Shown: positions 1-64,000 of the stretch, piece by piece
How the letters are laid out: every line of letters starts with the position of its first letter
Numbering within the stretch: position 1 is the stretch's first letter
DNA from: Blastococcus colisei
GTDB lineage: Bacteria; Actinomycetota; Actinomycetes; Mycobacteriales; Geodermatophilaceae
NCBI RefSeq assembly: GCF_006717095.1
Contig: NZ_VFQE01000002.1
Location: 806,001 to 870,000, forward strand
DNA: 64,000 bases
Direction of reading: 5' to 3'
Notes under the pieces: generated by a model
Databases searched by the model: none
Told to the model about the DNA's origin: nothing
The model's input: only the letters and a program-made list of their open reading frames with translations
Made by a program: the position numbers and the translations under genes

Positions 1-1158
1 CTCGTCGTCCCCGTGCAGGTGCACGCGACCGCGCACGTCCAGAACCGCCGGATCGGCCATCCGCTCCTGGTCGTGCGCCGACACGAAGGTGACGTTCCGG
101 TCCACCAGCATCAGCGCGCACAGGTGCTGCAGGCAGATGTTGGCCATGTCCCTGTCGTTCACCGTCACCGCGCCGTGATGGGCGACCCGGACATCGAGCC
201 GGGTGACGTGGTCGGCTCGCAGCCCTTCCTCGTGGACGAGCGCGAACAGCCCGTCCAGCGGGGCCTGGATCGGGGAGCCCACCGACCACCGCTTGATGTT
301 CGTGTTCATGATCTCGAAGGTCTCGCCGAGCCCCTCGAGCAGCCGCTCCGGCACCGGCGGCCGGCCGATGCGCCCCGACTCGTCGTAGGCCAGGAAGAAG
401 TTGCGCTGACCGGAGAAGACGTCCTCCACCCCGGTGAAACCGTGCTGGACCATCGTCGCCGCGGCGACCCCGTTCCGGGCCGGCATGCCCCCGAAGTCGA
501 AGGCCTTCTCGACGTGGTCGGGGTCGCGCATCCAGCACGCGACACCGGAGGCCTGCTGCGCGGTGTAGGAGAGCAGGTGGCGCACGCCCCGGTCCCCCAG
601 GCGGGCGAGGGCACCAGCGGCCACGGCCGAGCCGAACATGGGGCCGAAGCTGTGCGTCGAGTGCCCCGCGTCGCGAAAGTCGTAGGCGTGCAGCGCCAGC
701 GTCATGCGGCAGCCCACGTCGTAGCCGAGGGCGACCGCGCGCAGCAGCTCGGCACCCGACGATCCGCACCGCTGCGCCATCGCCAGGGCCGCCGGGACCA
801 CCGCGCACCCGGGATGGGTGAGCGATGCGGCGTGCGAGTCGTCGGTCTCGTCGGCGTGCGCCAACATCCCGCCGGCCAGCGCGGCATTGGTCGCGGTCGT
901 GACCAGCCCGGTGCCCGGCACCGACGCCTCCACCGTTCCGCCCTGCGAGGTGACGTAGGAGATCGCCTGCGTCCCCGGGAACAGGTGCGCTCCGGACACC
1001 ATCGCGGCGATGGTGTCGAGGACGTGGTGTCGGACCTTCTCCTCGACGACGTCGGGGAGCGGGGCGTCCGGCGCCGCGGCGCAGTAGGCGGCGAGCTGCT
1101 GCATCACCGGGGAGATGTCCGGCACGGGGGCCTCCTCGCGGGCGCTGTCGACGGTCAT
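1..1158 (-). CDS. MmgE/PrpD family protein, first of a tandem pair (3' end cut by window)
   Basis: Reads open from the ATG at 1158 to the window edge (386 codons, no stop). The translation has the family hallmarks: an N-terminal helical half with a HADETDDSHAASLTHPG stretch near residue 100 and later a NTNIKRWSVGSPIQAPLDGL segment typical of the 2-methylcitrate dehydratase / cis-aconitate decarboxylase fold. Family members dehydrate or decarboxylate small tricarboxylates, but the substrate cannot be told from sequence. Its ATG overlaps the upstream gene's stop (ATGA at 1155-1158), so it is translationally coupled to a second MmgE/PrpD gene. It is the last visible gene of the tctB-led operon. 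Confidence 0.9.
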   Translation of the reverse strand, partial: MTVDSAREEAPVPDISPVMQQLAAYCAAAPDAPLPDVVEEKVRHHVLDTIAAMVSGAHLFPGTQAISYVTSQGGTVEASVPGTGLVTTATNAALAGGMLAHADETDDSHAASLTHPGCAVVPAALAMAQRCGSSGAELLRAVALGYDVGCRMTLALHAYDFRDAGHSTHSFGPMFGSAVAAGALARLGDRGVRHLLSYTAQQASGVACWMRDPDHVEKAFDFGGMPARNGVAAATMVQHGFTGVEDVFSGQRNFFLAYDESGRIGRPPVPERLLEGLGETFEIMNTNIKRWSVGSPIQAPLDGLFALVHEEGLRADHVTRLDVRVAHHGAVTVNDRDMANICLQHLCALMLVDRNVTFVSAHDQERMADPAVLDVRGRVHLHGDDE

Positions 1159-2501
1159 GCCTGCCACAGCCGGGCGGCCGGCTGGTCCTCGTCGTGGGCC
1201 AGGATCCGGGCGACGAGGTCGTCCGCGCGGGCGCCGAAGGTCGGCTCGAGCATCTGGACCCCCCGCCGCGCCAGCTCGTCGTCCGGTAGCGGCCGCCGGG
1301 CGTGGCCGCGTGGCCAGCGCACCTCGGCGGCACGCTGGGCGCCGTCCTCGGTGGTGACCTCGAGGCGCACCGGCATCTGCTCCGGGTAGCCGGCGGTCAG
1401 CTCCTCGTCGACGTCGACGCTCACGGCTGCCAGCAGCTTCGTCACGGCCGGGTCGTCCCACCGTCTCGGCACCGTGTCGACGTCCACCCGGCCGTGCACC
1501 AGGGCGAGGGCGGCGATGTAGGGCAGTGAGTGGTCGGCGGTCTCGGCCGACCGCGGAACCCACTTCTCGGGGTCGCCCATGATCTGCTTCGCCCGCGCGT
1601 AGGTCCGGATCGTGGCCTGCACCGGCGGAACACCGTCCAGCTGCCGGTGCAGGTCCAGGCCCACCTCGGCGACCGCCTGGCCGAGGTAGCCGACCGGGTA
1701 GACCTTGAGATGGGTGTCGAGGATGCGGCTGTGCTCGCGGCCGGCGCCGCGGAATGGCCACTGTTCGACCCACGTGGCCTCGTCCACGGCGAGGACCTGG
1801 AACCCCTGGTCCCCGGTGAAGGCGAGCGTCGGCCCGTGCGCCCCGGCGGCGGCCATGGCAACCGCCCGCAGCCCGGCCACGCCGGCCTCGGCGGCCGCCC
1901 AGCCCTTCCACATGGTGAGCTGACCTCGCCGGGTCTGCCGGGTGGCGATCCCCGACGAGGCCGCGATGGCGAACGCCTGGAGCGTGCATTCCGGGTCCAG
2001 TCGCAGCAGCCGCGCGGCACCGGCGACCGTGCCGAACCGGATGAGGTTGACGTGATCGGCCCCGCGGGACGAGGTGCGCCAGGTGTCGGCCATGTCGACA
2101 GCGACGTCGTAGGCGACGCAGATGGCGTCCAGCAGCGCACCGACCGACGCCTGCCGGGACTCCGCCAGGCCGGCCAGCGCGGGAACCATGTCGCTCGGGT
2201 GCAGCGACTCCCGGTTGAAGTACGCGTCGTTCATGTCCCGGTACCGGGCGCCGACGCCGTTGGCGAGCACCGCACCGAGGAGGTCGCAGCGGCCGTCCCT
2301 GCCCCAGATCGTGACGCCGTCGTCGGTCCCGCGGGGCTCGGCCAGGGAGTGCGCGACCTGGACGGCGTGGTCCGGGCTGCTCGACACGGCGAGGGCGAAC
2401 ACGTCGAGCAGGCGCCGGGCGGCCTCGTGCCTCGCCTCGGGGGATGACGGCGGCCGCTCGTCGACGAATGCGGCCAGGCCTGCGGCGACGGCGTCACTCA
2501 T
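1155..2501 (-). CDS. MmgE/PrpD family protein, second of the pair
   Basis: A 448-residue protein of normal family length. It begins with a helical dimer region (LAAFVDERPPSSPEARHEAARRLLDVFALAV) and carries the conserved RDMNDAYFNRESLHPSDMVPA region around residues 85-105, followed by a C-terminal KVYPVGYLGQAVAE segment. The start at 2501 has a GGAGG-type ribosome site just upstream (ATG preceded by GGAGGACCC). It lies 60 nt after the AbrB-type gene and overlaps the next MmgE/PrpD gene by 4 nt. The two adjacent copies differ strongly, so they may form a heteromeric enzyme or act on successive intermediates; this is inference. Confidence 0.9.
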   Translation of the reverse strand: MSDAVAAGLAAFVDERPPSSPEARHEAARRLLDVFALAVSSSPDHAVQVAHSLAEPRGTDDGVTIWGRDGRCDLLGAVLANGVGARYRDMNDAYFNRESLHPSDMVPALAGLAESRQASVGALLDAICVAYDVAVDMADTWRTSSRGADHVNLIRFGTVAGAARLLRLDPECTLQAFAIAASSGIATRQTRRGQLTMWKGWAAAEAGVAGLRAVAMAAAGAHGPTLAFTGDQGFQVLAVDEATWVEQWPFRGAGREHSRILDTHLKVYPVGYLGQAVAEVGLDLHRQLDGVPPVQATIRTYARAKQIMGDPEKWVPRSAETADHSLPYIAALALVHGRVDVDTVPRRWDDPAVTKLLAAVSVDVDEELTAGYPEQMPVRLEVTTEDGAQRAAEVRWPRGHARRPLPDDELARRGVQMLEPTFGARADDLVARILAHDEDQPAARLWQA

Positions 2502-2561
2502 GGGTCCTCCAGGGATGCGATCGTTTCGGCGTACCGGTGCGGAACGCCAGGTCGGGATGGA

Positions 2562-3098
2562 TCATCGGTCGGGGTCCAGCTCGTCCGCGCCGCGCGCCGG
2601 CGGCGGGAGGAAGCGGGCGAACAGCGCCGCCAGCAGGACGAAGATGATGATCTGGCGGATCACGTGGACCGCCGCGATCAGCGGGACGTCCCCCTGCAGC
2701 TTCAGCGCGGCGGCCGACATGTCGGCGGCCCCGCCGGGGGCGAAGGACAGCAGCGCGGTGACCGGCGAGATGCCGGTGATCGCGTGCACGGTGGCGCCGA
2801 TGCCGAGCGCCGCGGCGATGAGCACCGCGATGACCAGCAGCGCGGGAAGCGCGACGGTCCGCAGCGACAGCAGCGGCCCGCGGGCCAGCGAGGTGCCGAG
2901 GACGGCCCCGATCGCGATCTGTGCGGCGGTGCGGAAGGTCGGGTCGAGTGCGTGCAACCCGCTGACGGTGGAGTGCAGCACCCCGACCGTGACGAGCGCG
3001 GCGATCATCGGGCCGCCCGGCAGCCGGAAGCGGCGGGCCAGGACGCCGGCGGTCGTCCCGACGAGCATGCTGATGCCCACGGAGGTCACGACGGTCAT
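2562..3098 (-). CDS. AbrB-type membrane protein, C-terminal half as separate gene
   Basis: A 178-residue, highly hydrophobic protein with about five membrane segments and the SFAPGGAADMSAAAL motif near residue 125, followed by a VIRQIIIF helix. This is one repeat of the AbrB (duplication) membrane family, usually a single chain of about 350 residues with two such repeats. Here the ATG at 3098 overlaps the stop of the preceding gene (ATGA 3095-3098), which encodes the other repeat. I infer that the two short proteins pair to rebuild the usual two-repeat unit. The function is probably organic-acid transport or a membrane pocket; it is not proven for the family. Confidence 0.8.
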   Translation of the reverse strand: MTVVTSVGISMLVGTTAGVLARRFRLPGGPMIAALVTVGVLHSTVSGLHALDPTFRTAAQIAIGAVLGTSLARGPLLSLRTVALPALLVIAVLIAAALGIGATVHAITGISPVTALLSFAPGGAADMSAAALKLQGDVPLIAAVHVIRQIIIFVLLAALFARFLPPPARGADELDPDR

Positions 3099-3637
3099 GA
3101 CAGCCCGAACACGGCGATGACCGTGATGACCGCCGAGAGCGCGGTCAGCTTCCGGACGACCTGGATGCCGACGACGACCTCGGTGCGGGCGCCCATCTCC
3201 TCGGCCAGGGCGGACATCTCGGGCAGACCTCCGGGCGAGTACGCCAGCATCGCCGTCGCCCGGTCGATGCCGGTCAGCCGGGTGAACAGCCACCCGCAGG
3301 CGAGCCCGACGCCGATGATCAGCAGCGTGGCGCCGAGCACCCAGGGCAGGTAGGCCCCCAGCGACGCCAGCAGAGCCGCCGTGGCCAGAGAGCCGACCGT
3401 CGTCCCGGTGAGGATGCGGGCGCCGTCCCGGACGACCGGGATGAGCTGCGCCTTGCCGTCGCTGACCACGTTGTAGACCCCGACGAAGGCCATCGAGCCC
3501 AGCAACGCCCCGGCGGGCAGCCCCGAGACCACGCCCAGCAGCCCACCGGCCGTGCCGATCACGGCGGTGACGAGGGTGCGCAGGACGCTGCGGCCCCGAG
3601 CGGGACCACCCGCCCTGCGCACCCACCGCCCGGCCAT
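3095..3637 (-). CDS. AbrB-type membrane protein, N-terminal half as separate gene
   Basis: This 180-residue membrane protein has a basic N-terminus, about five hydrophobic helices and the diagnostic AYSPGGLPEMSALAEEMGAR motif near residue 130, then a GIQVVRKLTAL helix. It is the first half of what is normally a two-repeat AbrB-family protein. Its ATG at 3637 abuts the upstream SDR stop (TAG at 3638-3640) with no gap, and its TGA overlaps the next half's ATG. The tight coupling supports equal synthesis of both halves. Placement behind a TctABC transporter suggests a role in acid transport, which is inference. Confidence 0.8.
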   Translation of the reverse strand: MAGRWVRRAGGPARGRSVLRTLVTAVIGTAGGLLGVVSGLPAGALLGSMAFVGVYNVVSDGKAQLIPVVRDGARILTGTTVGSLATAALLASLGAYLPWVLGATLLIIGVGLACGWLFTRLTGIDRATAMLAYSPGGLPEMSALAEEMGARTEVVVGIQVVRKLTALSAVITVIAVFGLS

Positions 3638-4366
3638 CTAGGCCATCAGCTCCCCGCCGTTGACTCCGAGGATCTGCCCGGTGATGAACGCCGCCTGGTC
3701 GGAGACCAGGAATCCCACGGCGGCCGCCACCTCTTCCCCCGTGCCGGCCCGGCCCACGGCGGAGATGCCGTGCCGGGCCGTCAACCGTGCGCCGTCCGCC
3801 TGGTCGCGGTCGGTGACGATCGTGCCCGGGGAGACGGCGTTGACGGTCACGCCGCTCTCGCCGAACTCACGGGCCAGCGACCGGGTGAGCCCGACCAGCG
3901 CGTGCTTGGCCGAGGCGGAGCTGGACCGGCCGGCGGCGCCCATCTGGGCGCGGACGCCGAGGAAGTTGACCACCCGCCCCCAGCCCCGCTCCTGCATGCC
4001 GGGGAGAAGTGCCTGGCACAGCAGGAACGGCGCCTCCACGCCGACGGCGAAGACGTCCCGCCACTCCGCGAGGTCGACCTCGAGGAACGGCCGGTGCGGC
4101 CGGATGGACGCGTTGTTGACCAGGACGTCCACCCGGCCCGCCCGCTGCGCCAGCTCACGGACCTGGGTTGCATCCCCCAGGTCCGCGGCCAGGCAGGTGG
4201 CTTCGATGCCGAGGCCGTGCAGCTCGGCGAGGACCTGCTCGGCCTGCTCGGCCCGCCGGGCGTGGACCAGCACGTCCATGCCCTGGCGCGCCAGCTGGCC
4301 CGCGATGGCCCGCCCGATGTTGCGCGTGGCTCCGGTGATCAGCGCCCTCCGACGGTCGGCGCTCAC
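3638..4366 (-). CDS. SDR-family protein lacking the catalytic Ser and Tyr
   Basis: A 242-residue classical SDR fold: cofactor loop TGATRNIGRA (residues 11-20), NNAS at 85-88 and a C-terminal GQILGVNGG. The catalytic YxxxK is altered. Lys154 is present, but the residue four before it is Ser150 (codon TCC, one base from TAC), and the usual Ser near 137 is Gly (NFLGVRA). It is therefore either not a dehydrogenase or uses another mechanism. It shares an NNAxxRPHxPFLE segment with the SDR at 9148-9912, so the two form a subfamily. The start is a GTG overlapping the tctC stop (GTGA). Confidence 0.85.
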   Translation of the reverse strand: MSADRRRALITGATRNIGRAIAGQLARQGMDVLVHARRAEQAEQVLAELHGLGIEATCLAADLGDATQVRELAQRAGRVDVLVNNASIRPHRPFLEVDLAEWRDVFAVGVEAPFLLCQALLPGMQERGWGRVVNFLGVRAQMGAAGRSSSASAKHALVGLTRSLAREFGESGVTVNAVSPGTIVTDRDQADGARLTARHGISAVGRAGTGEEVAAAVGFLVSDQAAFITGQILGVNGGELMA

Positions 4367-5400
4367 TCCCCGTAGCCGGCGACGAGCTGGCCGGTCTCCT
4401 CGAACAGCGCCCTGTGCTGCTCCTCCTGCTCCAGCAGGAAGTCACCGAGCTCCTCCGACGTACGGAACACCGGGTCGGCGTCGTAGGAGTCGATGTACTC
4501 GGCGAAGGTCTCGCTGTCGGCCAGCTCCTGGAACTTCGACTCGTACCAGTCGATGGCCTCCTGCGAGATCCCCGGCGGGGCGAGGGCGTACCGGACCTGG
4601 CGGGGCGTCTCCTCGGTGTAACCCAGATCGGCGGTCGTCGGCACGTCGGGGAACAGCGGCGACGCCTGGTCGCCCACGATCGCGAGCAGCCGCATCTCGC
4701 CGGCCTCGACGCTCTCGGCGAGGTCACCGGTCTCGGACAGGAAGATGTCGCCGTCCCCGCGCAGCAGGGCGGTGCGCCGCTCACCACCGCTGTCGAAGGA
4801 CAGGAAGCGCCACGTGGCTCCGGACTCGCGCATCAGCGTCTGCCCGACCAGCGCGTCGTTGGAGGTGTTCGAGCCGCCTACCTGGATGAGCGTGTTGGGC
4901 TCCGCCTCCGCCGCCTGGATGAAGTCGTCGAGGGTCTCGTACGGGGAGTCGGCGGCCACGGCGATGCCGAACCGGTCCTGGTAGATGCCGGCGAGTGGCG
5001 TCAGGTCCAGCGCGCTGGCCTCGACGCCGTCGGTCACCATCGCATTGACCAGCCAGATGTTGCTGGCGATGCCGATCAGGTCCTCCCGGCCCGCCTGCTC
5101 GACCAGGTAGTTGACCGCGACGGCGCTGCCGCCGCCCTCGCGGTTCTCGACCGTCCAGGCGCCGGGCTCGACGATGCCCTCCTCCTCCATCATCGCGACG
5201 AGCTGGCGGGCCAGGGTGTCACCGCCGCCACCGGGGCCGGTGTGCACGACGACGGTGACCTGGTCCGGGGGCTCGAAGGCGGCGCCACCTCCACCGCCGC
5301 CACCTCCGCCGCCGCCCCCGCCGTCGCTGCCGCAGGCAGCCAGGCCGAGGAGCGCGATGGAGGCCACCGCGGTACCGAACCGCTTCCCTGTGCGAATCAT
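4363..5400 (-). CDS. tctC: Tripartite tricarboxylate transporter substrate-binding lipoprotein
   Basis: Length is 345 residues. A signal peptide ends in the lipobox LAAC (Cys23), so this is a lipid-anchored extracytoplasmic receptor of the Bug/TctC family. After a run of 13 glycines comes the mature domain, with VVVHTGPGGGGDTLARQL near residue 50 (the family's GGxxD carboxylate-binding loop) and DVPTTADLGY near 240. It captures di- or tricarboxylates for the TctA/TctB membrane pair encoded just upstream (63-nt gap). The glycine run is encoded by mixed GGC/GGT/GGA codons. Substrate unknown. Confidence 0.93.
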   Translation of the reverse strand: MIRTGKRFGTAVASIALLGLAACGSDGGGGGGGGGGGGGAAFEPPDQVTVVVHTGPGGGGDTLARQLVAMMEEEGIVEPGAWTVENREGGGSAVAVNYLVEQAGREDLIGIASNIWLVNAMVTDGVEASALDLTPLAGIYQDRFGIAVAADSPYETLDDFIQAAEAEPNTLIQVGGSNTSNDALVGQTLMRESGATWRFLSFDSGGERRTALLRGDGDIFLSETGDLAESVEAGEMRLLAIVGDQASPLFPDVPTTADLGYTEETPRQVRYALAPPGISQEAIDWYESKFQELADSETFAEYIDSYDADPVFRTSEELGDFLLEQEEQHRALFEETGQLVAGYGE

Positions 5401-5463
5401 CGATCTGTCTCCTCTCCGGACCGCGATCGGCCACCGTGGCCTCGCGCGGGGGGTCCCGGCTCG

Positions 5464-6978
5464 TTACTCGGCTTCTTCGAGAACCTTCGTGCGGAACGTG
5501 TTCGTGCGGCCGGCCACCGTCGACAGCAGGAGGAGGGCGGCGAGGGCGAGGAACACGAGGCTGATCGGCCGGGTCAGCAGGATCGTGAGGCTGCCGCCGG
5601 AGATGACCATGGACTGGGCGAGCGCGGTCTCGGCCAGCGGACCGAGGACGAAGGCCAGGAGGAGCGGCGCCGGCGGGACGTCGAGCAGCCGCATCACGTA
5701 CCCGAGGACCGCGAACAGCAGGAGCAGATACAGGTCGAAGTGGCTGCTGCTCAGCGAGTACACGCCGACCACGCAGACCACCAGGATGCCCGGGTAGAGG
5801 TAGGTGTACGGGACCCGCAGGATGCTGGCGAACACGGGGACCAGCGGCAGGTTCAGCAACACGCAGATGACGTTGCCGATGTACATGCTGGCGATGATCG
5901 TCCAGACCAGATCGGGCTGTTCCGTGAACAGCTGGGGCCCCGGCTGCAGGCCGTAGATGATCAGCGCGGCCAGCATGATCGCCGTCGCGGAGGACCCCGG
6001 GATGCCCAGGGTGAGCAGCGGGACCATGGCCCCGCCGGTCTCGCTGTTGTTGGCCCCCTCGGGTGCCGCGACGCCCTCGATCGCGCCCTTGCCGAGCTTC
6101 TCCGGGCGCTTGGAGAAGCGCTTCTCGATCCCGTAGGAGACGAAAGACGCCACCGTGGCGCCGGCGCCGGGCAGGACGCCGATGAAGAACCCGACCACGC
6201 TGCTCTGCGCCATGGCGAACCGGCTGCGCTTGAGGTCGTCCCGGCTGGGCAGCAGCTCGCGCAGCTTCTTCGGCACGGTGAACAACTGGTGCTGGCTGCG
6301 CCGCTGGACGTTGACCAGCACCTCGGCGACGGCGAACACGCCGATCGCCACGATCACGAAGTCGATGCCGTCGAGCAGTTCGAGCTGGCCGAAGGTGAAC
6401 CGCGCGGTGCCGGACACGATGTCGGAGCCCACCGTGGCCAGCAGCAGGCCCAGGACCGCCGAGAGGATGCCCTTGAGCACCGAGTCGCCGGCGAGCAGGA
6501 CGATCGTGGTCAGGCCGAACGCCATCAGGCCGAAGAACTCCGGCGGGCCGAACTCGATCGCCAGCTCGGCCATGACGGGGGCGAGGAAGGTCAGCCCGAT
6601 CACACCGACGGTGCCTGCCACGAAGGACGAGATGGCGGCGATGCCCAGCGCCGGCCCGGCGCGGCCCTCCTTGGCCAGCGCGTAGCCGTCCAGGGTCGTC
6701 ATCACCGACGCCGACTCACCCGGGATGTTGAGCAGGATCGCGGTCGTGGAGCCGCCGTACTTGGCGCCGTAGTAGATGCCGGCGAACAGGATCAGCGAGG
6801 CCGCGGGCGGCAGGGTGAAGGTGAGCGGCAGCAGGATGGCCAGGGTCGCCGACGGGCCCAGGCCGGGCAGCACGCCGACCAGCGTTCCGACGGCCACGCC
6901 GAGGAAGGCGAAGAGCAGGTTCTGGAACGACAGCGCGTTGGCGAACCCACCGGCGAGCGCGTTCAGCGTCTCGATCAT
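5464..6978 (-). CDS. tctA: Tripartite tricarboxylate transporter large permease
   Basis: A 504-residue membrane protein with about 12 hydrophobic segments. Its N-terminal repeat contains GVLPGLGPSATLAILLPLTF and YYGAKYGGSTTAILLNIPG. The second repeat contains GVLPGAGATVASFVSYGIEKR and TLGIPGSSATAIML. These paired GLGP/GxPG motifs are diagnostic for TctA. It forms the secondary-active channel, together with TctB, for acids delivered by TctC. It sits between tctB (43-nt gap) and tctC in one transcript direction. Confidence 0.95.
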   Translation of the reverse strand: MIETLNALAGGFANALSFQNLLFAFLGVAVGTLVGVLPGLGPSATLAILLPLTFTLPPAASLILFAGIYYGAKYGGSTTAILLNIPGESASVMTTLDGYALAKEGRAGPALGIAAISSFVAGTVGVIGLTFLAPVMAELAIEFGPPEFFGLMAFGLTTIVLLAGDSVLKGILSAVLGLLLATVGSDIVSGTARFTFGQLELLDGIDFVIVAIGVFAVAEVLVNVQRRSQHQLFTVPKKLRELLPSRDDLKRSRFAMAQSSVVGFFIGVLPGAGATVASFVSYGIEKRFSKRPEKLGKGAIEGVAAPEGANNSETGGAMVPLLTLGIPGSSATAIMLAALIIYGLQPGPQLFTEQPDLVWTIIASMYIGNVICVLLNLPLVPVFASILRVPYTYLYPGILVVCVVGVYSLSSSHFDLYLLLLFAVLGYVMRLLDVPPAPLLLAFVLGPLAETALAQSMVISGGSLTILLTRPISLVFLALAALLLLSTVAGRTNTFRTKVLEEAE

Positions 6979-7021
6979 GCCCCTGCCTCCGGACGTACCG
7001 CGCTGGTGGTGGGAGCGGTCA

Positions 7022-7597
7022 TCAGAAGGAGATGAGCCCGGCCGGGAGGCGGGCGCCCAGGAGAACGGCGAAGAGCGTCCAGAACACGACCGGAACGGCT
7101 ACCGAGACGATCAGCGAGGTGATCGTGAACTTCCGTTCGACACCGAACAGCAGCCCGGCGACGAGCAGGAACGCCGTCACGATGAAACCGAGCACCTCGA
7201 TGAACAGGACCGCGAGCAGGACCAGCCCCATGGTCGCCGCGATCTTCACCGTCTCCGCCCCCGACGGGAGCGGGACCCGCCCACCGGTCGGTCGCACGAA
7301 CTGCTTGACCGCCAGCGCGCCGCCGACCGCGATCAGGATGATCGCGAGGATGCGCGGCAGGAAGCCGGGACCCGCGGCGAACTCCGCCTGGAACTCGAGG
7401 TCCCGGCCCGCATAGAGCGTGAAGCCGCCCAGCGCGACGAAGAGCAGCCCAGCGACGAGGTCGGCGGCGCGCGCGCTGGCCTGCGGCCCGGCCTCGTCGC
7501 TCGGCGGCACGGGGTCCGCCGACCCGGCGGCGACGGCGTCCGTCGAGGCCTTCGCCCGCGTTTCTGTGGGCGACGTCTCCGGTGTGACCTCCCTCAT
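7022..7597 (-). CDS. tctB: Tripartite tricarboxylate transporter small membrane subunit
   Basis: This 191-residue protein has a hydrophilic N-terminus of about 45 residues and then four hydrophobic helices (LVAGLLFVALGGFTLYAG; ILAIILIAVGGALAVKQF; MGLVLLAVLFIEVLGFIV; VAVPVVFWTLFAVLLG). This is the standard TctB plan. It is the first gene of the operon. A strong sigma70-type promoter ends only 8 nt before the ATG, so the mRNA is probably leaderless. Gene order tctB-tctA-tctC differs from the common CBA order. Confidence 0.9.
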   Translation of the reverse strand: MREVTPETSPTETRAKASTDAVAAGSADPVPPSDEAGPQASARAADLVAGLLFVALGGFTLYAGRDLEFQAEFAAGPGFLPRILAIILIAVGGALAVKQFVRPTGGRVPLPSGAETVKIAATMGLVLLAVLFIEVLGFIVTAFLLVAGLLFGVERKFTITSLIVSVAVPVVFWTLFAVLLGARLPAGLISF

Positions 7598-7605
7598 GGC
7601 TGTTG

Positions 7606-7633
7606 TCTATATGATGTGGTGTGTGGGGGTCAA
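7606..7633 (-). promoter_or_regulatory. Promoter of the tctB operon (leaderless)
   Basis: On the minus strand TTGACC (7628-7633) and TATAGA (7606-7611) are separated by 16 nt, close to the sigma70 consensus. Only 8 nt separate the -10 box from the ATG at 7597, and no ribosome site fits, so transcription probably starts at or next to the A of ATG. The flank ACCACATC just upstream of the -10 box recurs before the -10 box at 17933. Confidence 0.6.
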
Positions 7634-7832
7634 CAGGCTCTTTCGGGGCTCAGATAACAGTCCCCTCACGAACCGCGACTCAGCGTGACGCCGTCGTCCT
7701 CTTCCGCGACAGCGGTCGGGCCGTGGCCCGGTCCAGGTGGGCGGTGGTCAGCATCGGTCCCACCGCGGCCGACGTCCGGCGCACGACCCGACGCGGCGCC
7801 ACCGTCACGGCGACCCGCCGGACGCCCCGGCG

Positions 7833-9083
7833 TCACGCCGGAGGCGGCCTTCCGGGGGCGTCGTCCTCGGGCGCGCCGTCCGGCGGCCTCTCCGGCGGTT
7901 TACCTCGCTGGGAGACCACCGCCGCCGTGGCCAGCACGACGCAGGACAGCCACCAGGCGCCCGCCGCACCCGCGGAGGCCGCGACGACGCCGGCCACGCC
8001 GGGCACCGCCACCTGGCCGACCCGGTTGGCCACCATGCGCAGCGCGAGCACGCTGCTGCGGGCGTTGGCCGGGACGGCGATGGCCAGCAGGCTCATCGTG
8101 AGCGGCTGGCCGACGCCGAGCAGGAAGCCGCCGACCACCATCGCGGCACCCATGCCGATGATGCCGATGCCCTCGATCGGGACGACAGCGAGCGCCACGG
8201 CCGAGCCGCCCGCGCTGATCACGATCAACCGCTCGCGACTGCCCCAGCGCAGCATCACGTCCAGCAGCAGGCGCGAGGAGATGGTCGCCGCCGAGCGCAC
8301 GGCCAGCAGGACACCCACCGCCATGGGGGAGATGCCCCGCCGCTCCCCGATCAGCGGCAGGTAGGCGGTGAGGATGTCCACCGTGGAGAGCAGGGCCAGG
8401 CTGGCGTACATGCTCGCGCCCACGCCCCGGTAGCGCATCAGGGTGAGGCTGGAGTCGATCGGCTCCCGCTCCTGCCCTTCGGGACGGCGGGGCATCCGCG
8501 GCACCCGCATCGCCACGAGCCCCGCAACCGGCACCGACAGCAGGGCGATGCCGGCCGCGACCCAGAACGCCACCCGGCTGGCCTCGAGCAGCGCGGTTCC
8601 GCTGGCGTCGCCGAGCAGCGCACCGACCAGGAGCGGTCCCACGAGCTGACCGACCGCGACCGCGGCGGTGAACAGGCCGAACGCGCGGTCGAGCAGGTGG
8701 TCGCCGGACCAGCGGGCGATGATTCCCTGCGCCGACAGCATGTAGACCAGCTGACCCAGGCCCAGGACGGCGCTGGTGGCGGCGAGCGACACCAGGCTGT
8801 CGGTCATCGACATGAACAGCGTGCCGCCGGCCGACAGCACCAGCCCGACCGTGAGGATCCCGACCAGCCCGCGCAGCCGGTCGGTCAACCGGCCCAGGGG
8901 CATGGCCGCGGCCAGCGGGAGCACCGCGAAGGCGGCCGTGACCAGCCCGACGGCGAGGGCGTCGCCGCCGAGGCCGATCACGCGGTAGGTGACCAGCGGC
9001 CGGGCGAGGTGCAGCGCCGTCTGCACGAACACCGCACAGACGAGCAGCGGGAGCAGCCAGCGCGGCAGGCGGACGTCTGTCAC
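7833..9083 (-). CDS. MFS transporter
   Basis: A 416-residue protein with about 12 hydrophobic segments in two halves. The loop after helix 2 carries MPLGRLTDRLRG near residue 64, the MFS motif A region. The C-terminal half has a PLTMSLLAIAVPANARSSVLALR segment near 335. It is probably a proton-coupled exporter or importer of small organic molecules. The C-terminus is proline- and acid-rich (PPERPPDGAPEDDAPGRPPP). The GTG start lies 64 nt after the SDR gene at 9148-9912, so both may be co-transcribed. Substrate unknown. Confidence 0.85.
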   Translation of the reverse strand: MTDVRLPRWLLPLLVCAVFVQTALHLARPLVTYRVIGLGGDALAVGLVTAAFAVLPLAAAMPLGRLTDRLRGLVGILTVGLVLSAGGTLFMSMTDSLVSLAATSAVLGLGQLVYMLSAQGIIARWSGDHLLDRAFGLFTAAVAVGQLVGPLLVGALLGDASGTALLEASRVAFWVAAGIALLSVPVAGLVAMRVPRMPRRPEGQEREPIDSSLTLMRYRGVGASMYASLALLSTVDILTAYLPLIGERRGISPMAVGVLLAVRSAATISSRLLLDVMLRWGSRERLIVISAGGSAVALAVVPIEGIGIIGMGAAMVVGGFLLGVGQPLTMSLLAIAVPANARSSVLALRMVANRVGQVAVPGVAGVVAASAGAAGAWWLSCVVLATAAVVSQRGKPPERPPDGAPEDDAPGRPPPA

Positions 9084-9147
9084 CCCGACACCCCCGCTGC
9101 TCCCCTCTCCGCGCTGCCGCCTCCCGCCGTCCGGTCCCGCCGGGCGC

Positions 9148-9912
9148 TCAGGTGACCAGGAACTCGCCGCCGTTGACGTGCACCGCCTGGCCGGTGATGT
9201 ACTCGCCCTCGGCCACCAGGAAGCGCACCGTGCGCGCGATGTCGTCGACGTCGCCGGAGTGGCGCACCGGGATGCCCTTCTCCCGCTCCTCGTAGGAGAG
9301 CGTCGGGTACCACTCCGCGGGGCGGGTGGTGCGGATCAGCCCGGGGACGACGGTGTTCACGGTGACGCCGCTCGGGCCGAACTCCAGGGCCAGGGCCTTG
9401 GTGAAGCCGTGGATGCCGGCCTTGACCGTCACGCCGTGGGCGCGGTTGAGGATGCCGGAGAAGCCGTCGCGGCCGGAGATGTTGATGATCCGCCCCCAGC
9501 CGGCCTCGACCATGCCGGGGATGGCGGCCTGCGCGCAGTGGAAGGCGCCGGTGAGCCCGACCCCGAGCACCCAGTTCCAGTCCTCCGGGGTGATCTCCAG
9601 GAACGGCTGGTGCGGGCGGACGGCAGCGTTGTTGACCAGGACGTGCACCGGCCCGAACTCGGCGGTGGCGTGGTCGAATATCGCGCGCACGTCCTCGACC
9701 TTCGAGACGTCGCCGGTGACGACGGTGGCCTTCGCCCCCAGGGCGCGCACCTCGTCGGCGGTCTGCTCGCCCTCCTCCTTGTTCTGCCGGACGTTGACGA
9801 CGACGTCCGCCCCGGCCTCGGCGAGCCGGCGGGCCATCGCCCGGCCGATGTTGCGGCCGGCGCCGGTGATCAGCGCCGTCCTGCCCTCGAGCGGCTTTCC
9901 GCTGTCTGCCAT
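9148..9912 (-). CDS. SDR-family protein lacking the catalytic Tyr
   Basis: I start it at the ATG at 9912 because a GAGGAG ribosome site lies 5 nt upstream; a longer reading from 9978 has none. The 254-residue product has TGAGRNIGRA at 16-25, NNAAVRPH near 95-101 and a C-terminal GQAVHVNGGEF. Lys164 of YxxxK is kept, but the Tyr position is Gly160 (HGVTVKAG); Ser146 is present. It is a close relative of the SDR at 3638-4366, sharing the NNAxxRPHxPFLE block. Both lie in the same acid-catabolism region, so a shared, non-classical role is likely. Confidence 0.85.
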   Translation of the reverse strand: MADSGKPLEGRTALITGAGRNIGRAMARRLAEAGADVVVNVRQNKEEGEQTADEVRALGAKATVVTGDVSKVEDVRAIFDHATAEFGPVHVLVNNAAVRPHQPFLEITPEDWNWVLGVGLTGAFHCAQAAIPGMVEAGWGRIINISGRDGFSGILNRAHGVTVKAGIHGFTKALALEFGPSGVTVNTVVPGLIRTTRPAEWYPTLSYEEREKGIPVRHSGDVDDIARTVRFLVAEGEYITGQAVHVNGGEFLVT

Positions 9913-9964
9913 GACACTCCTCGCGCTCGTGACCGGGCCCTCGGGGAGCCGGCCGATCTCATAC

Positions 9965-9970
9965 TCTATA
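9965..9970 (-). promoter_or_regulatory. Candidate -10 box for the SDR/MFS unit
   Basis: TATAGA on the minus strand, preceded by GGCACA, resembles the -10 boxes before tctB and the enoyl-CoA hydratase gene at 17947. It would give a leader of roughly 45 nt before the ATG at 9912. No clear -35 hexamer is visible. Confidence 0.35.
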
Positions 9971-10012
9971 TGTGCCAATCCCGCGGTCGGACCCGACCGG
10001 AGGAAGGATGGG

Positions 10013-10426
10013 TCAGGACGCCTTGACGGCCAGGACGGGAACGGTCGCGTCGAGCAGGATCCGCTGCGCGTTGCTGCCCATGATCAGCTTGCCGACCAGG
10101 CTGCGCTGCCGGAGACCGATGACCAGCAGCGGGGCCCCGACCTCCTCGGCGAGGTCGACCAGGTGCTCGCTGGGGCTGCGCTGCGACCCCAGCCGCCGCA
10201 CCTCGAACGGGACGCCGGAGGCGGCCAGTTCGCGCTGCAGCTCCGCGTCGTCCTCCTCCCCGATCCGCTTGGCGTCGGCGAACCCGTCGGATCCGGCGGA
10301 GTTGGCGACCAGGACGCCGGTGCCGCGCAGCCGGGCCTCGGCGATGCCGTGCTGCAGGGCGGCCCGCCCCTGGGCGTTCGGCACGTAGCCGACGACGACG
10401 GGCGGGGTGGTGGGCGGTGAGGTCAT
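10013..10426 (-). CDS. Universal stress protein, single UspA domain
   Basis: A 137-residue single-domain Usp. The N-terminus VVVGYVPNAQGRAAL forms strand 1, and the ATP-binding signature near residues 100-120 reads GLRQRSLVGKLIMGSNAQ, matching G-x2-G-x9-G(S/T) closely with the second glycine replaced. The family binds nucleotides and affects stress tolerance. A GGAG ribosome site precedes the ATG. An 8-bp hairpin at 10448-10466 separates it from the upstream operon, so it may have its own promoter. Confidence 0.85.
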   Translation of the reverse strand: MTSPPTTPPVVVGYVPNAQGRAALQHGIAEARLRGTGVLVANSAGSDGFADAKRIGEEDDAELQRELAASGVPFEVRRLGSQRSPSEHLVDLAEEVGAPLLVIGLRQRSLVGKLIMGSNAQRILLDATVPVLAVKAS

Positions 10427-10447
10427 GGCGTGCTCCTGGTCAGGCGA

Positions 10448-10466
10448 CCCCGGTGCGGCACCGGGG
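10448..10466 (-). terminator. Hairpin at the end of the catabolic operon
   Basis: CCCCGGTG (10448-10455) pairs with CACCGGGG (10459-10466) across a 3-nt loop. It follows the small membrane gene and precedes the Usp start by 21 nt. No T-run follows, as is usual in high-GC actinobacteria, so strength is uncertain. Confidence 0.45.
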
Positions 10467-10510
10467 GGCGGTGGACCCCGGCCGGCCTCGTCGCCGGTCC
10501 GGGCGGACGG

Positions 10511-10759
10511 CTAGGAATCCCGCTGGGTCCCTTCCGCGGTCCCTCCGGGGCCGAGGCGACGGCGGAAGCGCATCAGGCGGAGGTTGAGCAGCGTGGCGAT
10601 CGCCAGCACCAGGAGGCCCCAGACCGCCTCGCCGGCCGCGAGCAGCACGCCGGCGATGACGAGCAGGGCGACCAGGATCCCGTAGATGCGGGTCAGGCGG
10701 GGCTGCCGGGGAGCGGTCACGGGCCGATCCTGCCCCCACGCGCCGGCCGGCCCGCTCAC
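10511..10759 (-). CDS. Small two-helix membrane protein, unknown function
   Basis: An 82-residue protein: a hydrophilic N-terminus, two adjacent hydrophobic helices (IYGILVALLVIAGVLLAAGEAVW and GLLVLAIATLLNLRLM) and a basic tail RFRRRLG. I do not recognise the family. The GTG start overlaps the TGA of an 18-codon reading frame supplied by a dispersed repeat (GTGA at 10756-10759), so translation is probably coupled to that leader. Confidence 0.6.
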   Translation of the reverse strand: MSGPAGAWGQDRPVTAPRQPRLTRIYGILVALLVIAGVLLAAGEAVWGLLVLAIATLLNLRLMRFRRRLGPGGTAEGTQRDS

Positions 10760-10812
10760 GAGTCCTCCTCGCCAGCGCTCGTCGACCGCGTTCGCGGTGC
10801 TGCTGTGCTCAT
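10756..10812 (-). CDS. 18-residue peptide encoded by dispersed repeat, copy 1
   Basis: ATG at 10812, product MSTAAPRTRSTSAGEEDS, TGA overlapping the GTG of the next gene. It is preceded by a 20-nt spacer (10813-10832) that forms a GTGAGC/GCTCAC stem with the upstream stop codon context. The same 57-nt frame occurs at 10833-10889 and 41446-41502. It may act as a translational coupler rather than as a functional peptide. Confidence 0.5.
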   Translation of the reverse strand: MSTAAPRTRSTSAGEEDS

Positions 10813-10889
10813 GCGTGAGCTCGCAAGCTCGCTCACGAGTCCTCCTCGCCAGCGCTCGTCGGCCGCGTTCGCGGTGCTGCTGTGCTCAT
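10756..10889 (-). repeat. Dispersed coupling repeat, two tandem copies
   Basis: Two copies of a 57-nt unit (10833-10889 and 10756-10812) are separated by a 20-nt spacer. The first copy forms the last 18 codons of the 3-hydroxyacyl-CoA dehydrogenase gene; the second forms a free short frame. A diverged third copy lies at 41446-41502 with the same 20-nt spacer length. The outer hairpin GTGAGC...GCTCAC here becomes GTGAA...TTCAC there, a paired change. Confidence 0.8.
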
Positions 10890-11747
10890 GCTCCAGTCGT
10901 AGAAGCCGCGCCCGCTCTTGCGGCCGAGCTCGCCGCGCGCGACCTTGTCGACGAGCAGGTCCGGTGGTTCGAACCTCGGACCGAGTGTGCTCGCCAGGTG
11001 GCGGGCGATGCCCAGCCGCACGTCGAGGCCGACCAGGTCGGTGAGGCGCAGCGGCCCGGTGGGGTGCTTGTAGCCCAGGGTCATGGCCGCGTCGATGTCC
11101 TCGGGCGAGGCGACGCCCTCCTGCACCATCCGGATCGCCTCCAGGCCCAGCGCCAGTCCCAGCCGGCTGCTGGCGAACCCGGGGGCGTCGCGGACGACGA
11201 CCGGGGTCTTCCCCAGCGTGGCGACCCAGCCGGTGGCCCGCTCGACCACCGCCGGGTCGGTCGCCTCCCCCACCACGACCTCGACCAGCAGGCTGGCCGG
11301 CACCGGGTTGAAGAAGTGCAGTCCCAGCGCCCGCTCCGGGCGCCGCAGCGCACCGGCGAGCCGGGTGATCGGCAGGCTGCTGGTGTTGGTGGCGATCACC
11401 GCGTCGTCGCCGACGGCGGCCTCCACGGCGGTGAACACCCGAGCCTTGAGGTCGACGTCCTCGGGCACCGCCTCGACCACCAGACCGCAGCCGGTGAGGG
11501 CGTCCGCGGCGGCAGCCACCTCCAGCCGGGCGACGACGTCGTCCACGGCGGCGTGCAGCGTGCCCCGTTCGGCGCTGCGCCGCACGGCGTCGACCACCCG
11601 CTGCCGGGCCGCCGGGGCCGCGTCCGCGTCGGCCTCCACCAGCACCACCTCGCCGCCGGCGAGCAGCAGCGCGTGCGCGATGCCGGCGCCCATCCGGCCA
11701 CCGCCGACGACGCCGCTGCGCGGGGGCAGCGGTACCGGGGCGCTCAT
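10833..11747 (-). CDS. 3-hydroxyacyl-CoA dehydrogenase
   Basis: A 304-residue, NAD-dependent beta-oxidation dehydrogenase. The Rossmann loop VVGGGRMGAGIAHAL is at residues 13-27. The ATNTSSLPI and GLHFFNPVP motifs mark the catalytic centre, with His in HFFNPV, and DAPGFASSRLGLAL begins the C-terminal helical domain. The family would normally end at GRGFYDW; here the frame continues into a copy of the dispersed repeat, adding MSTAAPRTRPTSAGEEDS. The ATG overlaps the enoyl-CoA hydratase stop (ATGA). It converts the hydratase product to a 3-oxoacyl-CoA. Confidence 0.93.
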   Translation of the reverse strand: MSAPVPLPPRSGVVGGGRMGAGIAHALLLAGGEVVLVEADADAAPAARQRVVDAVRRSAERGTLHAAVDDVVARLEVAAAADALTGCGLVVEAVPEDVDLKARVFTAVEAAVGDDAVIATNTSSLPITRLAGALRRPERALGLHFFNPVPASLLVEVVVGEATDPAVVERATGWVATLGKTPVVVRDAPGFASSRLGLALGLEAIRMVQEGVASPEDIDAAMTLGYKHPTGPLRLTDLVGLDVRLGIARHLASTLGPRFEPPDLLVDKVARGELGRKSGRGFYDWSMSTAAPRTRPTSAGEEDS

Positions 11748-12538
11748 CGGGCCCGCCACTGCGGTGCGCGCTTCTCGGCGAAGGCCCGAACGCCCTCCAC
11801 CCGGTCCTCGCTGGAGTACGGATCGGGGCGGACGTCCAGGCGCAGCGCGGCCGCCGGCGCCTGGTGCAGGCTGCTCTGGATGACCTGCTTGTACCTGCGG
11901 ATCGTCAGCGGCGCGTTGGCCAGCAGCGTGCGCACGTACTCCTCGGCCGCGTCCGGCAGGTCGTCGAAGGGGACGACGCGGTTGACCAGGCCCCAGCGCG
12001 CCGCCTCGTCCGCGGAGATCGTGCGGCCGGTGTAGAGCATGTCGTAGGCGATGCCGACCGGGACCAGGCGCGGCAGCATGACCGAGCCGAAGTTGGCGCC
12101 CATGCCGCGCAGCGCCTCCGGCAGCGCGAGGGTGGCCGTGTCGGCGGCGAGCCGGACGTCGCAGGCCAGTGCGAGCTCGAGGCCACCGCCGAGCGCCGCG
12201 CCGTTGAGCGCCGCGACCGTCGGCTTGCGGCACTCGAGCACGACCTCGAACGGGTTGCGCAGCGGCTGGCGCATCGGTGACGGCGGCGGCGCACCGGCGG
12301 AGTCCCGGCCCGCGAGCTCCTTGAGGTCTCGCCCGGCCGAGAAGGCCTTGTCGCCGGCGCCGGTGATCACCACGGCCCACACGTCGTCGTCGGCGTCGAA
12401 ACGGACGAAGGTCTCGACGAGGGCGGCCATCTCCGCCGAGCCGAGCGCGTTGCGCCGCTCGGGCCGGTCGAGGGTGACGTAGCCGACGCGGTCGCGCACC
12501 TCCACCCGCAGCCCGTCGGTGCCCAGCGCCTCGGTCAT
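11744..12538 (-). CDS. Enoyl-CoA hydratase/isomerase
   Basis: A 264-residue crotonase-fold protein: [11 protein letters not shown] near 24-34, the oxyanion-hole GKAFSAGRDLKEL-like AFSAGRDLKEL near 68 and AALNGAALGGGLELALACD near 112. The second Glu region reads LPEALRGMGANFGSVMLPRL, with the first catalytic Glu kept (PEAL) but the usual GAGGTQRL loop altered. It hydrates 2-enoyl-CoA in the same transcript as the 3-hydroxyacyl-CoA dehydrogenase; ATGA overlaps exist at both ends. Confidence 0.92.
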   Translation of the reverse strand: MTEALGTDGLRVEVRDRVGYVTLDRPERRNALGSAEMAALVETFVRFDADDDVWAVVITGAGDKAFSAGRDLKELAGRDSAGAPPPSPMRQPLRNPFEVVLECRKPTVAALNGAALGGGLELALACDVRLAADTATLALPEALRGMGANFGSVMLPRLVPVGIAYDMLYTGRTISADEAARWGLVNRVVPFDDLPDAAEEYVRTLLANAPLTIRRYKQVIQSSLHQAPAAALRLDVRPDPYSSEDRVEGVRAFAEKRAPQWRAR

Positions 12539-13443
12539 GCGCTCTCCTTCCTGGGGGCGGGCGCGTCCAGCGCCAGCGCGGCCGTCGGGTTGGCCACGGT
12601 CATCGCCTCGATGTCGGCCTGCGAGAAGCCGCGGTCACGCATGCCGTCGACGTACTGCTGCAACCCCACCACGGGAGAGACGTTGTGCGTCTGGCCGAAG
12701 TCGGTCGCCATGACCGTGCTGTCGACACCGACGGTGCGGATGCTCTCGGCGTAGACGTCCAGCGGCACGTCGACGCTCGTCGGCAGCGTGAGCGCGAAGA
12801 CGCGCTCGAACCAGACCCCGCCCAGCTCGGCGAGCTGCAGCTGGTCCTCGAGGCCCAGCCCGACGCAGTCGTGCTCGGGGTGGGTGATCAGCACGTTCGG
12901 GACGCCGCGGCGGCGGGCCTCCGGGACGACGGCCATGATCTCGGGGACGCCGATGTGCCCGGTGGCCAGCGTGGCCCCGGCGGCGGCGATCAGGTCCAGC
13001 ACCGCGCACACGTCGTCGGTGGGCCGGCCCTCGTCGTCGATGCAGGACAGCCCCGGCCCGCCGATCGAGCCCAGCGCCGCGAGGTTGCCGCTGCTGGTGC
13101 CTTTCTCCGCGACGTGCCGGACCTGGTTCGACGAGGTGATCGTGGGCAGCCAGATCACCCGGCCGCCGAGCTTCAGCACGGTGTCCACCGCGTGGGGGTT
13201 GATCCCGCCGGTGGCCTGCACGTTGAGGACGGCGCCACCGAGGATCTGCGTCGTCGCGGCGTGCTCCTGCGCCATCGTCGCGCGGGCCGCGGTGACCGTG
13301 TGGTGGCTCTTGAGCACCACGGCGCGGTACTCGGCCTCGTCGGTCGCCCGGGCGAACTCCGAGTCGGTCATCAACCGCGGGATCACGTCCGGCGCGGTGT
13401 GCACGTGGGTGTCGACGATGCCGGCGGGCCAGGTGCGGTTCAT
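12535..13443 (-). CDS. DUF6282-like metal-dependent hydrolase
   Basis: A 302-residue amidohydrolase-like protein. The metal motif HVH is at residues 13-15. Further candidate ligands are KSHHT near 45, TGHIG near 160, LITHPEHD near 190 and ATDFGQ near 245. Such proteins are annotated as DUF6282, with unknown substrate. Position between a 2-hydroxyacid dehydrogenase and beta-oxidation genes suggests it opens a lactone, cyclic or amide intermediate; this is inference. GAGGAG precedes the ATG at 13443. Confidence 0.75.
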   Translation of the reverse strand: MNRTWPAGIVDTHVHTAPDVIPRLMTDSEFARATDEAEYRAVVLKSHHTVTAARATMAQEHAATTQILGGAVLNVQATGGINPHAVDTVLKLGGRVIWLPTITSSNQVRHVAEKGTSSGNLAALGSIGGPGLSCIDDEGRPTDDVCAVLDLIAAAGATLATGHIGVPEIMAVVPEARRRGVPNVLITHPEHDCVGLGLEDQLQLAELGGVWFERVFALTLPTSVDVPLDVYAESIRTVGVDSTVMATDFGQTHNVSPVVGLQQYVDGMRDRGFSQADIEAMTVANPTAALALDAPAPRKESA

Positions 13444-13468
13444 CGGAGCTCCTCCCTTCGGCCGGCGG

Positions 13469-14449
13469 TCACAGGACGCGCTCCTCGAGCGGCTGCCCGG
13501 CCCAGAACCGGGCGATGTTGTCGAGCACGGCCTGGACCTTGAGCGCGGCGGTCTGCCGGGTGCCGGCGCCGGCGTGGGCCGTGAGCACGACGTTCGGCAA
13601 CTCGAGCAACGGGTTGTCCGGCGGCACCGGCTCCTCCTCGAAGACGTCGAGACCGGCGGCCGCGGGACGGCCCGCGCGGAGCGCGTCCACGAGATCCCGC
13701 TCGACGACGAGCTCTCCCCGCGCGGTGTTCACGAACACCGAGTGCGGCCGCATCAGCGCCAGCCGGCGGGCGTCCACCATGCCGCGGTTCTCCGGCAGCA
13801 ACGGACAGTGCAGCGTCACGACGTCGGACTCGGCGAACACCTCGTCGAGGCTGCCGGCCGGCCGGACGGGCAGGCCTGCCCACTCCTCGCCGAGCGGCGT
13901 GTCCTGGCGCCGCTGCACCAGCACGTCGCTGCCGAACGCGAGCACCGCCCGGGCCACGGCCTGCCCGATGCGGCCGAAGCCGACGATGCCCACCGTCGAC
14001 CCGTGCAGGCCGAGGGAGATGTTGCGGTACTCCCACTTGGGCCAGAGCCCGCGCCGCGTGTCGTCGTGCTGGCGCACGAGGTGCCGGGCGGCGGCCAGCA
14101 TGAGCAGCACGGTGTGCTCGGCCATGGCCGCCGCAGTCCCCGCCGAGCACAGGGCCACCGCCACGCCCCGCTCGCCCAGCAGGTCCAGGTCCACGGCATC
14201 GAGGCCGACGCCCTGGCGGTGCAGCAGCCGCAGCCGCGGCGCCGCGTCCAGCTGGGCCCGGCTGAGCGGGGTGCTGTCGGTGTGGACGACGACGTCGGCG
14301 TCGGCCAGCAGCCGGAGCTTGCCCTCCTCGTCGTCCCGGTCCCGCGGGGCGCTCAGCCGCCACCCCTCGGGCAGGCGCTCGCGGTACAGCGCACTGATCG
14401 GGCCCTCGCCGCCCCAGAAGACGACGTGCGGCCCGGCCTCGGCCGTCAC
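13469..14449 (-). CDS. D-isomer-specific 2-hydroxyacid dehydrogenase
   Basis: A 326-residue protein with the NAD-binding loop VGIVGFGRIGQAVARAV near 150, catalytic Arg in VNTARGELV, Glu in DVFEEEP and His in VLTAHAGAGTRQTA. The family interconverts 2-hydroxy- and 2-oxoacids. GTG start at 14449 overlaps the MmgE/PrpD stop (GTGA); the next gene starts 25 nt after its end. In this operon it could oxidise a hydroxyacid made by the PrpD-type enzyme or the hydrolase. Confidence 0.9.
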   Translation of the reverse strand: MTAEAGPHVVFWGGEGPISALYRERLPEGWRLSAPRDRDDEEGKLRLLADADVVVHTDSTPLSRAQLDAAPRLRLLHRQGVGLDAVDLDLLGERGVAVALCSAGTAAAMAEHTVLLMLAAARHLVRQHDDTRRGLWPKWEYRNISLGLHGSTVGIVGFGRIGQAVARAVLAFGSDVLVQRRQDTPLGEEWAGLPVRPAGSLDEVFAESDVVTLHCPLLPENRGMVDARRLALMRPHSVFVNTARGELVVERDLVDALRAGRPAAAGLDVFEEEPVPPDNPLLELPNVVLTAHAGAGTRQTAALKVQAVLDNIARFWAGQPLEERVL

Positions 14450-15819
14450 GGCCGGGTTCCGGCGCCCAGCAGGGCGAACAGCCGGCCGGGATCGTCGAAG
14501 GCCCAGATCGCCGCGGCTATGTCGGAGACCCGCTCGGCGCCCACCACGGGGCCGGCGAGCCGGTGCAGCTTGGCCTCGAGGTCCTCGTCGAGCACCGGGT
14601 TGCTGGGCTCGCCGTAGGGCTGGTCGATCCGCAGGACGCGCTCCCTGCCGTCCGCCCGCACGGTCACCCGGGCGGGGCGCATCGCCGGGAAGTCCCGGAC
14701 GCAGTCCGCGGCCTCCTCGGTCTCGACGACCTCCACGATCCGGCGGAGCCGGGGGTCGTCGCGGTATGCGTCGCCGAAGTGCTCGAGCCCGGGGATGCCG
14801 TGGAGCATCGTGACCGCGACCGCGTACGGGATGCTCATCTGGGCGTCGAGGAACTCGTCGATCTTCTTGCCGCCGTGCCGGGACGCGGCGGTGAACGTCT
14901 CGACCCGGACGGACTCGACGGCGTCGGGATCGATCGCCTCCTCGCGGTCCAGCGCCAGGATCGCGTCGATCGGGCCGTGCAGGTGCCGGCAGCACGGATA
15001 GGGCTTCACGTACATGCCGAGCATCCGCCACGTGCCGCCCAGGTCGCCGACCAGGTGGTCGGCGTCGTAGTCGTCGTCGGCGAAGGCCCGGAAGTAGCCG
15101 CTCGGCCCCTCGAGCACCGTCGTCGGACCGGTGAGGCCGCGGACGGCGAGCTCCGCGCTGATGATGCCGTCCCGCGCCGCCTTGCCGGGGTGCAGCCGCT
15201 TCACCTCCCCGCCGCCGTGCAGGAACTCGAACAACCCGCCGGCGTGCGACCCGGCCAGGCCGAGGGCGTTCGCCAGATCGGTGCGGTCGCCCCCGAGCAG
15301 CCGGGTGGCGGCAGCCGCGGCCCCGAAGACGCCGTTGAGCGGGGTGTTGTGGAAGCCCCGGCGCCACGTGGCCGGATGCCCGGCCCCGCCGATCCGGCAG
15401 GTCAGCTCCAGCCCGATCGCCGTCGCGAGCAGGATGTCCTCCGGACCGGATCCCCTCGCCTCGGCGACGGCCAGGACCGCCGAGCCGATCGGGCCGCCCG
15501 GGTGGGTGCTGCCGGGCGTGTAGCCGTCGTCGACCTCCAGTCCGTGCGTCGCGGTGCCGTTCACCAGCGCGGCGCTCGGCGCGGAGACCTTCAGCGCGGT
15601 GCCGACGACCGTCGACGGACCGGGGCCCTCCGTCTCGGCGACGTAGCGCCGGAGGATCTGCGCGGCGCCGGACGTGGTCCCGACGAGGGCCGCCGCGACG
15701 TAGTCGAGGATCACCCGCTTGGCCTGGTGCACGACCGCGGGCGGGAGGTCGTCGACGGTGAGGTCGGCAGCCCAGTCGACCACCTGGGCGGTCAGCGGGG
15801 GCCGGCTCCCGGCGCTCAT
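14446..15819 (-). CDS. MmgE/PrpD family protein, third paralogue
   Basis: A 457-residue protein with the N-terminal helical domain (VVHQAKRVILDYVAAAL), GTATHGLEVDDGYTPGSTHPGGP near 90-112 and the KPYPCCRHLHGPIDA motif near 275, all typical. It is distinct from the two copies at 1-2501. It is coupled to the acyl-CoA synthetase gene (ATGA) and to the 2-hydroxyacid dehydrogenase gene (GTGA). The likely reaction is dehydration, decarboxylation or isomerisation of a multi-carboxyl acid. Confidence 0.92.
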   Translation of the reverse strand: MSAGSRPPLTAQVVDWAADLTVDDLPPAVVHQAKRVILDYVAAALVGTTSGAAQILRRYVAETEGPGPSTVVGTALKVSAPSAALVNGTATHGLEVDDGYTPGSTHPGGPIGSAVLAVAEARGSGPEDILLATAIGLELTCRIGGAGHPATWRRGFHNTPLNGVFGAAAAATRLLGGDRTDLANALGLAGSHAGGLFEFLHGGGEVKRLHPGKAARDGIISAELAVRGLTGPTTVLEGPSGYFRAFADDDYDADHLVGDLGGTWRMLGMYVKPYPCCRHLHGPIDAILALDREEAIDPDAVESVRVETFTAASRHGGKKIDEFLDAQMSIPYAVAVTMLHGIPGLEHFGDAYRDDPRLRRIVEVVETEEAADCVRDFPAMRPARVTVRADGRERVLRIDQPYGEPSNPVLDEDLEAKLHRLAGPVVGAERVSDIAAAIWAFDDPGRLFALLGAGTRP

Positions 15820-17888
15820 CGCGCGGCCGACACGGTGGTGCGACGCAGCTGGCGGGCGCCGGCCATGACGGCGGCGATCGCGAGCGTGGCCCGGTCCGGC
15901 GCATCGAGGACGTGCACGCCGGCCTCCCGGTAGACCGCCAGGGCGTTGGGCGCGAGCTGCTCGCCGCCGAACCGGGAGATGTACAGCGGGATGCCCAGCC
16001 GCCGGCGCATCTCCACCACCTTCTCGGCGAGCTTCGCGGCATACGGGTCGGCGTTGGTCGTGAACTGCAGCAGCAACGCGTCGTACTCGCCGCGCTCGGT
16101 CAGCGCGAGGAGCAGCCGCTCGAACGCCTCGGGCTGGGTGATCATCTGGTAGCTGCAGTCGAGGGGGTTGCGGACCGCGGCGTAGGAAGGGACGTGCGGC
16201 CGGACGGCGTCGCGGGTCTCCTCGGAGAGGTCGGGGAGTTCGATGCCGGCGACCTCGCCCTCGTCGGCGATGATCGAGCAGGCGCCGCCGGAGAAGGTCA
16301 CCGCGACCAGCCGGTCGCCGGCCGGGAGCGGCTCCTGGGCGGCGAGCGCGACGGCGTCCTCGAGCACCCGCAACGACGGCACGCTTACCATGCCGGCCGC
16401 CTCGACCACGGCCTCGCGCACCGCGAACGACCCGACCATGGCACCGGTGTGGCTCAGCGCCGCCTCCCGGCCGCGGTCGGACCGCACCATGTTGTAGGCG
16501 AACATCGGCTTGCCGGCCTCGGCCATCCGACGGCCGGCCGCGATGAACCGGGGGCCGTCCTTGATGTCCTCCAGGAGCAGCGCGACCGATCGGGTCTCCT
16601 CGTCGCCGGCGAGCCACTCCAGGTAGTCGGCGATGACGAGGTCGGCCTCGTTGCCCGCGTGGATCCAGTAGGAGAGACCGATCCGCTCACCCATCAGGCG
16701 GGTGCCGAGACAGCTGCCGAGTGCCCCCGAGCTGCTGAGCAGCGCCACGCCCCCCTTGACGAGCTCCTCCTCGAGCCCGCCGGAGATGGAGGCGGTCAGC
16801 TCCCGGTACGGCGCCACGATGCCCATGTCGTTGGGCCCGGCCAGGGGAACCCCGCCCTCGACGAGGATCCGCGCGAGCTCCTCCTGGGCCGCGCGGCCGG
16901 CGTCGCCCACCTCCGCGAAGTCGGAGCTGTGCACGATCACGCCGCCGACCTTCTTCTCGACGGCCTGCCGGGCGACGTCGGGCACGAAGCGCCCCGGGAC
17001 GGTGACGCACACGAGGTCGGGTGAGCCGTCCACCTCGGCGAGGGAGGAATAGCGCCGTCGTCCCCGGATCTCGCCGCCCGAGGGGTGCACCGCGTCGAGC
17101 CTGCCGGGGAAACCGTGGTCGTCCAGGTACCGGAACAACCGGGCGCCGACCTTGTGCTCGTCGTCGGACACGCCCACGACGACCACGTGCTCCGGCCGCA
17201 GCATCCGGTCAAGGTCGTGGCGGGGACGCGTCGCCGGCGCCGGCTCGTCGGTGCGGATGATCCTGGCGTCGACGACGACGACGCCGTGCCCCTCGACGCC
17301 CACCATCACCGGGTTCAGGTCCAGCTCGACGATGCCGGGATCGGCCTCCACCAGCCGGGACACCGCCACGATGGTGTCCACGAGGGCGCTCACGTCGCGT
17401 CCGGCCTCGCCGCGGAACCCGTCGAGGAGCGGCCACGCCCGCAGCCGCCGCAACGCGTCCAGCGCCTGCGCCGGCGAGACCGGCGCCATCGTCGTCACGA
17501 CATCGGCGTGCACCTCGGTGGCGACACCCCCGAGGCCCACGACGAGGGCGGCACCCAGCTGGGGGTCGCGCCGAGCGCCGACGAGGATCTCGAGTCCGCT
17601 CACCTGCTGCTGCAGGAGCAGGGGGAACGCCTCCGGGCCGACCTTGGCCACCATCTCCCGGGCGGTCTCCGCCGCGGCCTCGGCGTCGCGCAACCCGAGG
17701 ACCACACCTCCGGCATCGGTCTTGTGCAGGAGGCCCCCGGCCTTGAGGACGACGGGCCGGACGCCCAGGCCGGTGAACGCGGCGGCCACGTCCTCCACGG
17801 AGTCGACCGTGGTGCTCCGGGCCTGCGGCACACCGACCCCCTCGAGGAGGGCGGCTACCTGGGCGGGTGGCAGGGCCTGCAGCGGCAC
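15816..17888 (-). CDS. NDP-forming acyl-CoA synthetase, fused subunits
   Basis: A 690-residue fused acetate/acyl-CoA ligase. The ATP-grasp domain comes first (PVVLKAGGLLHKTDAGGVVLGL near 55-80; VELDLNPVMV near 185), then the CoA-binding Rossmann domain, then the succinyl-CoA ligase-like domain with FVAYNMV-like FAYNMVRSDRGREAALSHTGAMVG. The conserved His of the phosphorylated loop is in LSHTGAM. I choose GTG 17888 because AGGGGA lies 11 nt upstream; ATG 17930 overlaps the promoter palindrome. It activates the substrate acid for the operon. Confidence 0.9.
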   Translation of the reverse strand: MPLQALPPAQVAALLEGVGVPQARSTTVDSVEDVAAAFTGLGVRPVVLKAGGLLHKTDAGGVVLGLRDAEAAAETAREMVAKVGPEAFPLLLQQQVSGLEILVGARRDPQLGAALVVGLGGVATEVHADVVTTMAPVSPAQALDALRRLRAWPLLDGFRGEAGRDVSALVDTIVAVSRLVEADPGIVELDLNPVMVGVEGHGVVVVDARIIRTDEPAPATRPRHDLDRMLRPEHVVVVGVSDDEHKVGARLFRYLDDHGFPGRLDAVHPSGGEIRGRRRYSSLAEVDGSPDLVCVTVPGRFVPDVARQAVEKKVGGVIVHSSDFAEVGDAGRAAQEELARILVEGGVPLAGPNDMGIVAPYRELTASISGGLEEELVKGGVALLSSSGALGSCLGTRLMGERIGLSYWIHAGNEADLVIADYLEWLAGDEETRSVALLLEDIKDGPRFIAAGRRMAEAGKPMFAYNMVRSDRGREAALSHTGAMVGSFAVREAVVEAAGMVSVPSLRVLEDAVALAAQEPLPAGDRLVAVTFSGGACSIIADEGEVAGIELPDLSEETRDAVRPHVPSYAAVRNPLDCSYQMITQPEAFERLLLALTERGEYDALLLQFTTNADPYAAKLAEKVVEMRRRLGIPLYISRFGGEQLAPNALAVYREAGVHVLDAPDRATLAIAAVMAGARQLRRTTVSAAR

Positions 17889-17924
17889 GTCGATTCTCTT
17901 TCCCCTAGGAGCGAGCGGCGTAGA

Positions 17925-17944
17925 CCACATCCTATACAGTGTGG
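17925..17944. promoter_or_regulatory. Palindromic operator between divergent catabolic genes
   Basis: CCACA (17925-17929) and TGTGG (17940-17944) form an inverted repeat with a TATA core. The plus-strand -10 box TATACA (17933-17938) lies inside it, 8 nt before the ATG at 17947, giving a leaderless transcript. A regulator bound here would control the hydratase gene and probably the synthetase operon. Confidence 0.5.
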
Positions 17945-17946
17945 CA

Positions 17947-18714
17947 ATGTCGCCGGAACCCGAGACGCGGGCCGAAGGCCACAGTCCGCTGGTCGTCCGG
18001 GAAGGACCGGACGCCGTCACCGTGCTGTTCGACCGGCCCGAGCGGCGCAACGCCCTCTCGCTGGAGATCAGCCGAGCGCTCGGCGAGGTGCTCGATCGGT
18101 ACACCGCGACTCCCCTCCCCCTGGTCCTCCGCAGTGCCACGCCGGGCATGTTCGTGGCCGGCACCGACATCGCCTCGCTCAAGGCGCGGACGGTCCACGA
18201 CAGCCTCGGCCGCGTGAACAGTTCCCTGTTCCAGCGCCTGCACGACCATCCCTGGCCCACCGTCGCGGTGGTCGACGGAGCGGCCCTGGGTGGGGGGTGC
18301 GAGCTCGCGCTGGCCTGCGACTTCCGGATCACCAGCGAGGACGCGCAGTGGGGGCTGCCGGAGGTCCGCCTGGGCATCATCCCGAGCGCCGGCGCCCTGA
18401 CCCGGCTGGCCGCACTGGTGGGCACCGGCGCGGCGACCGACCTGGTCCTCACCGGCCGGCGCATCCGGGGTGCCGAGGCCGGGGCGATGGGGCTGGCCTC
18501 ACGGGTCGTCCCCGCCGACCTCCTCGACACCGCGCTCGAGGAGCTCCTGGGAGAGCTGGCGAAGGCCGCTCCCCTGGCCCAGCGCCTGGCCAAGGAGGCC
18601 ATGCGCGTCGACGGCGACCGGCACCGCCTGGTCGACGCAGCGGCCCAGGCCCTGTGCATCGCCACCGAAGACGCCCAGCAGCGGCTCCAGGCCGTGCTCG
18701 ACCACACGCGCTGA
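17947..18714 (+). CDS. Enoyl-CoA hydratase/isomerase
   Basis: A 255-residue crotonase-fold protein: [11 protein letters not shown] near 28-38, [13 protein letters not shown] near 66 for the oxyanion hole, and [18 protein letters not shown] near 98. The second catalytic region reads [18 protein letters not shown], much closer to the active consensus than in the paralogue at 11744. ATG at 17947 fits a leaderless mRNA. It is divergent from the acyl-CoA synthetase operon across a shared palindrome and followed by a flavoprotein gene 52 nt on. Confidence 0.92.
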
Positions 18715-18766
18715 GACTGCCGGGCACAGAGCCGAGGCGCTCGCCGGAACCGAGATGAGGAGTGTC

Positions 18767-19801
18767 GTGGACAACCGTCAGGTACGGAACGCCATCGTCG
18801 TGGGTTCGGGCCCTTCGGGGTACACGGCGGCGATCTATCTCGCGCGGGCCAATCTCGCGCCGCTGGTCTTCGAGGGAGCCGTCACCGCCGGTGGCGCCCT
18901 CATGAACACGACCGACGTCGAGAACTTCCCCGGCTTCCCCGACGGGATCATGGGCCCGGAGCTCATGGACCACCTGCGCAGGCAGGCCGAGCGGTTCGGC
19001 GCGGAGCTCGTCACCGACGACGTCACCTCCATGGAGCTGACCGGCCCGGTCAAGGAAGTCGTCGCCGGCGGCGAGACCTACCGGGCGAAGACCGTCGTGC
19101 TGGCCATGGGGTCGGCGTACCGGGAGCTGGGCATCCCCGGCGAGAAGGAGCTCTCCGGCCATGGGGTGAGCTGGTGCGCGACCTGCGACGGATTCTTCTT
19201 CCGGGACCAGGAGATCGCTGTCGTCGGTGGCGGTGACAGCGCCCTGGAGGAGGCCACCTTCCTCACCCGGTTCGCGCGCAAGGTTCACCTGGTGCACCGC
19301 CGCGACACGCTGCGCGCAAGCAAGATCATGCAGGAGCGGGCGTTCGACAACCCGAAGATCGAGTTCGTCTGGGACACCGAGGTCGTGGAGGCCGTCGGCG
19401 AGGACGGCCGGCTGGCGAAGGCGCGCGTCCGCAACCGCCGCACCGGGAAGGACGGCGAGCTGGCCGTGACGGGACTGTTCGTCGCGGTCGGCCACGACCC
19501 ACGGTCGGAACTGGTGCGCGGCCAGGTGGACCTGGATCCGGAGGGGTACGTCCGGACGCTGACCGGCACGTCCACCAGCCTCGACGGCGTCTTCGCCTGC
19601 GGCGACCTGGTGGACCACGTCTACCGGCAGGCCATCACCGCTGCCGGGACGGGATGCATGGCGGCCCTCGACGCGGAGAGGTGGCTGGCCGCGCGCGAGG
19701 GGGAGACGGCCACCGACGCCGGCGCCGGCGCGACCCCGCAGGAGCTCGGCCACACCGAGCATCCCCACGAGCCGGGGCCGCTGGAGCGCCTCCGAGGCTG
19801 A
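18767..19801 (+). CDS. trxB: Thioredoxin-disulfide reductase-like FAD protein
   Basis: A 344-residue two-dinucleotide-domain flavoprotein: FAD loop [18 protein letters not shown] (residues 9-26), redox centre [10 protein letters not shown] near 140, NADPH loop [15 protein letters not shown] near 158 and FAD-closing [21 protein letters not shown] near 280. The GTG start at 18767 is favoured by GAGGAG at 18757-18762; ATG 18755 is the alternative. A 30-residue acidic, His-containing tail is extra. No thioredoxin gene lies next to it, so it may be a second TrxB or a ferredoxin-type reductase. Confidence 0.88.
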
Positions 19802-19810
19802 CCCGCCCGC

Positions 19811-21397
19811 TCAGCCCCGGGCGCGGTACCAGCGCGGCGAGGTGGTGAGCGGCGGCGTGTAGGCCGCCTCGAGCACCAGCAGCGACGGGCCACCGGACGC
19901 GAGTCCGTCGGCGACGGCCGCCCCCAGCTCGTCCACGGTGACCCGTCGCGCCGGCACGCCGAAGGACCGCGCGAGCGCGACGAAGTCCGGCGATCCGAGG
20001 TCGCACCCCAGCGGCTCCTCGTCCCGACGGGTGAAGTCGTACCGCAACATGCCGTAGCCGCCGTCGTCCACCAGCACGACGGTCACCGGGAGCCGCTCCT
20101 GTGCCGCGGTCGCGAGGTCGCCGCAGGCGTACAGGAACCCGCCGTCCCCCACCAGCGCCACCGTGGGGCGGCCGGACAGCGCAGCGCCGAGCGACGCCGG
20201 GAAGCCGAAACCGAGGGTGCCCCAGCCGACGGGGTAGGCCAGCCCGCGGGCAGCGGCGACCTTGCCGAAGGCCGCGTACCAGTACCCCGGGATGCACATG
20301 TCCGCCACCACGACGGCGTCCGGTGGCAGCGCGGACTCGAACGCCTCCAGGAAGTCGACCTCCGGACCCGCGTAGGCCGACCGCCCATCGGGCCGTGCCC
20401 ACCACGCCGGACGCGGCTCCTCGGGGAGCGTCGCGAGCACCCCTCGCAGCGCAACCGCTGCGTCCGCCTGGACCCACACGTCCGGCGGATAGGTCACCGG
20501 CTCGGCGAGGTCGATCGCGATCAGTCGGGGCGGGCGCGGCTGCCGGAAGCCCTGGGTGTTCATCGCGTCCAGGTCGCTGCCGACGACGAGCACCACGTCG
20601 GCGTCGTCCCAGAGCGCGCCGGCCTCGGGGGCGTGCGGTGGGAGGGGGACCAGGCAGGGCGAGTCCGGCGCCAGCAGTCCACGCCCGCCGTACGAGGTGA
20701 GCACCGGCGCCCCGAGCCGCTCGGCGACCCGGGCGACCAGCTCGCCGGCGCCGGCCGCAGTCGCGCCGCCACCGGCCCACACCAGCGGTCGGCGGGCGGC
20801 CGCCAGCGCCGCGACGGCCTCGTCGAGAGAGATGTCGCCGTCCCGGCCGGTCGGCTGCTCGGGCTCGGCCGTGGATTCCGGCACGTCGGCGCCGAGCAGG
20901 TCGGTGGGGATCTCCACGTACACCGGGCGCCGCGGGGCCGCCATCGCGAGCCGGCCGGCCCGGATGACCTCGGCGTGGATCTGCTCGGCCCGGTCCACCC
21001 GGACGACCGCCTTCGTGACCGGCCGGAAGAATCCCGCCTGGTCCGTCGTCTCGTGCAGCACGCCCCGATAGCCACCGGCACGTCGATCGGTCGAGGGGAT
21101 GTCGGTGGCGATGACGAGAACCGGGGAGTGACAGGCCCAGGCCTCGCCGGTCGCCGCGACGGCGTTCGCGGCGCCCGGACCGGTCGTGGTCAGGGCCACC
21201 CCCAGCCGCCCGGTCGCCCGGGCGTAGCCGTCGGCGGCATAGGCGGCCGTCTGCTCGTGCCGGACACCGACCAGCCGGATCCCGCTCCCGGGGAACGCGC
21301 GCCAGGCGTCGAGGTTGTGCACCCCCGGGAGTCCGAACGCGGTCTCCACGCCCAGGCCGCGCAGCGCGTCGACGAGTGCTCGGCCACCCGTGGGCAT
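19811..21397 (-). CDS. Thiamine-diphosphate-dependent enzyme, acetolactate synthase-like
   Basis: A 528-residue three-domain TPP enzyme. The N-terminal domain has FGLPGVHNLD and VRHEQTAAYAADGYARATG, with the catalytic Glu in RHEQ. The C-terminal domain has the TPP/Mg motif starting VGDGGFLYACGDLATAAQERLPV. No ilvN partner follows and residues around the flavin site are not conserved with IlvB as far as I can see. It may be an oxoacid decarboxylase, carboligase or acetolactate-synthase-like catabolic protein. AGGAGG precedes the ATG. It is convergent with trxB (9-nt gap). Confidence 0.85.
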   Translation of the reverse strand: MPTGGRALVDALRGLGVETAFGLPGVHNLDAWRAFPGSGIRLVGVRHEQTAAYAADGYARATGRLGVALTTTGPGAANAVAATGEAWACHSPVLVIATDIPSTDRRAGGYRGVLHETTDQAGFFRPVTKAVVRVDRAEQIHAEVIRAGRLAMAAPRRPVYVEIPTDLLGADVPESTAEPEQPTGRDGDISLDEAVAALAAARRPLVWAGGGATAAGAGELVARVAERLGAPVLTSYGGRGLLAPDSPCLVPLPPHAPEAGALWDDADVVLVVGSDLDAMNTQGFRQPRPPRLIAIDLAEPVTYPPDVWVQADAAVALRGVLATLPEEPRPAWWARPDGRSAYAGPEVDFLEAFESALPPDAVVVADMCIPGYWYAAFGKVAAARGLAYPVGWGTLGFGFPASLGAALSGRPTVALVGDGGFLYACGDLATAAQERLPVTVVLVDDGGYGMLRYDFTRRDEEPLGCDLGSPDFVALARSFGVPARRVTVDELGAAVADGLASGGPSLLVLEAAYTPPLTTSPRWYRARG

Positions 21398-21504
21398 CGG
21401 ACCTCCTGATCGGGGAACGCGGTCGGCCCGGCGGGCCGACGGTCCGGTCTCCCGGCCCGAGACTAGCGACCGCGGCCCACCGGTCATGGGCGGCTGTCGG
21501 CAGG

Positions 21505-22173
21505 TCAGGACGGCGGGGCCGGGACGGCCGTCGGCGGTTCCGCGGTCACTGCCGGCGAGGGGGGTTCGGGGGCGGTGAGGAAGGTGGCGTAGTCGCTCGC
21601 GGTCAGCGGCGCGGACGTGAGCTCGCCCGTCGGCAGCGGCGCCTCCACCGGATCCCCGGCGATGGTGAGCCGGACGGCGTCGACCCCCCGCATGCTCGTC
21701 GCCGTCAGCACGATCTGCGCGACCGCCCGGCGGCCCGCCGCACCGGACGGCGCCGCCGTGGGGGATCCGAGGTCGATCGTCGCCGTGCCGTCCGACAGAT
21801 CGCTGACCGACAGCCGCACCTCCGGGGACAGCACGGTGGACAGCTGTTCCTCGCGCTCCGCGGCCGTGGGGCTCTCCTCGAGCGAGGCGAGCAGGTGGGC
21901 GAGCCGCTCGCGCAGCGTCCCCCCCTCGACCTCGCGAGGCCGGCCGACCAGGACGTCGCCCGCACTGACCAGGAAGACCTGGAACGGCGCCTCGACCGGC
22001 GCCGACGCGGGAGGAGCGGAGGTCGACTCCGGGCTCGCCTGCGCCAGCCCGTAGGGCACCTCGGACGACGGGATGGCCTCCGGCGCTCCCCCGGCGGGCA
22101 CGCCGCACCCGCCGACGCAGAGCGCCATGGCCCACACCAGGCCGGCCGGCACCGCCCGCCGGCGCCCGGTCAT
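21505..22173 (-). CDS. GerMN-domain lipoprotein of a two-component operon
   Basis: A 222-residue protein with a signal peptide ending in a CVGGC lipobox, a Ser/Pro/Ala-rich linker and a GerMN-type domain (VFLVSAGDVLVGRPREVEGGTLRERLAHLLASL and STVLSPEVRLSVSDLSDGTATIDL). The C-terminus is Pro/Ala-rich. The ATG overlaps the histidine kinase stop (ATGA). The order regulator-kinase-GerMN lipoprotein resembles mtrA-mtrB-lpqB, where the lipoprotein tunes the kinase; a similar role is inferred. Confidence 0.8.
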   Translation of the reverse strand: MTGRRRAVPAGLVWAMALCVGGCGVPAGGAPEAIPSSEVPYGLAQASPESTSAPPASAPVEAPFQVFLVSAGDVLVGRPREVEGGTLRERLAHLLASLEESPTAAEREEQLSTVLSPEVRLSVSDLSDGTATIDLGSPTAAPSGAAGRRAVAQIVLTATSMRGVDAVRLTIAGDPVEAPLPTGELTSAPLTASDYATFLTAPEPPSPAVTAEPPTAVPAPPS

Positions 22174-23558
22174 CGAGGCACCGCCGGGAGCGACAGGGTG
22201 AATCGCGCACCGCCGTCCGGCCCGTCCGAGCACCACGCGGCACCGCCGTGCCGGGCCGCCGTCTCCGCCACGATCGCCAGCCCCAGGCCCGCGCCGGGCA
22301 GCGACCTGCGGGCGGCCCGCGGGCCTCGGGCGAAGCGCTCGAAGATCCGCTCGCGGTCCTCCGGGACGACGCCCGGCCCCGCGTCGTCGACGGTCACGAG
22401 GACGGCGCCGTCCCGCCGCTCGACGCACACGGCACACGCTCCCCCGGCGTGCCGGTCGGCGTTGTCGAGCAGGTTCCGGACCGCCCGCTCGAGGCTGGTC
22501 TTGTCGCCCCGGACGGTGGTGTCGGCGTCGTCGTCCACCACGAGCAACTCCTGGGGTCGGCCGCTGTCGGCGATCACCTGGCGCACCAGCTCGGTCAGTG
22601 ACACCGGCTGGGCCGACGCGGACACGGGCGCGCCGTCCAGCCGGGCGAGCTGCAGCAGGTCGTCGAGGGTGCGCCGGAAGCGCGTCAGCTCGCCCTCCAC
22701 CAGCGCCAGCGCCTCGCGGCCGCGCGGCGAGAGCTCCTCCCGGCGGCCGCCGAGCACCTCGACGCTGGTGACCAGCGTGGTCAGCGGGCTGCGCAGTTCG
22801 TGGCTCACGTCGCCCACGAAGCGGGCGTCCCGCTCGATCCGGGCGGCGAGCGCGTCGACCATGCTGTTGAAGCTCGCCACGATCCCCACCAGATCAGGGT
22901 CGTCGGTGACCGGAAGCCGCGTGGTCAGCTCGCCGCCGGCGATCCGGGTGGCCGCACCGGCGACCTGCTCCAGCGGTTGCACCGCCCGGCGGCTCGCCCA
23001 CGCCCCGAAGGCCGCACCTGCGGCGGTCGCGGCCAGGGCGGCGGCCCCGAGCACCGCGGCCAGCGTGCTCAGCACCTGCCGCAGTTCGGTCAGCGGCGCC
23101 ACCTCGTAGAACTCGACGTCGGCGTTGGGCAGGGTGAGCCCGACGATCAGCCGGGGCCCGCCGGAGGCATCGACGACGACGCTGGCGGCGGGCTCCGTCT
23201 GCAGCAGCCTCCGGAGGTCCGCCGGGACGTCCCGGGCCCCGACGTCCAGGCTCGACGAGTACCAGGCGTTCCCGCTGCGCAGCACGACGTCCGCGCCACC
23301 CGACGGCACCAGCTCACCCAGCACGTCCCCCACCTCGGCGCCCTCCGTCGCCAGCCGGCTGTCCAGCACGTTCGCGTCGGCGAAGGCCTGCCGGGTCAGC
23401 GAGGCCTCGCGCTGGTCGAGCAGGTAGCTGCGGGCCAGCAGGAACGTGACGCTCACCAGCACGACCGAGACCAGCAGCGTGCCGACGGCGTACCCGAGGA
23501 CGATCCGTGCCCGCAGGCCCTTCCCCCGGAGTGCCGGCACCCGGAGGGCGGCTCTCAC
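22170..23558 (-). CDS. Sensor histidine kinase, HAMP type
   Basis: A 462-residue membrane kinase: TM1 near 19-42, an extracytoplasmic domain of about 130 residues, TM2 near 155-178, a HAMP linker, DHp helix with FVGDVSHELRSPLTTL (phosphorylated His in SHELR) and ATPase motifs NLLDNADRHA, DDAGPGV and GLGLAIV. It pairs with the OmpR-type regulator encoded upstream. The GTG start is separated from that gene by an unusual 151-nt repetitive spacer. Signal unknown; cell-envelope stress is plausible from the lipoprotein partner. Confidence 0.92.
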   Translation of the reverse strand: MRAALRVPALRGKGLRARIVLGYAVGTLLVSVVLVSVTFLLARSYLLDQREASLTRQAFADANVLDSRLATEGAEVGDVLGELVPSGGADVVLRSGNAWYSSSLDVGARDVPADLRRLLQTEPAASVVVDASGGPRLIVGLTLPNADVEFYEVAPLTELRQVLSTLAAVLGAAALAATAAGAAFGAWASRRAVQPLEQVAGAATRIAGGELTTRLPVTDDPDLVGIVASFNSMVDALAARIERDARFVGDVSHELRSPLTTLVTSVEVLGGRREELSPRGREALALVEGELTRFRRTLDDLLQLARLDGAPVSASAQPVSLTELVRQVIADSGRPQELLVVDDDADTTVRGDKTSLERAVRNLLDNADRHAGGACAVCVERRDGAVLVTVDDAGPGVVPEDRERIFERFARGPRAARRSLPGAGLGLAIVAETAARHGGAAWCSDGPDGGARFTLSLPAVPR

Positions 23559-23709
23559 TGTGCCTTCGCGTTCGCTCCGGCGGGCCGCTCCGCTCCTCGC
23601 TCCGGCGTCCAGGCCGCCTCCGCGGTCGGTCCGCTCCTCGCTCGTCCCTCGCTGCGATGCTCCCTCCCTGTCGGCGGCCGCCTCGCTGCGATGCTCACGC
23701 CCCTGTCGC
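23559..23709 (-). repeat. Purine-rich repetitive spacer inside a two-component operon
   Basis: Read on the minus strand the spacer carries GAGCATCGCAGCGAGG twice and GAGCGAGGAGCGG twice. It begins with GTGAGC overlapping the regulator's stop codon and stays open as a frame for 52 codons without resembling a protein. It may be a degenerate insertion like the coupling repeat at 10756, or an mRNA element. Confidence 0.5.
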
Positions 23710-24417
23710 TCACTGGGGGTCCAGCCGGTACCCCAGGCCGCGGACGGTGACCACCACGCGAGGCGTGCTCGGATCGCGCTCCACCTTCGTGCGCAGCCGG
23801 CGCACGTGCACGTCGACCAGGCGCTCGTCGCCGAAGAACCCGTGCTGCCAGACCCGCTCGAGCAGGGCCTGGCGGCTGAAGACCCTGCCCGGGGCCGCGG
23901 CCAGCTCGCACAGCAGCCGGAACTCCGTCAGCGTCAGCGGCAGCTGCTCCTCGCCCCGGTGCACCGTCCCGCTGGCCTCCCGCAGCACCAGCGGCGCCAC
24001 CGGGTCCTGGTCGAGGACCACGGCCTCGGGCTGGACGTCGGCCAACGCGGCCGGCGTCACCCGCCGGCGGAGGGCCCGGAGCCGCGCGCTGATCTCCTTG
24101 ACCGCGAACGGCTTGGTCACGTAGTCGTCGGCGCCGGCGTCGAGCGCGGTCTCGATGTCGCTGGTGTCGGCGCGGGCGCTGACCACGATGATCGGCAGGT
24201 CCAGGGTCCGGCGGACGTGCCGGATGACCTCGAAGCCGTCCATCGACCCGAGCATCAGGTCCACGATCATCAGGTCCGGCGCGCTCACGGCGACGGCCTG
24301 GCATGCCTCCTCACCGGAGCCGGCCTCCGCGACGTCGTAGCCCTCGTCCTCCAGAGCCCAGCGGAGCGCCGTCCGGATGTGGTCGTCGTCCTCCACCACC
24401 AGCAGTCGCAGCGCCAT
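23710..24417 (-). CDS. OmpR/PhoB-family response regulator
   Basis: A 235-residue protein. The receiver domain has acidic EDDD near 9-12, phosphoacceptor Asp in MIVDLMLG near 53 and the TKPFAVKE loop near 105. The winged-helix C-terminus contains LTLTEFRLLCELAAAPGRVFSRQALLERVW and VDVHVRRLRTKVE...TVRGLGYRL, the DNA-binding signature. I start at ATG 24417; an in-frame ATG 18 nt upstream is possible. It is the first gene of the regulator-kinase-lipoprotein operon. Confidence 0.92.
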   Translation of the reverse strand: MALRLLVVEDDDHIRTALRWALEDEGYDVAEAGSGEEACQAVAVSAPDLMIVDLMLGSMDGFEVIRHVRRTLDLPIIVVSARADTSDIETALDAGADDYVTKPFAVKEISARLRALRRRVTPAALADVQPEAVVLDQDPVAPLVLREASGTVHRGEEQLPLTLTEFRLLCELAAAPGRVFSRQALLERVWQHGFFGDERLVDVHVRRLRTKVERDPSTPRVVVTVRGLGYRLDPQ

Positions 24418-24567
24418 CGCGGGCAATGGTGCCATCGCCGCCGCCCCGTTCCGCACCGACGGGGGCGCCGTCATGGAATCGCAAAGGCGTTCCCCGGCCC
24501 ATCGCAATGTCGCCGGGCCACGCTCGGGGCCGGACACCGACCGTCCCACGCAGCGAAGGAGTTGCCG

Positions 24568-24918
24568 ATGCCTGCACCCACTGCGGTCCGCGCGGCGGCG
24601 CACAGCCGGCTGGATCCCGAGCGCGACCGGGTGACGATCCGGCTCACCGACGACCTGCTCGCCGACGGGCTGGCCGACGTCCGCTGGCTGCTGCACGACG
24701 CCCTGCTGGCCGGTGCCCGCCGGCTCGTCGTCGACCTCAGCGCGGTGCAGCACCTGTCCAGCCCCGCCGTCGCGAGCTTCCTCTCCGCCCACCGCACGTG
24801 CCGGGCGCGCGGCGGCACCGTCGTCCTGCGCGGCGCCAACCGGCGCACGCTGGACCTGCTGCACCGGACCGGCCTGTGGCGGGTCATGGAGCTCGAGACC
24901 GCCCGCCGGGCGGCTTGA
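24568..24918 (+). CDS. STAS-domain protein (anti-anti-sigma-like)
   Basis: A 116-residue single STAS domain. The strand/helix pattern RRLVVDLSAVQHLSSPAVASFLSAHRTCRARGGTVVLRG around residues 51-90 matches SpoIIAA-type proteins; the usual phospho-Ser is in HLSSPAV. Such proteins release sigma factors by binding anti-sigma kinases. GAAGGAG precedes the ATG. Its stop overlaps the next STAS gene's start (TGATG). No kinase gene is adjacent. Confidence 0.8.
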   Translation: MPAPTAVRAAAHSRLDPERDRVTIRLTDDLLADGLADVRWLLHDALLAGARRLVVDLSAVQHLSSPAVASFLSAHRTCRARGGTVVLRGANRRTLDLLHRTGLWRVMELETARRAA

Positions 24919-25169
24919 TGCTCAGCGAGACCGTCGACCGCCAGACCGGTTCCATCCGGGCCAGCGGGCGCCTCACCCTGCTTGGCGCCGACCTCCTGCG
25001 CGGGACCGCGGAGTCGCTGCACGGGAACGGCCACCTGCGCGTGGTCCTCGATCTGCGGGACGTCCGGGACGCCGACGACGCCGGCCTGGACGTCCTGCGC
25101 GCGCTGGGCCGGGAGCTCGCGGCGCGCGGTGGCGAGCTCGTCGTCCGGCACGCGCCGGCGACCGTCTAG
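24918..25169 (+). CDS. Second, short STAS-domain protein
   Basis: An 83-residue protein with GNGHLRVVLDLRDVRDADDAGLDVLRALGRELAARGGELVVRHAP, a STAS core in which the phospho-acceptor Ser/Thr position after the conserved Asp is Asp/Ala (DADDAG). It therefore may not be phosphorylated. Overlap TGATG couples it to the longer STAS gene. A heterodimer or a decoy regulator is possible. Confidence 0.65.
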   Translation: MLSETVDRQTGSIRASGRLTLLGADLLRGTAESLHGNGHLRVVLDLRDVRDADDAGLDVLRALGRELAARGGELVVRHAPATV

Positions 25170-25178
25170 CGACCGGAG

Positions 25179-25997
25179 TCAGTGCAGGGCGGTCACGAGC
25201 GTGCTGCCCGTCCCGCCGATCGGCTGGACGACGAACCCGAGGTTGCCCAGCACCTCGGCGATCGCCGCGTTCATCGATCGCTGCACGGTCGCGTCGGCCG
25301 CCGCACCCCGCGGGTGGCGCAGGCTCAGCCGGTCGTGGGCACGCCAGCTGACCACGACGCCGCTCAGCTCGAGGTCGGGTGCCAGGCAGACCCCGCCCTG
25401 CGCCTGCGTGGTGTCGTGCAGCGGCATGCCGGCCTCCACCAGCGCGGCCGCGACCTCGACCACGAGCGTGGTCAGCGGGTCGGTGTCGGACAGCAGGTCG
25501 TCCCAGTCCCGGGGCAGCCGGTCCAGCTGGTTCCCGAGCTCCCCGAGCCAGGCCCGCTCCTCCGGCGAGGGCCGCAGCGCCACACCGCCGTCGGGACGCC
25601 GGACGCCGAAGACCGAGACCGCGGGCAGCTCGTCGGCCAGCGCGGCCCAGTCGGCGTCGATCCGGTCGGGAAACGGGCCGGCCAGCACCTGCGCGCGGTC
25701 GTCGATCAGCCACCAGGCGGACCCGCCGGTGGGCTGTGCCGGAGCGGGACGGACGGCGACGTCGACCTGGCCCTGCGTCTGCGCCCGGCCGGCGTCGGCC
25801 GTGCGGCTCGCGGCACGACGGCCGGCGGGATGGGTCCCGGACGTGCGTGCGTCCGCACGCCGCTGGTCCCGGGCGCCGTTGCGCTCGAACTCGTAGCGGG
25901 CCGTCGAGCTGGCACCCAGCACGACCACCACGCCGGTCAGGAGCAGGAAACCCAGCACCGCCATCGCCGGCGAGGCCAGCGTCGCGCCCATCGTCAC
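25179..25997 (-). CDS. Membrane-anchored protein of unknown function
   Basis: I choose GTG 25997 because GAGGAG lies 7 nt before it; longer readings up to 26180 lack a site. The 272-residue product has one N-terminal hydrophobic helix (SPAMAVLGFLLLTGVVVVLGA) and a basic linker. A soluble C-terminal region follows, rich in Trp and acidic residues (WWLIDDRAQVLAGPFPDRIDADWAAL, RDWDDLLSDTDPLTTLVVEVAAALVEAG). I do not recognise the domain. It is convergent with the STAS pair, 9 nt apart. Confidence 0.55.
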   Translation of the reverse strand: MTMGATLASPAMAVLGFLLLTGVVVVLGASSTARYEFERNGARDQRRADARTSGTHPAGRRAASRTADAGRAQTQGQVDVAVRPAPAQPTGGSAWWLIDDRAQVLAGPFPDRIDADWAALADELPAVSVFGVRRPDGGVALRPSPEERAWLGELGNQLDRLPRDWDDLLSDTDPLTTLVVEVAAALVEAGMPLHDTTQAQGGVCLAPDLELSGVVVSWRAHDRLSLRHPRGAAADATVQRSMNAAIAEVLGNLGFVVQPIGGTGSTLVTALH

Positions 25998-26273
25998 CCG
26001 TGGACTCCTCAGCACCATGCGCCGCGGCGGGGAAGTGCCGCGAACAGGTGCAATGGTCACGTCCGGAGGCAGCGCTGCCGATGACTTCCGACAGGCCACG
26101 GAGCGCCCGTCACCGGATCGTTGCCAGCGGCCTCCGAGCCGGTCGATGACCCGCCTCACGATGCACCGCCATGTCGACAAGCGGCGCGCCCACCAGCGGA
26201 AACGCGGCGAGACGCGGTGCGGTCATCCCGGCAGCGGCTGTCCGGGACGGCGTGTCGGACGGCGGCTGAGCCG

Positions 26274-26912
26274 CTAGCCGCCGAGCCCGGCCTCCCGGGC
26301 GCGGACGACAGCGGCCGCGCGGTCGGGCACCTGCAGCTTGTTCAGGACGGCAGAGACGTGGTTGCGCACCGTCTTCTCCGACAGCGCCATCCGGCGGGCG
26401 ACCTGCGAGGTGCGCAGCCCTCCGGCGAGCAGGTCGAGCACTTCCCGTTCCCGGTTCGTCAGCTCGGGAAAGGCCGGGGCGCGTGAGCTCGTCCCGGTGA
26501 GCGCCTCGGCCACCCGCCGGGCGACCGCCCCGCCGTAGACCGCGTCGCCGCCGGCGACGGTCAGCACCGCCCGCACGATCTCCTCCCGGTCGGCACCCTT
26601 GAGCAGGTAACCCCGCGCACCCGCCCGTAGGGCACCGAAGAGCGAGGCGTCGTCCTCGTGCATGGAGAGGACCAGGACGCCGATGCCGGGATGGCGCCGG
26701 CTCAGCTCGTCGATCGCGGCCGCGCCGGACAGCTTCGGCATCGACAGGTCGGTGAGGACGACGTCCGGCGCGCAGCGGGCCACGAGCGCGAGGAGTTCCG
26801 CGCCGTCCGCCGCCTCCCCCACCACCTCGACCTCGGGCGAGGCGTCGAGGACCGCGCGTAGCCCGAAGCGGTACATGGGGTGGTCGTCGGCCAGCGCGAC
26901 CCGCACGGTCAT
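26274..26912 (-). CDS. NarL/FixJ-family response regulator
   Basis: A 212-residue protein: receiver domain with ADDH near 8-11, phospho-Asp in DVVLTDLSMPKLSG near 54 and LLKGADREEI near 104, and a C-terminal LuxR helix-turn-helix (LTNREREVLDLLAGGLRTSQVARRMALSEKTVRNHVSAVLNKLQV). Its ATG shares one base with the kinase stop (TGATG at 26910-26914). It is the output of the adjacent sensor kinase. Confidence 0.93.
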   Translation of the reverse strand: MTVRVALADDHPMYRFGLRAVLDASPEVEVVGEAADGAELLALVARCAPDVVLTDLSMPKLSGAAAIDELSRRHPGIGVLVLSMHEDDASLFGALRAGARGYLLKGADREEIVRAVLTVAGGDAVYGGAVARRVAEALTGTSSRAPAFPELTNREREVLDLLAGGLRTSQVARRMALSEKTVRNHVSAVLNKLQVPDRAAAVVRAREAGLGG

Positions 26913-28867
26913 CACCGTGCCTCCAGCGGCAGTCCCGCGACGACGCGGGTGCCGCCGGGCCCACTGGTGACGGTGAGCGCGCCACCGACCGCCTGCGCGC
27001 GGATGCGCATGGAATCCAGGCCCACGCCGCCGGGTCGTGGACCGTCGGCCTCCGCCGTCCCGAATCCGGTGCCGTCGTCGCCCACCGACACCTCGAGCCG
27101 GCCGTCCCGGGCGCGCAGCTCCACGTCGGCCGATCGCGCGCCGGCGTGCCGGGCCACGTTCGTCAGTGCCTCCTGTGCGATCCGGTAGGCCGCCGTCTCG
27201 ACGTCGGGCGGCAGCGGCGGCAGTTCCTCCGCGGTCACCCGCACCGGCACCGACGGGGCCAGCGCCTCGGCGTGCCGGCGGACCGCCGCGACGAAGCCGA
27301 CGTCGTCGAGCGGCTGCGGGCGCAGGCCGTCGATGATCCGGCGCACCTCGCCGACGGCGGCGTCGACCTCGTCCTTCAGCCGCGCCAGCAGCGTCGCGGT
27401 GGGATCGTCGGCCCGCCCGTCCAGGTGCGCCTGCACCGCCTGCACGCCGAGGCCGATACCGGCCAGCGACGGGCCGAGCCCGTCGTGCAGGTCGCGGCGG
27501 ATGCGGTCGCGTTCGGCGTGGGTGGCGGTCAGCACCCGATCCCGCTCCCGCTCCAGCCACCCGGCGAGCTCCAGTGCCCGCACGACCACGGCCACCTGGG
27601 GTGCCAGCGCAGCCAGCAGCCGCAGGTCCCCAGCCGTGAACGGCTCGCCCGGGTGCCGTTCGGTCACGTGCAGCGTGCCGACGTCCCGGCCACCGACGCG
27701 CAGCGGCATGGCGACCGTGCCGCCCTCCTCCGTCGGCGGATCCCCTGGGCGCGTGACGACAGCGCCCGGCGCGCGCAGGGCGGCGGTCACACTGCCCAGT
27801 GCGGCCGGAAGGAGGTCCGCCTCCTCGGCGGTGGCTACTCGGTCGCCGAGCTCGGTCACGGCGCCGACCGGGTCACGACGCCGTCCGTAGACCAGGCGGT
27901 CGGCCGCCGCCTGCAGCCGCCCGCGCGCGGGGCCGAGCGCCACGGCGATCAGGGCGGCGGCCACCGCGGCGGGAACGGCCGACAGCGTCCGCCCGAGCGC
28001 GGCCGCGGTCACCGTCGCGACGGCGAGGTAGAGGACGACGACGGCGGCCGTGAGGGCCGCGTACACGAGCGCCCGGCTCACCACGATGCCGAGCAGCCGG
28101 TAGCGGACGACGCCGATGAGGATGGAGCCCGGCACCATCATGGCCAGCGGCAGCCAGACCCAGGGCGACGGGATGAAGAAGATCGCCACCATGAGGGGCA
28201 GCACGACGCACAGCAGCCACGCCAGCTGCTGGCGCTCCGGCGACCGGGCCCGCGCCAGCCGCAGGACGGTCGCTGCCCAGATCGTGAGCGTCCCGGCGGC
28301 GATGGCGAGGCCGGCGACGACCCCGGCCCCCACGACCCATCCGGCTTCGGGCAGCAGGACGGGCGCCGTACCGGACGCGAAGTCGTCGTACGAGCTCTGG
28401 GAAAGGCTGCTCAGGACGGTCACGACGAGCAACCCGGACACGACCGCCCCCACGGGCCAGCGCCACCACCGCGCGGGCAGCCGACCGGAGGGGTAGACGG
28501 CGACCAGCACCGTCGCCGGCAGCAACGCGGCCGGGAGCCAGGCCATCGACCCGGCCTGAGCGATCACGGCAGCGAGGGGCCACGCCGGATCGGCGACCCT
28601 CGTGCCGTAGCCCCCGTACGCGACCGCCGTGGAGCTGAGCGCCCCCAGCAGCCCGGTCAGCACCAGCAGCCAGCCGATCGAGTTCCGCGGCCGCAGATGG
28701 ACCAGCAGTGCGCCGGTCGCCGCGTAGACGGGGCCGATGGCATCGCTCAGGACGCCTGCCCCGGACTCAGGGAGGCGGGCGTCCACCCAGGCCGACAGGC
28801 CGACGGCGGCCGCACACAGCAGCGTCGCCGTGACGGCGGCGCCGGTCGGGAGGTAGCGAGGGCGCAC
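26912..28867 (-). CDS. NarL-type sensor histidine kinase, multi-TM
   Basis: A 651-residue protein: about nine N-terminal hydrophobic segments, a GAF-like region near 370-440, then a HisKA_3 domain with ERDRIRRDLHDGLGPSLAGIGLGV (His in RRDLHDGL) and a C-terminal ATPase with EALTNVARHAGA and VGDDGTGFG. This architecture is common for actinobacterial kinases sensing membrane or lipid signals. The start is GTG 28867; no good ribosome site is visible. Confidence 0.9.
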   Translation of the reverse strand: MRPRYLPTGAAVTATLLCAAAVGLSAWVDARLPESGAGVLSDAIGPVYAATGALLVHLRPRNSIGWLLVLTGLLGALSSTAVAYGGYGTRVADPAWPLAAVIAQAGSMAWLPAALLPATVLVAVYPSGRLPARWWRWPVGAVVSGLLVVTVLSSLSQSSYDDFASGTAPVLLPEAGWVVGAGVVAGLAIAAGTLTIWAATVLRLARARSPERQQLAWLLCVVLPLMVAIFFIPSPWVWLPLAMMVPGSILIGVVRYRLLGIVVSRALVYAALTAAVVVLYLAVATVTAAALGRTLSAVPAAVAAALIAVALGPARGRLQAAADRLVYGRRRDPVGAVTELGDRVATAEEADLLPAALGSVTAALRAPGAVVTRPGDPPTEEGGTVAMPLRVGGRDVGTLHVTERHPGEPFTAGDLRLLAALAPQVAVVVRALELAGWLERERDRVLTATHAERDRIRRDLHDGLGPSLAGIGLGVQAVQAHLDGRADDPTATLLARLKDEVDAAVGEVRRIIDGLRPQPLDDVGFVAAVRRHAEALAPSVPVRVTAEELPPLPPDVETAAYRIAQEALTNVARHAGARSADVELRARDGRLEVSVGDDGTGFGTAEADGPRPGGVGLDSMRIRAQAVGGALTVTSGPGGTRVVAGLPLEAR

Positions 28868-29036
28868 GGCATCAGTGTGCCGTCGGTCGTGTCCCGGTGG
28901 GGGGCCTCGGCGTCCCGGTCGAGCCGGGAGGAGTTCCCGGGTCGGGCGGCCGTGCGGCCCATCCGCAGGGACGCCCGGGACCGACACGGTGGCGTCCGAC
29001 CGGCCACCGGTGCCGGCACCGACCCGGGAGGACCTC

Positions 29037-29522
29037 ATGTCTGCCAGCTCGACCGTCCCGTCCACCGCCACGCGCCGCTCCGTGCCGGCGCCCGACGCCT
29101 TCACGACCGCCGGTGCAGTTCTCGCCCTCGGCTGCACGCTGGCCGGCACCTTCCTCGAGACGCCGTGGAAGGACGATTCCGGCTGGGGCGTCGACTTCCA
29201 CGGACACGGCGGCTGGGCCGCCCTCGGGGTGAACATCGCCGTCGTCGCCGTGTCGCTGGTCCTCGTCGGCCTCGCCACCGCCCGGGCGCGAGCCCTTCCG
29301 CCGCAGCGCACCGCGGTGCGAGCACTCGTCCTCGCCGGACTCGGCGTGGTGGCGATCGCCGTCTTCTACCTCGGCATCCCGTCGGTTCTCGCGGCCGGCG
29401 CGGCCGGGGTCGCCCTCGACGCCCGCCGCCGGCTCGGCCGGCTGACCGCCCCCGCAACGGTCGCCCTCGTGCTGGCCGCCCTCACCGTCGCCACCGCCGT
29501 CTACCTCGCCTTCACCGGCTGA
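29037..29522 (+). CDS. Four-helix membrane protein, unknown function
   Basis: A 161-residue protein with a Ser/Thr-rich N-terminus and four hydrophobic segments (AFTTAGAVLALGCTLAGTFL; LGVNIAVVAVSLVLVGLA; AVRALVLAGLGVVAIAVFYLG; TVALVLAALTVATAVYLAF). A short charged loop WKDDSGWGVDFHGHGGW lies between helices 1 and 2. GGGAGG precedes the ATG. It is divergent from the NarL-type kinase and may be its regulated target or partner; no family recognised. Confidence 0.6.
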   Translation: MSASSTVPSTATRRSVPAPDAFTTAGAVLALGCTLAGTFLETPWKDDSGWGVDFHGHGGWAALGVNIAVVAVSLVLVGLATARARALPPQRTAVRALVLAGLGVVAIAVFYLGIPSVLAAGAAGVALDARRRLGRLTAPATVALVLAALTVATAVYLAFTG

Positions 29523-29563
29523 CGCGGTTTCCACCCTTCCCATCCACCAGCAAGGAGAGTCCG

Positions 29564-30049
29564 ATGACCATCACCCGATCCCGTCGCGCCGTGCTCGCGG
29601 CGACCGTCCTGCTCGCCGGCGCCGGCGCGGCTCTCGCCGTCGCCCCGACCGCGGCCGCCGACCAGACCCTGCACCTCACGACCGTGAAGGTTCCCGACCA
29701 GTCCACCGAGCTCGACCTCGGCGCTCCCGGGTTCAGCACCGGTGACACCGAGATCTTCGTCGACGAGGTGCAGCGACGCGGCAGGGCCGTCGGCAGCTCG
29801 ACAGGCAGCTGCACCCTCGCGCTGGTCTCCGACACGCGACTCGTCGCCCTGTGCACCACCACGATCCTGCTGCCGGAGGGAACCGTCACCACCCAGGGCG
29901 CCTTCGACGAGAATCCCCAGCAGGGCCCCGAGGGCTTCCGCTGGGCGGTCACCGGGGGAACCGGGCGGTACACCGGCACCGCCGGCGAGGCGATCGGCAC
30001 GTTCCGACCGGACAGCGACATCGTCGACGTGGTGATCCGTCTCCGCTGA
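29564..30049 (+). CDS. Secreted allene-oxide-cyclase-barrel-like protein
   Basis: A 161-residue protein with a Tat- or Sec-type signal peptide (RSRRAVLAATVLLAGAGAALAVAPTAAA). It is followed by a small beta-barrel-like domain: STGSCTLALVSDTRLVALCTTTILLPEGTVTTQG and FRWAVTGGTGRYTGTAGEAIGTF. The GGTGRYxGxxGE motif is shared by dirigent / AOC-barrel proteins. Function in bacteria is unknown. AAGGAG precedes the ATG and a strong terminator follows. Confidence 0.7.
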   Translation: MTITRSRRAVLAATVLLAGAGAALAVAPTAAADQTLHLTTVKVPDQSTELDLGAPGFSTGDTEIFVDEVQRRGRAVGSSTGSCTLALVSDTRLVALCTTTILLPEGTVTTQGAFDENPQQGPEGFRWAVTGGTGRYTGTAGEAIGTFRPDSDIVDVVIRLR

Positions 30050-30065
30050 CGATGATCCGCCCATG

Positions 30066-30100
30066 CCGGGGCCGCTCGCGTGCGTCGCGAGCGGCCCCGG
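30066..30100 (+). terminator. Strong hairpin terminator after the AOC-like gene
   Basis: A 15-bp perfect stem (30066-30080 with 30086-30100) and a 5-nt loop, all GC-rich, 16 nt after the stop codon. No T-run. Confidence 0.75.
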
Positions 30101-30138
30101 TGCGCCGTGCGCGACACAAGACCTCTGGTCGTGAGCAT

Positions 30139-30196
30139 GAGCGGAGGGCGTGGGATTCGAACCCACGATGGGTGTTACCCCATAGCGGTTTTCAAG
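30139..30196. repeat. Attachment-site repeat, left end of the tRNA-Ser island
   Basis: These 58 bases are identical to 39678-39735, where they form the 3' half of an intact tRNA-Ser gene. Outside the 58 bases the two sites diverge completely. This is the pattern left by integration of an element at a tRNA 3' end. Confidence 0.88.
30142..30196 (-). pseudogene. tRNA-Ser 3' fragment
   Basis: Corresponds to the anticodon-stem 3' side, variable arm, T arm and acceptor 3' strand of tRNA-Ser(UGA). Beyond 30196 the sequence no longer forms the anticodon stem, D arm or 5' acceptor strand, so it cannot make a tRNA. Confidence 0.88.
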
Positions 30197-30394
30197 CTTG
30201 GTTCAGAGGCTCTCCGAACCAACAACGATCAATCGTTTTCGCAGGTGAAAATCGAAATCGCCGACGCCATTGATTACCCCCACCAGCCGCTGAAGGTTCG
30301 GCCGCAGCAGCCGTACCCCGCCGATTTCCGACGTCGGTGGGCCGCCAGGGGCCGGTCGCTGCAGTACACGACTTTGGCCATAGCCCCACACGGC

Positions 30395-30428
30395 AGCAGG
30401 ACCCCGCTCCGACGAGCGGGGCCCTGCT
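30395..30428 (-). terminator. Hairpin terminator after the coiled-coil gene
   Basis: A 14-16 bp stem with one mismatch around a CGAC loop (arms near AGCAGGACCCCGCTC and GAGCGGGGCCCTGCT), 23 nt after the stop at 30451. Confidence 0.7.
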
Positions 30429-30450
30429 CGTGCGTCAGATGCCGTAGGCG

Positions 30451-31089
30451 TCAGTCGTCGTCCGAATCGCTGGAGTCGTCGTCCCCACCGCCGGAGCCCG
30501 AGTTCGCCGAGCCGGAGCCGGAGTTGTCCGGCTTGGACGCCTTCTCGGCGGCCTCGCGTGCCTGCTCCTCGGCATCCTCGGCGGCCTCGCGGGCCTCCTC
30601 CTCAGCCTCACGGGCCTGCTCCTCGGCAACCTCGGCGGCCTCCCGGGCGTCCTCCTCAGCCTCACGGGCCTGCTCCTCGGCCTCCTCGGCGGCCTCGCGA
30701 GCCTCCTCCTCAGCCTCACGGGCCTGCTCCTCGGCCTCCTCGGCGGCCTCCCGGGCGTCCTCCTCGGCCTCGGCAGCCAGCCGAGCCGGGTCGTCGGAGT
30801 CGTCAGGGCCGTCGCTCTCGTCGGTGTCGGGCGCATCGGGCAGGTCGCCCGGCCCGTCGAGGCCCGAGTCGTCGGTCTTGAGGCTGTCGTTGGAATCGGG
30901 AAGGTCGAACGGCGACACGGTCTCGACCGCGGCGGCCACCGGGTCCTGAAGCGAGGCGGGCAGGGCGCCGACGGCGCCCGCTCCCGTGACACCAGCCACG
31001 GCGATGCCGAGGCCCGCGGTGGCCTGCGCGACTGCGCCGGCACCGGCGATCTTGGCCGCGACCGCGGCGAGGCCTTCGAACAGCAACAT
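30451..31089 (-). CDS. Acidic repeat protein with predicted long helix, unknown function
   Basis: A 212-residue protein. Residues 1-50 are hydrophobic and Ala/Gly-rich (LAAVAAKIAGAGAVAQATAGLGIAVAGV), seen in many actinobacterial small proteins. Residues 60-105 are Asp-rich and disordered. Residues 109-180 are four tandem 18-residue repeats of the form EE(D/E)AREAAE(E/V/D)AEEQAREA. The tail is Gly/Ser/Asp-rich, ending SSDSDDD. An 18-residue period equals five helical turns, so each repeat would show the same face. GGAGGAG precedes the ATG. It is island cargo and may be a surface or DNA-mimic-like acidic protein; this is a guess. Confidence 0.65.
   Translation of the reverse strand: MLLFEGLAAVAAKIAGAGAVAQATAGLGIAVAGVTGAGAVGALPASLQDPVAAAVETVSPFDLPDSNDSLKTDDSGLDGPGDLPDAPDTDESDGPDDSDDPARLAAEAEEDAREAAEEAEEQAREAEEEAREAAEEAEEQAREAEEDAREAAEVAEEQAREAEEEAREAAEDAEEQAREAAEKASKPDNSGSGSANSGSGGGDDDSSDSDDD
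30550..30765 (-). repeat. Four tandem 54-bp coding repeats
   Basis: The region encodes four near-identical 18-residue units within the acidic protein. Units differ by Glu/Asp and Glu/Val swaps, so copy number could change by slippage or recombination. Confidence 0.8.
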
Positions 31090-31117
31090 GTGGGGGCTCC
31101 TCCGAGCATGGTGGATC

Positions 31118-31834
31118 GCGCCTTCTGCCGATCCGCTGCCGGTCCATCGGCGCGCCGGGCCTTCAACCTGAGCCGGGGTCATCCCGAAGGGGGACTCCGC
31201 GGTATCCCCCTGGAAGACGATCGTCTGCGGATGGAACAGCGGGAGGACATCGACCGGCCCCGTGGTGCCGAACACCCGGACTTGGACGGGAAGGCCTGTC
31301 CCAGCGAGGTGGTGAGCCGTGGCCGAGCGATCCTCGCTGTGGTCGAGCAGCAGACTGGCCCCCGCGTCAACGCCCGAGGGGAACGGCGAGCCGGTGCGGT
31401 GGGGTCGCTGCGGCGCGCCGAGCGTGTCTGGGCAAGGGAGACCACGTAGGCACCAGATCCGGCAGCGAGGCGCGGCCGGGCGGGAGCCAAAGAGGCGGTG
31501 GCCGGGCTCGTACTCGCGGTGCACTCTGAGGTCCGTCTGCACCGAGCGCACCTCGACGACCGCGCCGTCGGCGACCAGCTCGAGCAGCGCGACGACCGCC
31601 GGCTGCAAGAGACTGCGCATGGCCTCCATGGCCAACACCGGGGGCTCGCCCAGCTCCACCAACTCCACGGCCCCGGCGGTCGTAGCGGTGAACGCCTTCT
31701 TGACCAGCAGCGCCTTGCCGGCGCGTACGTATGCCCAGAGACGAAGGCGTGGTGCTGGGCGTGGGCGTGGCCACGTAGAGGACGTCGACGTCCGGGCCGG
31801 TCATGATCTCCCCATAGGACCGATTCGCGGACAC
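31118..31834 (-). pseudogene. Gfo/Idh/MocA-family oxidoreductase remnant
   Basis: Reading down the minus strand, SYGEIMTGPDVDVLYVATP (near 31830-31770) is followed in a different frame by HAFVSLGIRAGKALLVKKAFTATTAGAVELVEL and VRSVQTDLRVHREYEPGHRLFG. A third frame then gives GAYVVSLAQT. These are consecutive blocks of one Gfo/Idh/MocA protein, so at least two frameshifts are present. The N-terminal nucleotide-binding part is absent. It is decayed island cargo, once probably a sugar dehydrogenase linked to the neighbouring sugar genes. Confidence 0.75.
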
Positions 31835-32180
31835 ATTGCTCCGGAGGCGGTTGCCCTCCGGTTCTGGGCCAGTGGTCACGACCTGACCATGCTCTTCCTC
31901 ACCGGGGTCTTGTGCCGCGAGGCACTCGAGCCCATGCAAGCGGTCCCGGTAGACCCGCCGGGTGAGTCGTCTCGGATGGGGGGCAACCGGGACGCTCTTG
32001 GCCGGCAGAGCCGCGTCGTCCGCCGGCCGCTCGACACGCGCCGCCGTTCCGCGGGGAGGCTGCTGCGAGACCGTGAGCTGGTGCTGCTGCCACTACCACA
32101 ACTGCGTCATCAGCCCTGGCGCGAGTGGTGTACGCGCGCAGGACGATCGGCGGACGTGCCGACAGACTGGTCCCGAGCGG
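31835..32180. other. Island spacer without a supportable gene
   Basis: About 350 nt between the oxidoreductase remnant and the lipoprotein gene. Open frames exist but show no protein-like composition. No strong hairpin found. Confidence 0.5.
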
Positions 32181-32858
32181 TCAGCCGACCGACAGTGCCC
32201 CGATGAACTGCCGCACCACCTGCTGGCCGGTGGAGTCGTCGCCGGTGGTCATTCCGGCCTGATAGTTCGCGCCGTCCGAGCCCTGGATGTAGACACGCAA
32301 CCGCAGCACCGTGCCGCTGCCGGGGGCGGGGACCGGCTCCTCGTCGAGCGATCCGGCGGCGACCTCCGCGCCGGGGACAGTCAGGGCGAACACCCGGGCA
32401 CCGCCCACCGGGACCGCGCCGTCGAAGACGGCGGTCGTGCTGCTCTGGATGAGGTACTCGGCCAGCGCCTCACCGTCCCCGTCGGGTGCGGTGGTGCCGC
32501 GGATGGGGGCGCCGTTCCACGCCCGCTCGACGTAGCCGTCCCGATTGGGCTCCGTGATACCCGGACGTTCTCTGGCGCCGGCGGGCACGGCGAAGGACAG
32601 CCCGTTGAAACTTCCGGTCTTCCAGCCGTCCGGCACCCCGGCCTCAACGCCGTCCAACGGTTCGTACGGAGGCTCCGGCGGAGCCGGCCTGGACGTCGCC
32701 GCCGGGGTCGACGGCGCAGACGCACTCGAGGTCGCGGGCGCACTCGGCGACACGGCCTGGCTCGCGACGGCGGCGGTGCCCTGAACGGCTCCGCAGGCAC
32801 TCAGCGTCACGGTAGAGGCGGTCAGGAACACCGGTACGGCATGGCGCCAGCGAATCAT
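32181..32858 (-). CDS. Island lipoprotein, unknown function
   Basis: A 225-residue protein: signal peptide with lipobox LSAC (Cys22), a Ser/Ala/Pro linker to about residue 65, then a globular domain (DGWKTGSFNGLSFAVPAGAR; VFALTVPGAEVAAGS; VLRLRVYIQGSDGANYQAGMTT; GQQVVRQFIGALSVG). This pattern resembles small LpqN/LpqT-like extracytoplasmic domains, but I cannot assign it firmly. It is the last gene of the island sortase operon, 37 nt after the small membrane gene. Confidence 0.65.
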   Translation of the reverse strand: MIRWRHAVPVFLTASTVTLSACGAVQGTAAVASQAVSPSAPATSSASAPSTPAATSRPAPPEPPYEPLDGVEAGVPDGWKTGSFNGLSFAVPAGARERPGITEPNRDGYVERAWNGAPIRGTTAPDGDGEALAEYLIQSSTTAVFDGAVPVGGARVFALTVPGAEVAAGSLDEEPVPAPGSGTVLRLRVYIQGSDGANYQAGMTTGDDSTGQQVVRQFIGALSVG

Positions 32859-32895
32859 CTGTTCTGCACTCCTCTCGACGGGTGCACCGTGGTGG

Positions 32896-33093
32896 TCAGC
32901 GCCGGGCAGACGCGCACTTGGCGGACTCGCTGGGGCATCGGTCGATGGTGACGTCGTTGAACGGCAGGTGTGGCTCGACTGCGGGGAAGACGACGAACAG
33001 CAGCAGCGCAGCGGCGGCGAGGACCAGGAGGAGCGACTGCGCCACCTTGCTGCCCGCGCTGCCGGGCAGGTGTCGCCAGATCCAGGTGTACAT
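32896..33093 (-). CDS. Sortase-partner small membrane protein, island copy, extended C-terminus
   Basis: A 65-residue protein starting MYTWIWRHLPG, with one hydrophobic helix (VAQSLLLVLAAAALLLFVVFP) and then VEPHLPFNDVTID. It is a clear paralogue of the 51-residue protein at 52781-52936. That protein stops right after FNDVTVD; here the stop codon is replaced by CGA and 14 extra residues follow, so this is a stop-loss version. AAGGAG precedes the ATG. In both loci it sits 14-16 nt downstream of a class E sortase gene. Confidence 0.75.
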   Translation of the reverse strand: MYTWIWRHLPGSAGSKVAQSLLLVLAAAALLLFVVFPAVEPHLPFNDVTIDRCPSESAKCASARR

Positions 33094-33109
33094 TGTCCGA
33101 CTCCTTGGG

Positions 33110-33931
33110 TCAGGCCGGGATCTGTCGCTGCTGCAGCGCCAGGGGGCCGTCCGGTGCCGCCGCCTCGGTCAGCGGAGCGCCGTCGAGCACGGCGTGGATG
33201 ACCAACCGGGTCCGGGCGGAGTACTTCGGATGGCAGGTGGTCAGCGTCAGGTAGGCGCCGGTCGGGGCTGCGGTCATCGCGCCGCGGGGGGTGGGCGCGA
33301 TGACCGACACGTCGATCGGGTCGACGACCTCGCGGCCGGGCACGCCGTTGCCGTCCGGGACGAACTCTCCCGTCGCGGTGTCGCCGATGACCCGGTAGGT
33401 GTACCAGGCGTCTTCGGTCTCCACGACGATCAGATCACCGGGCCGCAGGGTGTCCAGGTCCAGGAACGGGGAGCCCCGGCCGACTCGGTGACCGGCGACG
33501 GCGAAGTTGCCCGGTTGACCGGGCATCGCCGTGCCTACGTAGTGGCCGGGGCCGTGGGCTAACTGCTGCTCCTAGGTGCCTTCCACGACGGCCCGGCGGT
33601 AGTCGGTGCCGAGTCGAGGGATGTGCAGGAACCCGAACGGTTCGCCGACCGGCGGTGCGGTGACCGGCGGCGGCACCGCGACGGTCGTCGGCGATGGCGC
33701 GTCCCACTCATCGCGCAGTTGCTCGGTGAGGTGCGCCTGCGCCCGGTCGCTGTACAGGTCGCTGACGAAGTTCTCATAGACGATGAGTAGTCCCACGATC
33801 ACCGCCACGGTGACCAACAGCTGCCCCAGCCCGCTGACCAACGGACGGACAACATCGCCCAGGGATCGGCGGGCGACCGTCGGCGCGGGTCGCGGAGGAG
33901 CATGCTCTACCGGAGGCGAGACGAGAGTCAT
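33110..33931 (-). pseudogene. Class E sortase, island copy, with in-frame amber codon
   Basis: A 273-codon frame interrupted by TAG at 33572-33574. Upstream part: membrane helix (LLVTVAVIVGLLIVYENF) and FGFLHIPRLGTDYRRAVVEGT. Downstream part: HGPGHYVGTAMPGQPGNFAVAGHRVG with catalytic His, and GAYLTLTTCHPKYSARTRLVIH with catalytic Cys and Arg. The intact paralogue at 52951-53742 has Gln (EGTQERQL) where the stop lies, so CAG to TAG is the simplest change. Without readthrough the product lacks the active site. It sits in an operon behind wecB (13-nt gap). Confidence 0.85.
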
Positions 33932-33944
33932 GCATTCCCGCCGA

Positions 33945-35231
33945 TCAGCCGTCGCTGCGGGCGTAGCGATCGTCCTGCGGACGCCGGCCTGGCTTCCCGA
34001 TCTGACGGCCGCCGTCGATGCCGGGCAGATCGAAATCGATCCCAACCGGCGTCGCAGGCGTGATCGATGCGACGAAGTCGGGCAGGCGCTGCCCGACCCC
34101 GAGCATGGCCGCGATGGCCGCAGCGCTACGAGCCCCGGCCAGGCCGTCGCCGTAGGGCGATTGCTCGACCGTCATGGCTGCGTGGGCCAGTGGCTCGGAC
34201 AGCAGCGTCGTCAACGTAGAGACGATGCGAGCCCCGTCCGTGCCGACCAACTCTGCCGCACCGCACTCCACAGCCTCCTGCCGTTCGGTCACGTCCCGGG
34301 TGACCAGCACCGGCACACCCAGAGCAGGCGCCTCCTCCTGGATGCCACCCGAGTCGGTGACAGCCACGTCGGCGATGCGCAACAGGCGGACGAGGTCGTC
34401 GTAGGCCGCCGGACCGGTGAGCACCACGTTGGGCAGGTCCGCCACGGCCGGACTGACCCAGTCGCGGACGGCGGGGTTGGCGTGCAGCGGCCAGACGAAC
34501 TGGACGTCGGGCCGCGCGGTGGCGACCTCGCCGATCGCGGCGGCAACCTCTCGCAGCGGCTGTCCCCATGACTCCCGCCGATGGGCGGTCACCAGGACGG
34601 TCGGCCGCTGCCCACGGACCCGGTACTCACCGAGCGCATCCGCCAGCATCGCTTCGCTCCACGGGCGCTGCCACGTGGCGGCCTCGTAGAGGGCGTCGAT
34701 GACGGTGTTGCCGGTGACGGCGATGTCGGCGGAGTCGACGCCCTCGGCCAGGAGGGCGTCCCGGTTGCCTGCGGTCGCTGCTAGGTGGAGCGCGGCCAAC
34801 CGCGTGGTCAGGCGGCGATTGGCCTCCTCGGGAAACGGGTTGTGCAGGTCGCCGGTACGCAGCCCGGCCTCGACGTGCACCACCGGCCGGCGGGTATAGA
34901 AGGCACCCAGCGCGGCGGCGAACGTCGTGGACGTGTCACCCTGCACCACCACGGCCGACGGGTCGGCACTCTCCAGCACCGGACGCAGGCCGAGCAGCGC
35001 CCGGGCGGTGATCTCCTCCAGCGACTGGCCGGGTGCGTGCAGGTCGAGATCGGCGTGCGGCGCGACGCCGAACATGGTGAGCACCTGGGTGAGCATCTCC
35101 CGGTGCTGGCCGGTCACCGCCACGATCGGCGCTAGGTTCGGGTGGGCATCGAGGGCGCGGATGACCGGCACCATCTTGATCGCTTCCGGACGGGTGCCGA
35201 AGACGACGAGCACGCGGTGCAGCGAGGACAT
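33945..35231 (-). CDS. wecB: UDP-N-acetylglucosamine 2-epimerase, non-hydrolysing
   Basis: A 428-residue protein: VFGTRPEAIKMVPVIRAL at 10-27, VTGQHREML, VQGDTSTTFAAALGAFY, HVEAGLRTGDLHNPFPEEANRR and SGGIQEEAPALGVPVLVTR, all WecB signatures. It makes UDP-ManNAc for cell-surface glycans. The last 50 residues go beyond the usual 370-380 length. It lies between a glycosyltransferase gene (23-nt gap) and the sortase, suggesting glycan decoration of the anchored surface protein, which is inference. Confidence 0.93.
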   Translation of the reverse strand: MSSLHRVLVVFGTRPEAIKMVPVIRALDAHPNLAPIVAVTGQHREMLTQVLTMFGVAPHADLDLHAPGQSLEEITARALLGLRPVLESADPSAVVVQGDTSTTFAAALGAFYTRRPVVHVEAGLRTGDLHNPFPEEANRRLTTRLAALHLAATAGNRDALLAEGVDSADIAVTGNTVIDALYEAATWQRPWSEAMLADALGEYRVRGQRPTVLVTAHRRESWGQPLREVAAAIGEVATARPDVQFVWPLHANPAVRDWVSPAVADLPNVVLTGPAAYDDLVRLLRIADVAVTDSGGIQEEAPALGVPVLVTRDVTERQEAVECGAAELVGTDGARIVSTLTTLLSEPLAHAAMTVEQSPYGDGLAGARSAAAIAAMLGVGQRLPDFVASITPATPVGIDFDLPGIDGGRQIGKPGRRPQDDRYARSDG

Positions 35232-35254
35232 GGCAGAGGCTCCCGGGAAAGCGG

Positions 35255-36787
35255 TCAGGTCGCGGTGGGACGGCGACGGACGTTCGGCGGCACGGGAGGC
35301 AACAGACGAGGCATGACCACCGTGGGCATCTCGTCGTAGTTGTCCCGCAGGACGTACTCGGTCGGCCGTCCCCTCCGATGGAGTGCGGCCGACGTGGCCT
35401 GGGCCGGCTGCCCGACCATCACGGGCTCCGGCATCGACCGGGACGGCTGGGCGGGCGCGAACGCCTCATGGCGCCACCACTCCAGGGCCGGGTCGGCCTC
35501 CACGCGGGCGTCGGGGTCCACGCCCTCGGGCTTGGGGAGGGAGGGGTCCTCCTCCACCGCGCGGGCCGTCTTGGCCCATCCATTGCGGCGCAGCAGGATC
35601 CGGCCGAGGGCCCGGTACTCGGCGATGTACCAGATGTAGTTGTACAGCGCGAGCAGGTGCCCCATGGCGAGTGCGCGCAGCAGGGACAGATCGCCTGCCC
35701 GCCGCCGGTACTTCAGCGACATGTACAGGGCGGGGGCGAACGTGAACAAGTACTGGAGTGCGGAGTAGACGAGACCGAACGGGCTGAACCACAGCTCTGG
35801 GTTCGCGACGACGCTGGTCACGTAGAAGACCATGGCGGCTGCGAACATGATCGGCGCCAGCAGCACCAGGCCCGGCGCCAGCAGGTAGTAGCACATGTCG
35901 AAGGCGGTCACCGTCGGCAGGTGCGAGGCGAGCACCTTCGGTACGAGCTTCCAGCACTGAAAATGCCCCTGCGCCCAGCGGGTGCGCTGCCGGATCAGCA
36001 GCCGCGGGTTCGTCAGGCCCTGCTGGTCGACGTGCGTCTCGCCGCAGAACCGGTTCAGCCACCCGTTGATGGCAAGCCGCACACCTAGATCGAGGTCCTC
36101 GGTGAGGCACTCGCTCCACGGGTCGTCGCCCAGTTCCATCAGAGCCGCGAGCCGGGTGAACTGTCCGTTGCCGCCGAGGCCGACGCTGCCCAGTTTCTCT
36201 CGGGCGGTCTGCGTCAGCGAGGAGAACAGCAGGAACTCGTAATCCTGGAACCGGTTCAGCCACTTCTCGCGGTTGCGGATCCGGACCAGCACCTGGACCG
36301 CTCCGACCCGCTCGTCGCGGAAGTAGGGCGCCACCTCCTCAAGCACCGACGGCTCCAGGCGGCCATCCGCGTCGACGATGCACAGCACCACGTCGTGCGG
36401 GTCGATCCCCTCGGCAAGTACTTCTGCACGGATGTGCCGGTAGGCGTCGTTGAGCGCCTTGCCCTTGCCGATCTTCGCGTTCGGCAGGGTCCGCTGGAAC
36501 AACTGCACGCGGGAATCGCCCATGCGCGAGCGGACGATGCCGGCGGTGTCGTCGCTGGAGCCGTCATCGATGACCAGCACCCGGTCCTGGTCGGTACAGG
36601 CGCCCAGCAGTCCGTCGACGGTCGAGCCGATCACTAGTTCCTCGTTGAGCGCAGGAACCAGGAAGATGAATCGCTTCGGCTCGTCCCCGTCCTCGAGCAG
36701 CGGCTTCTTCGTCCGGGCGAGCGCCAGGGTGAGAAGGAGGTAACCGAGCCCGACGAGGACCAGGATCAGCGAGAGCGCGTAAAGCAC
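35255..36787 (-). CDS. Processive-type family-2 glycosyltransferase, membrane
   Basis: I choose GTG 36787, with TAGGAG 7 nt upstream. The 510-residue protein has an N-terminal helix, then VPALNEE, VIDDGSSDDT, IVDADGRLEP, TEDLDLGVR and the QxxRW motif as RQRTRWAQGHF. About four C-terminal helices follow, then a Pro-rich cytoplasmic tail. This is the plan of NdvC/BcsA/hyaluronan-type enzymes that polymerise and export sugar chains. It follows the LAxTG protein gene by 76 nt and precedes wecB. Confidence 0.9.
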   Translation of the reverse strand: MLYALSLILVLVGLGYLLLTLALARTKKPLLEDGDEPKRFIFLVPALNEELVIGSTVDGLLGACTDQDRVLVIDDGSSDDTAGIVRSRMGDSRVQLFQRTLPNAKIGKGKALNDAYRHIRAEVLAEGIDPHDVVLCIVDADGRLEPSVLEEVAPYFRDERVGAVQVLVRIRNREKWLNRFQDYEFLLFSSLTQTAREKLGSVGLGGNGQFTRLAALMELGDDPWSECLTEDLDLGVRLAINGWLNRFCGETHVDQQGLTNPRLLIRQRTRWAQGHFQCWKLVPKVLASHLPTVTAFDMCYYLLAPGLVLLAPIMFAAAMVFYVTSVVANPELWFSPFGLVYSALQYLFTFAPALYMSLKYRRRAGDLSLLRALAMGHLLALYNYIWYIAEYRALGRILLRRNGWAKTARAVEEDPSLPKPEGVDPDARVEADPALEWWRHEAFAPAQPSRSMPEPVMVGQPAQATSAALHRRGRPTEYVLRDNYDEMPTVVMPRLLPPVPPNVRRRPTAT

Positions 36788-36863
36788 CGGCGGGCTCCTA
36801 GCGGGCGAGGAAAAGCGGGAGCGGCGGGCCGCCACAGTGGCGGCCCGCCGCGTCAGGAGCTGC

Positions 36864-37391
36864 TCACGCGACCGGCAGGGTCTTGCGTCCCTGGGCTGCT
36901 CGAATCAGCGCGATGCCCGACAGGAGGGCGAGGAAGCCACCGCCGGCGTAGGCCGCGGTGCTGAAACCGGTCCACGCCAATTTGCTCGCACCGGTCGGCG
37001 AGGTCGCCGGCGCGGCGACGGTCACCACCGACTCGACGACATGCGGCGAGCCGTCCGGTGCGTTGCCGAGCGCGACCAGCGTGTGCTGACCGGTGAGGCT
37101 CGGGTCGAGGGCTACCTCCACCGACATGTGGCCGCTGGAGTCAGCGACCGTCGTGCCCAGCGTCGTCGGCTCGCTGTACTGAACGATGCTGATCGACGCG
37201 TTCGAGCCGAATCCGTCCGCGGTCAGGGTCAAGTCCTGGCCGGCCACCAGCGACGTCGTCGCGGTACCGCCGAGACTGAGCGTGCCGGTGGACGCCGGGA
37301 CGGAGTCGGGCGCGACCGGGAACCCGGTGGCCCCACAGACGAAGAGAGCGGTCGCGGCGCAGACGCCGGCGACCGGCTTGCCGAGGGTCAT
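36864..37391 (-). CDS. LAxTG surface protein, island sortase substrate
   Basis: A 175-residue protein: signal peptide (GVCAATALFVCGATGFPVAP), one Ig-like domain (LVAGQDLTLTADGFGSNASISIVQYSEP ... HTLVALG), then the sorting signal LAWTG near residue 141, a hydrophobic helix (AYAGGGFLALLSGIALIRAA) and a basic tail. LAxTG signals are cut by class E sortases. The domain is homologous to the last Ig-like domain of the LAATG protein at 53834-55030. GTAGGAG precedes the ATG. It is the first gene of the island operon. Confidence 0.8.
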   Translation of the reverse strand: MTLGKPVAGVCAATALFVCGATGFPVAPDSVPASTGTLSLGGTATTSLVAGQDLTLTADGFGSNASISIVQYSEPTTLGTTVADSSGHMSVEVALDPSLTGQHTLVALGNAPDGSPHVVESVVTVAAPATSPTGASKLAWTGFSTAAYAGGGFLALLSGIALIRAAQGRKTLPVA

Positions 37392-37799
37392 CAAGACTCC
37401 TACTTCGGGACGAGCGACAGAGTTGGCGCTCAGCTGGTTGGGCAGCAGACGTCAGGTCGGCTACGAGGAATGATCGGCCACTCACAGACCGTCCTGAAGG
37501 CGCAACGAGATGGTGATCCGAACGATGTCTGGTGCGGACTCTTGGCAAGTTGTGACAGCCAGCCGAACGGCTGCAGCACGTGCGCCCATCGTCCTTTAGC
37601 TGCTGTGCGAGATCTGCTCTGGCTGGGCACGGCACGGACGGGTTCCGCGGCGTCCGGCCAGGCGGGCCACCGGGCGCGCGGGTGCACCGACGGCCCAGGG
37701 TCGTGCGCGCCGGTTGGGCACAAGGGCGTCGTCAACGGCGGCCGGGTCGGCGTCCAGGTCGTTCAGGTGGCGGTCGCGAGTGAGCACCGCAGCTTTGCG
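37392..37799. other. Island spacer upstream of the surface-protein operon
   Basis: About 400 nt without a convincing gene. It must hold the promoter for the minus-strand operon, but no close sigma70 match stands out. The ISL3-type element begins near 37800. Confidence 0.45.
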
Positions 37800-38730
37800 G
37801 GCTCTTCGCGGTTCCTGGTGAAGGACGCGGCGTGAGCCGATGATCGTGAGCGTGGCCCGGAGACGTTGAGGGCCCGTGGTCCTGCTGGGATGGGTGTTGC
37901 CTAGACATCCGCACCAGTGAGGTCCACGAGCCGTGTTCGAGCCTACGGGCTCGCAGCGTGACGCCGCGAGCACGATCTTCAACCTGCCCGACTACCGGGT
38001 CCTGAGCGCCATCGACGACGACGGCCTGCGCCGGGTCGAGGTGCAGTCCACCGACCCACCCGGCTGCCCAGTCTGTGGAGTGCTCGCCGCGCGGGTGCAC
38101 TCACGCCGCAGGCAACTGCTCCGGGACCTGCCGGTGGCCGGTCCGGTGGAGCTGGTCTGGGTCAAGCGCTGCTGGTTCTGCGACCAGGCTCGTTGCTCGC
38201 GTCAGACGTTCAGCGAGGTCACCGACCAGGTGCCGGCGTACGCCCGCTCCACTGCCCGGTTGTGCCAGGCACTGGTCGCCGCCGTGGTCGTCTCCGGTCG
38301 GGCGGCCAGCGAGGTCGCCCGCGCGCACCGGGTGTCCTGGTGGCCGGTGCAGGCCATGCTCACCGCCGCTGCCGACCTGATCATCGACCCCGACGACGTG
38401 CTCGTCCGCCGGCTCGGGGTCGATGAGCACCGCTACCGCTCGGTCCGTTTCTTCCGCGACGAGAGCGGCGGCTGGCGGCGCTACGAGCCATGGATGACCA
38501 CCCTGGTCGATACCGACACCGGCCGGGTGCTTGGCGTGGTCGACGGCCGCGACTCCACCGGCGTCGGCGCCTGGCTGGCCGCGCGCAGCCAGACCTGGCG
38601 GGGAAGCGTGGAGGTGGTGGCGATCGACCCGTCGGCGGCGTTCCGCAAGGCGCTGCGCGAACACCTGCCGGCAGCGGCGGTCAGCGTCGATCCGTTCCAC
38701 CTGGTGAAGCTGGCCAACGACACGGTGGAG
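37800..38730 (+). mobile_element. ISL3-type insertion sequence, right part lost
   Basis: The probable left end starts GGCTCTTCGCGGTTCC near 37800, similar in form to ISL3-family termini (recalled, not checked). It carries the transposase described below. No matching right inverted repeat is present because the element ends where integrase sequence begins, near 38724. Confidence 0.6.
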
Positions 38731-38826
38731 GTCGACATGGGTCGCGGCGTCTGGCTCGACCCGTTGCGCAGCGGCGTCACGCTCCGCGACTACAGCCAGG
38801 CGTGGCTGGCAGAGCGGACCGCATAA
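37933..38826 (+). pseudogene. ISL3-family transposase, truncated and fused to integrase sequence
   Basis: The frame begins at GTG 37933 and runs 297 codons. It has the ISL3 N-terminal zinc-finger-like CPVCG...CWFCDQARCSRQTF, the HTH region and the DDE start (RLGVDEHRYR; VVAIDPSAAFRKAL). It stops matching after FHLVKLANDT. The last 33 residues (VEVDMGRGVWLDPLRSGVTLRDYSQAWLAERT) instead belong to a tyrosine integrase N-terminus. About the last third of the transposase, including the final catalytic Glu, is missing, so it should be inactive. Confidence 0.85.
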
Positions 38827-39603
38827 CTCCGGCAGCCGTGCGGCGATGGCACGCCGAGACGAGCGCAGCCACCGGCCCGACGGCGACCAGGCAGGCCTAT
38901 GCCCTCCTCCACGCCATCCTGGCCACGGCCGTTGCAGACGACGCGCTCCCTCGGAATCCCTGCCGGATCAAGGGTGCGGGCCAGGCCCGCAGTGACGAGC
39001 GACCGCTGCTGGACGTCGACCAGGTGCAGCACCTCTCCGCGAACATGCCCGAGAACCTCCGGGGTCTCGTCGACCTGGCCTTCTGGGCCCACCTGCGCCT
39101 CGGCGAGCTGCTGGCTCTCCGCATCGGCGACATCGACATGGACGCGGGCACCGTGGCCGTGCAGCGGCAGGTCGTGGAGACGGACGCGGGCCCCGTGGAG
39201 AGCACACCGAAGGTGGGCAGCCAGCGCGTCGTCCACCTCCCCCCGCAGGGCGTCTCAGCACTGGCCGAGCACCTGAAGACCCGCTCCCCGGCGCTGCCAA
39301 CGGCTCGGCTGTTCGTGCGGAGAGACGGGAGAACTCTCCGCGCCCATCACGTCCACGCCGCCTGGAGCACAGCCCGGCGAGCAGCCGACCTGCCCGACGT
39401 TCATCCGCACCACCTGCGGCATGCGGGCCTCACCCTTGCGGCGCAGAGCGGGGGCCCTGGCCGAGGTCATGCGGCGCGCCGGCCACTCATCGTCCCGCGC
39501 GGCGATGATCTACCAGCACGCGGCCGAGCGGCGCGACGCCGAGGTCGCGGCCCGCCTGGGGCACCTCGCAGCGGGCACCACTCCCAACCGTACGGGCACG
39601 TAG
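38724..39603 (+). pseudogene. Tyrosine integrase remnant of the island
   Basis: Pieces in order: N-terminal arm-binding fragment fused to the transposase frame; after the stop at 38824-38826 and a frame change, ITPAAVRRWHAE with the core-binding domain; the catalytic domain with Arg in FWAHLRLGELLALRIGDID and HLRH in HPHHLRHAGLTLAAQSG. Another frame change near 39440 leads to LAEVMRRAGHSSSRAAMIYQHA with the nucleophile Tyr. A stretch of roughly 30 residues after AERT is missing. It ends 74 nt from the right attachment repeat, the expected place for an integrase. Confidence 0.85.
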
Positions 39604-39677
39604 CGGGCACGCGAGCGGGCGGCGGCGCGGGACTTCCGTCGCCAGAGTTCTTCCGGACAGGACAAAACGCTGGTCAG

Positions 39678-39735
39678 GAGCGGAGGGCGTGGGATTCGAA
39701 CCCACGATGGGTGTTACCCCATAGCGGTTTTCAAG
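39678..39735. repeat. Attachment-site repeat, right end of the island
   Basis: The right copy of the 58-bp repeat, identical to 30139-30196. It overlaps the 3' half of the intact tRNA-Ser gene, which is reconstituted by the element or retained from the host. Confidence 0.88.
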
Positions 39736-39767
39736 ACCGCCGCCATCGGCCACTAGGCGAGCCCTCC
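39681..39767 (-). tRNA. tRNA-Ser (anticodon UGA)
   Basis: 87 nt. The 5' acceptor strand GGAGGGC (39767-39761) pairs with GCCCTCC (39688-39682), with G as discriminator. The anticodon loop CTTGAAA lies between GCGGT and ACCGC stems, giving UGA. A long variable arm and GGTTCGAATCC T-loop are present, as expected for a class II tRNA. CCA is not encoded. Confidence 0.95.
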
Positions 39768-39827
39768 TGGCGCCGTCGAGGCTAATGCCCCGGGCAGGGA
39801 CCCCGCCGCCGCAGGTCCCGGACGCGA

Positions 39828-40661
39828 TCAGGCGCCGGAGTGGTCCTGGGTGACCGGCGCCGGGGTGGCCCCGGCTGCGACCGGCTCGTCGGGGGACGCC
39901 GTCTTCGCGCGGTGGATCTGCTCGTAGACGCGGGCCCGCAGCTCGGCGAAGCGCGGGGAGGACCGGGTGGTCAGCTGGTCGCGCTCGTCGGGCAGGTCGA
40001 TGGTGAGGTCGTCGCGGATCACCGTGGGCGAGTTGGACAGGATCAGCACCCGCTGGCCCAGGTAGACCGCCTCGTCGATGTCGTGGGTGACGAACAGCGT
40101 CGTCACCTTGAACTTGTGCCACAGGTCGCGGATCAGGTCCTCGAGATCGGCGCGGGTCTGCGCGTCGACGGCGGCGAACGGCTCGTCCATGAGCAGCACG
40201 TGCGGCTCGTAGGCGACGGCGCGGGCGATCGCGACCCGCTGCTGCATGCCGCCCGACAGCTGCCACGGGTAGGCGGCGTGCGCCTCGGCGAGCCCGACGG
40301 CGGCCAGTGACTCCTCGACGAGCTGCCTGCGCCGCTCCGTCGGCAGCTTCTTCTGCTTGAGCGGCAGCTCGACGTTCTCGCGGACGGTCATCCACGGGAA
40401 GAGGCTGCGGCCGTACTCCTGGAAGACGACGGCCATGCCCGGCGGGGGACCCGAGACCCGCGCGCCGTCCATGAGCACCTCGCCGGAGGTCGGCTCCAGC
40501 AGCCCGGACATGATCTTCAGCAGGGTCGTCTTGCCACACCCGGACGGGCCGACCAGGCAGGCGAGCTCGCCCTGGCCGAGGGTGAAGGTGAGGTCGCGCA
40601 CGGCCTCGACCGTGCGGTCCTTGCTCTCGTACACCTTCTTGATGCCGCGGACGTCGAGCAT
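39828..40661 (-). CDS. ABC transporter ATPase, SsuB/TauB type
   Basis: A 277-residue protein: Walker A VGPSGCGKTT near 38, Q-loop VFQEYGRSLFPWMTV, signature LSGGMQQRVAIARA, Walker B VLLMDEPFAAVD and H-loop FVTHDIDEA. It matches importers of nitrate, sulfonates, taurine, or aromatic/riboflavin-like compounds. GGAAGG precedes the ATG. It is the last gene of a substrate-binding protein/permease/permease/ATPase operon. Confidence 0.93.
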   Translation of the reverse strand: MLDVRGIKKVYESKDRTVEAVRDLTFTLGQGELACLVGPSGCGKTTLLKIMSGLLEPTSGEVLMDGARVSGPPPGMAVVFQEYGRSLFPWMTVRENVELPLKQKKLPTERRRQLVEESLAAVGLAEAHAAYPWQLSGGMQQRVAIARAVAYEPHVLLMDEPFAAVDAQTRADLEDLIRDLWHKFKVTTLFVTHDIDEAVYLGQRVLILSNSPTVIRDDLTIDLPDERDQLTTRSSPRFAELRARVYEQIHRAKTASPDEPVAAGATPAPVTQDHSGA

Positions 40662-40675
40662 GGGAAACCTTCCGA

Positions 40676-41449
40676 TCAGGAGGAGCGCTGGGCGCGGCGC
40701 AGGCCGTGGTACCAGGCCAGCCGGCGGTTCTCGACCAGCCGGAACAGCATCGCCAGCAGGAAGCCGAGCAGACCGAGCATCAACATGCCTGCCCACGTCT
40801 CGGGGATGGCGAAGCTCCGCTGGGCCTGCACGACGGCGAAACCGAGCCCGTTCGTGGCCGCGAAGAGCTCGCTGATGACCATGAGGATGATCGCCACCGA
40901 CAGGCCCTGCCGCAGGCCGGCGAAGATCTGCGGGCTGGCACTGGGCAGCACCAGGTACCGCAGCCGGGACCAGCCGTGGACGCCGTACACGCGGCCGGTG
41001 TCGCTGAGCACCTCGTCGACGGCACGCACTCCCTCGACGGTGTTCAGCAGGATCGGCCACATGCACCCGAAGGCGATCACGACGATCTTCATGCCGTCGC
41101 CGATGCCGAAGAGCAGGATGAAGATCGGCACCAGCACCGGCGGCGGGATCGCGCGGAAGAACTCGAACACCGGCTCGGTCAGCCCCCGCACCGTCCGGGA
41201 GGTGCCGATCAGCACGCCCAAGCCGAGGGAGACCGCTGCGGCGAGCGCGTATCCGGCGGCCAGCCGGTACAGGCTCGGCCAGACGTCGTCGACCAGCCGG
41301 GCGCCGAACCACTCCTGGACGAGGCTGTCGAGGATCTCCGACAGCGGCGGGAAGAAGAAGTTGGTACTGCCGGCACTGGCCACCCACCAGACGGTGAACA
41401 GCATGACCGGCAGCCCCAGGGCCATCCCGATGCGATGCACGACGCTCAC
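40676..41449 (-). CDS. ABC transporter permease, SsuC type (2)
   Basis: A 257-residue protein with about six hydrophobic segments and the coupling loop EGVRAVDEVLSDTGRVYGVHGWSRLRYLVLPSASPQIFAGLRQGL around residues 139-185. The GTG start overlaps the stop of the short repeat-encoded frame (GTGA at 41446-41449). It pairs with the permease at 41523-42377 as a heterodimer. Confidence 0.92.
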   Translation of the reverse strand: MSVVHRIGMALGLPVMLFTVWWVASAGSTNFFFPPLSEILDSLVQEWFGARLVDDVWPSLYRLAAGYALAAAVSLGLGVLIGTSRTVRGLTEPVFEFFRAIPPPVLVPIFILLFGIGDGMKIVVIAFGCMWPILLNTVEGVRAVDEVLSDTGRVYGVHGWSRLRYLVLPSASPQIFAGLRQGLSVAIILMVISELFAATNGLGFAVVQAQRSFAIPETWAGMLMLGLLGFLLAMLFRLVENRRLAWYHGLRRAQRSS

Positions 41450-41502
41450 GAGTCCTCCTCGCTGGCGCTCGTCGGCCGCGTTCGCGAGGCTGCTGTGCTC
41501 AT
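41446..41502 (-). CDS. 18-residue peptide encoded by dispersed repeat, copy 3
   Basis: MSTAASRTRPTSASEEDS, TGA overlapping the GTG of the next permease. The 20-nt spacer 41503-41522 links it to the upstream permease stop (TGA 41523-41525). The layout is identical to that at 10756-10835, with a diverged sequence; the frame and length are kept despite base changes. Confidence 0.5.
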   Translation of the reverse strand: MSTAASRTRPTSASEEDS

Positions 41503-41525
41503 GCGTGAACTCGCAAGCTCCTTCA
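41446..41525 (-). repeat. Dispersed coupling repeat, third copy
   Basis: 80 nt from the upstream gene's TGA to the downstream gene's GTG, filling the whole gap between two permease genes. The hairpin arms GTGAA and TTCAC replace GTGAG and CTCAC of the copies at 10756-10889, so base pairing is preserved. Confidence 0.75.
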
Positions 41526-42377
41526 CGCCGGCACCTCCCCTCGCTGGGACGGGTGCCAGGACAGCGACCGCCGCTCGACGGCCCGGAAGACCACGTTCAC
41601 GATCACGCCCAGGATGCCGGTGACGACGACGATCGCGTAGGTCGCCGCGACGGCCCCGCTGCTCTGCGCGTTGTTGAGCAGCTTGCCGAGGCCCGGGTTC
41701 CCGATCACCAGCTCGGAGGTGACCGCGAGGATCAGCGCCACCGCGGCGGCCAGTCGCAGCCCGGTCATCACGTACGGGAGCGCGGTGGGCCAGGTGACGT
41801 GCCGGATCCGCGCCCAGGAGCCCAACCCGTACGCCCGCGCGGTGTCCTGCGCGACCGGGTCGACGTCCTGCACCCCGTAGAGGACCTGGATGAGCACCTG
41901 CCAGAACGAGGCGTAGATGACCAGCATCAGCTTGCTCTCGATGTCCGACCCGAACAGCAGCACGGCGATCGGGATCAGCGCCACCGACGGGATCGGCCGC
42001 AGGAACTCGATGGTCGACGCGGTGAACTCGCGGGTGAACCGGGAGGTGCCGATCAGGATGCCGAGGACGACGCCCGCCACGGACGCGATGGCCAGGCCGA
42101 GCGCCCAGCCCTGCAGCGTGTCGAGGACGGCGGTCCAGAACTCCGACCGGCCCAGCTGCTCCAGCAGGGCCGATCCGATCTCCGACGACGGCGGGAAGTA
42201 GCGGCGCGGAACCAGCCCGATCCGCGGAGCCACCTCGACGAGGACCACGAGTCCGATCAGGCCCAGCAGTCCCAGGACCCAGGTCGGCAGCACCCGCCGC
42301 GATCGTGACGGCCGGGCGCCGCCGGTCGACGGGGCGGCGGCGTCCGCCGATGTCCGGCCGACGGTCGACGAGCTCAT
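41523..42377 (-). CDS. ABC transporter permease, SsuC type (1)
   Basis: A 284-residue protein: a cytoplasmic Ser/Arg-rich N-terminus, about six helices and the coupling loop YGVQDVDPVAQDTARAYGLGSWARIRHVTWPTALPYVMTGLRLA near 180-220. The second permease of the importer follows after the repeat element. The binding-protein gene lies 76 nt upstream. Confidence 0.92.
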   Translation of the reverse strand: MSSSTVGRTSADAAAPSTGGARPSRSRRVLPTWVLGLLGLIGLVVLVEVAPRIGLVPRRYFPPSSEIGSALLEQLGRSEFWTAVLDTLQGWALGLAIASVAGVVLGILIGTSRFTREFTASTIEFLRPIPSVALIPIAVLLFGSDIESKLMLVIYASFWQVLIQVLYGVQDVDPVAQDTARAYGLGSWARIRHVTWPTALPYVMTGLRLAAAVALILAVTSELVIGNPGLGKLLNNAQSSGAVAATYAIVVVTGILGVIVNVVFRAVERRSLSWHPSQRGEVPA

Positions 42378-42453
42378 CAGCGAACCCCCTCGCTCGCGCC
42401 CGTCCGGACCGGTGCCCCGGGTGCTGCGACCCCCCGGGACCGCGCGAGCCCCG

Positions 42454-43425
42454 TCACGGCAGCAGGGCGTCCAGATCCGGCGCCTCGTCCAGCAGGCCGT
42501 CCTCGACCGCGAGGTCGGACAGGGTCTGCACGGACTCCCGGTTGATCTCGGTCGGCCAGGCCGGCATCGTCATGGCCCCGGCGATCGCAGGGTCGATCTG
42601 GGTGTACTCGCCGAGGATCTCGCGGACGGCGTCCGGGTTCTCCTGCGCGTACTCCAGCGACTGCTGCATGGCGGAGCTGAAGCACTCCACGGCCTCGGGG
42701 TTCTCCTGCGCGTACTGCTGGCTCGTGAAATACGCCGCCACCGTGAGGGCGTCGGCGGTGTCGACGAAGTTCGACGTCACCACCTGCGCGCCGTTGTCCG
42801 TGGCCAGGGCCAGGAACGGCTCCACGACCCAGATCGCGTCCACGTTGCCCTGCTGCAAGGCGGCCCCCATGTCGGGGAACGGCAGTTCGACGAACTCGAC
42901 GCTGTCGGGGTCGCCGCCCGCGGCGCGCACCGACTCGCGGATCGTCGTGGTGCCGATGTTGTTCAGCGTGTTGACCGCCACGCTGCGCCCGGCCAGGTCG
43001 GCGGCGTCCGTGATGCCGCTGTCGGGCGTGGTCACGACTGCGCCGAAGTCCGCGCCCTGCTCGCCCGTCGAGGTGACACCGTTCGCGACGACCTGCAGCG
43101 GCAGGCCCTCGCTGGCGGCGAGCAGCAGGGAGGTGATGTTGCTGAAACCGAACTGCGACTCCCCGCTGACCACTGCCGGGACGATCGCGGCTCCGCCCTG
43201 GCCGGTCTCCAGGCTGACGTCCAGACCGCACTCCTCGAAGAAGCCCTGGTCCTGGCCGAGGTAGACCGGGGCCACGTCGACGATCGGGATGACCCCGACG
43301 GTCACCGCCTCGAGGCCCCCTCCTTCCGCACCGCCGCCCTGGGGGCTCTCCGCGTCGTCCCCTCCGCAGGCCGCCATGGTCAGCAGCACGGGTGCGGTCA
43401 GGAACGCGGTCAGCGTCCGGCGCAT
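42454..43425 (-). CDS. ABC transporter substrate-binding lipoprotein, NMT1/SsuA type
   Basis: A 323-residue protein: lipobox MAAC (Cys20), Gly-rich linker, then VTVGVIPIVDVAPVYLGQDQGFFEECGLDVSLETGQGG, GFSNITSLLLAASEGLPLQVVANG and GRSVAVNTLNNIGTTTIRESV, as in periplasmic proteins for sulfonates, nitrate or aromatic acids. GAAGGAG precedes the ATG. It is divergent from an IclR regulator of the aromatic-catabolism type, which points to an aromatic or related acid as ligand (inference). Confidence 0.92.
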   Translation of the reverse strand: MRRTLTAFLTAPVLLTMAACGGDDAESPQGGGAEGGGLEAVTVGVIPIVDVAPVYLGQDQGFFEECGLDVSLETGQGGAAIVPAVVSGESQFGFSNITSLLLAASEGLPLQVVANGVTSTGEQGADFGAVVTTPDSGITDAADLAGRSVAVNTLNNIGTTTIRESVRAAGGDPDSVEFVELPFPDMGAALQQGNVDAIWVVEPFLALATDNGAQVVTSNFVDTADALTVAAYFTSQQYAQENPEAVECFSSAMQQSLEYAQENPDAVREILGEYTQIDPAIAGAMTMPAWPTEINRESVQTLSDLAVEDGLLDEAPDLDALLP

Positions 43426-43474
43426 GGGATCTCCTTCGATCGGCGTGTCCGTGTACCGGGACCTTGCGCACAGT

Positions 43475-43506
43475 CGTTCGCCTTGCGAACGTATGTGTGC
43501 CATACG
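43475..43506. promoter_or_regulatory. Double palindrome, likely IclR operator
   Basis: CGTTCGC-CTT-GCGAACG (43475-43491) is followed directly by CGTATG-TGTGC-CATACG (43490-43506), and GAACG repeats again just after. It lies between the divergent importer operon and the IclR gene. PcaR/PobR-type IclR proteins bind GTTCG-like half-sites, in agreement. Confidence 0.65.
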
Positions 43507-43658
43507 AACGGTTGCAGGTGACCGTGGCCACGTCAACAGCTGTAACAGGACTGTGCCCAACGGCAGCGAACGGCCGGACACCGCAGGCTGCGACGCCCGT
43601 CGTCGTCCGTGATGCGGACGTCGGCTGGTGGCGTCCGGGCGAATGGGGAGAGGTGAGC

Positions 43659-44477
43659 ATGGCCGACGCGGAGACGGAGCTGGAGACGGGCACCACGGTC
43701 GGCCGGGTCCGCGACGGCACGTTCGTGCAGTCCCTGGACCGGGGTCTCGCGGTGATCCGGGCCTTCGACGCCCAGCATCCGGTGCTGAACCTGAGCGAGG
43801 TCGCCCGGGCGACGGGCCTGACCCGCGCCGCCGCCCGGCGGTTCCTGCTGACGCTGGTCCACTTGGGCTACGTGCGGGTCGAGGGCCGGGAGTTCTCCCT
43901 CCGCCCGCGCGTCCTGGAGCTCGGCTACTCCTACCTGTCCGGCCTCACGCTGCCGGAGGTGTCACAGCCGCACCTCGAGGCGCTGGTGAGCCGGGTGGAC
44001 GAGTCGTCGTCGGTCTCGGTCCTGGACGGCGACGACGTCGTCTACGTGGCGCGGGTGCACACCAAGCGGATCATGACCGTGATGATCACGGTGGGGACGC
44101 GGTTCCCGGCGTACGCCACGTCGATGGGCCATGTACTGCTCGCCGGGCTCCCCGACGCCGAGCTGGCCGACTACCTGGCGCGGGCGGAGCTCGCCCCCCT
44201 GACGTCGCGGACCGTCACCGACCCCGGCGCCCTCCGTGCCCGGCTGGGTGAGGTGCGGGCCCAGGGCTACGCGGTGGTGGACGAGGAACTGGAGGAGGGA
44301 CTGCGCTCGGCGGCTGCTCCGGTGCGCAACCGGGAGGGTGCGGTGGTTGCGGCGGTGAACCTGTCGGTGAGCGCCAACCGGACGTCGCTGCGCCGGCTGG
44401 AGGACGAGTTCGTGCCGCCGCTGCTGGAGACGGCCGCCCAGATCTCCCGCGACCTGGGTTGCCCGGCCTCCGCGTGA
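43659..44477 (+). CDS. IclR-family regulator, PcaR/PobR subgroup
   Basis: A 272-residue protein: winged HTH around residues 25-75 (SLDRGLAVIRAFDAQHPVLNLSEVARATGLTRAAARRFLLTLVHLGYV) and the C-terminal IclR effector domain (YATSMGHVLLAGLP; GYAVVDEELEEGLRSAAAPVRN). The PcaR-type proteins respond to aromatic breakdown products. It likely controls the divergent ABC importer through the palindromes at 43475-43506. The stop overlaps the next gene (GTGA). Confidence 0.92.
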   Translation: MADAETELETGTTVGRVRDGTFVQSLDRGLAVIRAFDAQHPVLNLSEVARATGLTRAAARRFLLTLVHLGYVRVEGREFSLRPRVLELGYSYLSGLTLPEVSQPHLEALVSRVDESSSVSVLDGDDVVYVARVHTKRIMTVMITVGTRFPAYATSMGHVLLAGLPDAELADYLARAELAPLTSRTVTDPGALRARLGEVRAQGYAVVDEELEEGLRSAAAPVRNREGAVVAAVNLSVSANRTSLRRLEDEFVPPLLETAAQISRDLGCPASA

Positions 44478-45664
44478 CGACGGCCCGCCGCCTCAGCTGG
44501 ACCGTGCTCGCACCGGCGGCGGCGCTCGTCCTCACCGCGCTGTGCCTACGGGGGCCGTTCGCCGCCGTCGGCCCGGTGCTCGGGGACGTCGGGGACGAGC
44601 TGTCCCTGTCCACCGGCGCCCTGGCGGTGGTCACCTCGTTGCCGCTGGTCTGCTTCGGCCTGCTCTCGCCGTTCGCCCCCGCGCTCGCGGCCCGCATCGG
44701 GTTGCACCGCGCGGTCCTCGCCGGCCTCGCCGTCCTCGCGGTCGGCATCGGCCTGCGCTCGGCCGGTGCCATCGGCCTGTTCGCCGGCACCGTCGTCCTG
44801 AGCGGCGGTATCGCGATCGCGAACGTCCTGCTGCCCGCCGTCGCCCGCGCCGAGTACGGCAGTCGCAGCGCCGCCGTCGTCGGGGCGGTGACCGGGTCGA
44901 TGGCGCTGTCGGCCAGCCTGGGCGCCGGCCTCGCCCAGCCGCTCACCGCCCTGACCGGCAGCGCGATGGGCGGCCTGGCGCTGTGGCTGGCTCCGGTGGC
45001 GCTCGCCCTCGTCGCGATGGGGTTGCTGGCGCGCGCCCGCCCCGAGAGCCCCGCCCCGCCCCCCGCCCCGGGACGACGCACCGCGATCCTCCGCGACCGG
45101 GTGGGCCTGGCCGTGATGGCGTACTTCGGCTTCCAGTCGCTGTCCTTCTACGCGCTGCTCACCTGGCTGGCCGCGATCCTCGAGGACGACGCCGGTGTCA
45201 CCCCCGTCACCGCCGGCGTGCTGGTCGCCGCCGCCGCGCTGCTGGGTGCCCCGCTGTCGCTGCTCGTCCCGCCGCTCGCGGCGCGCCGGTCGAGCCAGGT
45301 CGGGTGGGTCGTGGCGGCGTCCGCCCCCACCGCGGCCGGCATCCTGGGCCTCCTGGTCGCCCCGGACGCCGCTCCGGCCCTGTGGGCGGTGCTCTACGGG
45401 CTGGGCACCGGCGCGTCGTTCCCCCTGGCCATGACCCTGATCCTGGTGCGCACCCGCGACGCCGCGCAGACCGGCCGGCTGTCCGCCGCGTCGCAGAGCC
45501 TGGGGTACCTGCTGGCGGCGTCCGGACCGCTCGCCGTCGGCCTGCTGCACGAGCTGACCGACGGCTGGACCGCGAGCCTGCTCCTGCTGCTGGTGGTGCT
45601 GGCCGGCCAGCTGGCCTCGGGCGTGGTCGCCGCCCGCCCCCGCCTGGTGCGCGCCGACGCCTGA
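44474..45664 (+). CDS. MFS transporter, CynX/NimT type
   Basis: A 396-residue protein with 12 hydrophobic segments. The N-terminus TALCLRGPFAAVGPVLGDVGDELSLSTGALAVVTSLPLVCFGLLSPFAP is the CynX/NimT signature. GTG start overlaps the iclR stop. Substrates in the family include cyanate and 2-nitroimidazole. Here it is probably co-regulated with the importer. Its stop is 21 nt from the convergent Dpp operon end. Confidence 0.9.
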   Translation: MTTARRLSWTVLAPAAALVLTALCLRGPFAAVGPVLGDVGDELSLSTGALAVVTSLPLVCFGLLSPFAPALAARIGLHRAVLAGLAVLAVGIGLRSAGAIGLFAGTVVLSGGIAIANVLLPAVARAEYGSRSAAVVGAVTGSMALSASLGAGLAQPLTALTGSAMGGLALWLAPVALALVAMGLLARARPESPAPPPAPGRRTAILRDRVGLAVMAYFGFQSLSFYALLTWLAAILEDDAGVTPVTAGVLVAAAALLGAPLSLLVPPLAARRSSQVGWVVAASAPTAAGILGLLVAPDAAPALWAVLYGLGTGASFPLAMTLILVRTRDAAQTGRLSAASQSLGYLLAASGPLAVGLLHELTDGWTASLLLLLVVLAGQLASGVVAARPRLVRADA

Positions 45665-45685
45665 TCGCCCTGCCCGAGTCGATCA

Positions 45686-46768
45686 TCAGCTCGGGGGGGC
45701 GGTGATCCCCTCGGGCGTCTCCTCCCCCACCGGCCGGCCGACGACGCCGTGCAGGTGGCAGGCGGCAAGCTGCCCGGCCGCCCCGGCCGGCTGAAGCGCG
45801 GGGTCGACGGTCGGGCAGGGCTCGAAGGCGTAGGGGCAGCGGGTCCGGAACCGGCAGCCACTGGGGACGGCGGACGGCGAGGGGACGTCGCCGGTGAGGA
45901 CGATCCGCTGCCGGGCCCGTTCCAGGGCCGGGTGCGGCACCGGGACGGCGGACAGCAGCGCCTGCGTGTACGGCATCTGCGGATCCGAGCCCACCGCCGC
46001 GGCCGGCCCCACCTCCACGACCCGGCCGAGGTACATGACCGCGATCCGGTCCGACAGGTGCCGGACGGCGGACAGGTCGTGCGAGATGAACAGCAGCGTG
46101 AGCCCGAGCTGCCGCTGCAGCCGCCGCAGCAGGTTGAGCACCTGTGCCTGCACGCTGACGTCGAGCGAGGCGATCGCCTCGTCGCAGACCAGGAAGTCCG
46201 GCTCCCCCGCGAGCGCCCGGGCGATGCCCACCCGCTGCCGCTGACCGCCGGAGAACTCGTGCGGGTACCTGCCGGCGACCGCTGGGTCCAGCCCCACCAG
46301 CTCCAGCAGCTCACCGACGCGGGCCGAGCGCTCGCGCTTCCCCGACCGCAGGCCGTGCACCTCCAGCGGCTCGGCCACGGTCTGCGCGACCGTCCGCCGG
46401 GGGTCGAGGGAGGCGAACGGATCCTGGAAGACCATCCCGGCCCGGCGGCGCATCTCCTTGAGCCCGCGGCGGTCCAGCGAGGTCACGTCACCGCCGTCGA
46501 AGGTGATGGTGCCGCCGGTCGGTGGCACCAGCCGCAGCAGCGCGTTGCCCAGCGTCGACTTCCCGCAGCCGGACTCCCCCACCAGCCCGAGCGTCTCGCC
46601 GCGCATGATGTCGAGGTCGACCCCGTCGACCGCCCGCAGCACCCCGGCCGGCTTCCGGCGCAGCCCCCCGCCGCCGACCGGGAAGTGCACCTCCAGCCCG
46701 CGGGCGGACACGAGGACGTCGCCGGACGTCGTGCGATCCGTGCTCTGTGCGCCCAGCGCGGTGCTCAT
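45686..46768 (-). CDS. Peptide/nickel ABC transporter ATPase (DppF type)
   Basis: A 360-residue protein: Walker [18 protein letters not shown]-loop [15 protein letters not shown], signature [15 protein letters not shown], Walker [18 protein letters not shown]-loop [11 protein letters not shown]-terminal oligopeptide-transporter Cys region ([19 protein letters not shown]) is present. The ATG overlaps the dppD-type stop (ATGA). Last gene of the operon. Confidence 0.93.
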
Positions 46769-47856
46769 GCACGGCCCCCTTCCGGACTCTCGGCGCGGAA
46801 CGCCCCGCCGTCCCCGGGACTCCCGGCGCCGGAAGTCCCCTCCTCCGTGCACCAGGTGGCGGCCCGGTGCTCCAGTTCCGAGGAGCGTTTATGGCCATAA
46901 ACGCTGCTCACGGGGGCGAGGGGTGGTTGCTCGGTCTCGCAGCGCGCGTCGCTGCGGACGGGGCACCGCGGCCAGAACACACAGCCCTCCGGCAGATCGG
47001 TCGGTGGCGGCGGCAGCCCCGGCACGGTCGTCAGGTCGGGCACCTCGCCGTCCGGGCCGGCGGGCGCGGCCAGGTCAGGCAGGGACCCGAGCAGGCCGCG
47101 TGTGTACGGGTGCGCGGGGTGCTCGAGGACGTCGTCCACCGTGCCGTCCTCCACGCACCGCCCGCCGTACATGACCAGCACCCGGTCGGCGATGCCGGCG
47201 ACGACGCCCAGGTCGTGGGTGATCCAGATGACGCCGGTGCCGTGGTCGGCCTGGAGCTTCGCGATCAGGTCGATGATCTGCGCCTGCACCGTGACGTCGA
47301 GGGCGGTGGTGGCCTCGTCCGCGATGAGCAGCGCCGGCGAGTTCGACAGCGCGATGGCGATGACCACCCGCTGCCGCATGCCACCGGAGAGCTCGTGCGG
47401 ATAGCGGTCCAGCGCCCCCTCGGGGTCGGGCAGCCCCACCTCGCCGAGCAACTCGGCGGCCCGCCGGCGGGCCACGGCCTTCGACATGTCGCCGTGCGCG
47501 CGCAGCCCCTCGACGAGCTGCCGGCCGACGGTGAGCACCGGGTTCAGCGACGTCATCGGGTCCTGGAACACCATGCCGGCGCCCGCCCCGCGCACCTGGC
47601 GGAGGCGCTCGGGCGCCATGGTCAGCAGGTCCTCGCCCTGCAGCAGGGCGCGGCCGGTGACCGTGGCCACCCGTGCCGGCAGGAGCCCGAGCAGGGCCAG
47701 CACCGAGACGCTCTTCCCGCTGCCGGACTCGCCGACGACGGCGACGGTCTCCCCCTGGCCGACGCGGTAGGTCAGCCCGTTGACCACGTGCGCCGTCCCG
47801 CGTGGAGTGCGCAGCCGCACCCGCAGGTCCTCGACCTCCAGCACCGGCTCGGTCAC
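46765..47856 (-). CDS. Peptide/nickel ABC transporter ATPase (DppD type) with in-frame palindrome insert
   Basis: A 363-residue protein: Walker [18 protein letters not shown]-loop [15 protein letters not shown], signature [15 protein letters not shown], Walker [17 protein letters not shown]. The C-terminal Cys region ([22 protein letters not shown]) is followed by [14 protein letters not shown], encoded in part by a 20-bp palindrome found elsewhere in intergenic DNA. The family normally goes on to the final His/Cys without this insert. GTG start overlaps the dppC stop. Confidence 0.92.
46885..46904. repeat. 20-bp palindrome, copy inside a coding gene
   Basis: GCGTTTATGGCCATAAACGC, a perfect palindrome, read in frame as (S)VYGHKR within the DppD-type ATPase. 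Two further exact copies lie at 58849-58868 and 58900-58919 between genes. Confidence 0.9.
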
Positions 47857-48821
47857 TTGCCACCCCCGGCCATCTGGGTGCGTTGCCGCGGGTCCAGGAC
47901 GTCGCGCAGTCCGTCGCCGAGCAGGTTGAAGCACAGCACGGTCAGGAAGATCGCCATGCCCGGGAAGAAGGCCAGCCACCAGGCCAGTTCGATGTAGCCA
48001 CGCCCCTCGGCCAGCATCAGCCCCCAGGAGGGGTTCGGCGGCTGGGTGCCCAACCCCAGGAAGGACAACGCCGCCTCGGCGAGGACGGCGAAGGCCAGGC
48101 TGATCGACGTCTGCACGATGATCGGCGGCGCGGCGTTCGGCAGGATGTGGCGGGTCAGGATGCGCCAGTCCGAGGCGCCCACCGAGCGCGAGGCGCGCAC
48201 GTAGACCTCCTCCCGGACGCCGAGCACGCTCGCCCGCGTCACCCGGGCGAAGATCGGCGTGTAGACGATGCCGATGGCCAGCGCGGTGTTGCCGGCACCC
48301 GGGCCGCGGACGGCCAGCACCGCGATGGCCAGGAGCACCGCCGGGAAGGCGAAGAGCACGTCCATGAACCGCATCAGGACGTCGTCCACCCACCGGCCGT
48401 AGTAGCCCGCCAGCAGGCCGATCAGGCTGCCGACGACGAGCGCGAAGCCGACGGCGAGGAAGCCGACCCGCAGTGACACCGACGCGCCGAGGATGACCCG
48501 GCTCAGGATGTCGCGGCCGAGGTCGTCGGTACCGAACGGGTGCTCCCAGCTGGGCGACTGCAGCCGGTCGGCCACCGAGATCTCGTTCGGGCCCTCCGAC
48601 GCCAGGGTGTCGTCGAAGACGGCGGCCACCACGATGAGCAGCAGCGTCACCGACGCGATCGCCGCGGTGGGGTTGTGGATCAGCAGGCTGAGGGTCTCTC
48701 GCCACCGCGGTCGGGCGGGGCGAAGCGACGCCTCGGGGGCCCGCGACTCCGACACCGTGCCGGGTGCACCCGCAGGGGTGTCCGGGGAGTTGCCCGGCTC
48801 GGGGAGCGGCGCGCCGGTCAT
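47853..48821 (-). CDS. Peptide/nickel ABC transporter permease (DppC type)
   Basis: A 322-residue protein: cytoplasmic Pro-rich N-terminus, DDTLASEGPNEISVADRLQSPSWEHPFGTDDLGRDILSRVI (DppC signature), about six helices and coupling loop REEVYVRASRSVGASDWRILTRHILPNAAPPIIV. It forms the channel with DppB. GTGA overlap with the following ATPase gene. Confidence 0.94.
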   Translation of the reverse strand: MTGAPLPEPGNSPDTPAGAPGTVSESRAPEASLRPARPRWRETLSLLIHNPTAAIASVTLLLIVVAAVFDDTLASEGPNEISVADRLQSPSWEHPFGTDDLGRDILSRVILGASVSLRVGFLAVGFALVVGSLIGLLAGYYGRWVDDVLMRFMDVLFAFPAVLLAIAVLAVRGPGAGNTALAIGIVYTPIFARVTRASVLGVREEVYVRASRSVGASDWRILTRHILPNAAPPIIVQTSISLAFAVLAEAALSFLGLGTQPPNPSWGLMLAEGRGYIELAWWLAFFPGMAIFLTVLCFNLLGDGLRDVLDPRQRTQMAGGGK

Positions 48822-48843
48822 GGCAGCAGGACCCGGCTGTATG

Positions 48844-49785
48844 TCATCGCCGGATCCGCGGGTCGATGGCGGTGTAGAGCAGGTCGACCACCAGGTTGAT
48901 CACGAGGAACACCACCGCGAACAGCAGGATGGCGCCCTGCAGGACGGGGTAGTCGCGCGCTTCCACCGCTTGCAGGGCCAGCTGCCCGAGCCCCGGCCAG
49001 GAGAAGACGATCTCCACGACCACCACGCCGGAGAGCAGGTAGGCCAGCTGCACGCCGGTCACCGTCACCAGGGGCAGCAGGGCGTTGCGCAGGACGTGCC
49101 AGGTGAACACCTGCCGCGTGGGCAGGCCCTTGGCCTGCGCCGTCCGCACGTGGTCGGAGCCCAGCGCCTCCAGCATGCTGGACCGGACGAAGCGGGTGAT
49201 CACCGAGCCGGAGACGACGCCGGTGACCAGCGCCGGCATGACCAGCCTCTGCAGCCACGCCCCCGGGTCCTCGCTGAGCGGCACGAAACCGCCCGACGGC
49301 AGCCAGCCCAGCGTGCCGGCGAAGACCAGGATGAGCACGATGCCCATCCAGAAGTCCGGCACGGAGATGCCGAACTGGCTGATCACGGTGGCGATGCGGT
49401 CGATGATCGACCCGGGCCGCAGGGCCGAGATCGTCCCCAGCGGGATCGCGATGGCCAGCGCCACCAGGATCGACGCGAACGCCAGAGTGAGCGTCGCGGG
49501 CAACCGCTCGGCGATCACCGAGGTGACCGTCTCCCCGCTGCGGAAGCTCACGCCGAGGTCGCCGGTCAGCGCCCGCCCCAGCCAGCCGAAGAACTGCTCG
49601 ACCAGCGGCTGGTCCAGCCCCGACCGCTCCCGCAGGGCGTCGTAGGTCTCCTGGGAGAACCTCGTGCCCAGCGCCAAGCGCACCGGGTCGCCGGGAACGA
49701 GGTGGACCAGGGAGAACACGATGACGCTCACCCCGGCCAGCACCACCGCCGACTGCCCGATGCGGCGGAGCAGGTAGGTGGTCAG
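48844..49785 (-). CDS. Peptide/nickel ABC transporter permease (DppB type), probable CTG start
   Basis: The canonical N-terminus of this family, TTYLLRRIGQSAVVLAGVSVIVFSLVHLVPGDPVR, begins at a CTG (49785-49783) that overlaps the binding-protein stop as CTGA. The first GTG, at 49746, would delete half of the first helix. From CTG the protein has 313 residues and six helices, with the loop EALGSDHVRTAQAKGLPTRQVFTWHVLRNALLPLV. CTG initiation by coupling is therefore likely, though the GTG cannot be excluded. Confidence 0.9.
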   Translation of the reverse strand: MTTYLLRRIGQSAVVLAGVSVIVFSLVHLVPGDPVRLALGTRFSQETYDALRERSGLDQPLVEQFFGWLGRALTGDLGVSFRSGETVTSVIAERLPATLTLAFASILVALAIAIPLGTISALRPGSIIDRIATVISQFGISVPDFWMGIVLILVFAGTLGWLPSGGFVPLSEDPGAWLQRLVMPALVTGVVSGSVITRFVRSSMLEALGSDHVRTAQAKGLPTRQVFTWHVLRNALLPLVTVTGVQLAYLLSGVVVVEIVFSWPGLGQLALQAVEARDYPVLQGAILLFAVVFLVINLVVDLLYTAIDPRIRR

Positions 49786-51305
49786 GGCAGCGTCACGTCC
49801 TCGAAGTTGATCGCCTTGTCCGCGCGGATCTGGTACCCCTCGAGACCGGGGACCCAGGCCTGCACGACGTCGGGGTTGTAGAGGTACAGGTAGGAGACGT
49901 CGTCCACGATGAGCTTGGCCGCCTGGTCGTAGAGCTCCTTGCGGGCGTCCTCGTCGGTCTCCGTGGCGGCCTCGTTGAGCAGCCGGTCGACCTCGGGGTT
50001 GCTGTAGCCCTGGTAGTTGCTGGACCCGCCGGTGATGTGCTGTGCGTGGTAGTAGTCGAACGGGTCGATGTTGCCCAGCCAGCCCAGCAGGAAGGCGTCG
50101 AAGTCTCCCTGGGCCTGGCGGTCCAGCCAGGTGGCGAAGTCGACGGTCTGCACGTCGACGTCGATGCCGATCGGTTCGAGCTGGCTGGCGATCACCTGCG
50201 CCGCGGTGACCGTCTCCGGGAACTCGTCGGTCACCATCAAGCCCATGGTGATCGGCGTCTGGACGCCGGCCTGCTGCAGGAGCGCCGTCGCCTCCTCGAC
50301 GCTGGGCTCGAACGGTGCGTAGTCGTAGTAGTAGAACGAGTCCTCGGGGATCGCGGTCTGATTGGGCTGGGCCGCGCCGAAGCGGGCCGCCTCGGTGACG
50401 GCCCCGCGGTCGATCGCCGTGGCGATCGCCTGGCGCACCAGCGGGTTGCCGAACGGCTCCCGGGCGTAGTTCATGCTCATGTACCAGTAGTCGACGCTCG
50501 GTGTGGTGGCCAGCTCGACGGCGTCGTCACCCGCCAGGGACTCGATCTGCTGCGGCGGGATGTTGTCGGTCCACTGGACCTCGCCGTTCTCCAGCGCGGT
50601 GAGCGCCGCGGCCGGCTCGGTGATGTAGCGGAACTCGACGCCGTCGATGCTGGGCGCCCCACCCCAGTAGTCCTCGTAGGCGGCCAGCTCGGTGCTGCTG
50701 GCGTCGGAGCTCTCCAGCGTGAACGGCCCGGTGCCCACCGCCTCGGTGGTGAGGTCGTACTCCTCGGCCGCGCCCTCGGGGAGGATCGACATCCCCTTGA
50801 ACGCCCCGATCAGTGCCGGCAGGTTCGGCGTCGGCTGGCTGACCGTGATCTCGACGGTCTGCGGGTCGACGGCCTCGACGCTCTCGACGGTCGAGAAGCG
50901 GTAGGCGTTGTTGAGTTCCTCGTCGATGATCCGGTTGTAGGAGTAGACGACGTCGGCAGCGTCGAACTCGCTGCCGTCGTGGAACGTGACATCCTCACGG
51001 AGGTTGAACGTCCACGTCAGGCCGTCGTCGCTGACCTCCCAGTCGGTCGCCAGGCTCGGCTCCATCGTGAGGTCTTCGGCGTTGGGCACGACGAGGGTGT
51101 CGTAGACGTTCTCCAGCACCTGGAAGCTCGGGTAGGCGCTGGTGACGTGCGGGTCGAACTGGTCGGGCTGTGCGGCGACCGCGGCGGTGAGGACGTTGTC
51201 ACCACCGCCACCACCACCGGTGTCGACGCTCTCCCCTCCCCCTCCGCAGGCGGTCAGTGCGAGGGCGCCGGCTGCGGCGAGGGCGAGTGGTCGGATGGTG
51301 CGCAC
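49782..51305 (-). CDS. Peptide/nickel ABC transporter substrate-binding lipoprotein (DppA type)
   Basis: GTG 51305 is chosen for GGAGG five bases upstream. The 507-residue product has lipobox LTAC, a Gly-rich linker, then AAVAAQPDQFDPHVTSAYPSFQVLENVYDTL, the SBP_bac_5 signature region (EPSLATDWEVSDDGLTWTFNLREDVTFHDGSEFDAADVVYS) and IDRGAVTEAA. It delivers peptides or related compounds to the DppBCDF complex encoded downstream. First gene of the operon. Confidence 0.93.
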   Translation of the reverse strand: MRTIRPLALAAAGALALTACGGGGESVDTGGGGGGDNVLTAAVAAQPDQFDPHVTSAYPSFQVLENVYDTLVVPNAEDLTMEPSLATDWEVSDDGLTWTFNLREDVTFHDGSEFDAADVVYSYNRIIDEELNNAYRFSTVESVEAVDPQTVEITVSQPTPNLPALIGAFKGMSILPEGAAEEYDLTTEAVGTGPFTLESSDASSTELAAYEDYWGGAPSIDGVEFRYITEPAAALTALENGEVQWTDNIPPQQIESLAGDDAVELATTPSVDYWYMSMNYAREPFGNPLVRQAIATAIDRGAVTEAARFGAAQPNQTAIPEDSFYYYDYAPFEPSVEEATALLQQAGVQTPITMGLMVTDEFPETVTAAQVIASQLEPIGIDVDVQTVDFATWLDRQAQGDFDAFLLGWLGNIDPFDYYHAQHITGGSSNYQGYSNPEVDRLLNEAATETDEDARKELYDQAAKLIVDDVSYLYLYNPDVVQAWVPGLEGYQIRADKAINFEDVTLP

Positions 51306-51513
51306 GCTGACCTCCGGGATTCGGAAAGGCGGGTCCACCCTCGACCCTCTCGCCGTCGGCACGGGTCGGCCACCCGAACTGCGCGTTCACCACGAACGTT
51401 GCCGGTTCGATACCCACCTGCAACACATCGGTCATGGAGGAACGACGAGCGGCGCGGGGTGACGCAGCCCACACTGGACGAGCGATCACGTCGTCGTACC
51501 GGAGAGGTGCCCC

Positions 51514-52701
51514 ATGACCGATGCCCCGTCCACGCACCGCACCCGCATCCCGCGCGACCGCGAGCACGACTACACCGACGAGATGGCGCACAAGCGGCAG
51601 GCCTTCGTCGCCGAGCGCACCGGCGCCCACCTCGAGCACGTGAGCACCTACTCCTTCGACCCCGCCGTCCTGCCCGGCAACGTCGAGAACTTCACCGGCG
51701 TCGCCCAGGTCCCGATCGGCCTCGCCGGCCCGCTGACCGTCCGCGGCGAGCACGCCCAGGGCGACTTCTTCGTCCCGCTCGCGACGACCGAGGGCACGCT
51801 GGTCGCCAGCTACAACCGCGGCATGCGCCTCATCGGCGAGTGCGGCGGCGTGCGGACGACGGTCGTCGACGACCACATGCAGCGGGCACCGGCGTTCATC
51901 CTCGACGACGCCCTGCAGGCGCGGGAGTTCGGCCGGTGGGTGGACGAACACCTCGACGGCATCCGGACGGCGGCCGAGTCGACCACCCGCTCGGGGAAGC
52001 TCACCTACATCGGCCAGCACCAGATCGGCCCGCTGCGCTACCTGCGGGTCAACTACACGACCGGCGACGCGGCCGGCCAGAACATGACCGGCAAGGCGAC
52101 TCTCGCCGCCTGCGAGTGGATCCGCGAGAACCACCCCGACCACCCGCGCTACGTGCTGTCGGGCGCCATCGACACCGACAAGAAGCACTCGCAGATCAAC
52201 ATGCTCATGACCCGCGGGAAGCGGGTCGTGGCGGAGGTGACGATCCCGAACGAGGTGCTGAAGCGGGTCACCGGCGTCGACACCCGGCAGCTGTTCGAGT
52301 ACCGCCAGATCGGGATGGCCGGGGCGTTCATGTCCGGCGCGGCCTACAACGGCGCCCACGCCGCCAACGGCCTGACCGCCATGTTCATCGCCACCGGGCA
52401 GGACGTCGCCAACGTCGCCGAGTCGCACTCCGGCGTCACGTACGCGCAACTGCTGGAGAACGGCGACTACTACTGGTCGACGACGCTCACCTCGCTGATC
52501 GTGGCCACCTACGGCGGCGGCACCGGCCTGGCCACCCAGCGCGAGTGCCTGGAGATCCTCGGGTGCTACGGCGCGGGCAAGGTCAACAAGTTCGCCGAGG
52601 TCTGCGCCGGCGTCGTCCTGGCCGGCGACATCTCGCTGACCTCGGCGATCCTGGCCGGCGACTGGGTGACCAGCCACGACGCGCTCGGCCGCAACCGCTG
52701 A
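51514..52701 (+). CDS. Hydroxymethylglutaryl-CoA reductase, solitary
   Basis: A 395-residue protein: ENFTGVAQVPIGLAGPL (CoA-binding), ATTEGTLVASYNRGMRLI with the catalytic Glu, GDAAGQNMTG, a SGAIDTDKKHSQINML region with a catalytic Lys (DKK), and a GGGTGLATQRECLEILGCYGAGKVNKFAEV C-terminus. These match class I HMGR, with some altered positions (DAAGQNM for DAMGMNM). It would reduce HMG-CoA to mevalonate, yet no other mevalonate-pathway gene is near. GGAGAGG precedes the ATG. Confidence 0.85.
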   Translation: MTDAPSTHRTRIPRDREHDYTDEMAHKRQAFVAERTGAHLEHVSTYSFDPAVLPGNVENFTGVAQVPIGLAGPLTVRGEHAQGDFFVPLATTEGTLVASYNRGMRLIGECGGVRTTVVDDHMQRAPAFILDDALQAREFGRWVDEHLDGIRTAAESTTRSGKLTYIGQHQIGPLRYLRVNYTTGDAAGQNMTGKATLAACEWIRENHPDHPRYVLSGAIDTDKKHSQINMLMTRGKRVVAEVTIPNEVLKRVTGVDTRQLFEYRQIGMAGAFMSGAAYNGAHAANGLTAMFIATGQDVANVAESHSGVTYAQLLENGDYYWSTTLTSLIVATYGGGTGLATQRECLEILGCYGAGKVNKFAEVCAGVVLAGDISLTSAILAGDWVTSHDALGRNR

Positions 52702-52711
52702 CCCCGGCCAA

Positions 52712-52771
52712 GGCATAGGTACCTATACCTGCGTCGTGGACCCCGGGATGGGGGGTAAAGGTACCTATGCC
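52712..52771. repeat. 60-bp hairpin element, copy 1
   Basis: 18-bp arms 52712-52729 and 52754-52771 (core GGTACC in both) flank a 24-nt loop, with one mismatch. It lies between the convergent HMGR and small membrane genes and could act as a bidirectional terminator. A second copy is at 56548-56607. Confidence 0.8.
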
Positions 52772-52780
52772 TGGGTGGGA

Positions 52781-52936
52781 TCAGTCGACGGTCACGTCGT
52801 TGAAGGGCAGGTGGGGCTCAACCCACGGGAAGACGACGAACAGCAGCAGCGCCACGACGGCGAGCACGAGCACCAGCGCGGTCAGCGACCTGACCGCCGT
52901 CCCGCCGGGTAGGTGCCGCCAGATCCAGCCGTACAT
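52781..52936 (-). CDS. Sortase-partner small membrane protein
   Basis: A 51-residue protein: MYGWIWRHLPG, one helix (ALVLVLAVVALLLFVVFP), then WVEPHLPFNDVTVD and stop. The N-terminal WIWRHLPG and C-terminal EPHLPFNDVT blocks are shared with 32896-33093. In both loci it directly follows a class E sortase gene (14 nt here). The pairing suggests a sortase accessory subunit. I know no named family for it. Confidence 0.75.
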   Translation of the reverse strand: MYGWIWRHLPGGTAVRSLTALVLVLAVVALLLFVVFPWVEPHLPFNDVTVD

Positions 52937-52950
52937 GCAGTGCTCCTTCC

Positions 52951-53742
52951 TCAGCGCTCGGACAGGGCGGCCGGGCCGTTGGGCATGTCCGCCTTGCTGA
53001 TCGCTGCGCCGTCCAGGCGGGCGTGGATGATCAGCCGCTGCTCCGCCGAGTATCGGGGGTGACAGGTGGTCAGGGTCAGGTAGGCGCCGGTCGGAGCCGC
53101 GTTCTCCGCGGCGTTGGGGGTCGGTGAGATGACCTCGACGTCCTCCGGGCGGACGATCTGCCGACCCGGGATGCCGCTCGGATCGGCGGCGACGTCGCCC
53201 GTCGCGACGTCCCCGAGCATGCGGTAGACGAACCAGCTGTCCGCCGTCTCCACGACGATCGGGTCACCGGGCTGCAGCAGGTCGAGCTCCAGGAACGGTG
53301 ACCCCTTGCCCACCCGGTGCCCGGCGAAGGCGACGTTCCCCTGCTCTCCCGGCATCGCGGTGCCGGTGTAGTGACCGGGGCCCTGCGAGAGCTGCCTCTC
53401 CTGCGTGCCTTCGAGGACCACGCGCTCGTAGTCCAGGCCGAGGCGCGGGATGTGCAGGACGGCGAACGCGTCACCCAGCTTGCTCTCGTGCACGGGCACC
53501 GCCGCCGAGGGCGGGCGGTCCCAGTCCTCCTGCAGCTCATGGGCGAGCGCGACCTGCCGGCGGTCGGCGAGCACGTCGGTGACGACGAGCTCGTAGACCA
53601 CGAACAGCAGGACGACCAGCCCACCCGTGATCAGGAGTTCGCCTGCCGCCTGGACGACACCGACCCAGCGTGCCGGCGCACGCAGTGTCGTGGACGGCAC
53701 CGGCGGCGGGGCGACCCGCTCCATGGGCTGGGTGTGCGTCAT
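52951..53742 (-). CDS. Class E sortase
   Basis: A 263-residue protein: cytoplasmic N-terminus, one membrane helix near 33-55 (GELLITGGLVVLLFVVYELVV) and an extracellular sortase barrel. The catalytic residues are His142 (AFAGHRVGKG), Cys227 (LTLTTCHPRYS) and Arg236. Class E enzymes join LAxTG proteins to the cell wall. The likely substrate is the LAATG protein encoded just upstream. The start ATG 53742 lacks a clear ribosome site; ATG at residue 7 is an alternative. Confidence 0.93.
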   Translation of the reverse strand: MTHTQPMERVAPPPVPSTTLRAPARWVGVVQAAGELLITGGLVVLLFVVYELVVTDVLADRRQVALAHELQEDWDRPPSAAVPVHESKLGDAFAVLHIPRLGLDYERVVLEGTQERQLSQGPGHYTGTAMPGEQGNVAFAGHRVGKGSPFLELDLLQPGDPIVVETADSWFVYRMLGDVATGDVAADPSGIPGRQIVRPEDVEVISPTPNAAENAAPTGAYLTLTTCHPRYSAEQRLIIHARLDGAAISKADMPNGPAALSER

Positions 53743-53833
53743 TGCAGGTCCGTTCGTACGTGCGCGGTGGTGCGCGGAGGACGTGCGACGACCCGGGACC
53801 CGAGCCGGGTGGCTCGGGTCCCGGGTCGGGCGG

Positions 53834-55030
53834 TCAGGCGGCGGAGCGGCGACGGGCGACGACGATCAGGCCGGTCCCGAGCCCGAGGACGGCGAGACCA
53901 CCGATCGCGGGAAGGGTGACGTCGGCGCCGGTGGCGGCCAGCTTCGGACCGGTGACCGTCGCCGTCCCGGCCGCGGACACCGTCACTGCCAGGGTGGTGA
54001 AGCGCTGGTCGCCGTTGGTGTCGTAGCCGGAGGCGACGAGGGTGTGCTCCCCGGGCGCCAGGCCGGCCGGGACGGTGACGGTGGCGGTGAAGTTGCCCGA
54101 CGAGTCCGCGACGACCGTGGTCAGGACCTGGGGCTCGGAGTAGATGAGGAGCGTGACGGTCGACCCGGGCGCGTAGCCGGTGCCGGTCACGGTCATCGTC
54201 TTGCCGGCCTCGACCTTGCCCGACGAGCCGGCCGCCGGGGTCATGGGCCCGTTGGACGCCGGGACCGTGGCCGGGAAGGGGATCTTCCCGGTCGCGACCG
54301 GTGCCGCGTGGATGCCTCCGTTGCCTTCGGAGTCGATCGCGAAGACGCTCACCTGCCACTCAGAACCGAAGTCGGCGTCACCCGTGCAGGTGAGCACGTC
54401 GGCGGTGCTGTGGCAGAGAGAGTCACCCATCCCGCCGGCGTCCGGACCGGCCGGCTGGAACATGTAGGCGGCATAGCCGTCGACCGGGAAGGTGCCGGCG
54501 ACCGTCGGCGCGGACCAGCTGGCGGTCACCTTGCCCGGGGCCGTGGTGACCGTGAGGGCACCCGGCGCACCGATCGGCTTGGCGGGCGTGCCCTGGACCA
54601 CGTCGCTGTCGACACTCGGGCCCTGATCACTGGTTGCCCGCACGACGATGTCGTAGCTCTGACCGTTGATCAGGCCGGTGACCGTGCCGAAACGCTCGTT
54701 GTTGCCGTAGGGAGCATCGACGACGAACGGGTTCCAGGTGGAGCCGTTGTCGGTGCTGACCTCGTAGCCGGTGGTCTCGGCCTCGACGGCGGGGTCGTAG
54801 TAGCCGAGGAGGAAGGTGAGCGTCACCGAACCGTCGCCGACCTCGTAAACCTCGAGGTACCGGGGCGCGGTGGGGGCGGTGAGCGCCGCCGAGACCACGT
54901 CCTCGGTCGACACGGCGTCGCCCGGGGTGGCGCTCGCCACGCCGGCGACGCCGAGCAGCGCGGTGGACAGGCCGATCGTGCCGGCGGTCAGGAGACCGAG
55001 CGCACGACGGGGTGGTGACGTGAGCTGCAC
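53834..55030 (-). CDS. Surface protein with Fn3/Ig-like domains and LAATG sorting signal
   Basis: A 398-residue protein, GTG start with GAGGGAG upstream. Signal peptide (LGLLTAGTIGLSTALLGVAGVASA), two fibronectin-III-like domains (TAPRYLEVYEVGDGSVTLTF; GAPGALTVTTAPGKVTASWSAP), one Ig-like domain (VEAGKTMTVTGTGYAPGSTVTLLIYSEP). Then LAATG near 366, a hydrophobic helix and RRRSAA. It should be anchored by the adjacent class E sortase. The Ig-like domain is homologous to that of the island protein at 36864-37391. Confidence 0.88.
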   Translation of the reverse strand: MQLTSPPRRALGLLTAGTIGLSTALLGVAGVASATPGDAVSTEDVVSAALTAPTAPRYLEVYEVGDGSVTLTFLLGYYDPAVEAETTGYEVSTDNGSTWNPFVVDAPYGNNERFGTVTGLINGQSYDIVVRATSDQGPSVDSDVVQGTPAKPIGAPGALTVTTAPGKVTASWSAPTVAGTFPVDGYAAYMFQPAGPDAGGMGDSLCHSTADVLTCTGDADFGSEWQVSVFAIDSEGNGGIHAAPVATGKIPFPATVPASNGPMTPAAGSSGKVEAGKTMTVTGTGYAPGSTVTLLIYSEPQVLTTVVADSSGNFTATVTVPAGLAPGEHTLVASGYDTNGDQRFTTLAVTVSAAGTATVTGPKLAATGADVTLPAIGGLAVLGLGTGLIVVARRRSAA

Positions 55031-55051
55031 GTCGGCTCCCTCAGTTGACCC

Positions 55052-55080
55052 GGATCGCCGGGGCGGTGGCCCGGCGATCC
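55052..55080. terminator. Perfect 11-bp hairpin before the surface-protein gene
   Basis: GGATCGCCGGG (55052-55062) pairs with CCCGGCGATCC (55070-55080) over a 7-nt loop. It may end transcripts from the acyl-CoA dehydrogenase gene, or lie in the leader of the surface-protein mRNA. Confidence 0.45.
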
Positions 55081-55281
55081 GGACGGCGGAACGAGACCAT
55101 GGGGGGTGCGACCGGAACGGCGCCGCCACGCCCGAGTCCACCAGTGGGTCACGGCGTTATGGGATCGTTATTCCGAAGGCGTATGTGCAGGTCAGCGCGT
55201 CGGCACATCCAGGCGAGAACCGACAGGTCCGGTACCGGGCTGTTGTCTACAACCGTGCACGATCGCCGGGCCGGTCGCGCG

Positions 55282-56496
55282 TCAGCGGACGTGCACGCCG
55301 GAGATCGTGCGGGCGATGACCAGCCGCTGGATCTCCGAGGTGCCCTCGAAGATCGTGTAGATCTTGGCGTCCCGGGCCATCCGCTCGACCGGGTACTCGC
55401 GCGTGTAGCCGTTGCCACCGAGGATCTGCATGGCCTTCTCGGTGACCCGGACGGCGGTCTCCCCGGCGACGAGCTTGGACATCGACCCCTCGGCGGCGGT
55501 GAACTGCTGGCCGTTGCGCGCCATCCACGCCGCACGCCACACCAGCAGCCGGGCGGCGTCGATGGAGGTCTTCATGTCGGCGAGCAGGAACGCGATCGCC
55601 TGGTTCTCGATGATCGGCCGGCCGAACTGCACCCGCTGCCTGGCGTAGTCGAGCGCGTAGTCGTAGGCGGCCCGCGCCACCCCGACCGCCTGCGCACCGA
55701 CGGCGGGACGGGTGCGCTCGAACGTGGCCATGGACGGCTGGGTACGGCCGCTCTTCACGCCCTCGCGCGCCCGTGCCAACCGTTCCTCGAGCTTCTCGCG
55801 ACCACCGAGCAGGTAGTTGCCGGGGATCCGGCAGCCGTCGAGCACGACCTCGGCGGTGTGCGAGGCGCGGATGCCGTGCTTGAGGAACTTCTGCCCCTGG
55901 GCGATCCCCTTCGTACCCGGGGGGACGACGAAGCTGGCGTGGCCCCGGGCCTTCAGTTCGGGGTCGACGACGGCGGTGACCACGTGGATGTCGGCGATCC
56001 CGCCGTTGGTGGCCCAGGTCTTGGCGCCGGTGAGCACCCATTCGTCGGTCGCCTCGTCGTAGACCGCCCGTGTGCGCATCGCCCCGACGTCGGAACCGGC
56101 GTCGGGCTCCGAGGAGCAGAACGCGGCGACCTTCGGCTCCTCCACGGTGCCGAACATGGCGGGGATCCACTGTCCGACCTGCTCGTCGGTGCCGTTCGCG
56201 CGCACGGAGGCCGCCGCGAGGGTGGTGCCGACGATCGCCAGCCCGATCCCGGCGTCACCCCAGAAGAGCTCCTCCATGGTGAGCGGGATGCCGAGGCCGG
56301 ACTCGTCGAACCACTGGGTGGCGAAGAAGTCGAGGGAGTAGAGCCCGATCTTCGCGGCCTCCTGCAGCACCGGCCAGGGGAACGCCTCGCGCTCGTCGTA
56401 CTCGGCGGCCGCGGGGCGTACGACGTTCGCGGCGAAGTCGTGCACCCACTTCTGCAGCTCGAGCTGGTCCTCGGTCAGGTCGAACGAGACGGCCAT
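55282..56496 (-). CDS. Acyl-CoA dehydrogenase
   Basis: A 404-residue protein: N-terminal helices from [19 protein letters not shown], then [21 protein letters not shown] and [18 protein letters not shown] (flavin/substrate binding). The C-terminal domain has [40 protein letters not shown], with the catalytic Glu in [15 protein letters not shown] precedes the ATG. It introduces the first double bond in beta-oxidation and lies downstream of the dehydratase/reductase/thiolase genes. Confidence 0.94.
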
Positions 56497-56547
56497 GCGG
56501 GCCCTCCTGTGCTCGTGTCGTTGGGCGCGCGTCGTCTCCGCGCCATA

Positions 56548-56607
56548 GGCATAGGAACCTTTACCTATGTCCTGGGCGCCCCGAACGGGGGTAAAGGTTC
56601 CTATGCC
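56548..56607. repeat. 60-bp hairpin element, copy 2
   Basis: 18-bp arms 56548-56565 and 56590-56607 are perfectly complementary around a 24-nt loop. The core is GGAACC/GGTTCC instead of GGTACC in copy 1, so both arms changed together. It lies between co-directional genes, so it is not only a convergent-gene terminator. Confidence 0.85.
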
Positions 56608-56612
56608 TGCGG

Positions 56613-57467
56613 TCAGGCGGGGCGGATCGTCGCGACGACGTGCTCGGTGCCGCTCGTGGCGTTGCGGACGGCGGCGTCCCAGCCGCCGTCGGCCTGCGCC
56701 GTGGACAGGGTGACGGTCGACGGCAGGAACAGCGGCTTGCGGAATTCGACGTCGATGCTCAGCGCGTCCGGCAGCCGGCCCGCCAACGCTCCCAGCACGC
56801 GGGCCTTCACCCACATGCCGTGGGCGATCGCCCGCTTGAAGCCGAACGCCTTCGCGGTCAGTCCCGACAGGTGGATCGGGTTCACGTCGCCGGAGACCTT
56901 GGCGTAGCGGCGTCCGGCGTCGTCCGGGATCCGCCAGGTGGCGGCCGCCCGCTCCAGGTCGCCGACGGCGACCTCGACGTCGGCCTCCGGCGCGCCCTCG
57001 GGCGCCTTCGCGCCGCGGGAGAGGTAGGTGGAGCGCGAGCGCCACACCTCCTGGCCGCCGGCCGTGGCCGCCGCGCACAGGTCGACGGCGGCGCCACTGC
57101 GGTGGGTCGCGAAGTTCTCGGCCCACACCTCGAGGTCCAGCCGGGCGTCGGCGCCGACCGGCCACAGCACGTCGATCCGGTTGCGCACGTGCACCAGCCC
57201 CGGCAGCGCCAGGGGGAACGAGCGGTCGCTCATCAGCGCCATCTGCAGCGGGAAGGTGAGCATGTGCGGGTACGTCGCTGGCAGGACGTCGTTCAGCGGC
57301 AGCCGGCAGACCCGCGTGTACGCGGCGAGGTGGGCCGGATCGACCTGGACGCCCCTGCGCGCGAGGTGGGTGTCGGGGAGGTCGCCGCCCCGTCCCCGTG
57401 CCGTGACGGCGGCCTTCGCGTACAGCTTGCCGAGGTTCGGCGCCTCGTCCAGGACGGTGACGGCCAT
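56613..57467 (-). CDS. MaoC-like 3-hydroxyacyl dehydratase (HtdX type)
   Basis: A 284-residue double hot-dog protein. The catalytic motif [32 protein letters not shown] near 200-230 contains the hydratase Asp and His. The N-terminal half has lost this motif ([27 protein letters not shown]). It follows the FabG4-type gene with a 1-nt gap. The pair matches mycobacterial htdX-fabG4 (Rv0241c-Rv0242c), known from memory. It interconverts 3-hydroxyacyl and enoyl thioesters. Confidence 0.9.
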
Positions 57468-57468
57468 G

Positions 57469-58821
57469 TCAGGCGCCCAGCATCGACTGGCCGCAGACCC
57501 GCACGGTCTGGCCGTTGACACCGGCGCTGCCCGGCTGCGTCAGCCAGGCGATCGTCTCGGCGACGTCGACCGGCAGCCCGCCCTGCTGCAGCGAGTTGAT
57601 CCGCGAGCCGATCTCGCGGGTGCCGAAGGGCATCTTCGCCGTCATCTCGGTGACGATGAAGCCCGGCGCGACGGCGTTGATCGTGGCGTTCCGCTCGGCG
57701 AACTGCGGCGCCCACGCCCGCACCATGCCGATGACGCCGGCCTTGCTCGCCGCGTAGTTGGTCTGCCCGCGGTTGCCGGCGATGCCCGATTGCGAGCTCA
57801 CGCAGACGACCCGCGCGCCCGGCTTGAAGACGTCGCCGTCCAGCAGCGCCTGGGTGATGTCCAGCATCGCCTGGAGGTTGACCGCCATGACGGAGTTCCA
57901 GCGGGCGGCGTCCATGTTGACCAGCAGCTTGTCGCGGGTGATCCCGGCGTTGTGGACGACGACGTCGACCCCGCCGTGCCGCTCCTCGAGGTGCTCGATC
58001 AGCCGCTGGGCCGCGTCGGACGCGGTGATGTCGAGCTGCAGCGCCGTCCCGCCGATCTCGTTGGCGACCTCGGCCAGCTTGTCGCCGGCGGCGGGGATGT
58101 CGACGGCGACGACGTGCGCGCCGTCCCGGGCCATGACCTTCGCGATCGCGGCGCCGATGCCGCGCGCGGCACCGGTGACGACGGCGACCTTGCCGGCCAG
58201 CGGCTTCTCGTCGTCGGCGGCGACCGGGATGTCGGCCGAGGAGACGCTCATGACCTGGCCGTCGACGTAGGCCGAGCGGCCGGAGAGGAAGAACCGCACC
58301 GGCGAGGCGATGGAGCCCTCGGCTCCCACGGGGACGTGGACCAGGTTCGCCGTCGAGCCGCCGCGGAGCTCCTTCGCGATGGAGCGGACCAGTCCGTCCA
58401 GCGCCTGGCGGGCGGCCGCCTGCGCCGGGGAGTCCGCGTCGGAGGGCGGGTCGGCCAGGATCAGCACCCGCCCGGTGGCCCGGAGCCGCTTGACGGCGGG
58501 GGCGAGGAAGTCGTGCGCGCTGGCCAGGTCGGCCGGGGTGCGCAGACCGGTGGCGTCCAGGATCACCGCGGCCGGCTTCTCGCCGTCGGTCGCGCCGTCG
58601 GCGGTGACCGGCGACTGGACGTGCACCCCCTCGGCGCGCAGGAGCTCGGTCAGCGCGTCACGAAGCCGCCCCTCCCCCGCCGAGCCGATGACCGCCGGGC
58701 CCGGCAGCAGCGGCTGGCCCGGCTCGTAGCGGCGGAGGACCGCCGGCCGGGGCAGGCCGAGGTTCTCGGTGATGGTGGTGCCGAAGCCGGAGTTCGCGAA
58801 GTCGCGGTACCAGTCGCTCAC
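57469..58821 (-). CDS. fabG4: Long FabG4-type 3-oxoacyl reductase
   Basis: A 450-residue protein, about twice the normal FabG length. The N-terminal half is a degenerate Rossmann domain without an active site. The C-terminal half has TGAARGIGAAIA, HNAGITRDK, Ser in VCVSSQSG and YAASK (NYAASKAGVIGMV), so it is an intact SDR. This two-domain form is FabG4 (HMwFabG) of actinobacteria, NADH-dependent on CoA substrates. GTG start; GGAAGG upstream. Two palindromes lie just before it. Confidence 0.93.
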   Translation of the reverse strand: MSDWYRDFANSGFGTTITENLGLPRPAVLRRYEPGQPLLPGPAVIGSAGEGRLRDALTELLRAEGVHVQSPVTADGATDGEKPAAVILDATGLRTPADLASAHDFLAPAVKRLRATGRVLILADPPSDADSPAQAAARQALDGLVRSIAKELRGGSTANLVHVPVGAEGSIASPVRFFLSGRSAYVDGQVMSVSSADIPVAADDEKPLAGKVAVVTGAARGIGAAIAKVMARDGAHVVAVDIPAAGDKLAEVANEIGGTALQLDITASDAAQRLIEHLEERHGGVDVVVHNAGITRDKLLVNMDAARWNSVMAVNLQAMLDITQALLDGDVFKPGARVVCVSSQSGIAGNRGQTNYAASKAGVIGMVRAWAPQFAERNATINAVAPGFIVTEMTAKMPFGTREIGSRINSLQQGGLPVDVAETIAWLTQPGSAGVNGQTVRVCGQSMLGA

Positions 58822-58848
58822 GGTTCTGGGGTTCCTTCCGAGAGGAGA

Positions 58849-58868
58849 GCGTTTATGGCCATAAACGC
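58849..58868. repeat. 20-bp palindrome, intergenic copy 1
   Basis: Exact copy of the palindrome at 46885-46904, 27 nt upstream of the fabG4 start, within the mRNA leader. Confidence 0.9.
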
Positions 58869-58899
58869 CGGGAGGGGGCCAACGGCCGGGGCGTTCGGG

Positions 58900-58919
58900 G
58901 CGTTTATGGCCATAAACGC
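58900..58919. repeat. 20-bp palindrome, intergenic copy 2
   Basis: Second exact copy, 31 nt after the first, directly before the thiolase stop codon. The pair occupies nearly the whole fadA-fabG4 gap. Confidence 0.9.
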
Positions 58920-58927
58920 CCCTCGGG

Positions 58928-60211
58928 TCAGGACTCGAGGATGGCGACGACGCCCTGGCCGCCGGCGGCGCAGATGGAGATGAGTCCACGCTTGCCCGGG
59001 CCGGCCTCGTGCAGCTGCTTGGCCAGCTGGGCGACGATCCGGCCGCCGGTCGCCGCGAACGGGTGCCCGGCGGCCAGCGAGGAGCCGTTGACGTTGAGCT
59101 TCGACGGGTCGATCGGCCCCAGCGGGGCGTCGAGGCCGAGCTTCGTCTTGCAGAAGTCCTCGTCCTCCCAGGCCTTCAGCGTCGCGAGCACGGTGGAGGC
59201 GAACGCCTCGTGGATCTCGTAGAAGTCGAAGTCCTGCAGCGACAGGCCGTTGCGGGCCAGCATCACCGGCATCGCGTAGACCGGCGCCATCAGCAGGCCC
59301 TCGCCGCCGTGCACGTAGTCGACGGCGGCGGTCTGCGCGTCGACCAGGTGGGCGAGCACCGGCAGGCCGTTCTCGGCGGCCCACTCGTCGGAGGCGAGCA
59401 GCACGGTCGAGGCGCCGTCGGTGAGCGGCGTGGAGTTGCCCGCCGTCATCGTGGCGCCCTCCCCCTTGCCGAAGACCGGCTCGAGCTTCGCGAGCTTCTC
59501 GACCGAGGAGTCCGGCCGCAGGTTGTTGTCGCGAGCCAGCCCCAGGAACGGGGTGACCAGGTCGTCGAAGAAGCCGCGGTCGTAGGCGGCGGCCATGTTC
59601 CGGTGCGAGCGGACGGCGAGCTCGTCCTGCTCCTCGCGGCCGATCTGCCACTCCTCGGCGGTGATGGCGGCGTGGTCGCCCATGGCCAGGCCGGTGCGCG
59701 GCTCGGCGTTGCGCGGGATCTCGGGGACGAGCTGACCGGGGCGGATCCTGCCGATCGCCTTCAGCCGGTCCTGCAGCGTCCTGGCGTTGTTCAGGGAGAT
59801 GAGCACCCGCCGCAGGTCGTCGCCGACGGCCAGCGGCGCGTCGGAGGTGGTGTCGACGCCGCCGGCGATGCCGGACTCGATCTGACCCAGCGCGATCTTG
59901 TTGGCGACGAGGATCGCGGCCTCGAGGCCGGTGCCGCACGCCTGCTGCACGTCGTAGGCCGGGGTGGTGGCCGAGAGCTTCGACCCGAGCACGGACTCCC
60001 GCGTCAGGTTGAAGTCGCGGGCGTGCTTGAGGACGGCGCCGGCGACGACCTCGCCCAACTGCTTGCCCTGCAGCCCGAAGCGGGCGACCAGGCCGTCGAT
60101 CGTCGCGGTGAGCATGTCCTGGTTGGACGCCTGGGCGTAGGCGGAGGTGGAGCGCGCGAACGGGATCCGGTTCCCGCCGACGATTGCGGCCTTGCGGGTC
60201 AGGGCTGCCAT
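58928..60211 (-). CDS. fadA2: Acetyl-CoA C-acyltransferase (FadA2 type)
   Basis: A 427-residue thiolase: nucleophile Cys in VQQACGTGLEAAI near 92, His in FYEIHEAFASTVL near 337, NVNGSSLAAGHPFAATGGR with the second His, and CAAGGQGVVAI with the second Cys. GGAGG precedes the ATG. It cleaves 3-oxoacyl-CoA. The neighbours FabG4, HtdX and acyl-CoA dehydrogenase make a near-complete beta-oxidation set, probably controlled by the divergent TetR protein. Confidence 0.95.
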   Translation of the reverse strand: MAALTRKAAIVGGNRIPFARSTSAYAQASNQDMLTATIDGLVARFGLQGKQLGEVVAGAVLKHARDFNLTRESVLGSKLSATTPAYDVQQACGTGLEAAILVANKIALGQIESGIAGGVDTTSDAPLAVGDDLRRVLISLNNARTLQDRLKAIGRIRPGQLVPEIPRNAEPRTGLAMGDHAAITAEEWQIGREEQDELAVRSHRNMAAAYDRGFFDDLVTPFLGLARDNNLRPDSSVEKLAKLEPVFGKGEGATMTAGNSTPLTDGASTVLLASDEWAAENGLPVLAHLVDAQTAAVDYVHGGEGLLMAPVYAMPVMLARNGLSLQDFDFYEIHEAFASTVLATLKAWEDEDFCKTKLGLDAPLGPIDPSKLNVNGSSLAAGHPFAATGGRIVAQLAKQLHEAGPGKRGLISICAAGGQGVVAILES

Positions 60212-60241
60212 CGGAACCTCCGGGGTCGGGTGGGTTGGCCG

Positions 60242-60262
60242 GTACTCAGAGTACGCGGTACT
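60242..60262. promoter_or_regulatory. TetR operator overlapping the tetR promoter
   Basis: Three alternating half-sites, GTACT-CAG-AGTAC-GCG-GTACT, form two overlapping inverted repeats. On the plus strand TTGGCC (60235-60240) and TACTAT (60259-60264) make a promoter with an 18-nt spacer whose start would coincide with ATG 60272. Binding here would block both divergent genes. Confidence 0.65.
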
Positions 60263-60271
60263 ATGCTTCAC

Positions 60272-61003
60272 ATGAAAGCCGAGGCGGTGAGACGCTCGTC
60301 GCAGGCCACTGCAATGCCCGACAGGGCTGCGGACGACCTCCGCGCCCAGGAAAATGTCGCCGACACCCGTGACCGCCGCGACTCGAGGTGGGACGAGCAC
60401 CGGCGCACGCGCCGTGAACAACTCGTCCAGGCGACGCTGGCCGCCGTCAGCCGGCACGGCGCCGGGGTCGGCATGGACGAGATCGCGGCCGAGGCCGGCA
60501 CCAGCAAGACCGTCGTCTACCGGCACTTCGCCGACCGCGCCGAGCTCTACGTGGCGGTCTGCAACCGGGTGGCCGCGCAGCTCCTGCCGAAGCTGCGGGA
60601 CGCGATGGAGAGCAGCGGCCATCCCCGCGGGATGGTCGCCGCCGCGATCGACACCTACCTGACGTTCATCGAGGCCGACCCCGAGCTGTACCGGTTCGTC
60701 GTCGACCAGCAGACCCTCGACCGCCCGACCACCGACCCGCTCACCAGCCTGTCCGACCTCATCGGCGCGCAGGTGGCGGCCGCGATCAGCGTCACCCTGC
60801 AGCAGGGCGGCCACGACCCGGCGCCCGCGGCGCCCTGGGGCCACGGCGTGGTGGGGATGGTCCGCGCGGCCGCCGACTGGTGGCTGCGCGCCGAGCGCCC
60901 CATGCTGCGCGGCGAACTCGCCGCACACCTCACCGATCTCGCCTGGGCGGGACTCTCCGGCGTCGTCACCATCCCTGAAGCCCCGAGCAAGGAGGACAAG
61001 TGA
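60272..61003 (+). CDS. TetR-family regulator of the fatty-acid cluster
   Basis: A 243-residue protein from ATG 60272 (ATG 60263 is possible). A 45-residue charged arm precedes the HTH (TRREQLVQATLAAVSRHGAGVGMDEIAAEAGTSKTVVYRHFADRAELYVAV). The C-terminal domain has DTYLTFIEADPELYRFVVDQQ, typical for lipid-responsive TetR proteins. The stop overlaps the downstream gene (GTGA). It is divergent from the thiolase gene across the GTACT operator. Confidence 0.92.
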   Translation: MKAEAVRRSSQATAMPDRAADDLRAQENVADTRDRRDSRWDEHRRTRREQLVQATLAAVSRHGAGVGMDEIAAEAGTSKTVVYRHFADRAELYVAVCNRVAAQLLPKLRDAMESSGHPRGMVAAAIDTYLTFIEADPELYRFVVDQQTLDRPTTDPLTSLSDLIGAQVAAAISVTLQQGGHDPAPAAPWGHGVVGMVRAAADWWLRAERPMLRGELAAHLTDLAWAGLSGVVTIPEAPSKEDK

Positions 61004-63048
61004 GCAGCAGCGTTCCCACGTCGGTGGACCCCGGCAAGCTGCGCGAGGTCATGGACGGGCGCTGGGCCCACATCCGCCGCGACGCCCGCGAGAACCTCCG
61101 CGACCCGGACTTCCTGCCGGTCTACGGCGAAACGATGCAGGAGGCCCGCGAGCGGGTGACGCGGGCGGCCAAGAAGCTGGCCGACTCCGGCCGCGTCGGC
61201 CTCGGCTTCCCCAAGGAGTTCGGCGGCGAGGCCGACTCCGGCGCCTCGGTGATCTCCATCGAGATGCTGGCGTTCGGCGACCTGTCGCTGATGGTGAAGG
61301 CCGGCGTCCAGTGGGGGCTGTTCGGCGGTGCCCTGGAGCTGCTCGGCACCCGCCGGCACCACGAGGAGTACCTGCGCGACGTGATGAGCTTCGACCTGCC
61401 CGGCTGCTTCGCGATGACCGAGACCGGCCACGGCTCCGACGTCCAGCAGCTGCGGACGACGTGCACCTACGACCCGGCCACGGAGTGCTTCGACCTGCAC
61501 ACCCCGCACCAGGCCGCGCGCAAGGACTACATCGGCAACGCGGCCGAGGACGGGCGCCTTGCCGTGGTCTTCGCGCAGCTGATCACCCAGGGGAAGAACC
61601 ACGGTGTGCACGCCTGGCTGGTGCCGATCCGGAACGGGGACGGCTCGCCCTGCGAGGGCGTCACGATCGGGGACGACGGCCCGAAGGCCGGCCTGCCCGG
61701 CGTGGACAACGGCCGGCTCACGTTCGACCACGTGCAGGTCCCGCGCGACATGCTGCTGGACCGGTACGGCCAGGTCGCGGCCGACGGCACGTACACCTCG
61801 AGCATCGAGAACGAGACCCGGCGCTTCTTCACCATGCTCGGCACGCTGGTGCGCGGACGGGTCAGCGTCGGTGGCTCGGCCTCCTCGGCCACCAAGATGG
61901 CGCTCGACATCGCGGTCCGGTACGGCGACGTCCGTCGCCAGTTCGCCGCGCCCGGCGAGGACCGCGAGATCGTCATCAACGACTACCTGGTGCACCAGCG
62001 CAAGCTGCTGCCGGCGCTGGCCAGGACCTACGCGCTGCACTTCGCGCAGAACACGCTGGTCGAGACGATGCACGACGTCCAGACCGCCGTCCACGTGCAC
62101 GGCGAGCAGATCGACGAGGAGGCCCAGCGGGAGCTGGAGTCGCGGGCCGCCGGGCTCAAGGTGGCCCAGACCGCGCACGCGACGGCGACCATCCAGATGT
62201 GCCGCGAGGCCTGCGGCGGGGCCGGCTACCTGCAGGAGAACCGGCTGCCGCACCTCAAGGCCGACACCGACGTCTTCACCACCTTCGAGGGCGACAACAC
62301 CGTCCTGCTGCAGCTGGTCGCCAAGGGGCTGCTCACCGGCTACCGCGACGCGTTCGGCTCCCTGGAGGGCTGGGGCAAGGTCGGGTTCATCGCCGACATG
62401 GTGCGGGAGACCGTGCTGGAGCGGACGGCGGCGCGTGCGCTGATCGCCCGGCTGGTCGACGCGGTGCCCGGGGTGGACGACGTCCCGATGCTCGAGCGCG
62501 GGTGGCAGCTGAAGATGTTCGAGTTCCGCGAGAAGCACGCCCTCGAGGGCGCGATCCGGCGGCTGCGGAAGAACTCGACCACCGACGGCATGGCGCCGTT
62601 CGACATGTTCAACGACGTCCAGGACCACGTGCTGAAGACGGCGCAGACGCACATCGACCGCGTCGTCCTCGAGGCCTTCGTCGCCGGCGTCGACCGCACC
62701 GAGGACCCCGCGGCCAAGGTGCTGCTGGACACGGTCTGCGACCTCTACGCGCTGTCGACGATCGAGGCGGACAAGGCCTGGTTCCTCGAGCACGGGCAGC
62801 TCACCGCCGCCCGCGCCAAGCTGCTGACCGCCACGGTCAACCAGCTGCTCAAGGAGCTGCGGCCGCACCTGATCACCCTGGTCGACGGGTTCGCCATCCC
62901 GGCCGAGTGGAAGGCCGCGCGGATCCTCGAGGAGGAGGCCGACCGCCAGGAGGCGATGGCCGCCCGCGACGCCGAGCTGCGGACGCAGAACGGAGAGGAC
63001 ACCCCGCAGGGCACCGCCACCGACCTGGAGGTCGCCCCCGCCCAGTAG
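61000..63048 (+). CDS. Acyl-CoA oxidase-like acyl-CoA dehydrogenase
   Basis: A 682-residue flavoprotein, longer than normal dehydrogenases. Flavin motif GCFAMTETGHGSDVQQLRTT near 130 and FDHVQVPRDMLLDRYGQV near 245. The central helical domain ends EACGGAGYLQENRLPHLKADTDVFTTFEGDNTVLLQL, with the catalytic Glu in TFEGDNTV. An extra 200-residue C-terminal ACOX-like domain follows. These features match acyl-CoA oxidases, so electrons may go to oxygen. It is coupled to the TetR gene by GTGA. Confidence 0.9.
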   Translation: MSSSVPTSVDPGKLREVMDGRWAHIRRDARENLRDPDFLPVYGETMQEARERVTRAAKKLADSGRVGLGFPKEFGGEADSGASVISIEMLAFGDLSLMVKAGVQWGLFGGALELLGTRRHHEEYLRDVMSFDLPGCFAMTETGHGSDVQQLRTTCTYDPATECFDLHTPHQAARKDYIGNAAEDGRLAVVFAQLITQGKNHGVHAWLVPIRNGDGSPCEGVTIGDDGPKAGLPGVDNGRLTFDHVQVPRDMLLDRYGQVAADGTYTSSIENETRRFFTMLGTLVRGRVSVGGSASSATKMALDIAVRYGDVRRQFAAPGEDREIVINDYLVHQRKLLPALARTYALHFAQNTLVETMHDVQTAVHVHGEQIDEEAQRELESRAAGLKVAQTAHATATIQMCREACGGAGYLQENRLPHLKADTDVFTTFEGDNTVLLQLVAKGLLTGYRDAFGSLEGWGKVGFIADMVRETVLERTAARALIARLVDAVPGVDDVPMLERGWQLKMFEFREKHALEGAIRRLRKNSTTDGMAPFDMFNDVQDHVLKTAQTHIDRVVLEAFVAGVDRTEDPAAKVLLDTVCDLYALSTIEADKAWFLEHGQLTAARAKLLTATVNQLLKELRPHLITLVDGFAIPAEWKAARILEEEADRQEAMAARDAELRTQNGEDTPQGTATDLEVAPAQ

Positions 63049-63439
63049 CAAGAGGGCCAGCACGCCACACCTCGCACGCTCGGCGCGGGGCCCTGAACGG
63101 TGGCCGTTCCAGCACGTCACCGCCCGAGCGGGCGGCTTTCCCGCACAGTGGTGCCCTGCCCGCTGAGCGACCCTGTTGGCCTATTGCTGTGCGTGTTGCC
63201 GTACACGCCGCCGCGTGGCCACGATCGCGCACAGCAGGAGCGCCGGCGCCGGGCAACAACGGCACGTCAAGCCGCCTGAACGGCCGTTAGGCCGCGCCAT
63301 GACCCGGCTCAACGTCAGGGCGGGCGGCTCAACCCGCACGACGTCGGCACCGCTGCCGGCGGCGACAGGGTCCTGAGCGGGGCAGAGCACGACTGTGCGA
63401 GATGAGGGCCCGTGACCGACGGCGTCCTCGGCCGCCCGG
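63049..63439. other. Gene-free stretch between convergent genes
   Basis: 391 nt between the oxidase-like gene and the phosphatase gene. Apart from the hairpin at 63120-63139 and a weaker one around GCCTGAACGGCCGTTAGGC near 63276, I see no gene, repeat or promoter. Confidence 0.5.
63120..63139 (+). terminator. Hairpin terminator after the oxidase-like gene
   Basis: CCGCCCG (63120-63126) and CGGGCGG (63129-63135) form a tight stem followed by CTTT, 71 nt after the stop. Confidence 0.65.
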
Positions 63440-64000
63440 TCAGGCCTCGGTACCGGCCCCGGGGAGAACGTCGGGCACCGGCTCGATGCTCGCCGGGACC
63501 TGCTGGGGGCCGGCCTCCGCCGGGCGCGGCCGGTCCTGCGGGTGCAGCCGGATGGCGAGGATGGCCACGTCGTCCTCCGCGTCGGGCAGGAAGAGCCGCT
63601 CGAGCACCTCGTCGCAGAGGTCGTCGAGGGACATGCCGGCACACATCTCGAGCACGGCGACCAGCTCGGCGGTACCGGCATCGACGTCCCGGTCCCGCCG
63701 CTCCACGAGCCCGTCGGTGTACAGGAACACCGTCGCACCGGCCTCGAGGGCCGTGGTGTGCTCGTGGCGCTGCTGGTCCGGGGACACGCCCAGCAGCAGG
63801 TCGGGGTGCTCGTCGAGCAGGTGGGCCTTCCCGTCGGCGGTCAGCACGGCCGCCGGCGGGTGCCCCGCACTCGACCACCGGAGCACGGCGCGGCGGGCCC
63901 GGAGGTCGTCCTGCTCCTGTTCGAGGCGGGCGACCAGCGCCGTCGCCATCGTGTCCAGCGCCAGGCCCTCGACGGCGCGGTCGAGGCCGGCCAGCACGTC
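63440..64000 (-). CDS. PP2C/SpoIIE-family phosphatase, C-terminal part
   Basis: 187 codons, open at the window edge; the N-terminus lies beyond 64000. It has LRWSSAGHPPAAVL, LLLGVSPDQQRHEHTTALEAGATVFLYTDGLVERRDRDVDAGTAELVAVL and DDVAILAIRL. These are the late motifs of SpoIIE/RsbU phosphatases, including metal ligands in YTDGLVE and EDDVAIL. Such enzymes dephosphorylate STAS anti-anti-sigma proteins. The tail PAEAGPQQVPASIEPVPDVLPGAGTEA is extra. Confidence 0.9.
   Translation of the reverse strand, partial: DVLAGLDRAVEGLALDTMATALVARLEQEQDDLRARRAVLRWSSAGHPPAAVLTADGKAHLLDEHPDLLLGVSPDQQRHEHTTALEAGATVFLYTDGLVERRDRDVDAGTAELVAVLEMCAGMSLDDLCDEVLERLFLPDAEDDVAILAIRLHPQDRPRPAEAGPQQVPASIEPVPDVLPGAGTEA

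Follow-up and report, generated by a model that had tools for sequence, protein, structure and literature searches.

The sequence studied is a stretch of 64,000 nt from the soil actinobacterium Blastococcus colisei (GCF_006717095.1, NZ_VFQE01000002.1, positions 806,001-870,000), referred to as the window, and all positions are those of the window. The following features surround a tRNA-Ser(UGA) gene, with the basis of each assignment in brackets.

25182..26264, minus strand: left neighbour of the tRNA in congeners, a gene without Pfam match and its upstream region (locus comparison)
26265..30138, no strand: second insertion (congeneric empty sites)
26280-26909, minus strand: response regulator, RR (within the second insertion)
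26912-29311, minus strand: histidine kinase, HK (within the second insertion)
29573-30046, plus strand: AOC-like gene (within the second insertion)
30139..30196, no strand: att repeat, distal end, the displaced tRNA 3' half (58/58 identical to 39678..39735)
30197..30292, no strand: distal end of the element (alignment to the G073 element)
30381..31212, minus strand: acidic-repeat gene, upstream region and terminator (block common to other genomes)
31171..31939, minus strand: oxidoreductase remnant in more than one frame, C-terminus missing (homology to a protein in L154)
32181..32858, minus strand: lipoprotein-like protein of 225 aa (sequence; without Pfam match at E<=0.01)
32896..33093, minus strand: membrane protein of 65 aa (homology search)
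33110..33931, minus strand: interrupted sortase, its start at about 33931 being our reading (Pfam; sequence)
33945..35231, minus strand: UDP-GlcNAc 2-epimerase (Pfam PF02350, E 1.6e-99)
35255..36835, minus strand: membrane glycosyltransferase family 2, GT2 (Pfam)
36864..37394, minus strand: exported protein of 176 aa with C-terminal LAWTG and a hydrophobic segment (sequence)
37933..38722 (end approximate), plus strand: ISL3-family transposase without its 3' part, fused with what remains of the integrase (Pfam)
38723..39603, plus strand: broken tyrosine integrase with a lost start and two internal losses (Pfam PF00589)
39678..39735, no strand: att repeat, tRNA end (repeat and tRNA searches)
39680..39767, minus strand: tRNA-Ser(UGA), intact target gene (ARAGORN; Rfam gives 39681-39767)
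39828..42377, minus strand: ABC transporter genes, right neighbour in several congeners (locus comparison)

A perfect 58-bp repeat matching the 3' half of the tRNA-Ser had been noticed in a preliminary description, and repeat alignment, ARAGORN and Rfam bear this out. Specifically, the copies at 30139-30196 and 39678-39735 agree at all 58 positions and are spaced 9539 apart (E 1.1e-23), the repeat covers the tRNA gene between the anticodon loop and its 3' end, the 3' half of the intact gene lies within the right copy, and the displaced fragment has the same orientation as the intact tRNA. A search of the genome itself with the tRNA (E<=0.001) returned both repeat positions plus a single 75% match elsewhere. 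A loose 13-base tRNA pattern gave only the two known places in the window and was set aside, matches at such looseness being at chance level. Beyond the left repeat the likeness to an element end continues, and 30139-30292 is 81% identical, att included, to the distal end of an element in Blastococcus sp. TF02A-30 (G073); excluding att, arithmetic on the alignment gives about 75% over 96 bp.

The integrase adjoins the right repeat, inside the island. The two frame changes and internal loss already read from it are confirmed, relative to four relatives, as a 97-bp loss at about 38,817 and one of 2 bp at about 39,453 (one assembly), yet that list was incomplete, since the first 51 residues of a full-length protein of 376 aa are also lost, the remnant starting at about 38,723, where it is fused to the truncated ISL3-family transposase. 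The latter is the sole match across 16 congeneric genomes at E<=1e-30. No second integrase of the same family was found in the genome at E<=1e-20 (27 of 33 first-look candidates scored), and together with the lesions this supports the earlier claim that the island would be unable to excise by its own integrase.

Most of the cargo is a tight operon of six genes, encoding the LAWTG protein, the glycosyltransferase, the epimerase, the sortase, the membrane protein and the lipoprotein. The LAWTG motif and hydrophobic segment are presumably a sortase E type signal; the protein is 39% identical over 94 aa to a host gene at 53.9-54.2 kb, likeness to host sortases puts the sortase in class E, and relatives of the 65-aa membrane protein also adjoin both other sortase genes of the same genome. 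The acidic-repeat gene lies in a block with sharp edges and close copies in other genomes. It had been thought that the acidic-repeat protein and the sugar and sortase genes were the only intact-looking cargo; this stands for the acidic-repeat, epimerase and GT2 genes, whose frames are open (the latter two matching their Pfam domains), but not for the sortase, whose frame is interrupted by an in-frame TAG (33572-33574) lying upstream of the sortase-domain match (one assembly). A broken gene had also been missed, namely the oxidoreductase remnant, which shares 48% identity across 150 aa with a protein of 327 aa from L154 and is presumably of the Gfo/Idh/MocA type; its piece at 31370-31939 has no Pfam match.

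The cargo is a mosaic of the six-gene operon and a probably separately acquired acidic-repeat gene, and among the loci seen it is never found together with this integrase. At E<=1e-55, relatives of the GT2 occur in 47 of 397 genomes from this order, a count that includes the genome studied here, and an epimerase is present in 12 of the 14 longer stretches fetched around them (5.7-16 kb). That the sortase-glycan operon is a recurrent module was rejected, no sortase or LAWTG match being found in these 14 stretches or in those of G002, G047, G028 and G018; a GT2 search of GTDB r220 contigs gave 18 pattern-matching stretches, none encoding a relative. A non-coding RNA suspected beside acidic-repeat homologues was likewise dropped, as Rfam gave nothing at that place in 11 sources, and the conserved stretch there reads by eye as a probable protein remnant. 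The lone Rfam match in these sources was to an ASdes sRNA, in L315, and lies some 1.6 kb away from the unit.

Comparison with congeners changes the extent of the inserted DNA. An empty site joining 30138 to 39736 had been predicted; the join 30138|39678 was seen in none of 12 congeneric loci, whereas 26264|39678 is aligned through in six of them (G006, G012, G013, G011, G008, G004). The extra DNA here is therefore, by these alignments, apparently about 13.4 kb in two layers, as opposed to 9.5 kb, and 26,265-30,138 would be a separate insertion, proposed to be either older or independent at the same spot. The lack of a continuous tRNA-Ser in relatives, named in the preliminary description as evidence against an island, is not what was found: a whole or nearly whole match exists in 12 of 15 other genomes of the genus (ARAGORN also used), the match is split in G010, and two drafts, G005 and G014, gave no tRNA-Ser match. 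Among the congeneric loci fetched, none had the island genes in place without flanking repeats, and no empty site with the RR-HK-AOC layer and without the island was found.

The RR-HK-AOC cluster is itself a block of 3.2-3.8 kb in 10 other genomes. No tRNA gene was found beside it in ten loci of 6-7 kb (L250 has a tmRNA gene), and L243, L244 and L246 have flanks in common with one another, so that the cluster does not occupy a different place in every genome. Three of the ten loci (L241, L244, L248) also match window ORFs ending inside the island, and these matches were taken for likely mechanical ORFs crossing the boundary.

The nearest relatives of the integrase indicate what the island may have lost. 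The integrase piece is 93-96% identical in seven Blastococcus and Geodermatophilus genomes, all of which have it adjoining tRNA-Ser(UGA); four of these proteins align along the full 376 residues, two diverge within roughly the first 15, and G093 has a shorter frame. In a scan with an alignment of eight relatives as query, among the best 80 of 192 loci of the named collection, tRNA-Ser(TGA) lies at most 1.5 kb downstream in 10 of 10 loci at an integrase identity of at least 72%, in one of two at 62%, and in none of 68 at about 45% or below. Two HTH genes stand beside the integrase in all seven closest copies and a near-full-length TrwC/MobF relaxase in five of the seven. Both HTH genes and the relaxase are without a match in the island of the window (E<=1e-4), a loss that had gone unnoticed. 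Both att ends, with integrase and relaxase between them, were found in G073, G092 and G083, and no T4SS or coupling-protein gene was recognised among their Pfam-scanned ORFs (11 of 12 called, 8 of 13 and 9 of 14, respectively). Delimited relatives measure 13.7, 18.4, 17.5, 15.5, 9.8, 42.1 and 3.9 kb, compared with 9.5 kb for the island. The closest branch has anti-phage cargo, comprising an Avs2-type protein, a CAP12-type TIR adjoining a GajB-like helicase, and an FRG protein. At E<=1e-4 no relaxase was found in G118 and G131 (more distant relatives in the same tRNA gene, with 82% integrases and both ends found), in the fetched parts of G114, or in the other remnants G003, G069 and G090. Because of G118, G131 and G114, the label of a MobF integrative mobilisable element (IME) fits the closest branch only, and the lost relaxase of the island is therefore deduced from its nearest kin.

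Three other origins have to be weighed. The six congeneric loci that lack the entire stretch would also follow if 26,265-39,735 were one larger island, within which the repeat at 30,139 recorded some earlier event; this is unlikely, as there is no trace of a tRNA 3' half at 26,264 (score 16, with 214 of 300 mononucleotide shuffles as good), the G073 element has a distal end that matches 30,139-30,292, and RR-HK-AOC recurs as a block of its own at loci lacking a tRNA gene. A decayed prophage in place of a mobilisable element is very improbable: tyrosine integrases in tRNA genes serve prophages too, but no phage structural gene was recognised among the Pfam-scanned island genes, and the nearest relatives have, by Pfam, TrwC relaxases and defence genes. 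Least credible of all, to the point of being nearly negligible, is a duplication of the tRNA gene with ordinary core genes in between. The repeat by itself could arise in this way, but the six congeneric loci have joined flanks without these genes, the integrase is at its expected place, and the GC content of the island is 70.6% against 75.5% and 72.9% in the flanks, a small difference.

With high confidence, then, 30,139-39,735 is best read as the decayed remnant of an integrative mobilisable element of Geodermatophilaceae specific for tRNA-Ser(UGA). This reading is built on what the sequences show: the att repeats and lesions of the island, the branch to which its integrase belongs together with the target of that branch, and the HTH and relaxase genes carried by the closest relatives. 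The element would have entered when its integrase joined an attP that contained its own copy of the tRNA 3' half to the tRNA gene; the gene at 39,680-39,767 would thereby have been made whole again, and its original 3' half would have ended up at 30,139. For excision, the integrase and an HTH excisionase would have been needed, and for transfer the MobF relaxase and the conjugation channel of a helper. The start of the integrase, the HTH genes and the relaxase may then have been lost through deletions and the arrival of the ISL3 element, which would leave the island immobile today unless its att sites are served in trans by a related integrase. As for the cargo, the enzyme families suggest that the epimerase would make UDP-ManNAc, that the GT2 would polymerise or transfer the ManNAc product and that the sortase would anchor the LAWTG protein, a role that the resident sortase at 52,954-53,742 may now fill; the acidic-repeat gene would have been acquired separately from the six-gene operon.

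In the sections of the IME review drawn on here, a cis-mobilisable element (CIME) is one that retains attL and attR and has lost its integration and transfer genes (PMC5704250). The island corresponds to this in its two att ends (58/58), its broken integrase, the missing HTH and relaxase genes of its kin and its position next to another inserted layer. It differs in that the integrase remnant is still recognisable, and its mobilisation in trans is hypothetical. As with the tRNA-gene islands of Islander, in the part of that work used here (PMC4383910), there is an intact tRNA with a displaced 3' fragment, an integrase between them and beside the tRNA, a repeat stretching between the anticodon loop and the 3' end, and a continuous empty site (join at 26264); unlike those, it has a broken integrase and would not count as putatively active in the Islander sense.

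The nearest relatives resemble canonical IMEs in having an integrase, HTH genes and a relaxase, with no T4SS among the ORFs scanned, but their relaxase is TrwC/MobF, and the same sections of the 2017 review give no known canonical IME with MobF or MobH and count one canonical IME in Actinobacteria (PMC5704250). The combination of a MobF relaxase and an integrase is shared with actinobacterial T4SS-type ICEs, which, in the portion of that survey used here, were chosen for VirB4 and coupling-protein genes (PMC3218068), none of which appear among the relatives' scanned ORFs. By 2011, actinobacteria were already known to have chromosomal relaxases unaccompanied by a T4SS, and no description of this branch was found in the open-licence literature, among the matches listed. 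It is conceivable, at somewhat less than an even chance, that the island is the fossil of a MobF-relaxase IME from an undescribed branch, seen so far in Blastococcus and Geodermatophilus, whose members are dedicated to tRNA-Ser(UGA) and have anti-phage cargo; if so, these IMEs would close the gap noted in the 2017 review. The findings point to relaxase-bearing, defence-carrying elements in a phylum with a single canonical IME in those sections of the review (PMC5704250), and the sortase-and-glycan operon of the island was not seen elsewhere in the loci examined. One locus and one family offer ordered states, from elements with integrase, HTH genes and relaxase, through those without relaxase and remnants such as G003 and the island of the window, to empty sites, and the corrected ends of the inserted region give the right primers for excision tests.

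The island at 30,139-39,735 lies in the 5.16-Mb host genome, and the closest named relatives of its integrase are in Geodermatophilaceae. Its repeat ends had been correctly placed in the preliminary description: the 58-bp direct repeat is exact, and its right copy, starting in the anticodon loop, makes up the 3′ half of an intact minus-strand tRNA-Ser(UGA). From left to right, the following features were found.

Features of the island
30139-30196: left copy of the 58-bp repeat
about 95 bp, to the right of that copy: element end
30381-31212: acidic-repeat gene with its control regions
between the acidic-repeat gene and the six-gene set: oxidoreductase remnant
minus strand: six-gene set (left to right: lipoprotein, 65-aa membrane protein, sortase, UDP-GlcNAc 2-epimerase, GT2, LAWTG protein)
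beside the six-gene set, to its right: truncated ISL3 transposase, running into the broken integrase
39678-39735: right copy of the repeat

The six cargo genes are spaced by 13-37 bp. The sortase among them, previously listed as intact-looking, carries an in-frame TAG at 33572-33574 (we read its start at about 33931), and the sortase-domain match falls beyond this stop. At 52,784-54,208 the host has a resident set that parallels the one in the island (sortase, membrane protein and LAXTG-type gene), and a third sortase of the host lies at G000:C1:7737 (G000 being its own genome; other G numbers denote compared genomes and L numbers retrieved stretches).

The view that this is a tRNA-Ser island fixed by decay is supported. 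Its integrase shows three losses: of the 376 residues of a full-length protein, the first 51 are missing here, and two deletions follow, one of 97 bp (near 38,817) and one of 2 bp (near 39,453). When a 209-residue piece of the broken copy was searched against 112 family genomes, 56 of these matched at E<=1e-20, seven of which, from two other genera, are 93-96% identical. An intact tRNA-Ser(TGA) adjoins the integrase in 13 of 14 loci retrieved from among the best (G115 and G128 are not among these), the exception being G016. Among the best 80 of 192 loci from the named collection, this tRNA accompanies all ten integrases of at least 72% identity and one of the two with 62%, but is absent beside the 68 whose identity is about 45% or less; the choice of target therefore belongs to the island's branch of integrases. 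The G016 locus has just the 5′ half of tRNA-Ser(UGA), near a 60% related integrase (L126:15940-15990), and no intact copy was detected by ARAGORN in the retrieved stretches.

What the island may have lost can be read from its relatives. Two HTH_17-type proteins adjoin the integrase in all seven closest members, and in five of these there is also a TrwC relaxase-helicase whose alignment spans 1,145-1,215 of 1,215 residues; in the remaining two, the contig stops there (G078) or holds only a 92-residue relaxase piece near its end (G093). The window island has no match to the relaxase or the HTH genes at E<=1e-4. No relaxase match at E<=1e-4 exists in G118 and G131, for which both element ends are known, in the retrieved parts of G114, or in the remnants in G003, G069 and G090, which counts against a relaxase throughout the family.

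Sizes of elements with both ends found
relaxase-bearing: G073 (Blastococcus sp. TF02A-30), 13.7 kb; G092, 18.4 kb; G083, 17.5 kb
without relaxase match: G118, 15.5 kb; G131, 9.8 kb; G114 (in the parts retrieved), 42.1 kb; G003, 3.9 kb
window island: 9.5 kb

The cargo of the relaxase-bearing elements includes an Avs2-type protein in G092, an FRG protein in G083 and, in G073, a GajB-like helicase together with TIR and CAP12-type TIR proteins. No coupling protein or VirB4 was found in the ORFs scanned, which were 11 of the 12 called in G073, 8 of 13 in G092 and 9 of 14 in G083. The G003 element (L068:1-5012) is a second remnant of the same family, in which the integrase survives only as its C-terminal part and the cargo is different (by eye, isochorismatase-like, SDR-like and ATPase-like genes). 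Elsewhere on C1 and C2 of the own genome there are seven TrwC/MobF relaxase loci (L286-L292).

The island fits the definition of a cis-mobilisable element (CIME), left by a mobilisable element whose MobF relaxase we infer from the nearest kin. The unusual feature would be this parent branch, given that a 2017 review knew of no canonical integrative mobilisable element (IME) with MobF (PMC5704250). Weighing against novelty, a 2011 survey had already found relaxases to be many but T4SS few in actinobacteria, and over all genomes it counted 402 chromosomal relaxases that had no T4SS nearby (PMC3158045); in Mycolicibacterium plasmids, moreover, MobF is the predominant relaxase type (PMC8190616). 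A 2024 review leaves the point undecided (PMC11389934). The case for novelty is accordingly narrowed to the closest branch.

The surroundings of the island had been misread. The predicted empty site, 30138|39678, aligned through in none of 12 congeneric loci (a set excluding G010, with its split tRNA, G005 and G014), and instead the joined flanks 26264|39678 align across the join in six (G006, G012, G013, G011, G008 and G004; with many gaps in G011). The other six have different material or a changed gene order next to the tRNA. Compared with the six that align, therefore, the left flank (26,265-30,138) is an insertion too. The cluster it carries (response regulator, histidine kinase and AOC-like gene) was also found in ten more of the 112 family genomes, where it covers 3.2-3.8 kb (two candidates were scored per genome), with no tRNA gene in these ten 6-7 kb loci; in most comparisons the flanks end at the cluster's borders, and three of the ten loci have common flanks. 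No tRNA remnant was found at the left edge of 26,265-30,138. One possibility is an older layer whose outer repeat was lost, which would agree with the way decayed elements accrete according to the 2017 review (PMC5704250).

The cargo is a mosaic. The acidic-repeat gene, with its upstream region and terminator, forms a sharply bounded block of ~830 bp, shared at 75-89% DNA identity with G072, G069 (two copies), G012, G001 and G064. For G072, both G069 copies and G012, identity is 85-89%, ending at about 30381 and 31209-31229, and the N-terminal 74 residues of the protein are 96-97% identical. The flanks are unlike in most comparisons; G072 is syntenic with one G069 copy, and the second G069 copy and G012 have about 350 bp in common on one side. 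Since homologues lie (by eye) near this shared neighbour in several family genomes, the gene may have its native home there. We infer that it reached the island as a small unit. The oxidoreductase match stops within about 20 bp of the block's start, 60 residues short of the end of the Klenkia protein. In G028 and G018 (Klenkia, the genus of G114), relatives of the oxidoreductase, epimerase and GT2 occur together at 36-49% identity. A GT2 with an epimerase close by is common across the order, and no other locus examined combines this pair with a sortase.

In G010, a ~29-kb island splits tRNA-Ser(UGA) (L080:2912-2979, L080:10039-10128 and L081:13961-13999) with only a short common core; the tRNA is not restored, and the island brings its own tRNA-Ser(UGA). 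This resembles the tRNA-dependent lysogeny of phages (PMC10865867), yet no phage structural gene is among the ten ORFs of this island that were scanned; an integrase and a methyltransferase are present. In G009 (L073) and G010 (L081), the gene that other congeners carry on the 3′ side of the tRNA sits on the 5′ side, so the locus is rearranged there. In G015, a fragment 86% identical to the tRNA 3′ half (L071:7954-8003) lies 1.1 kb from the tRNA and may be a scar left long ago by a different insertion.
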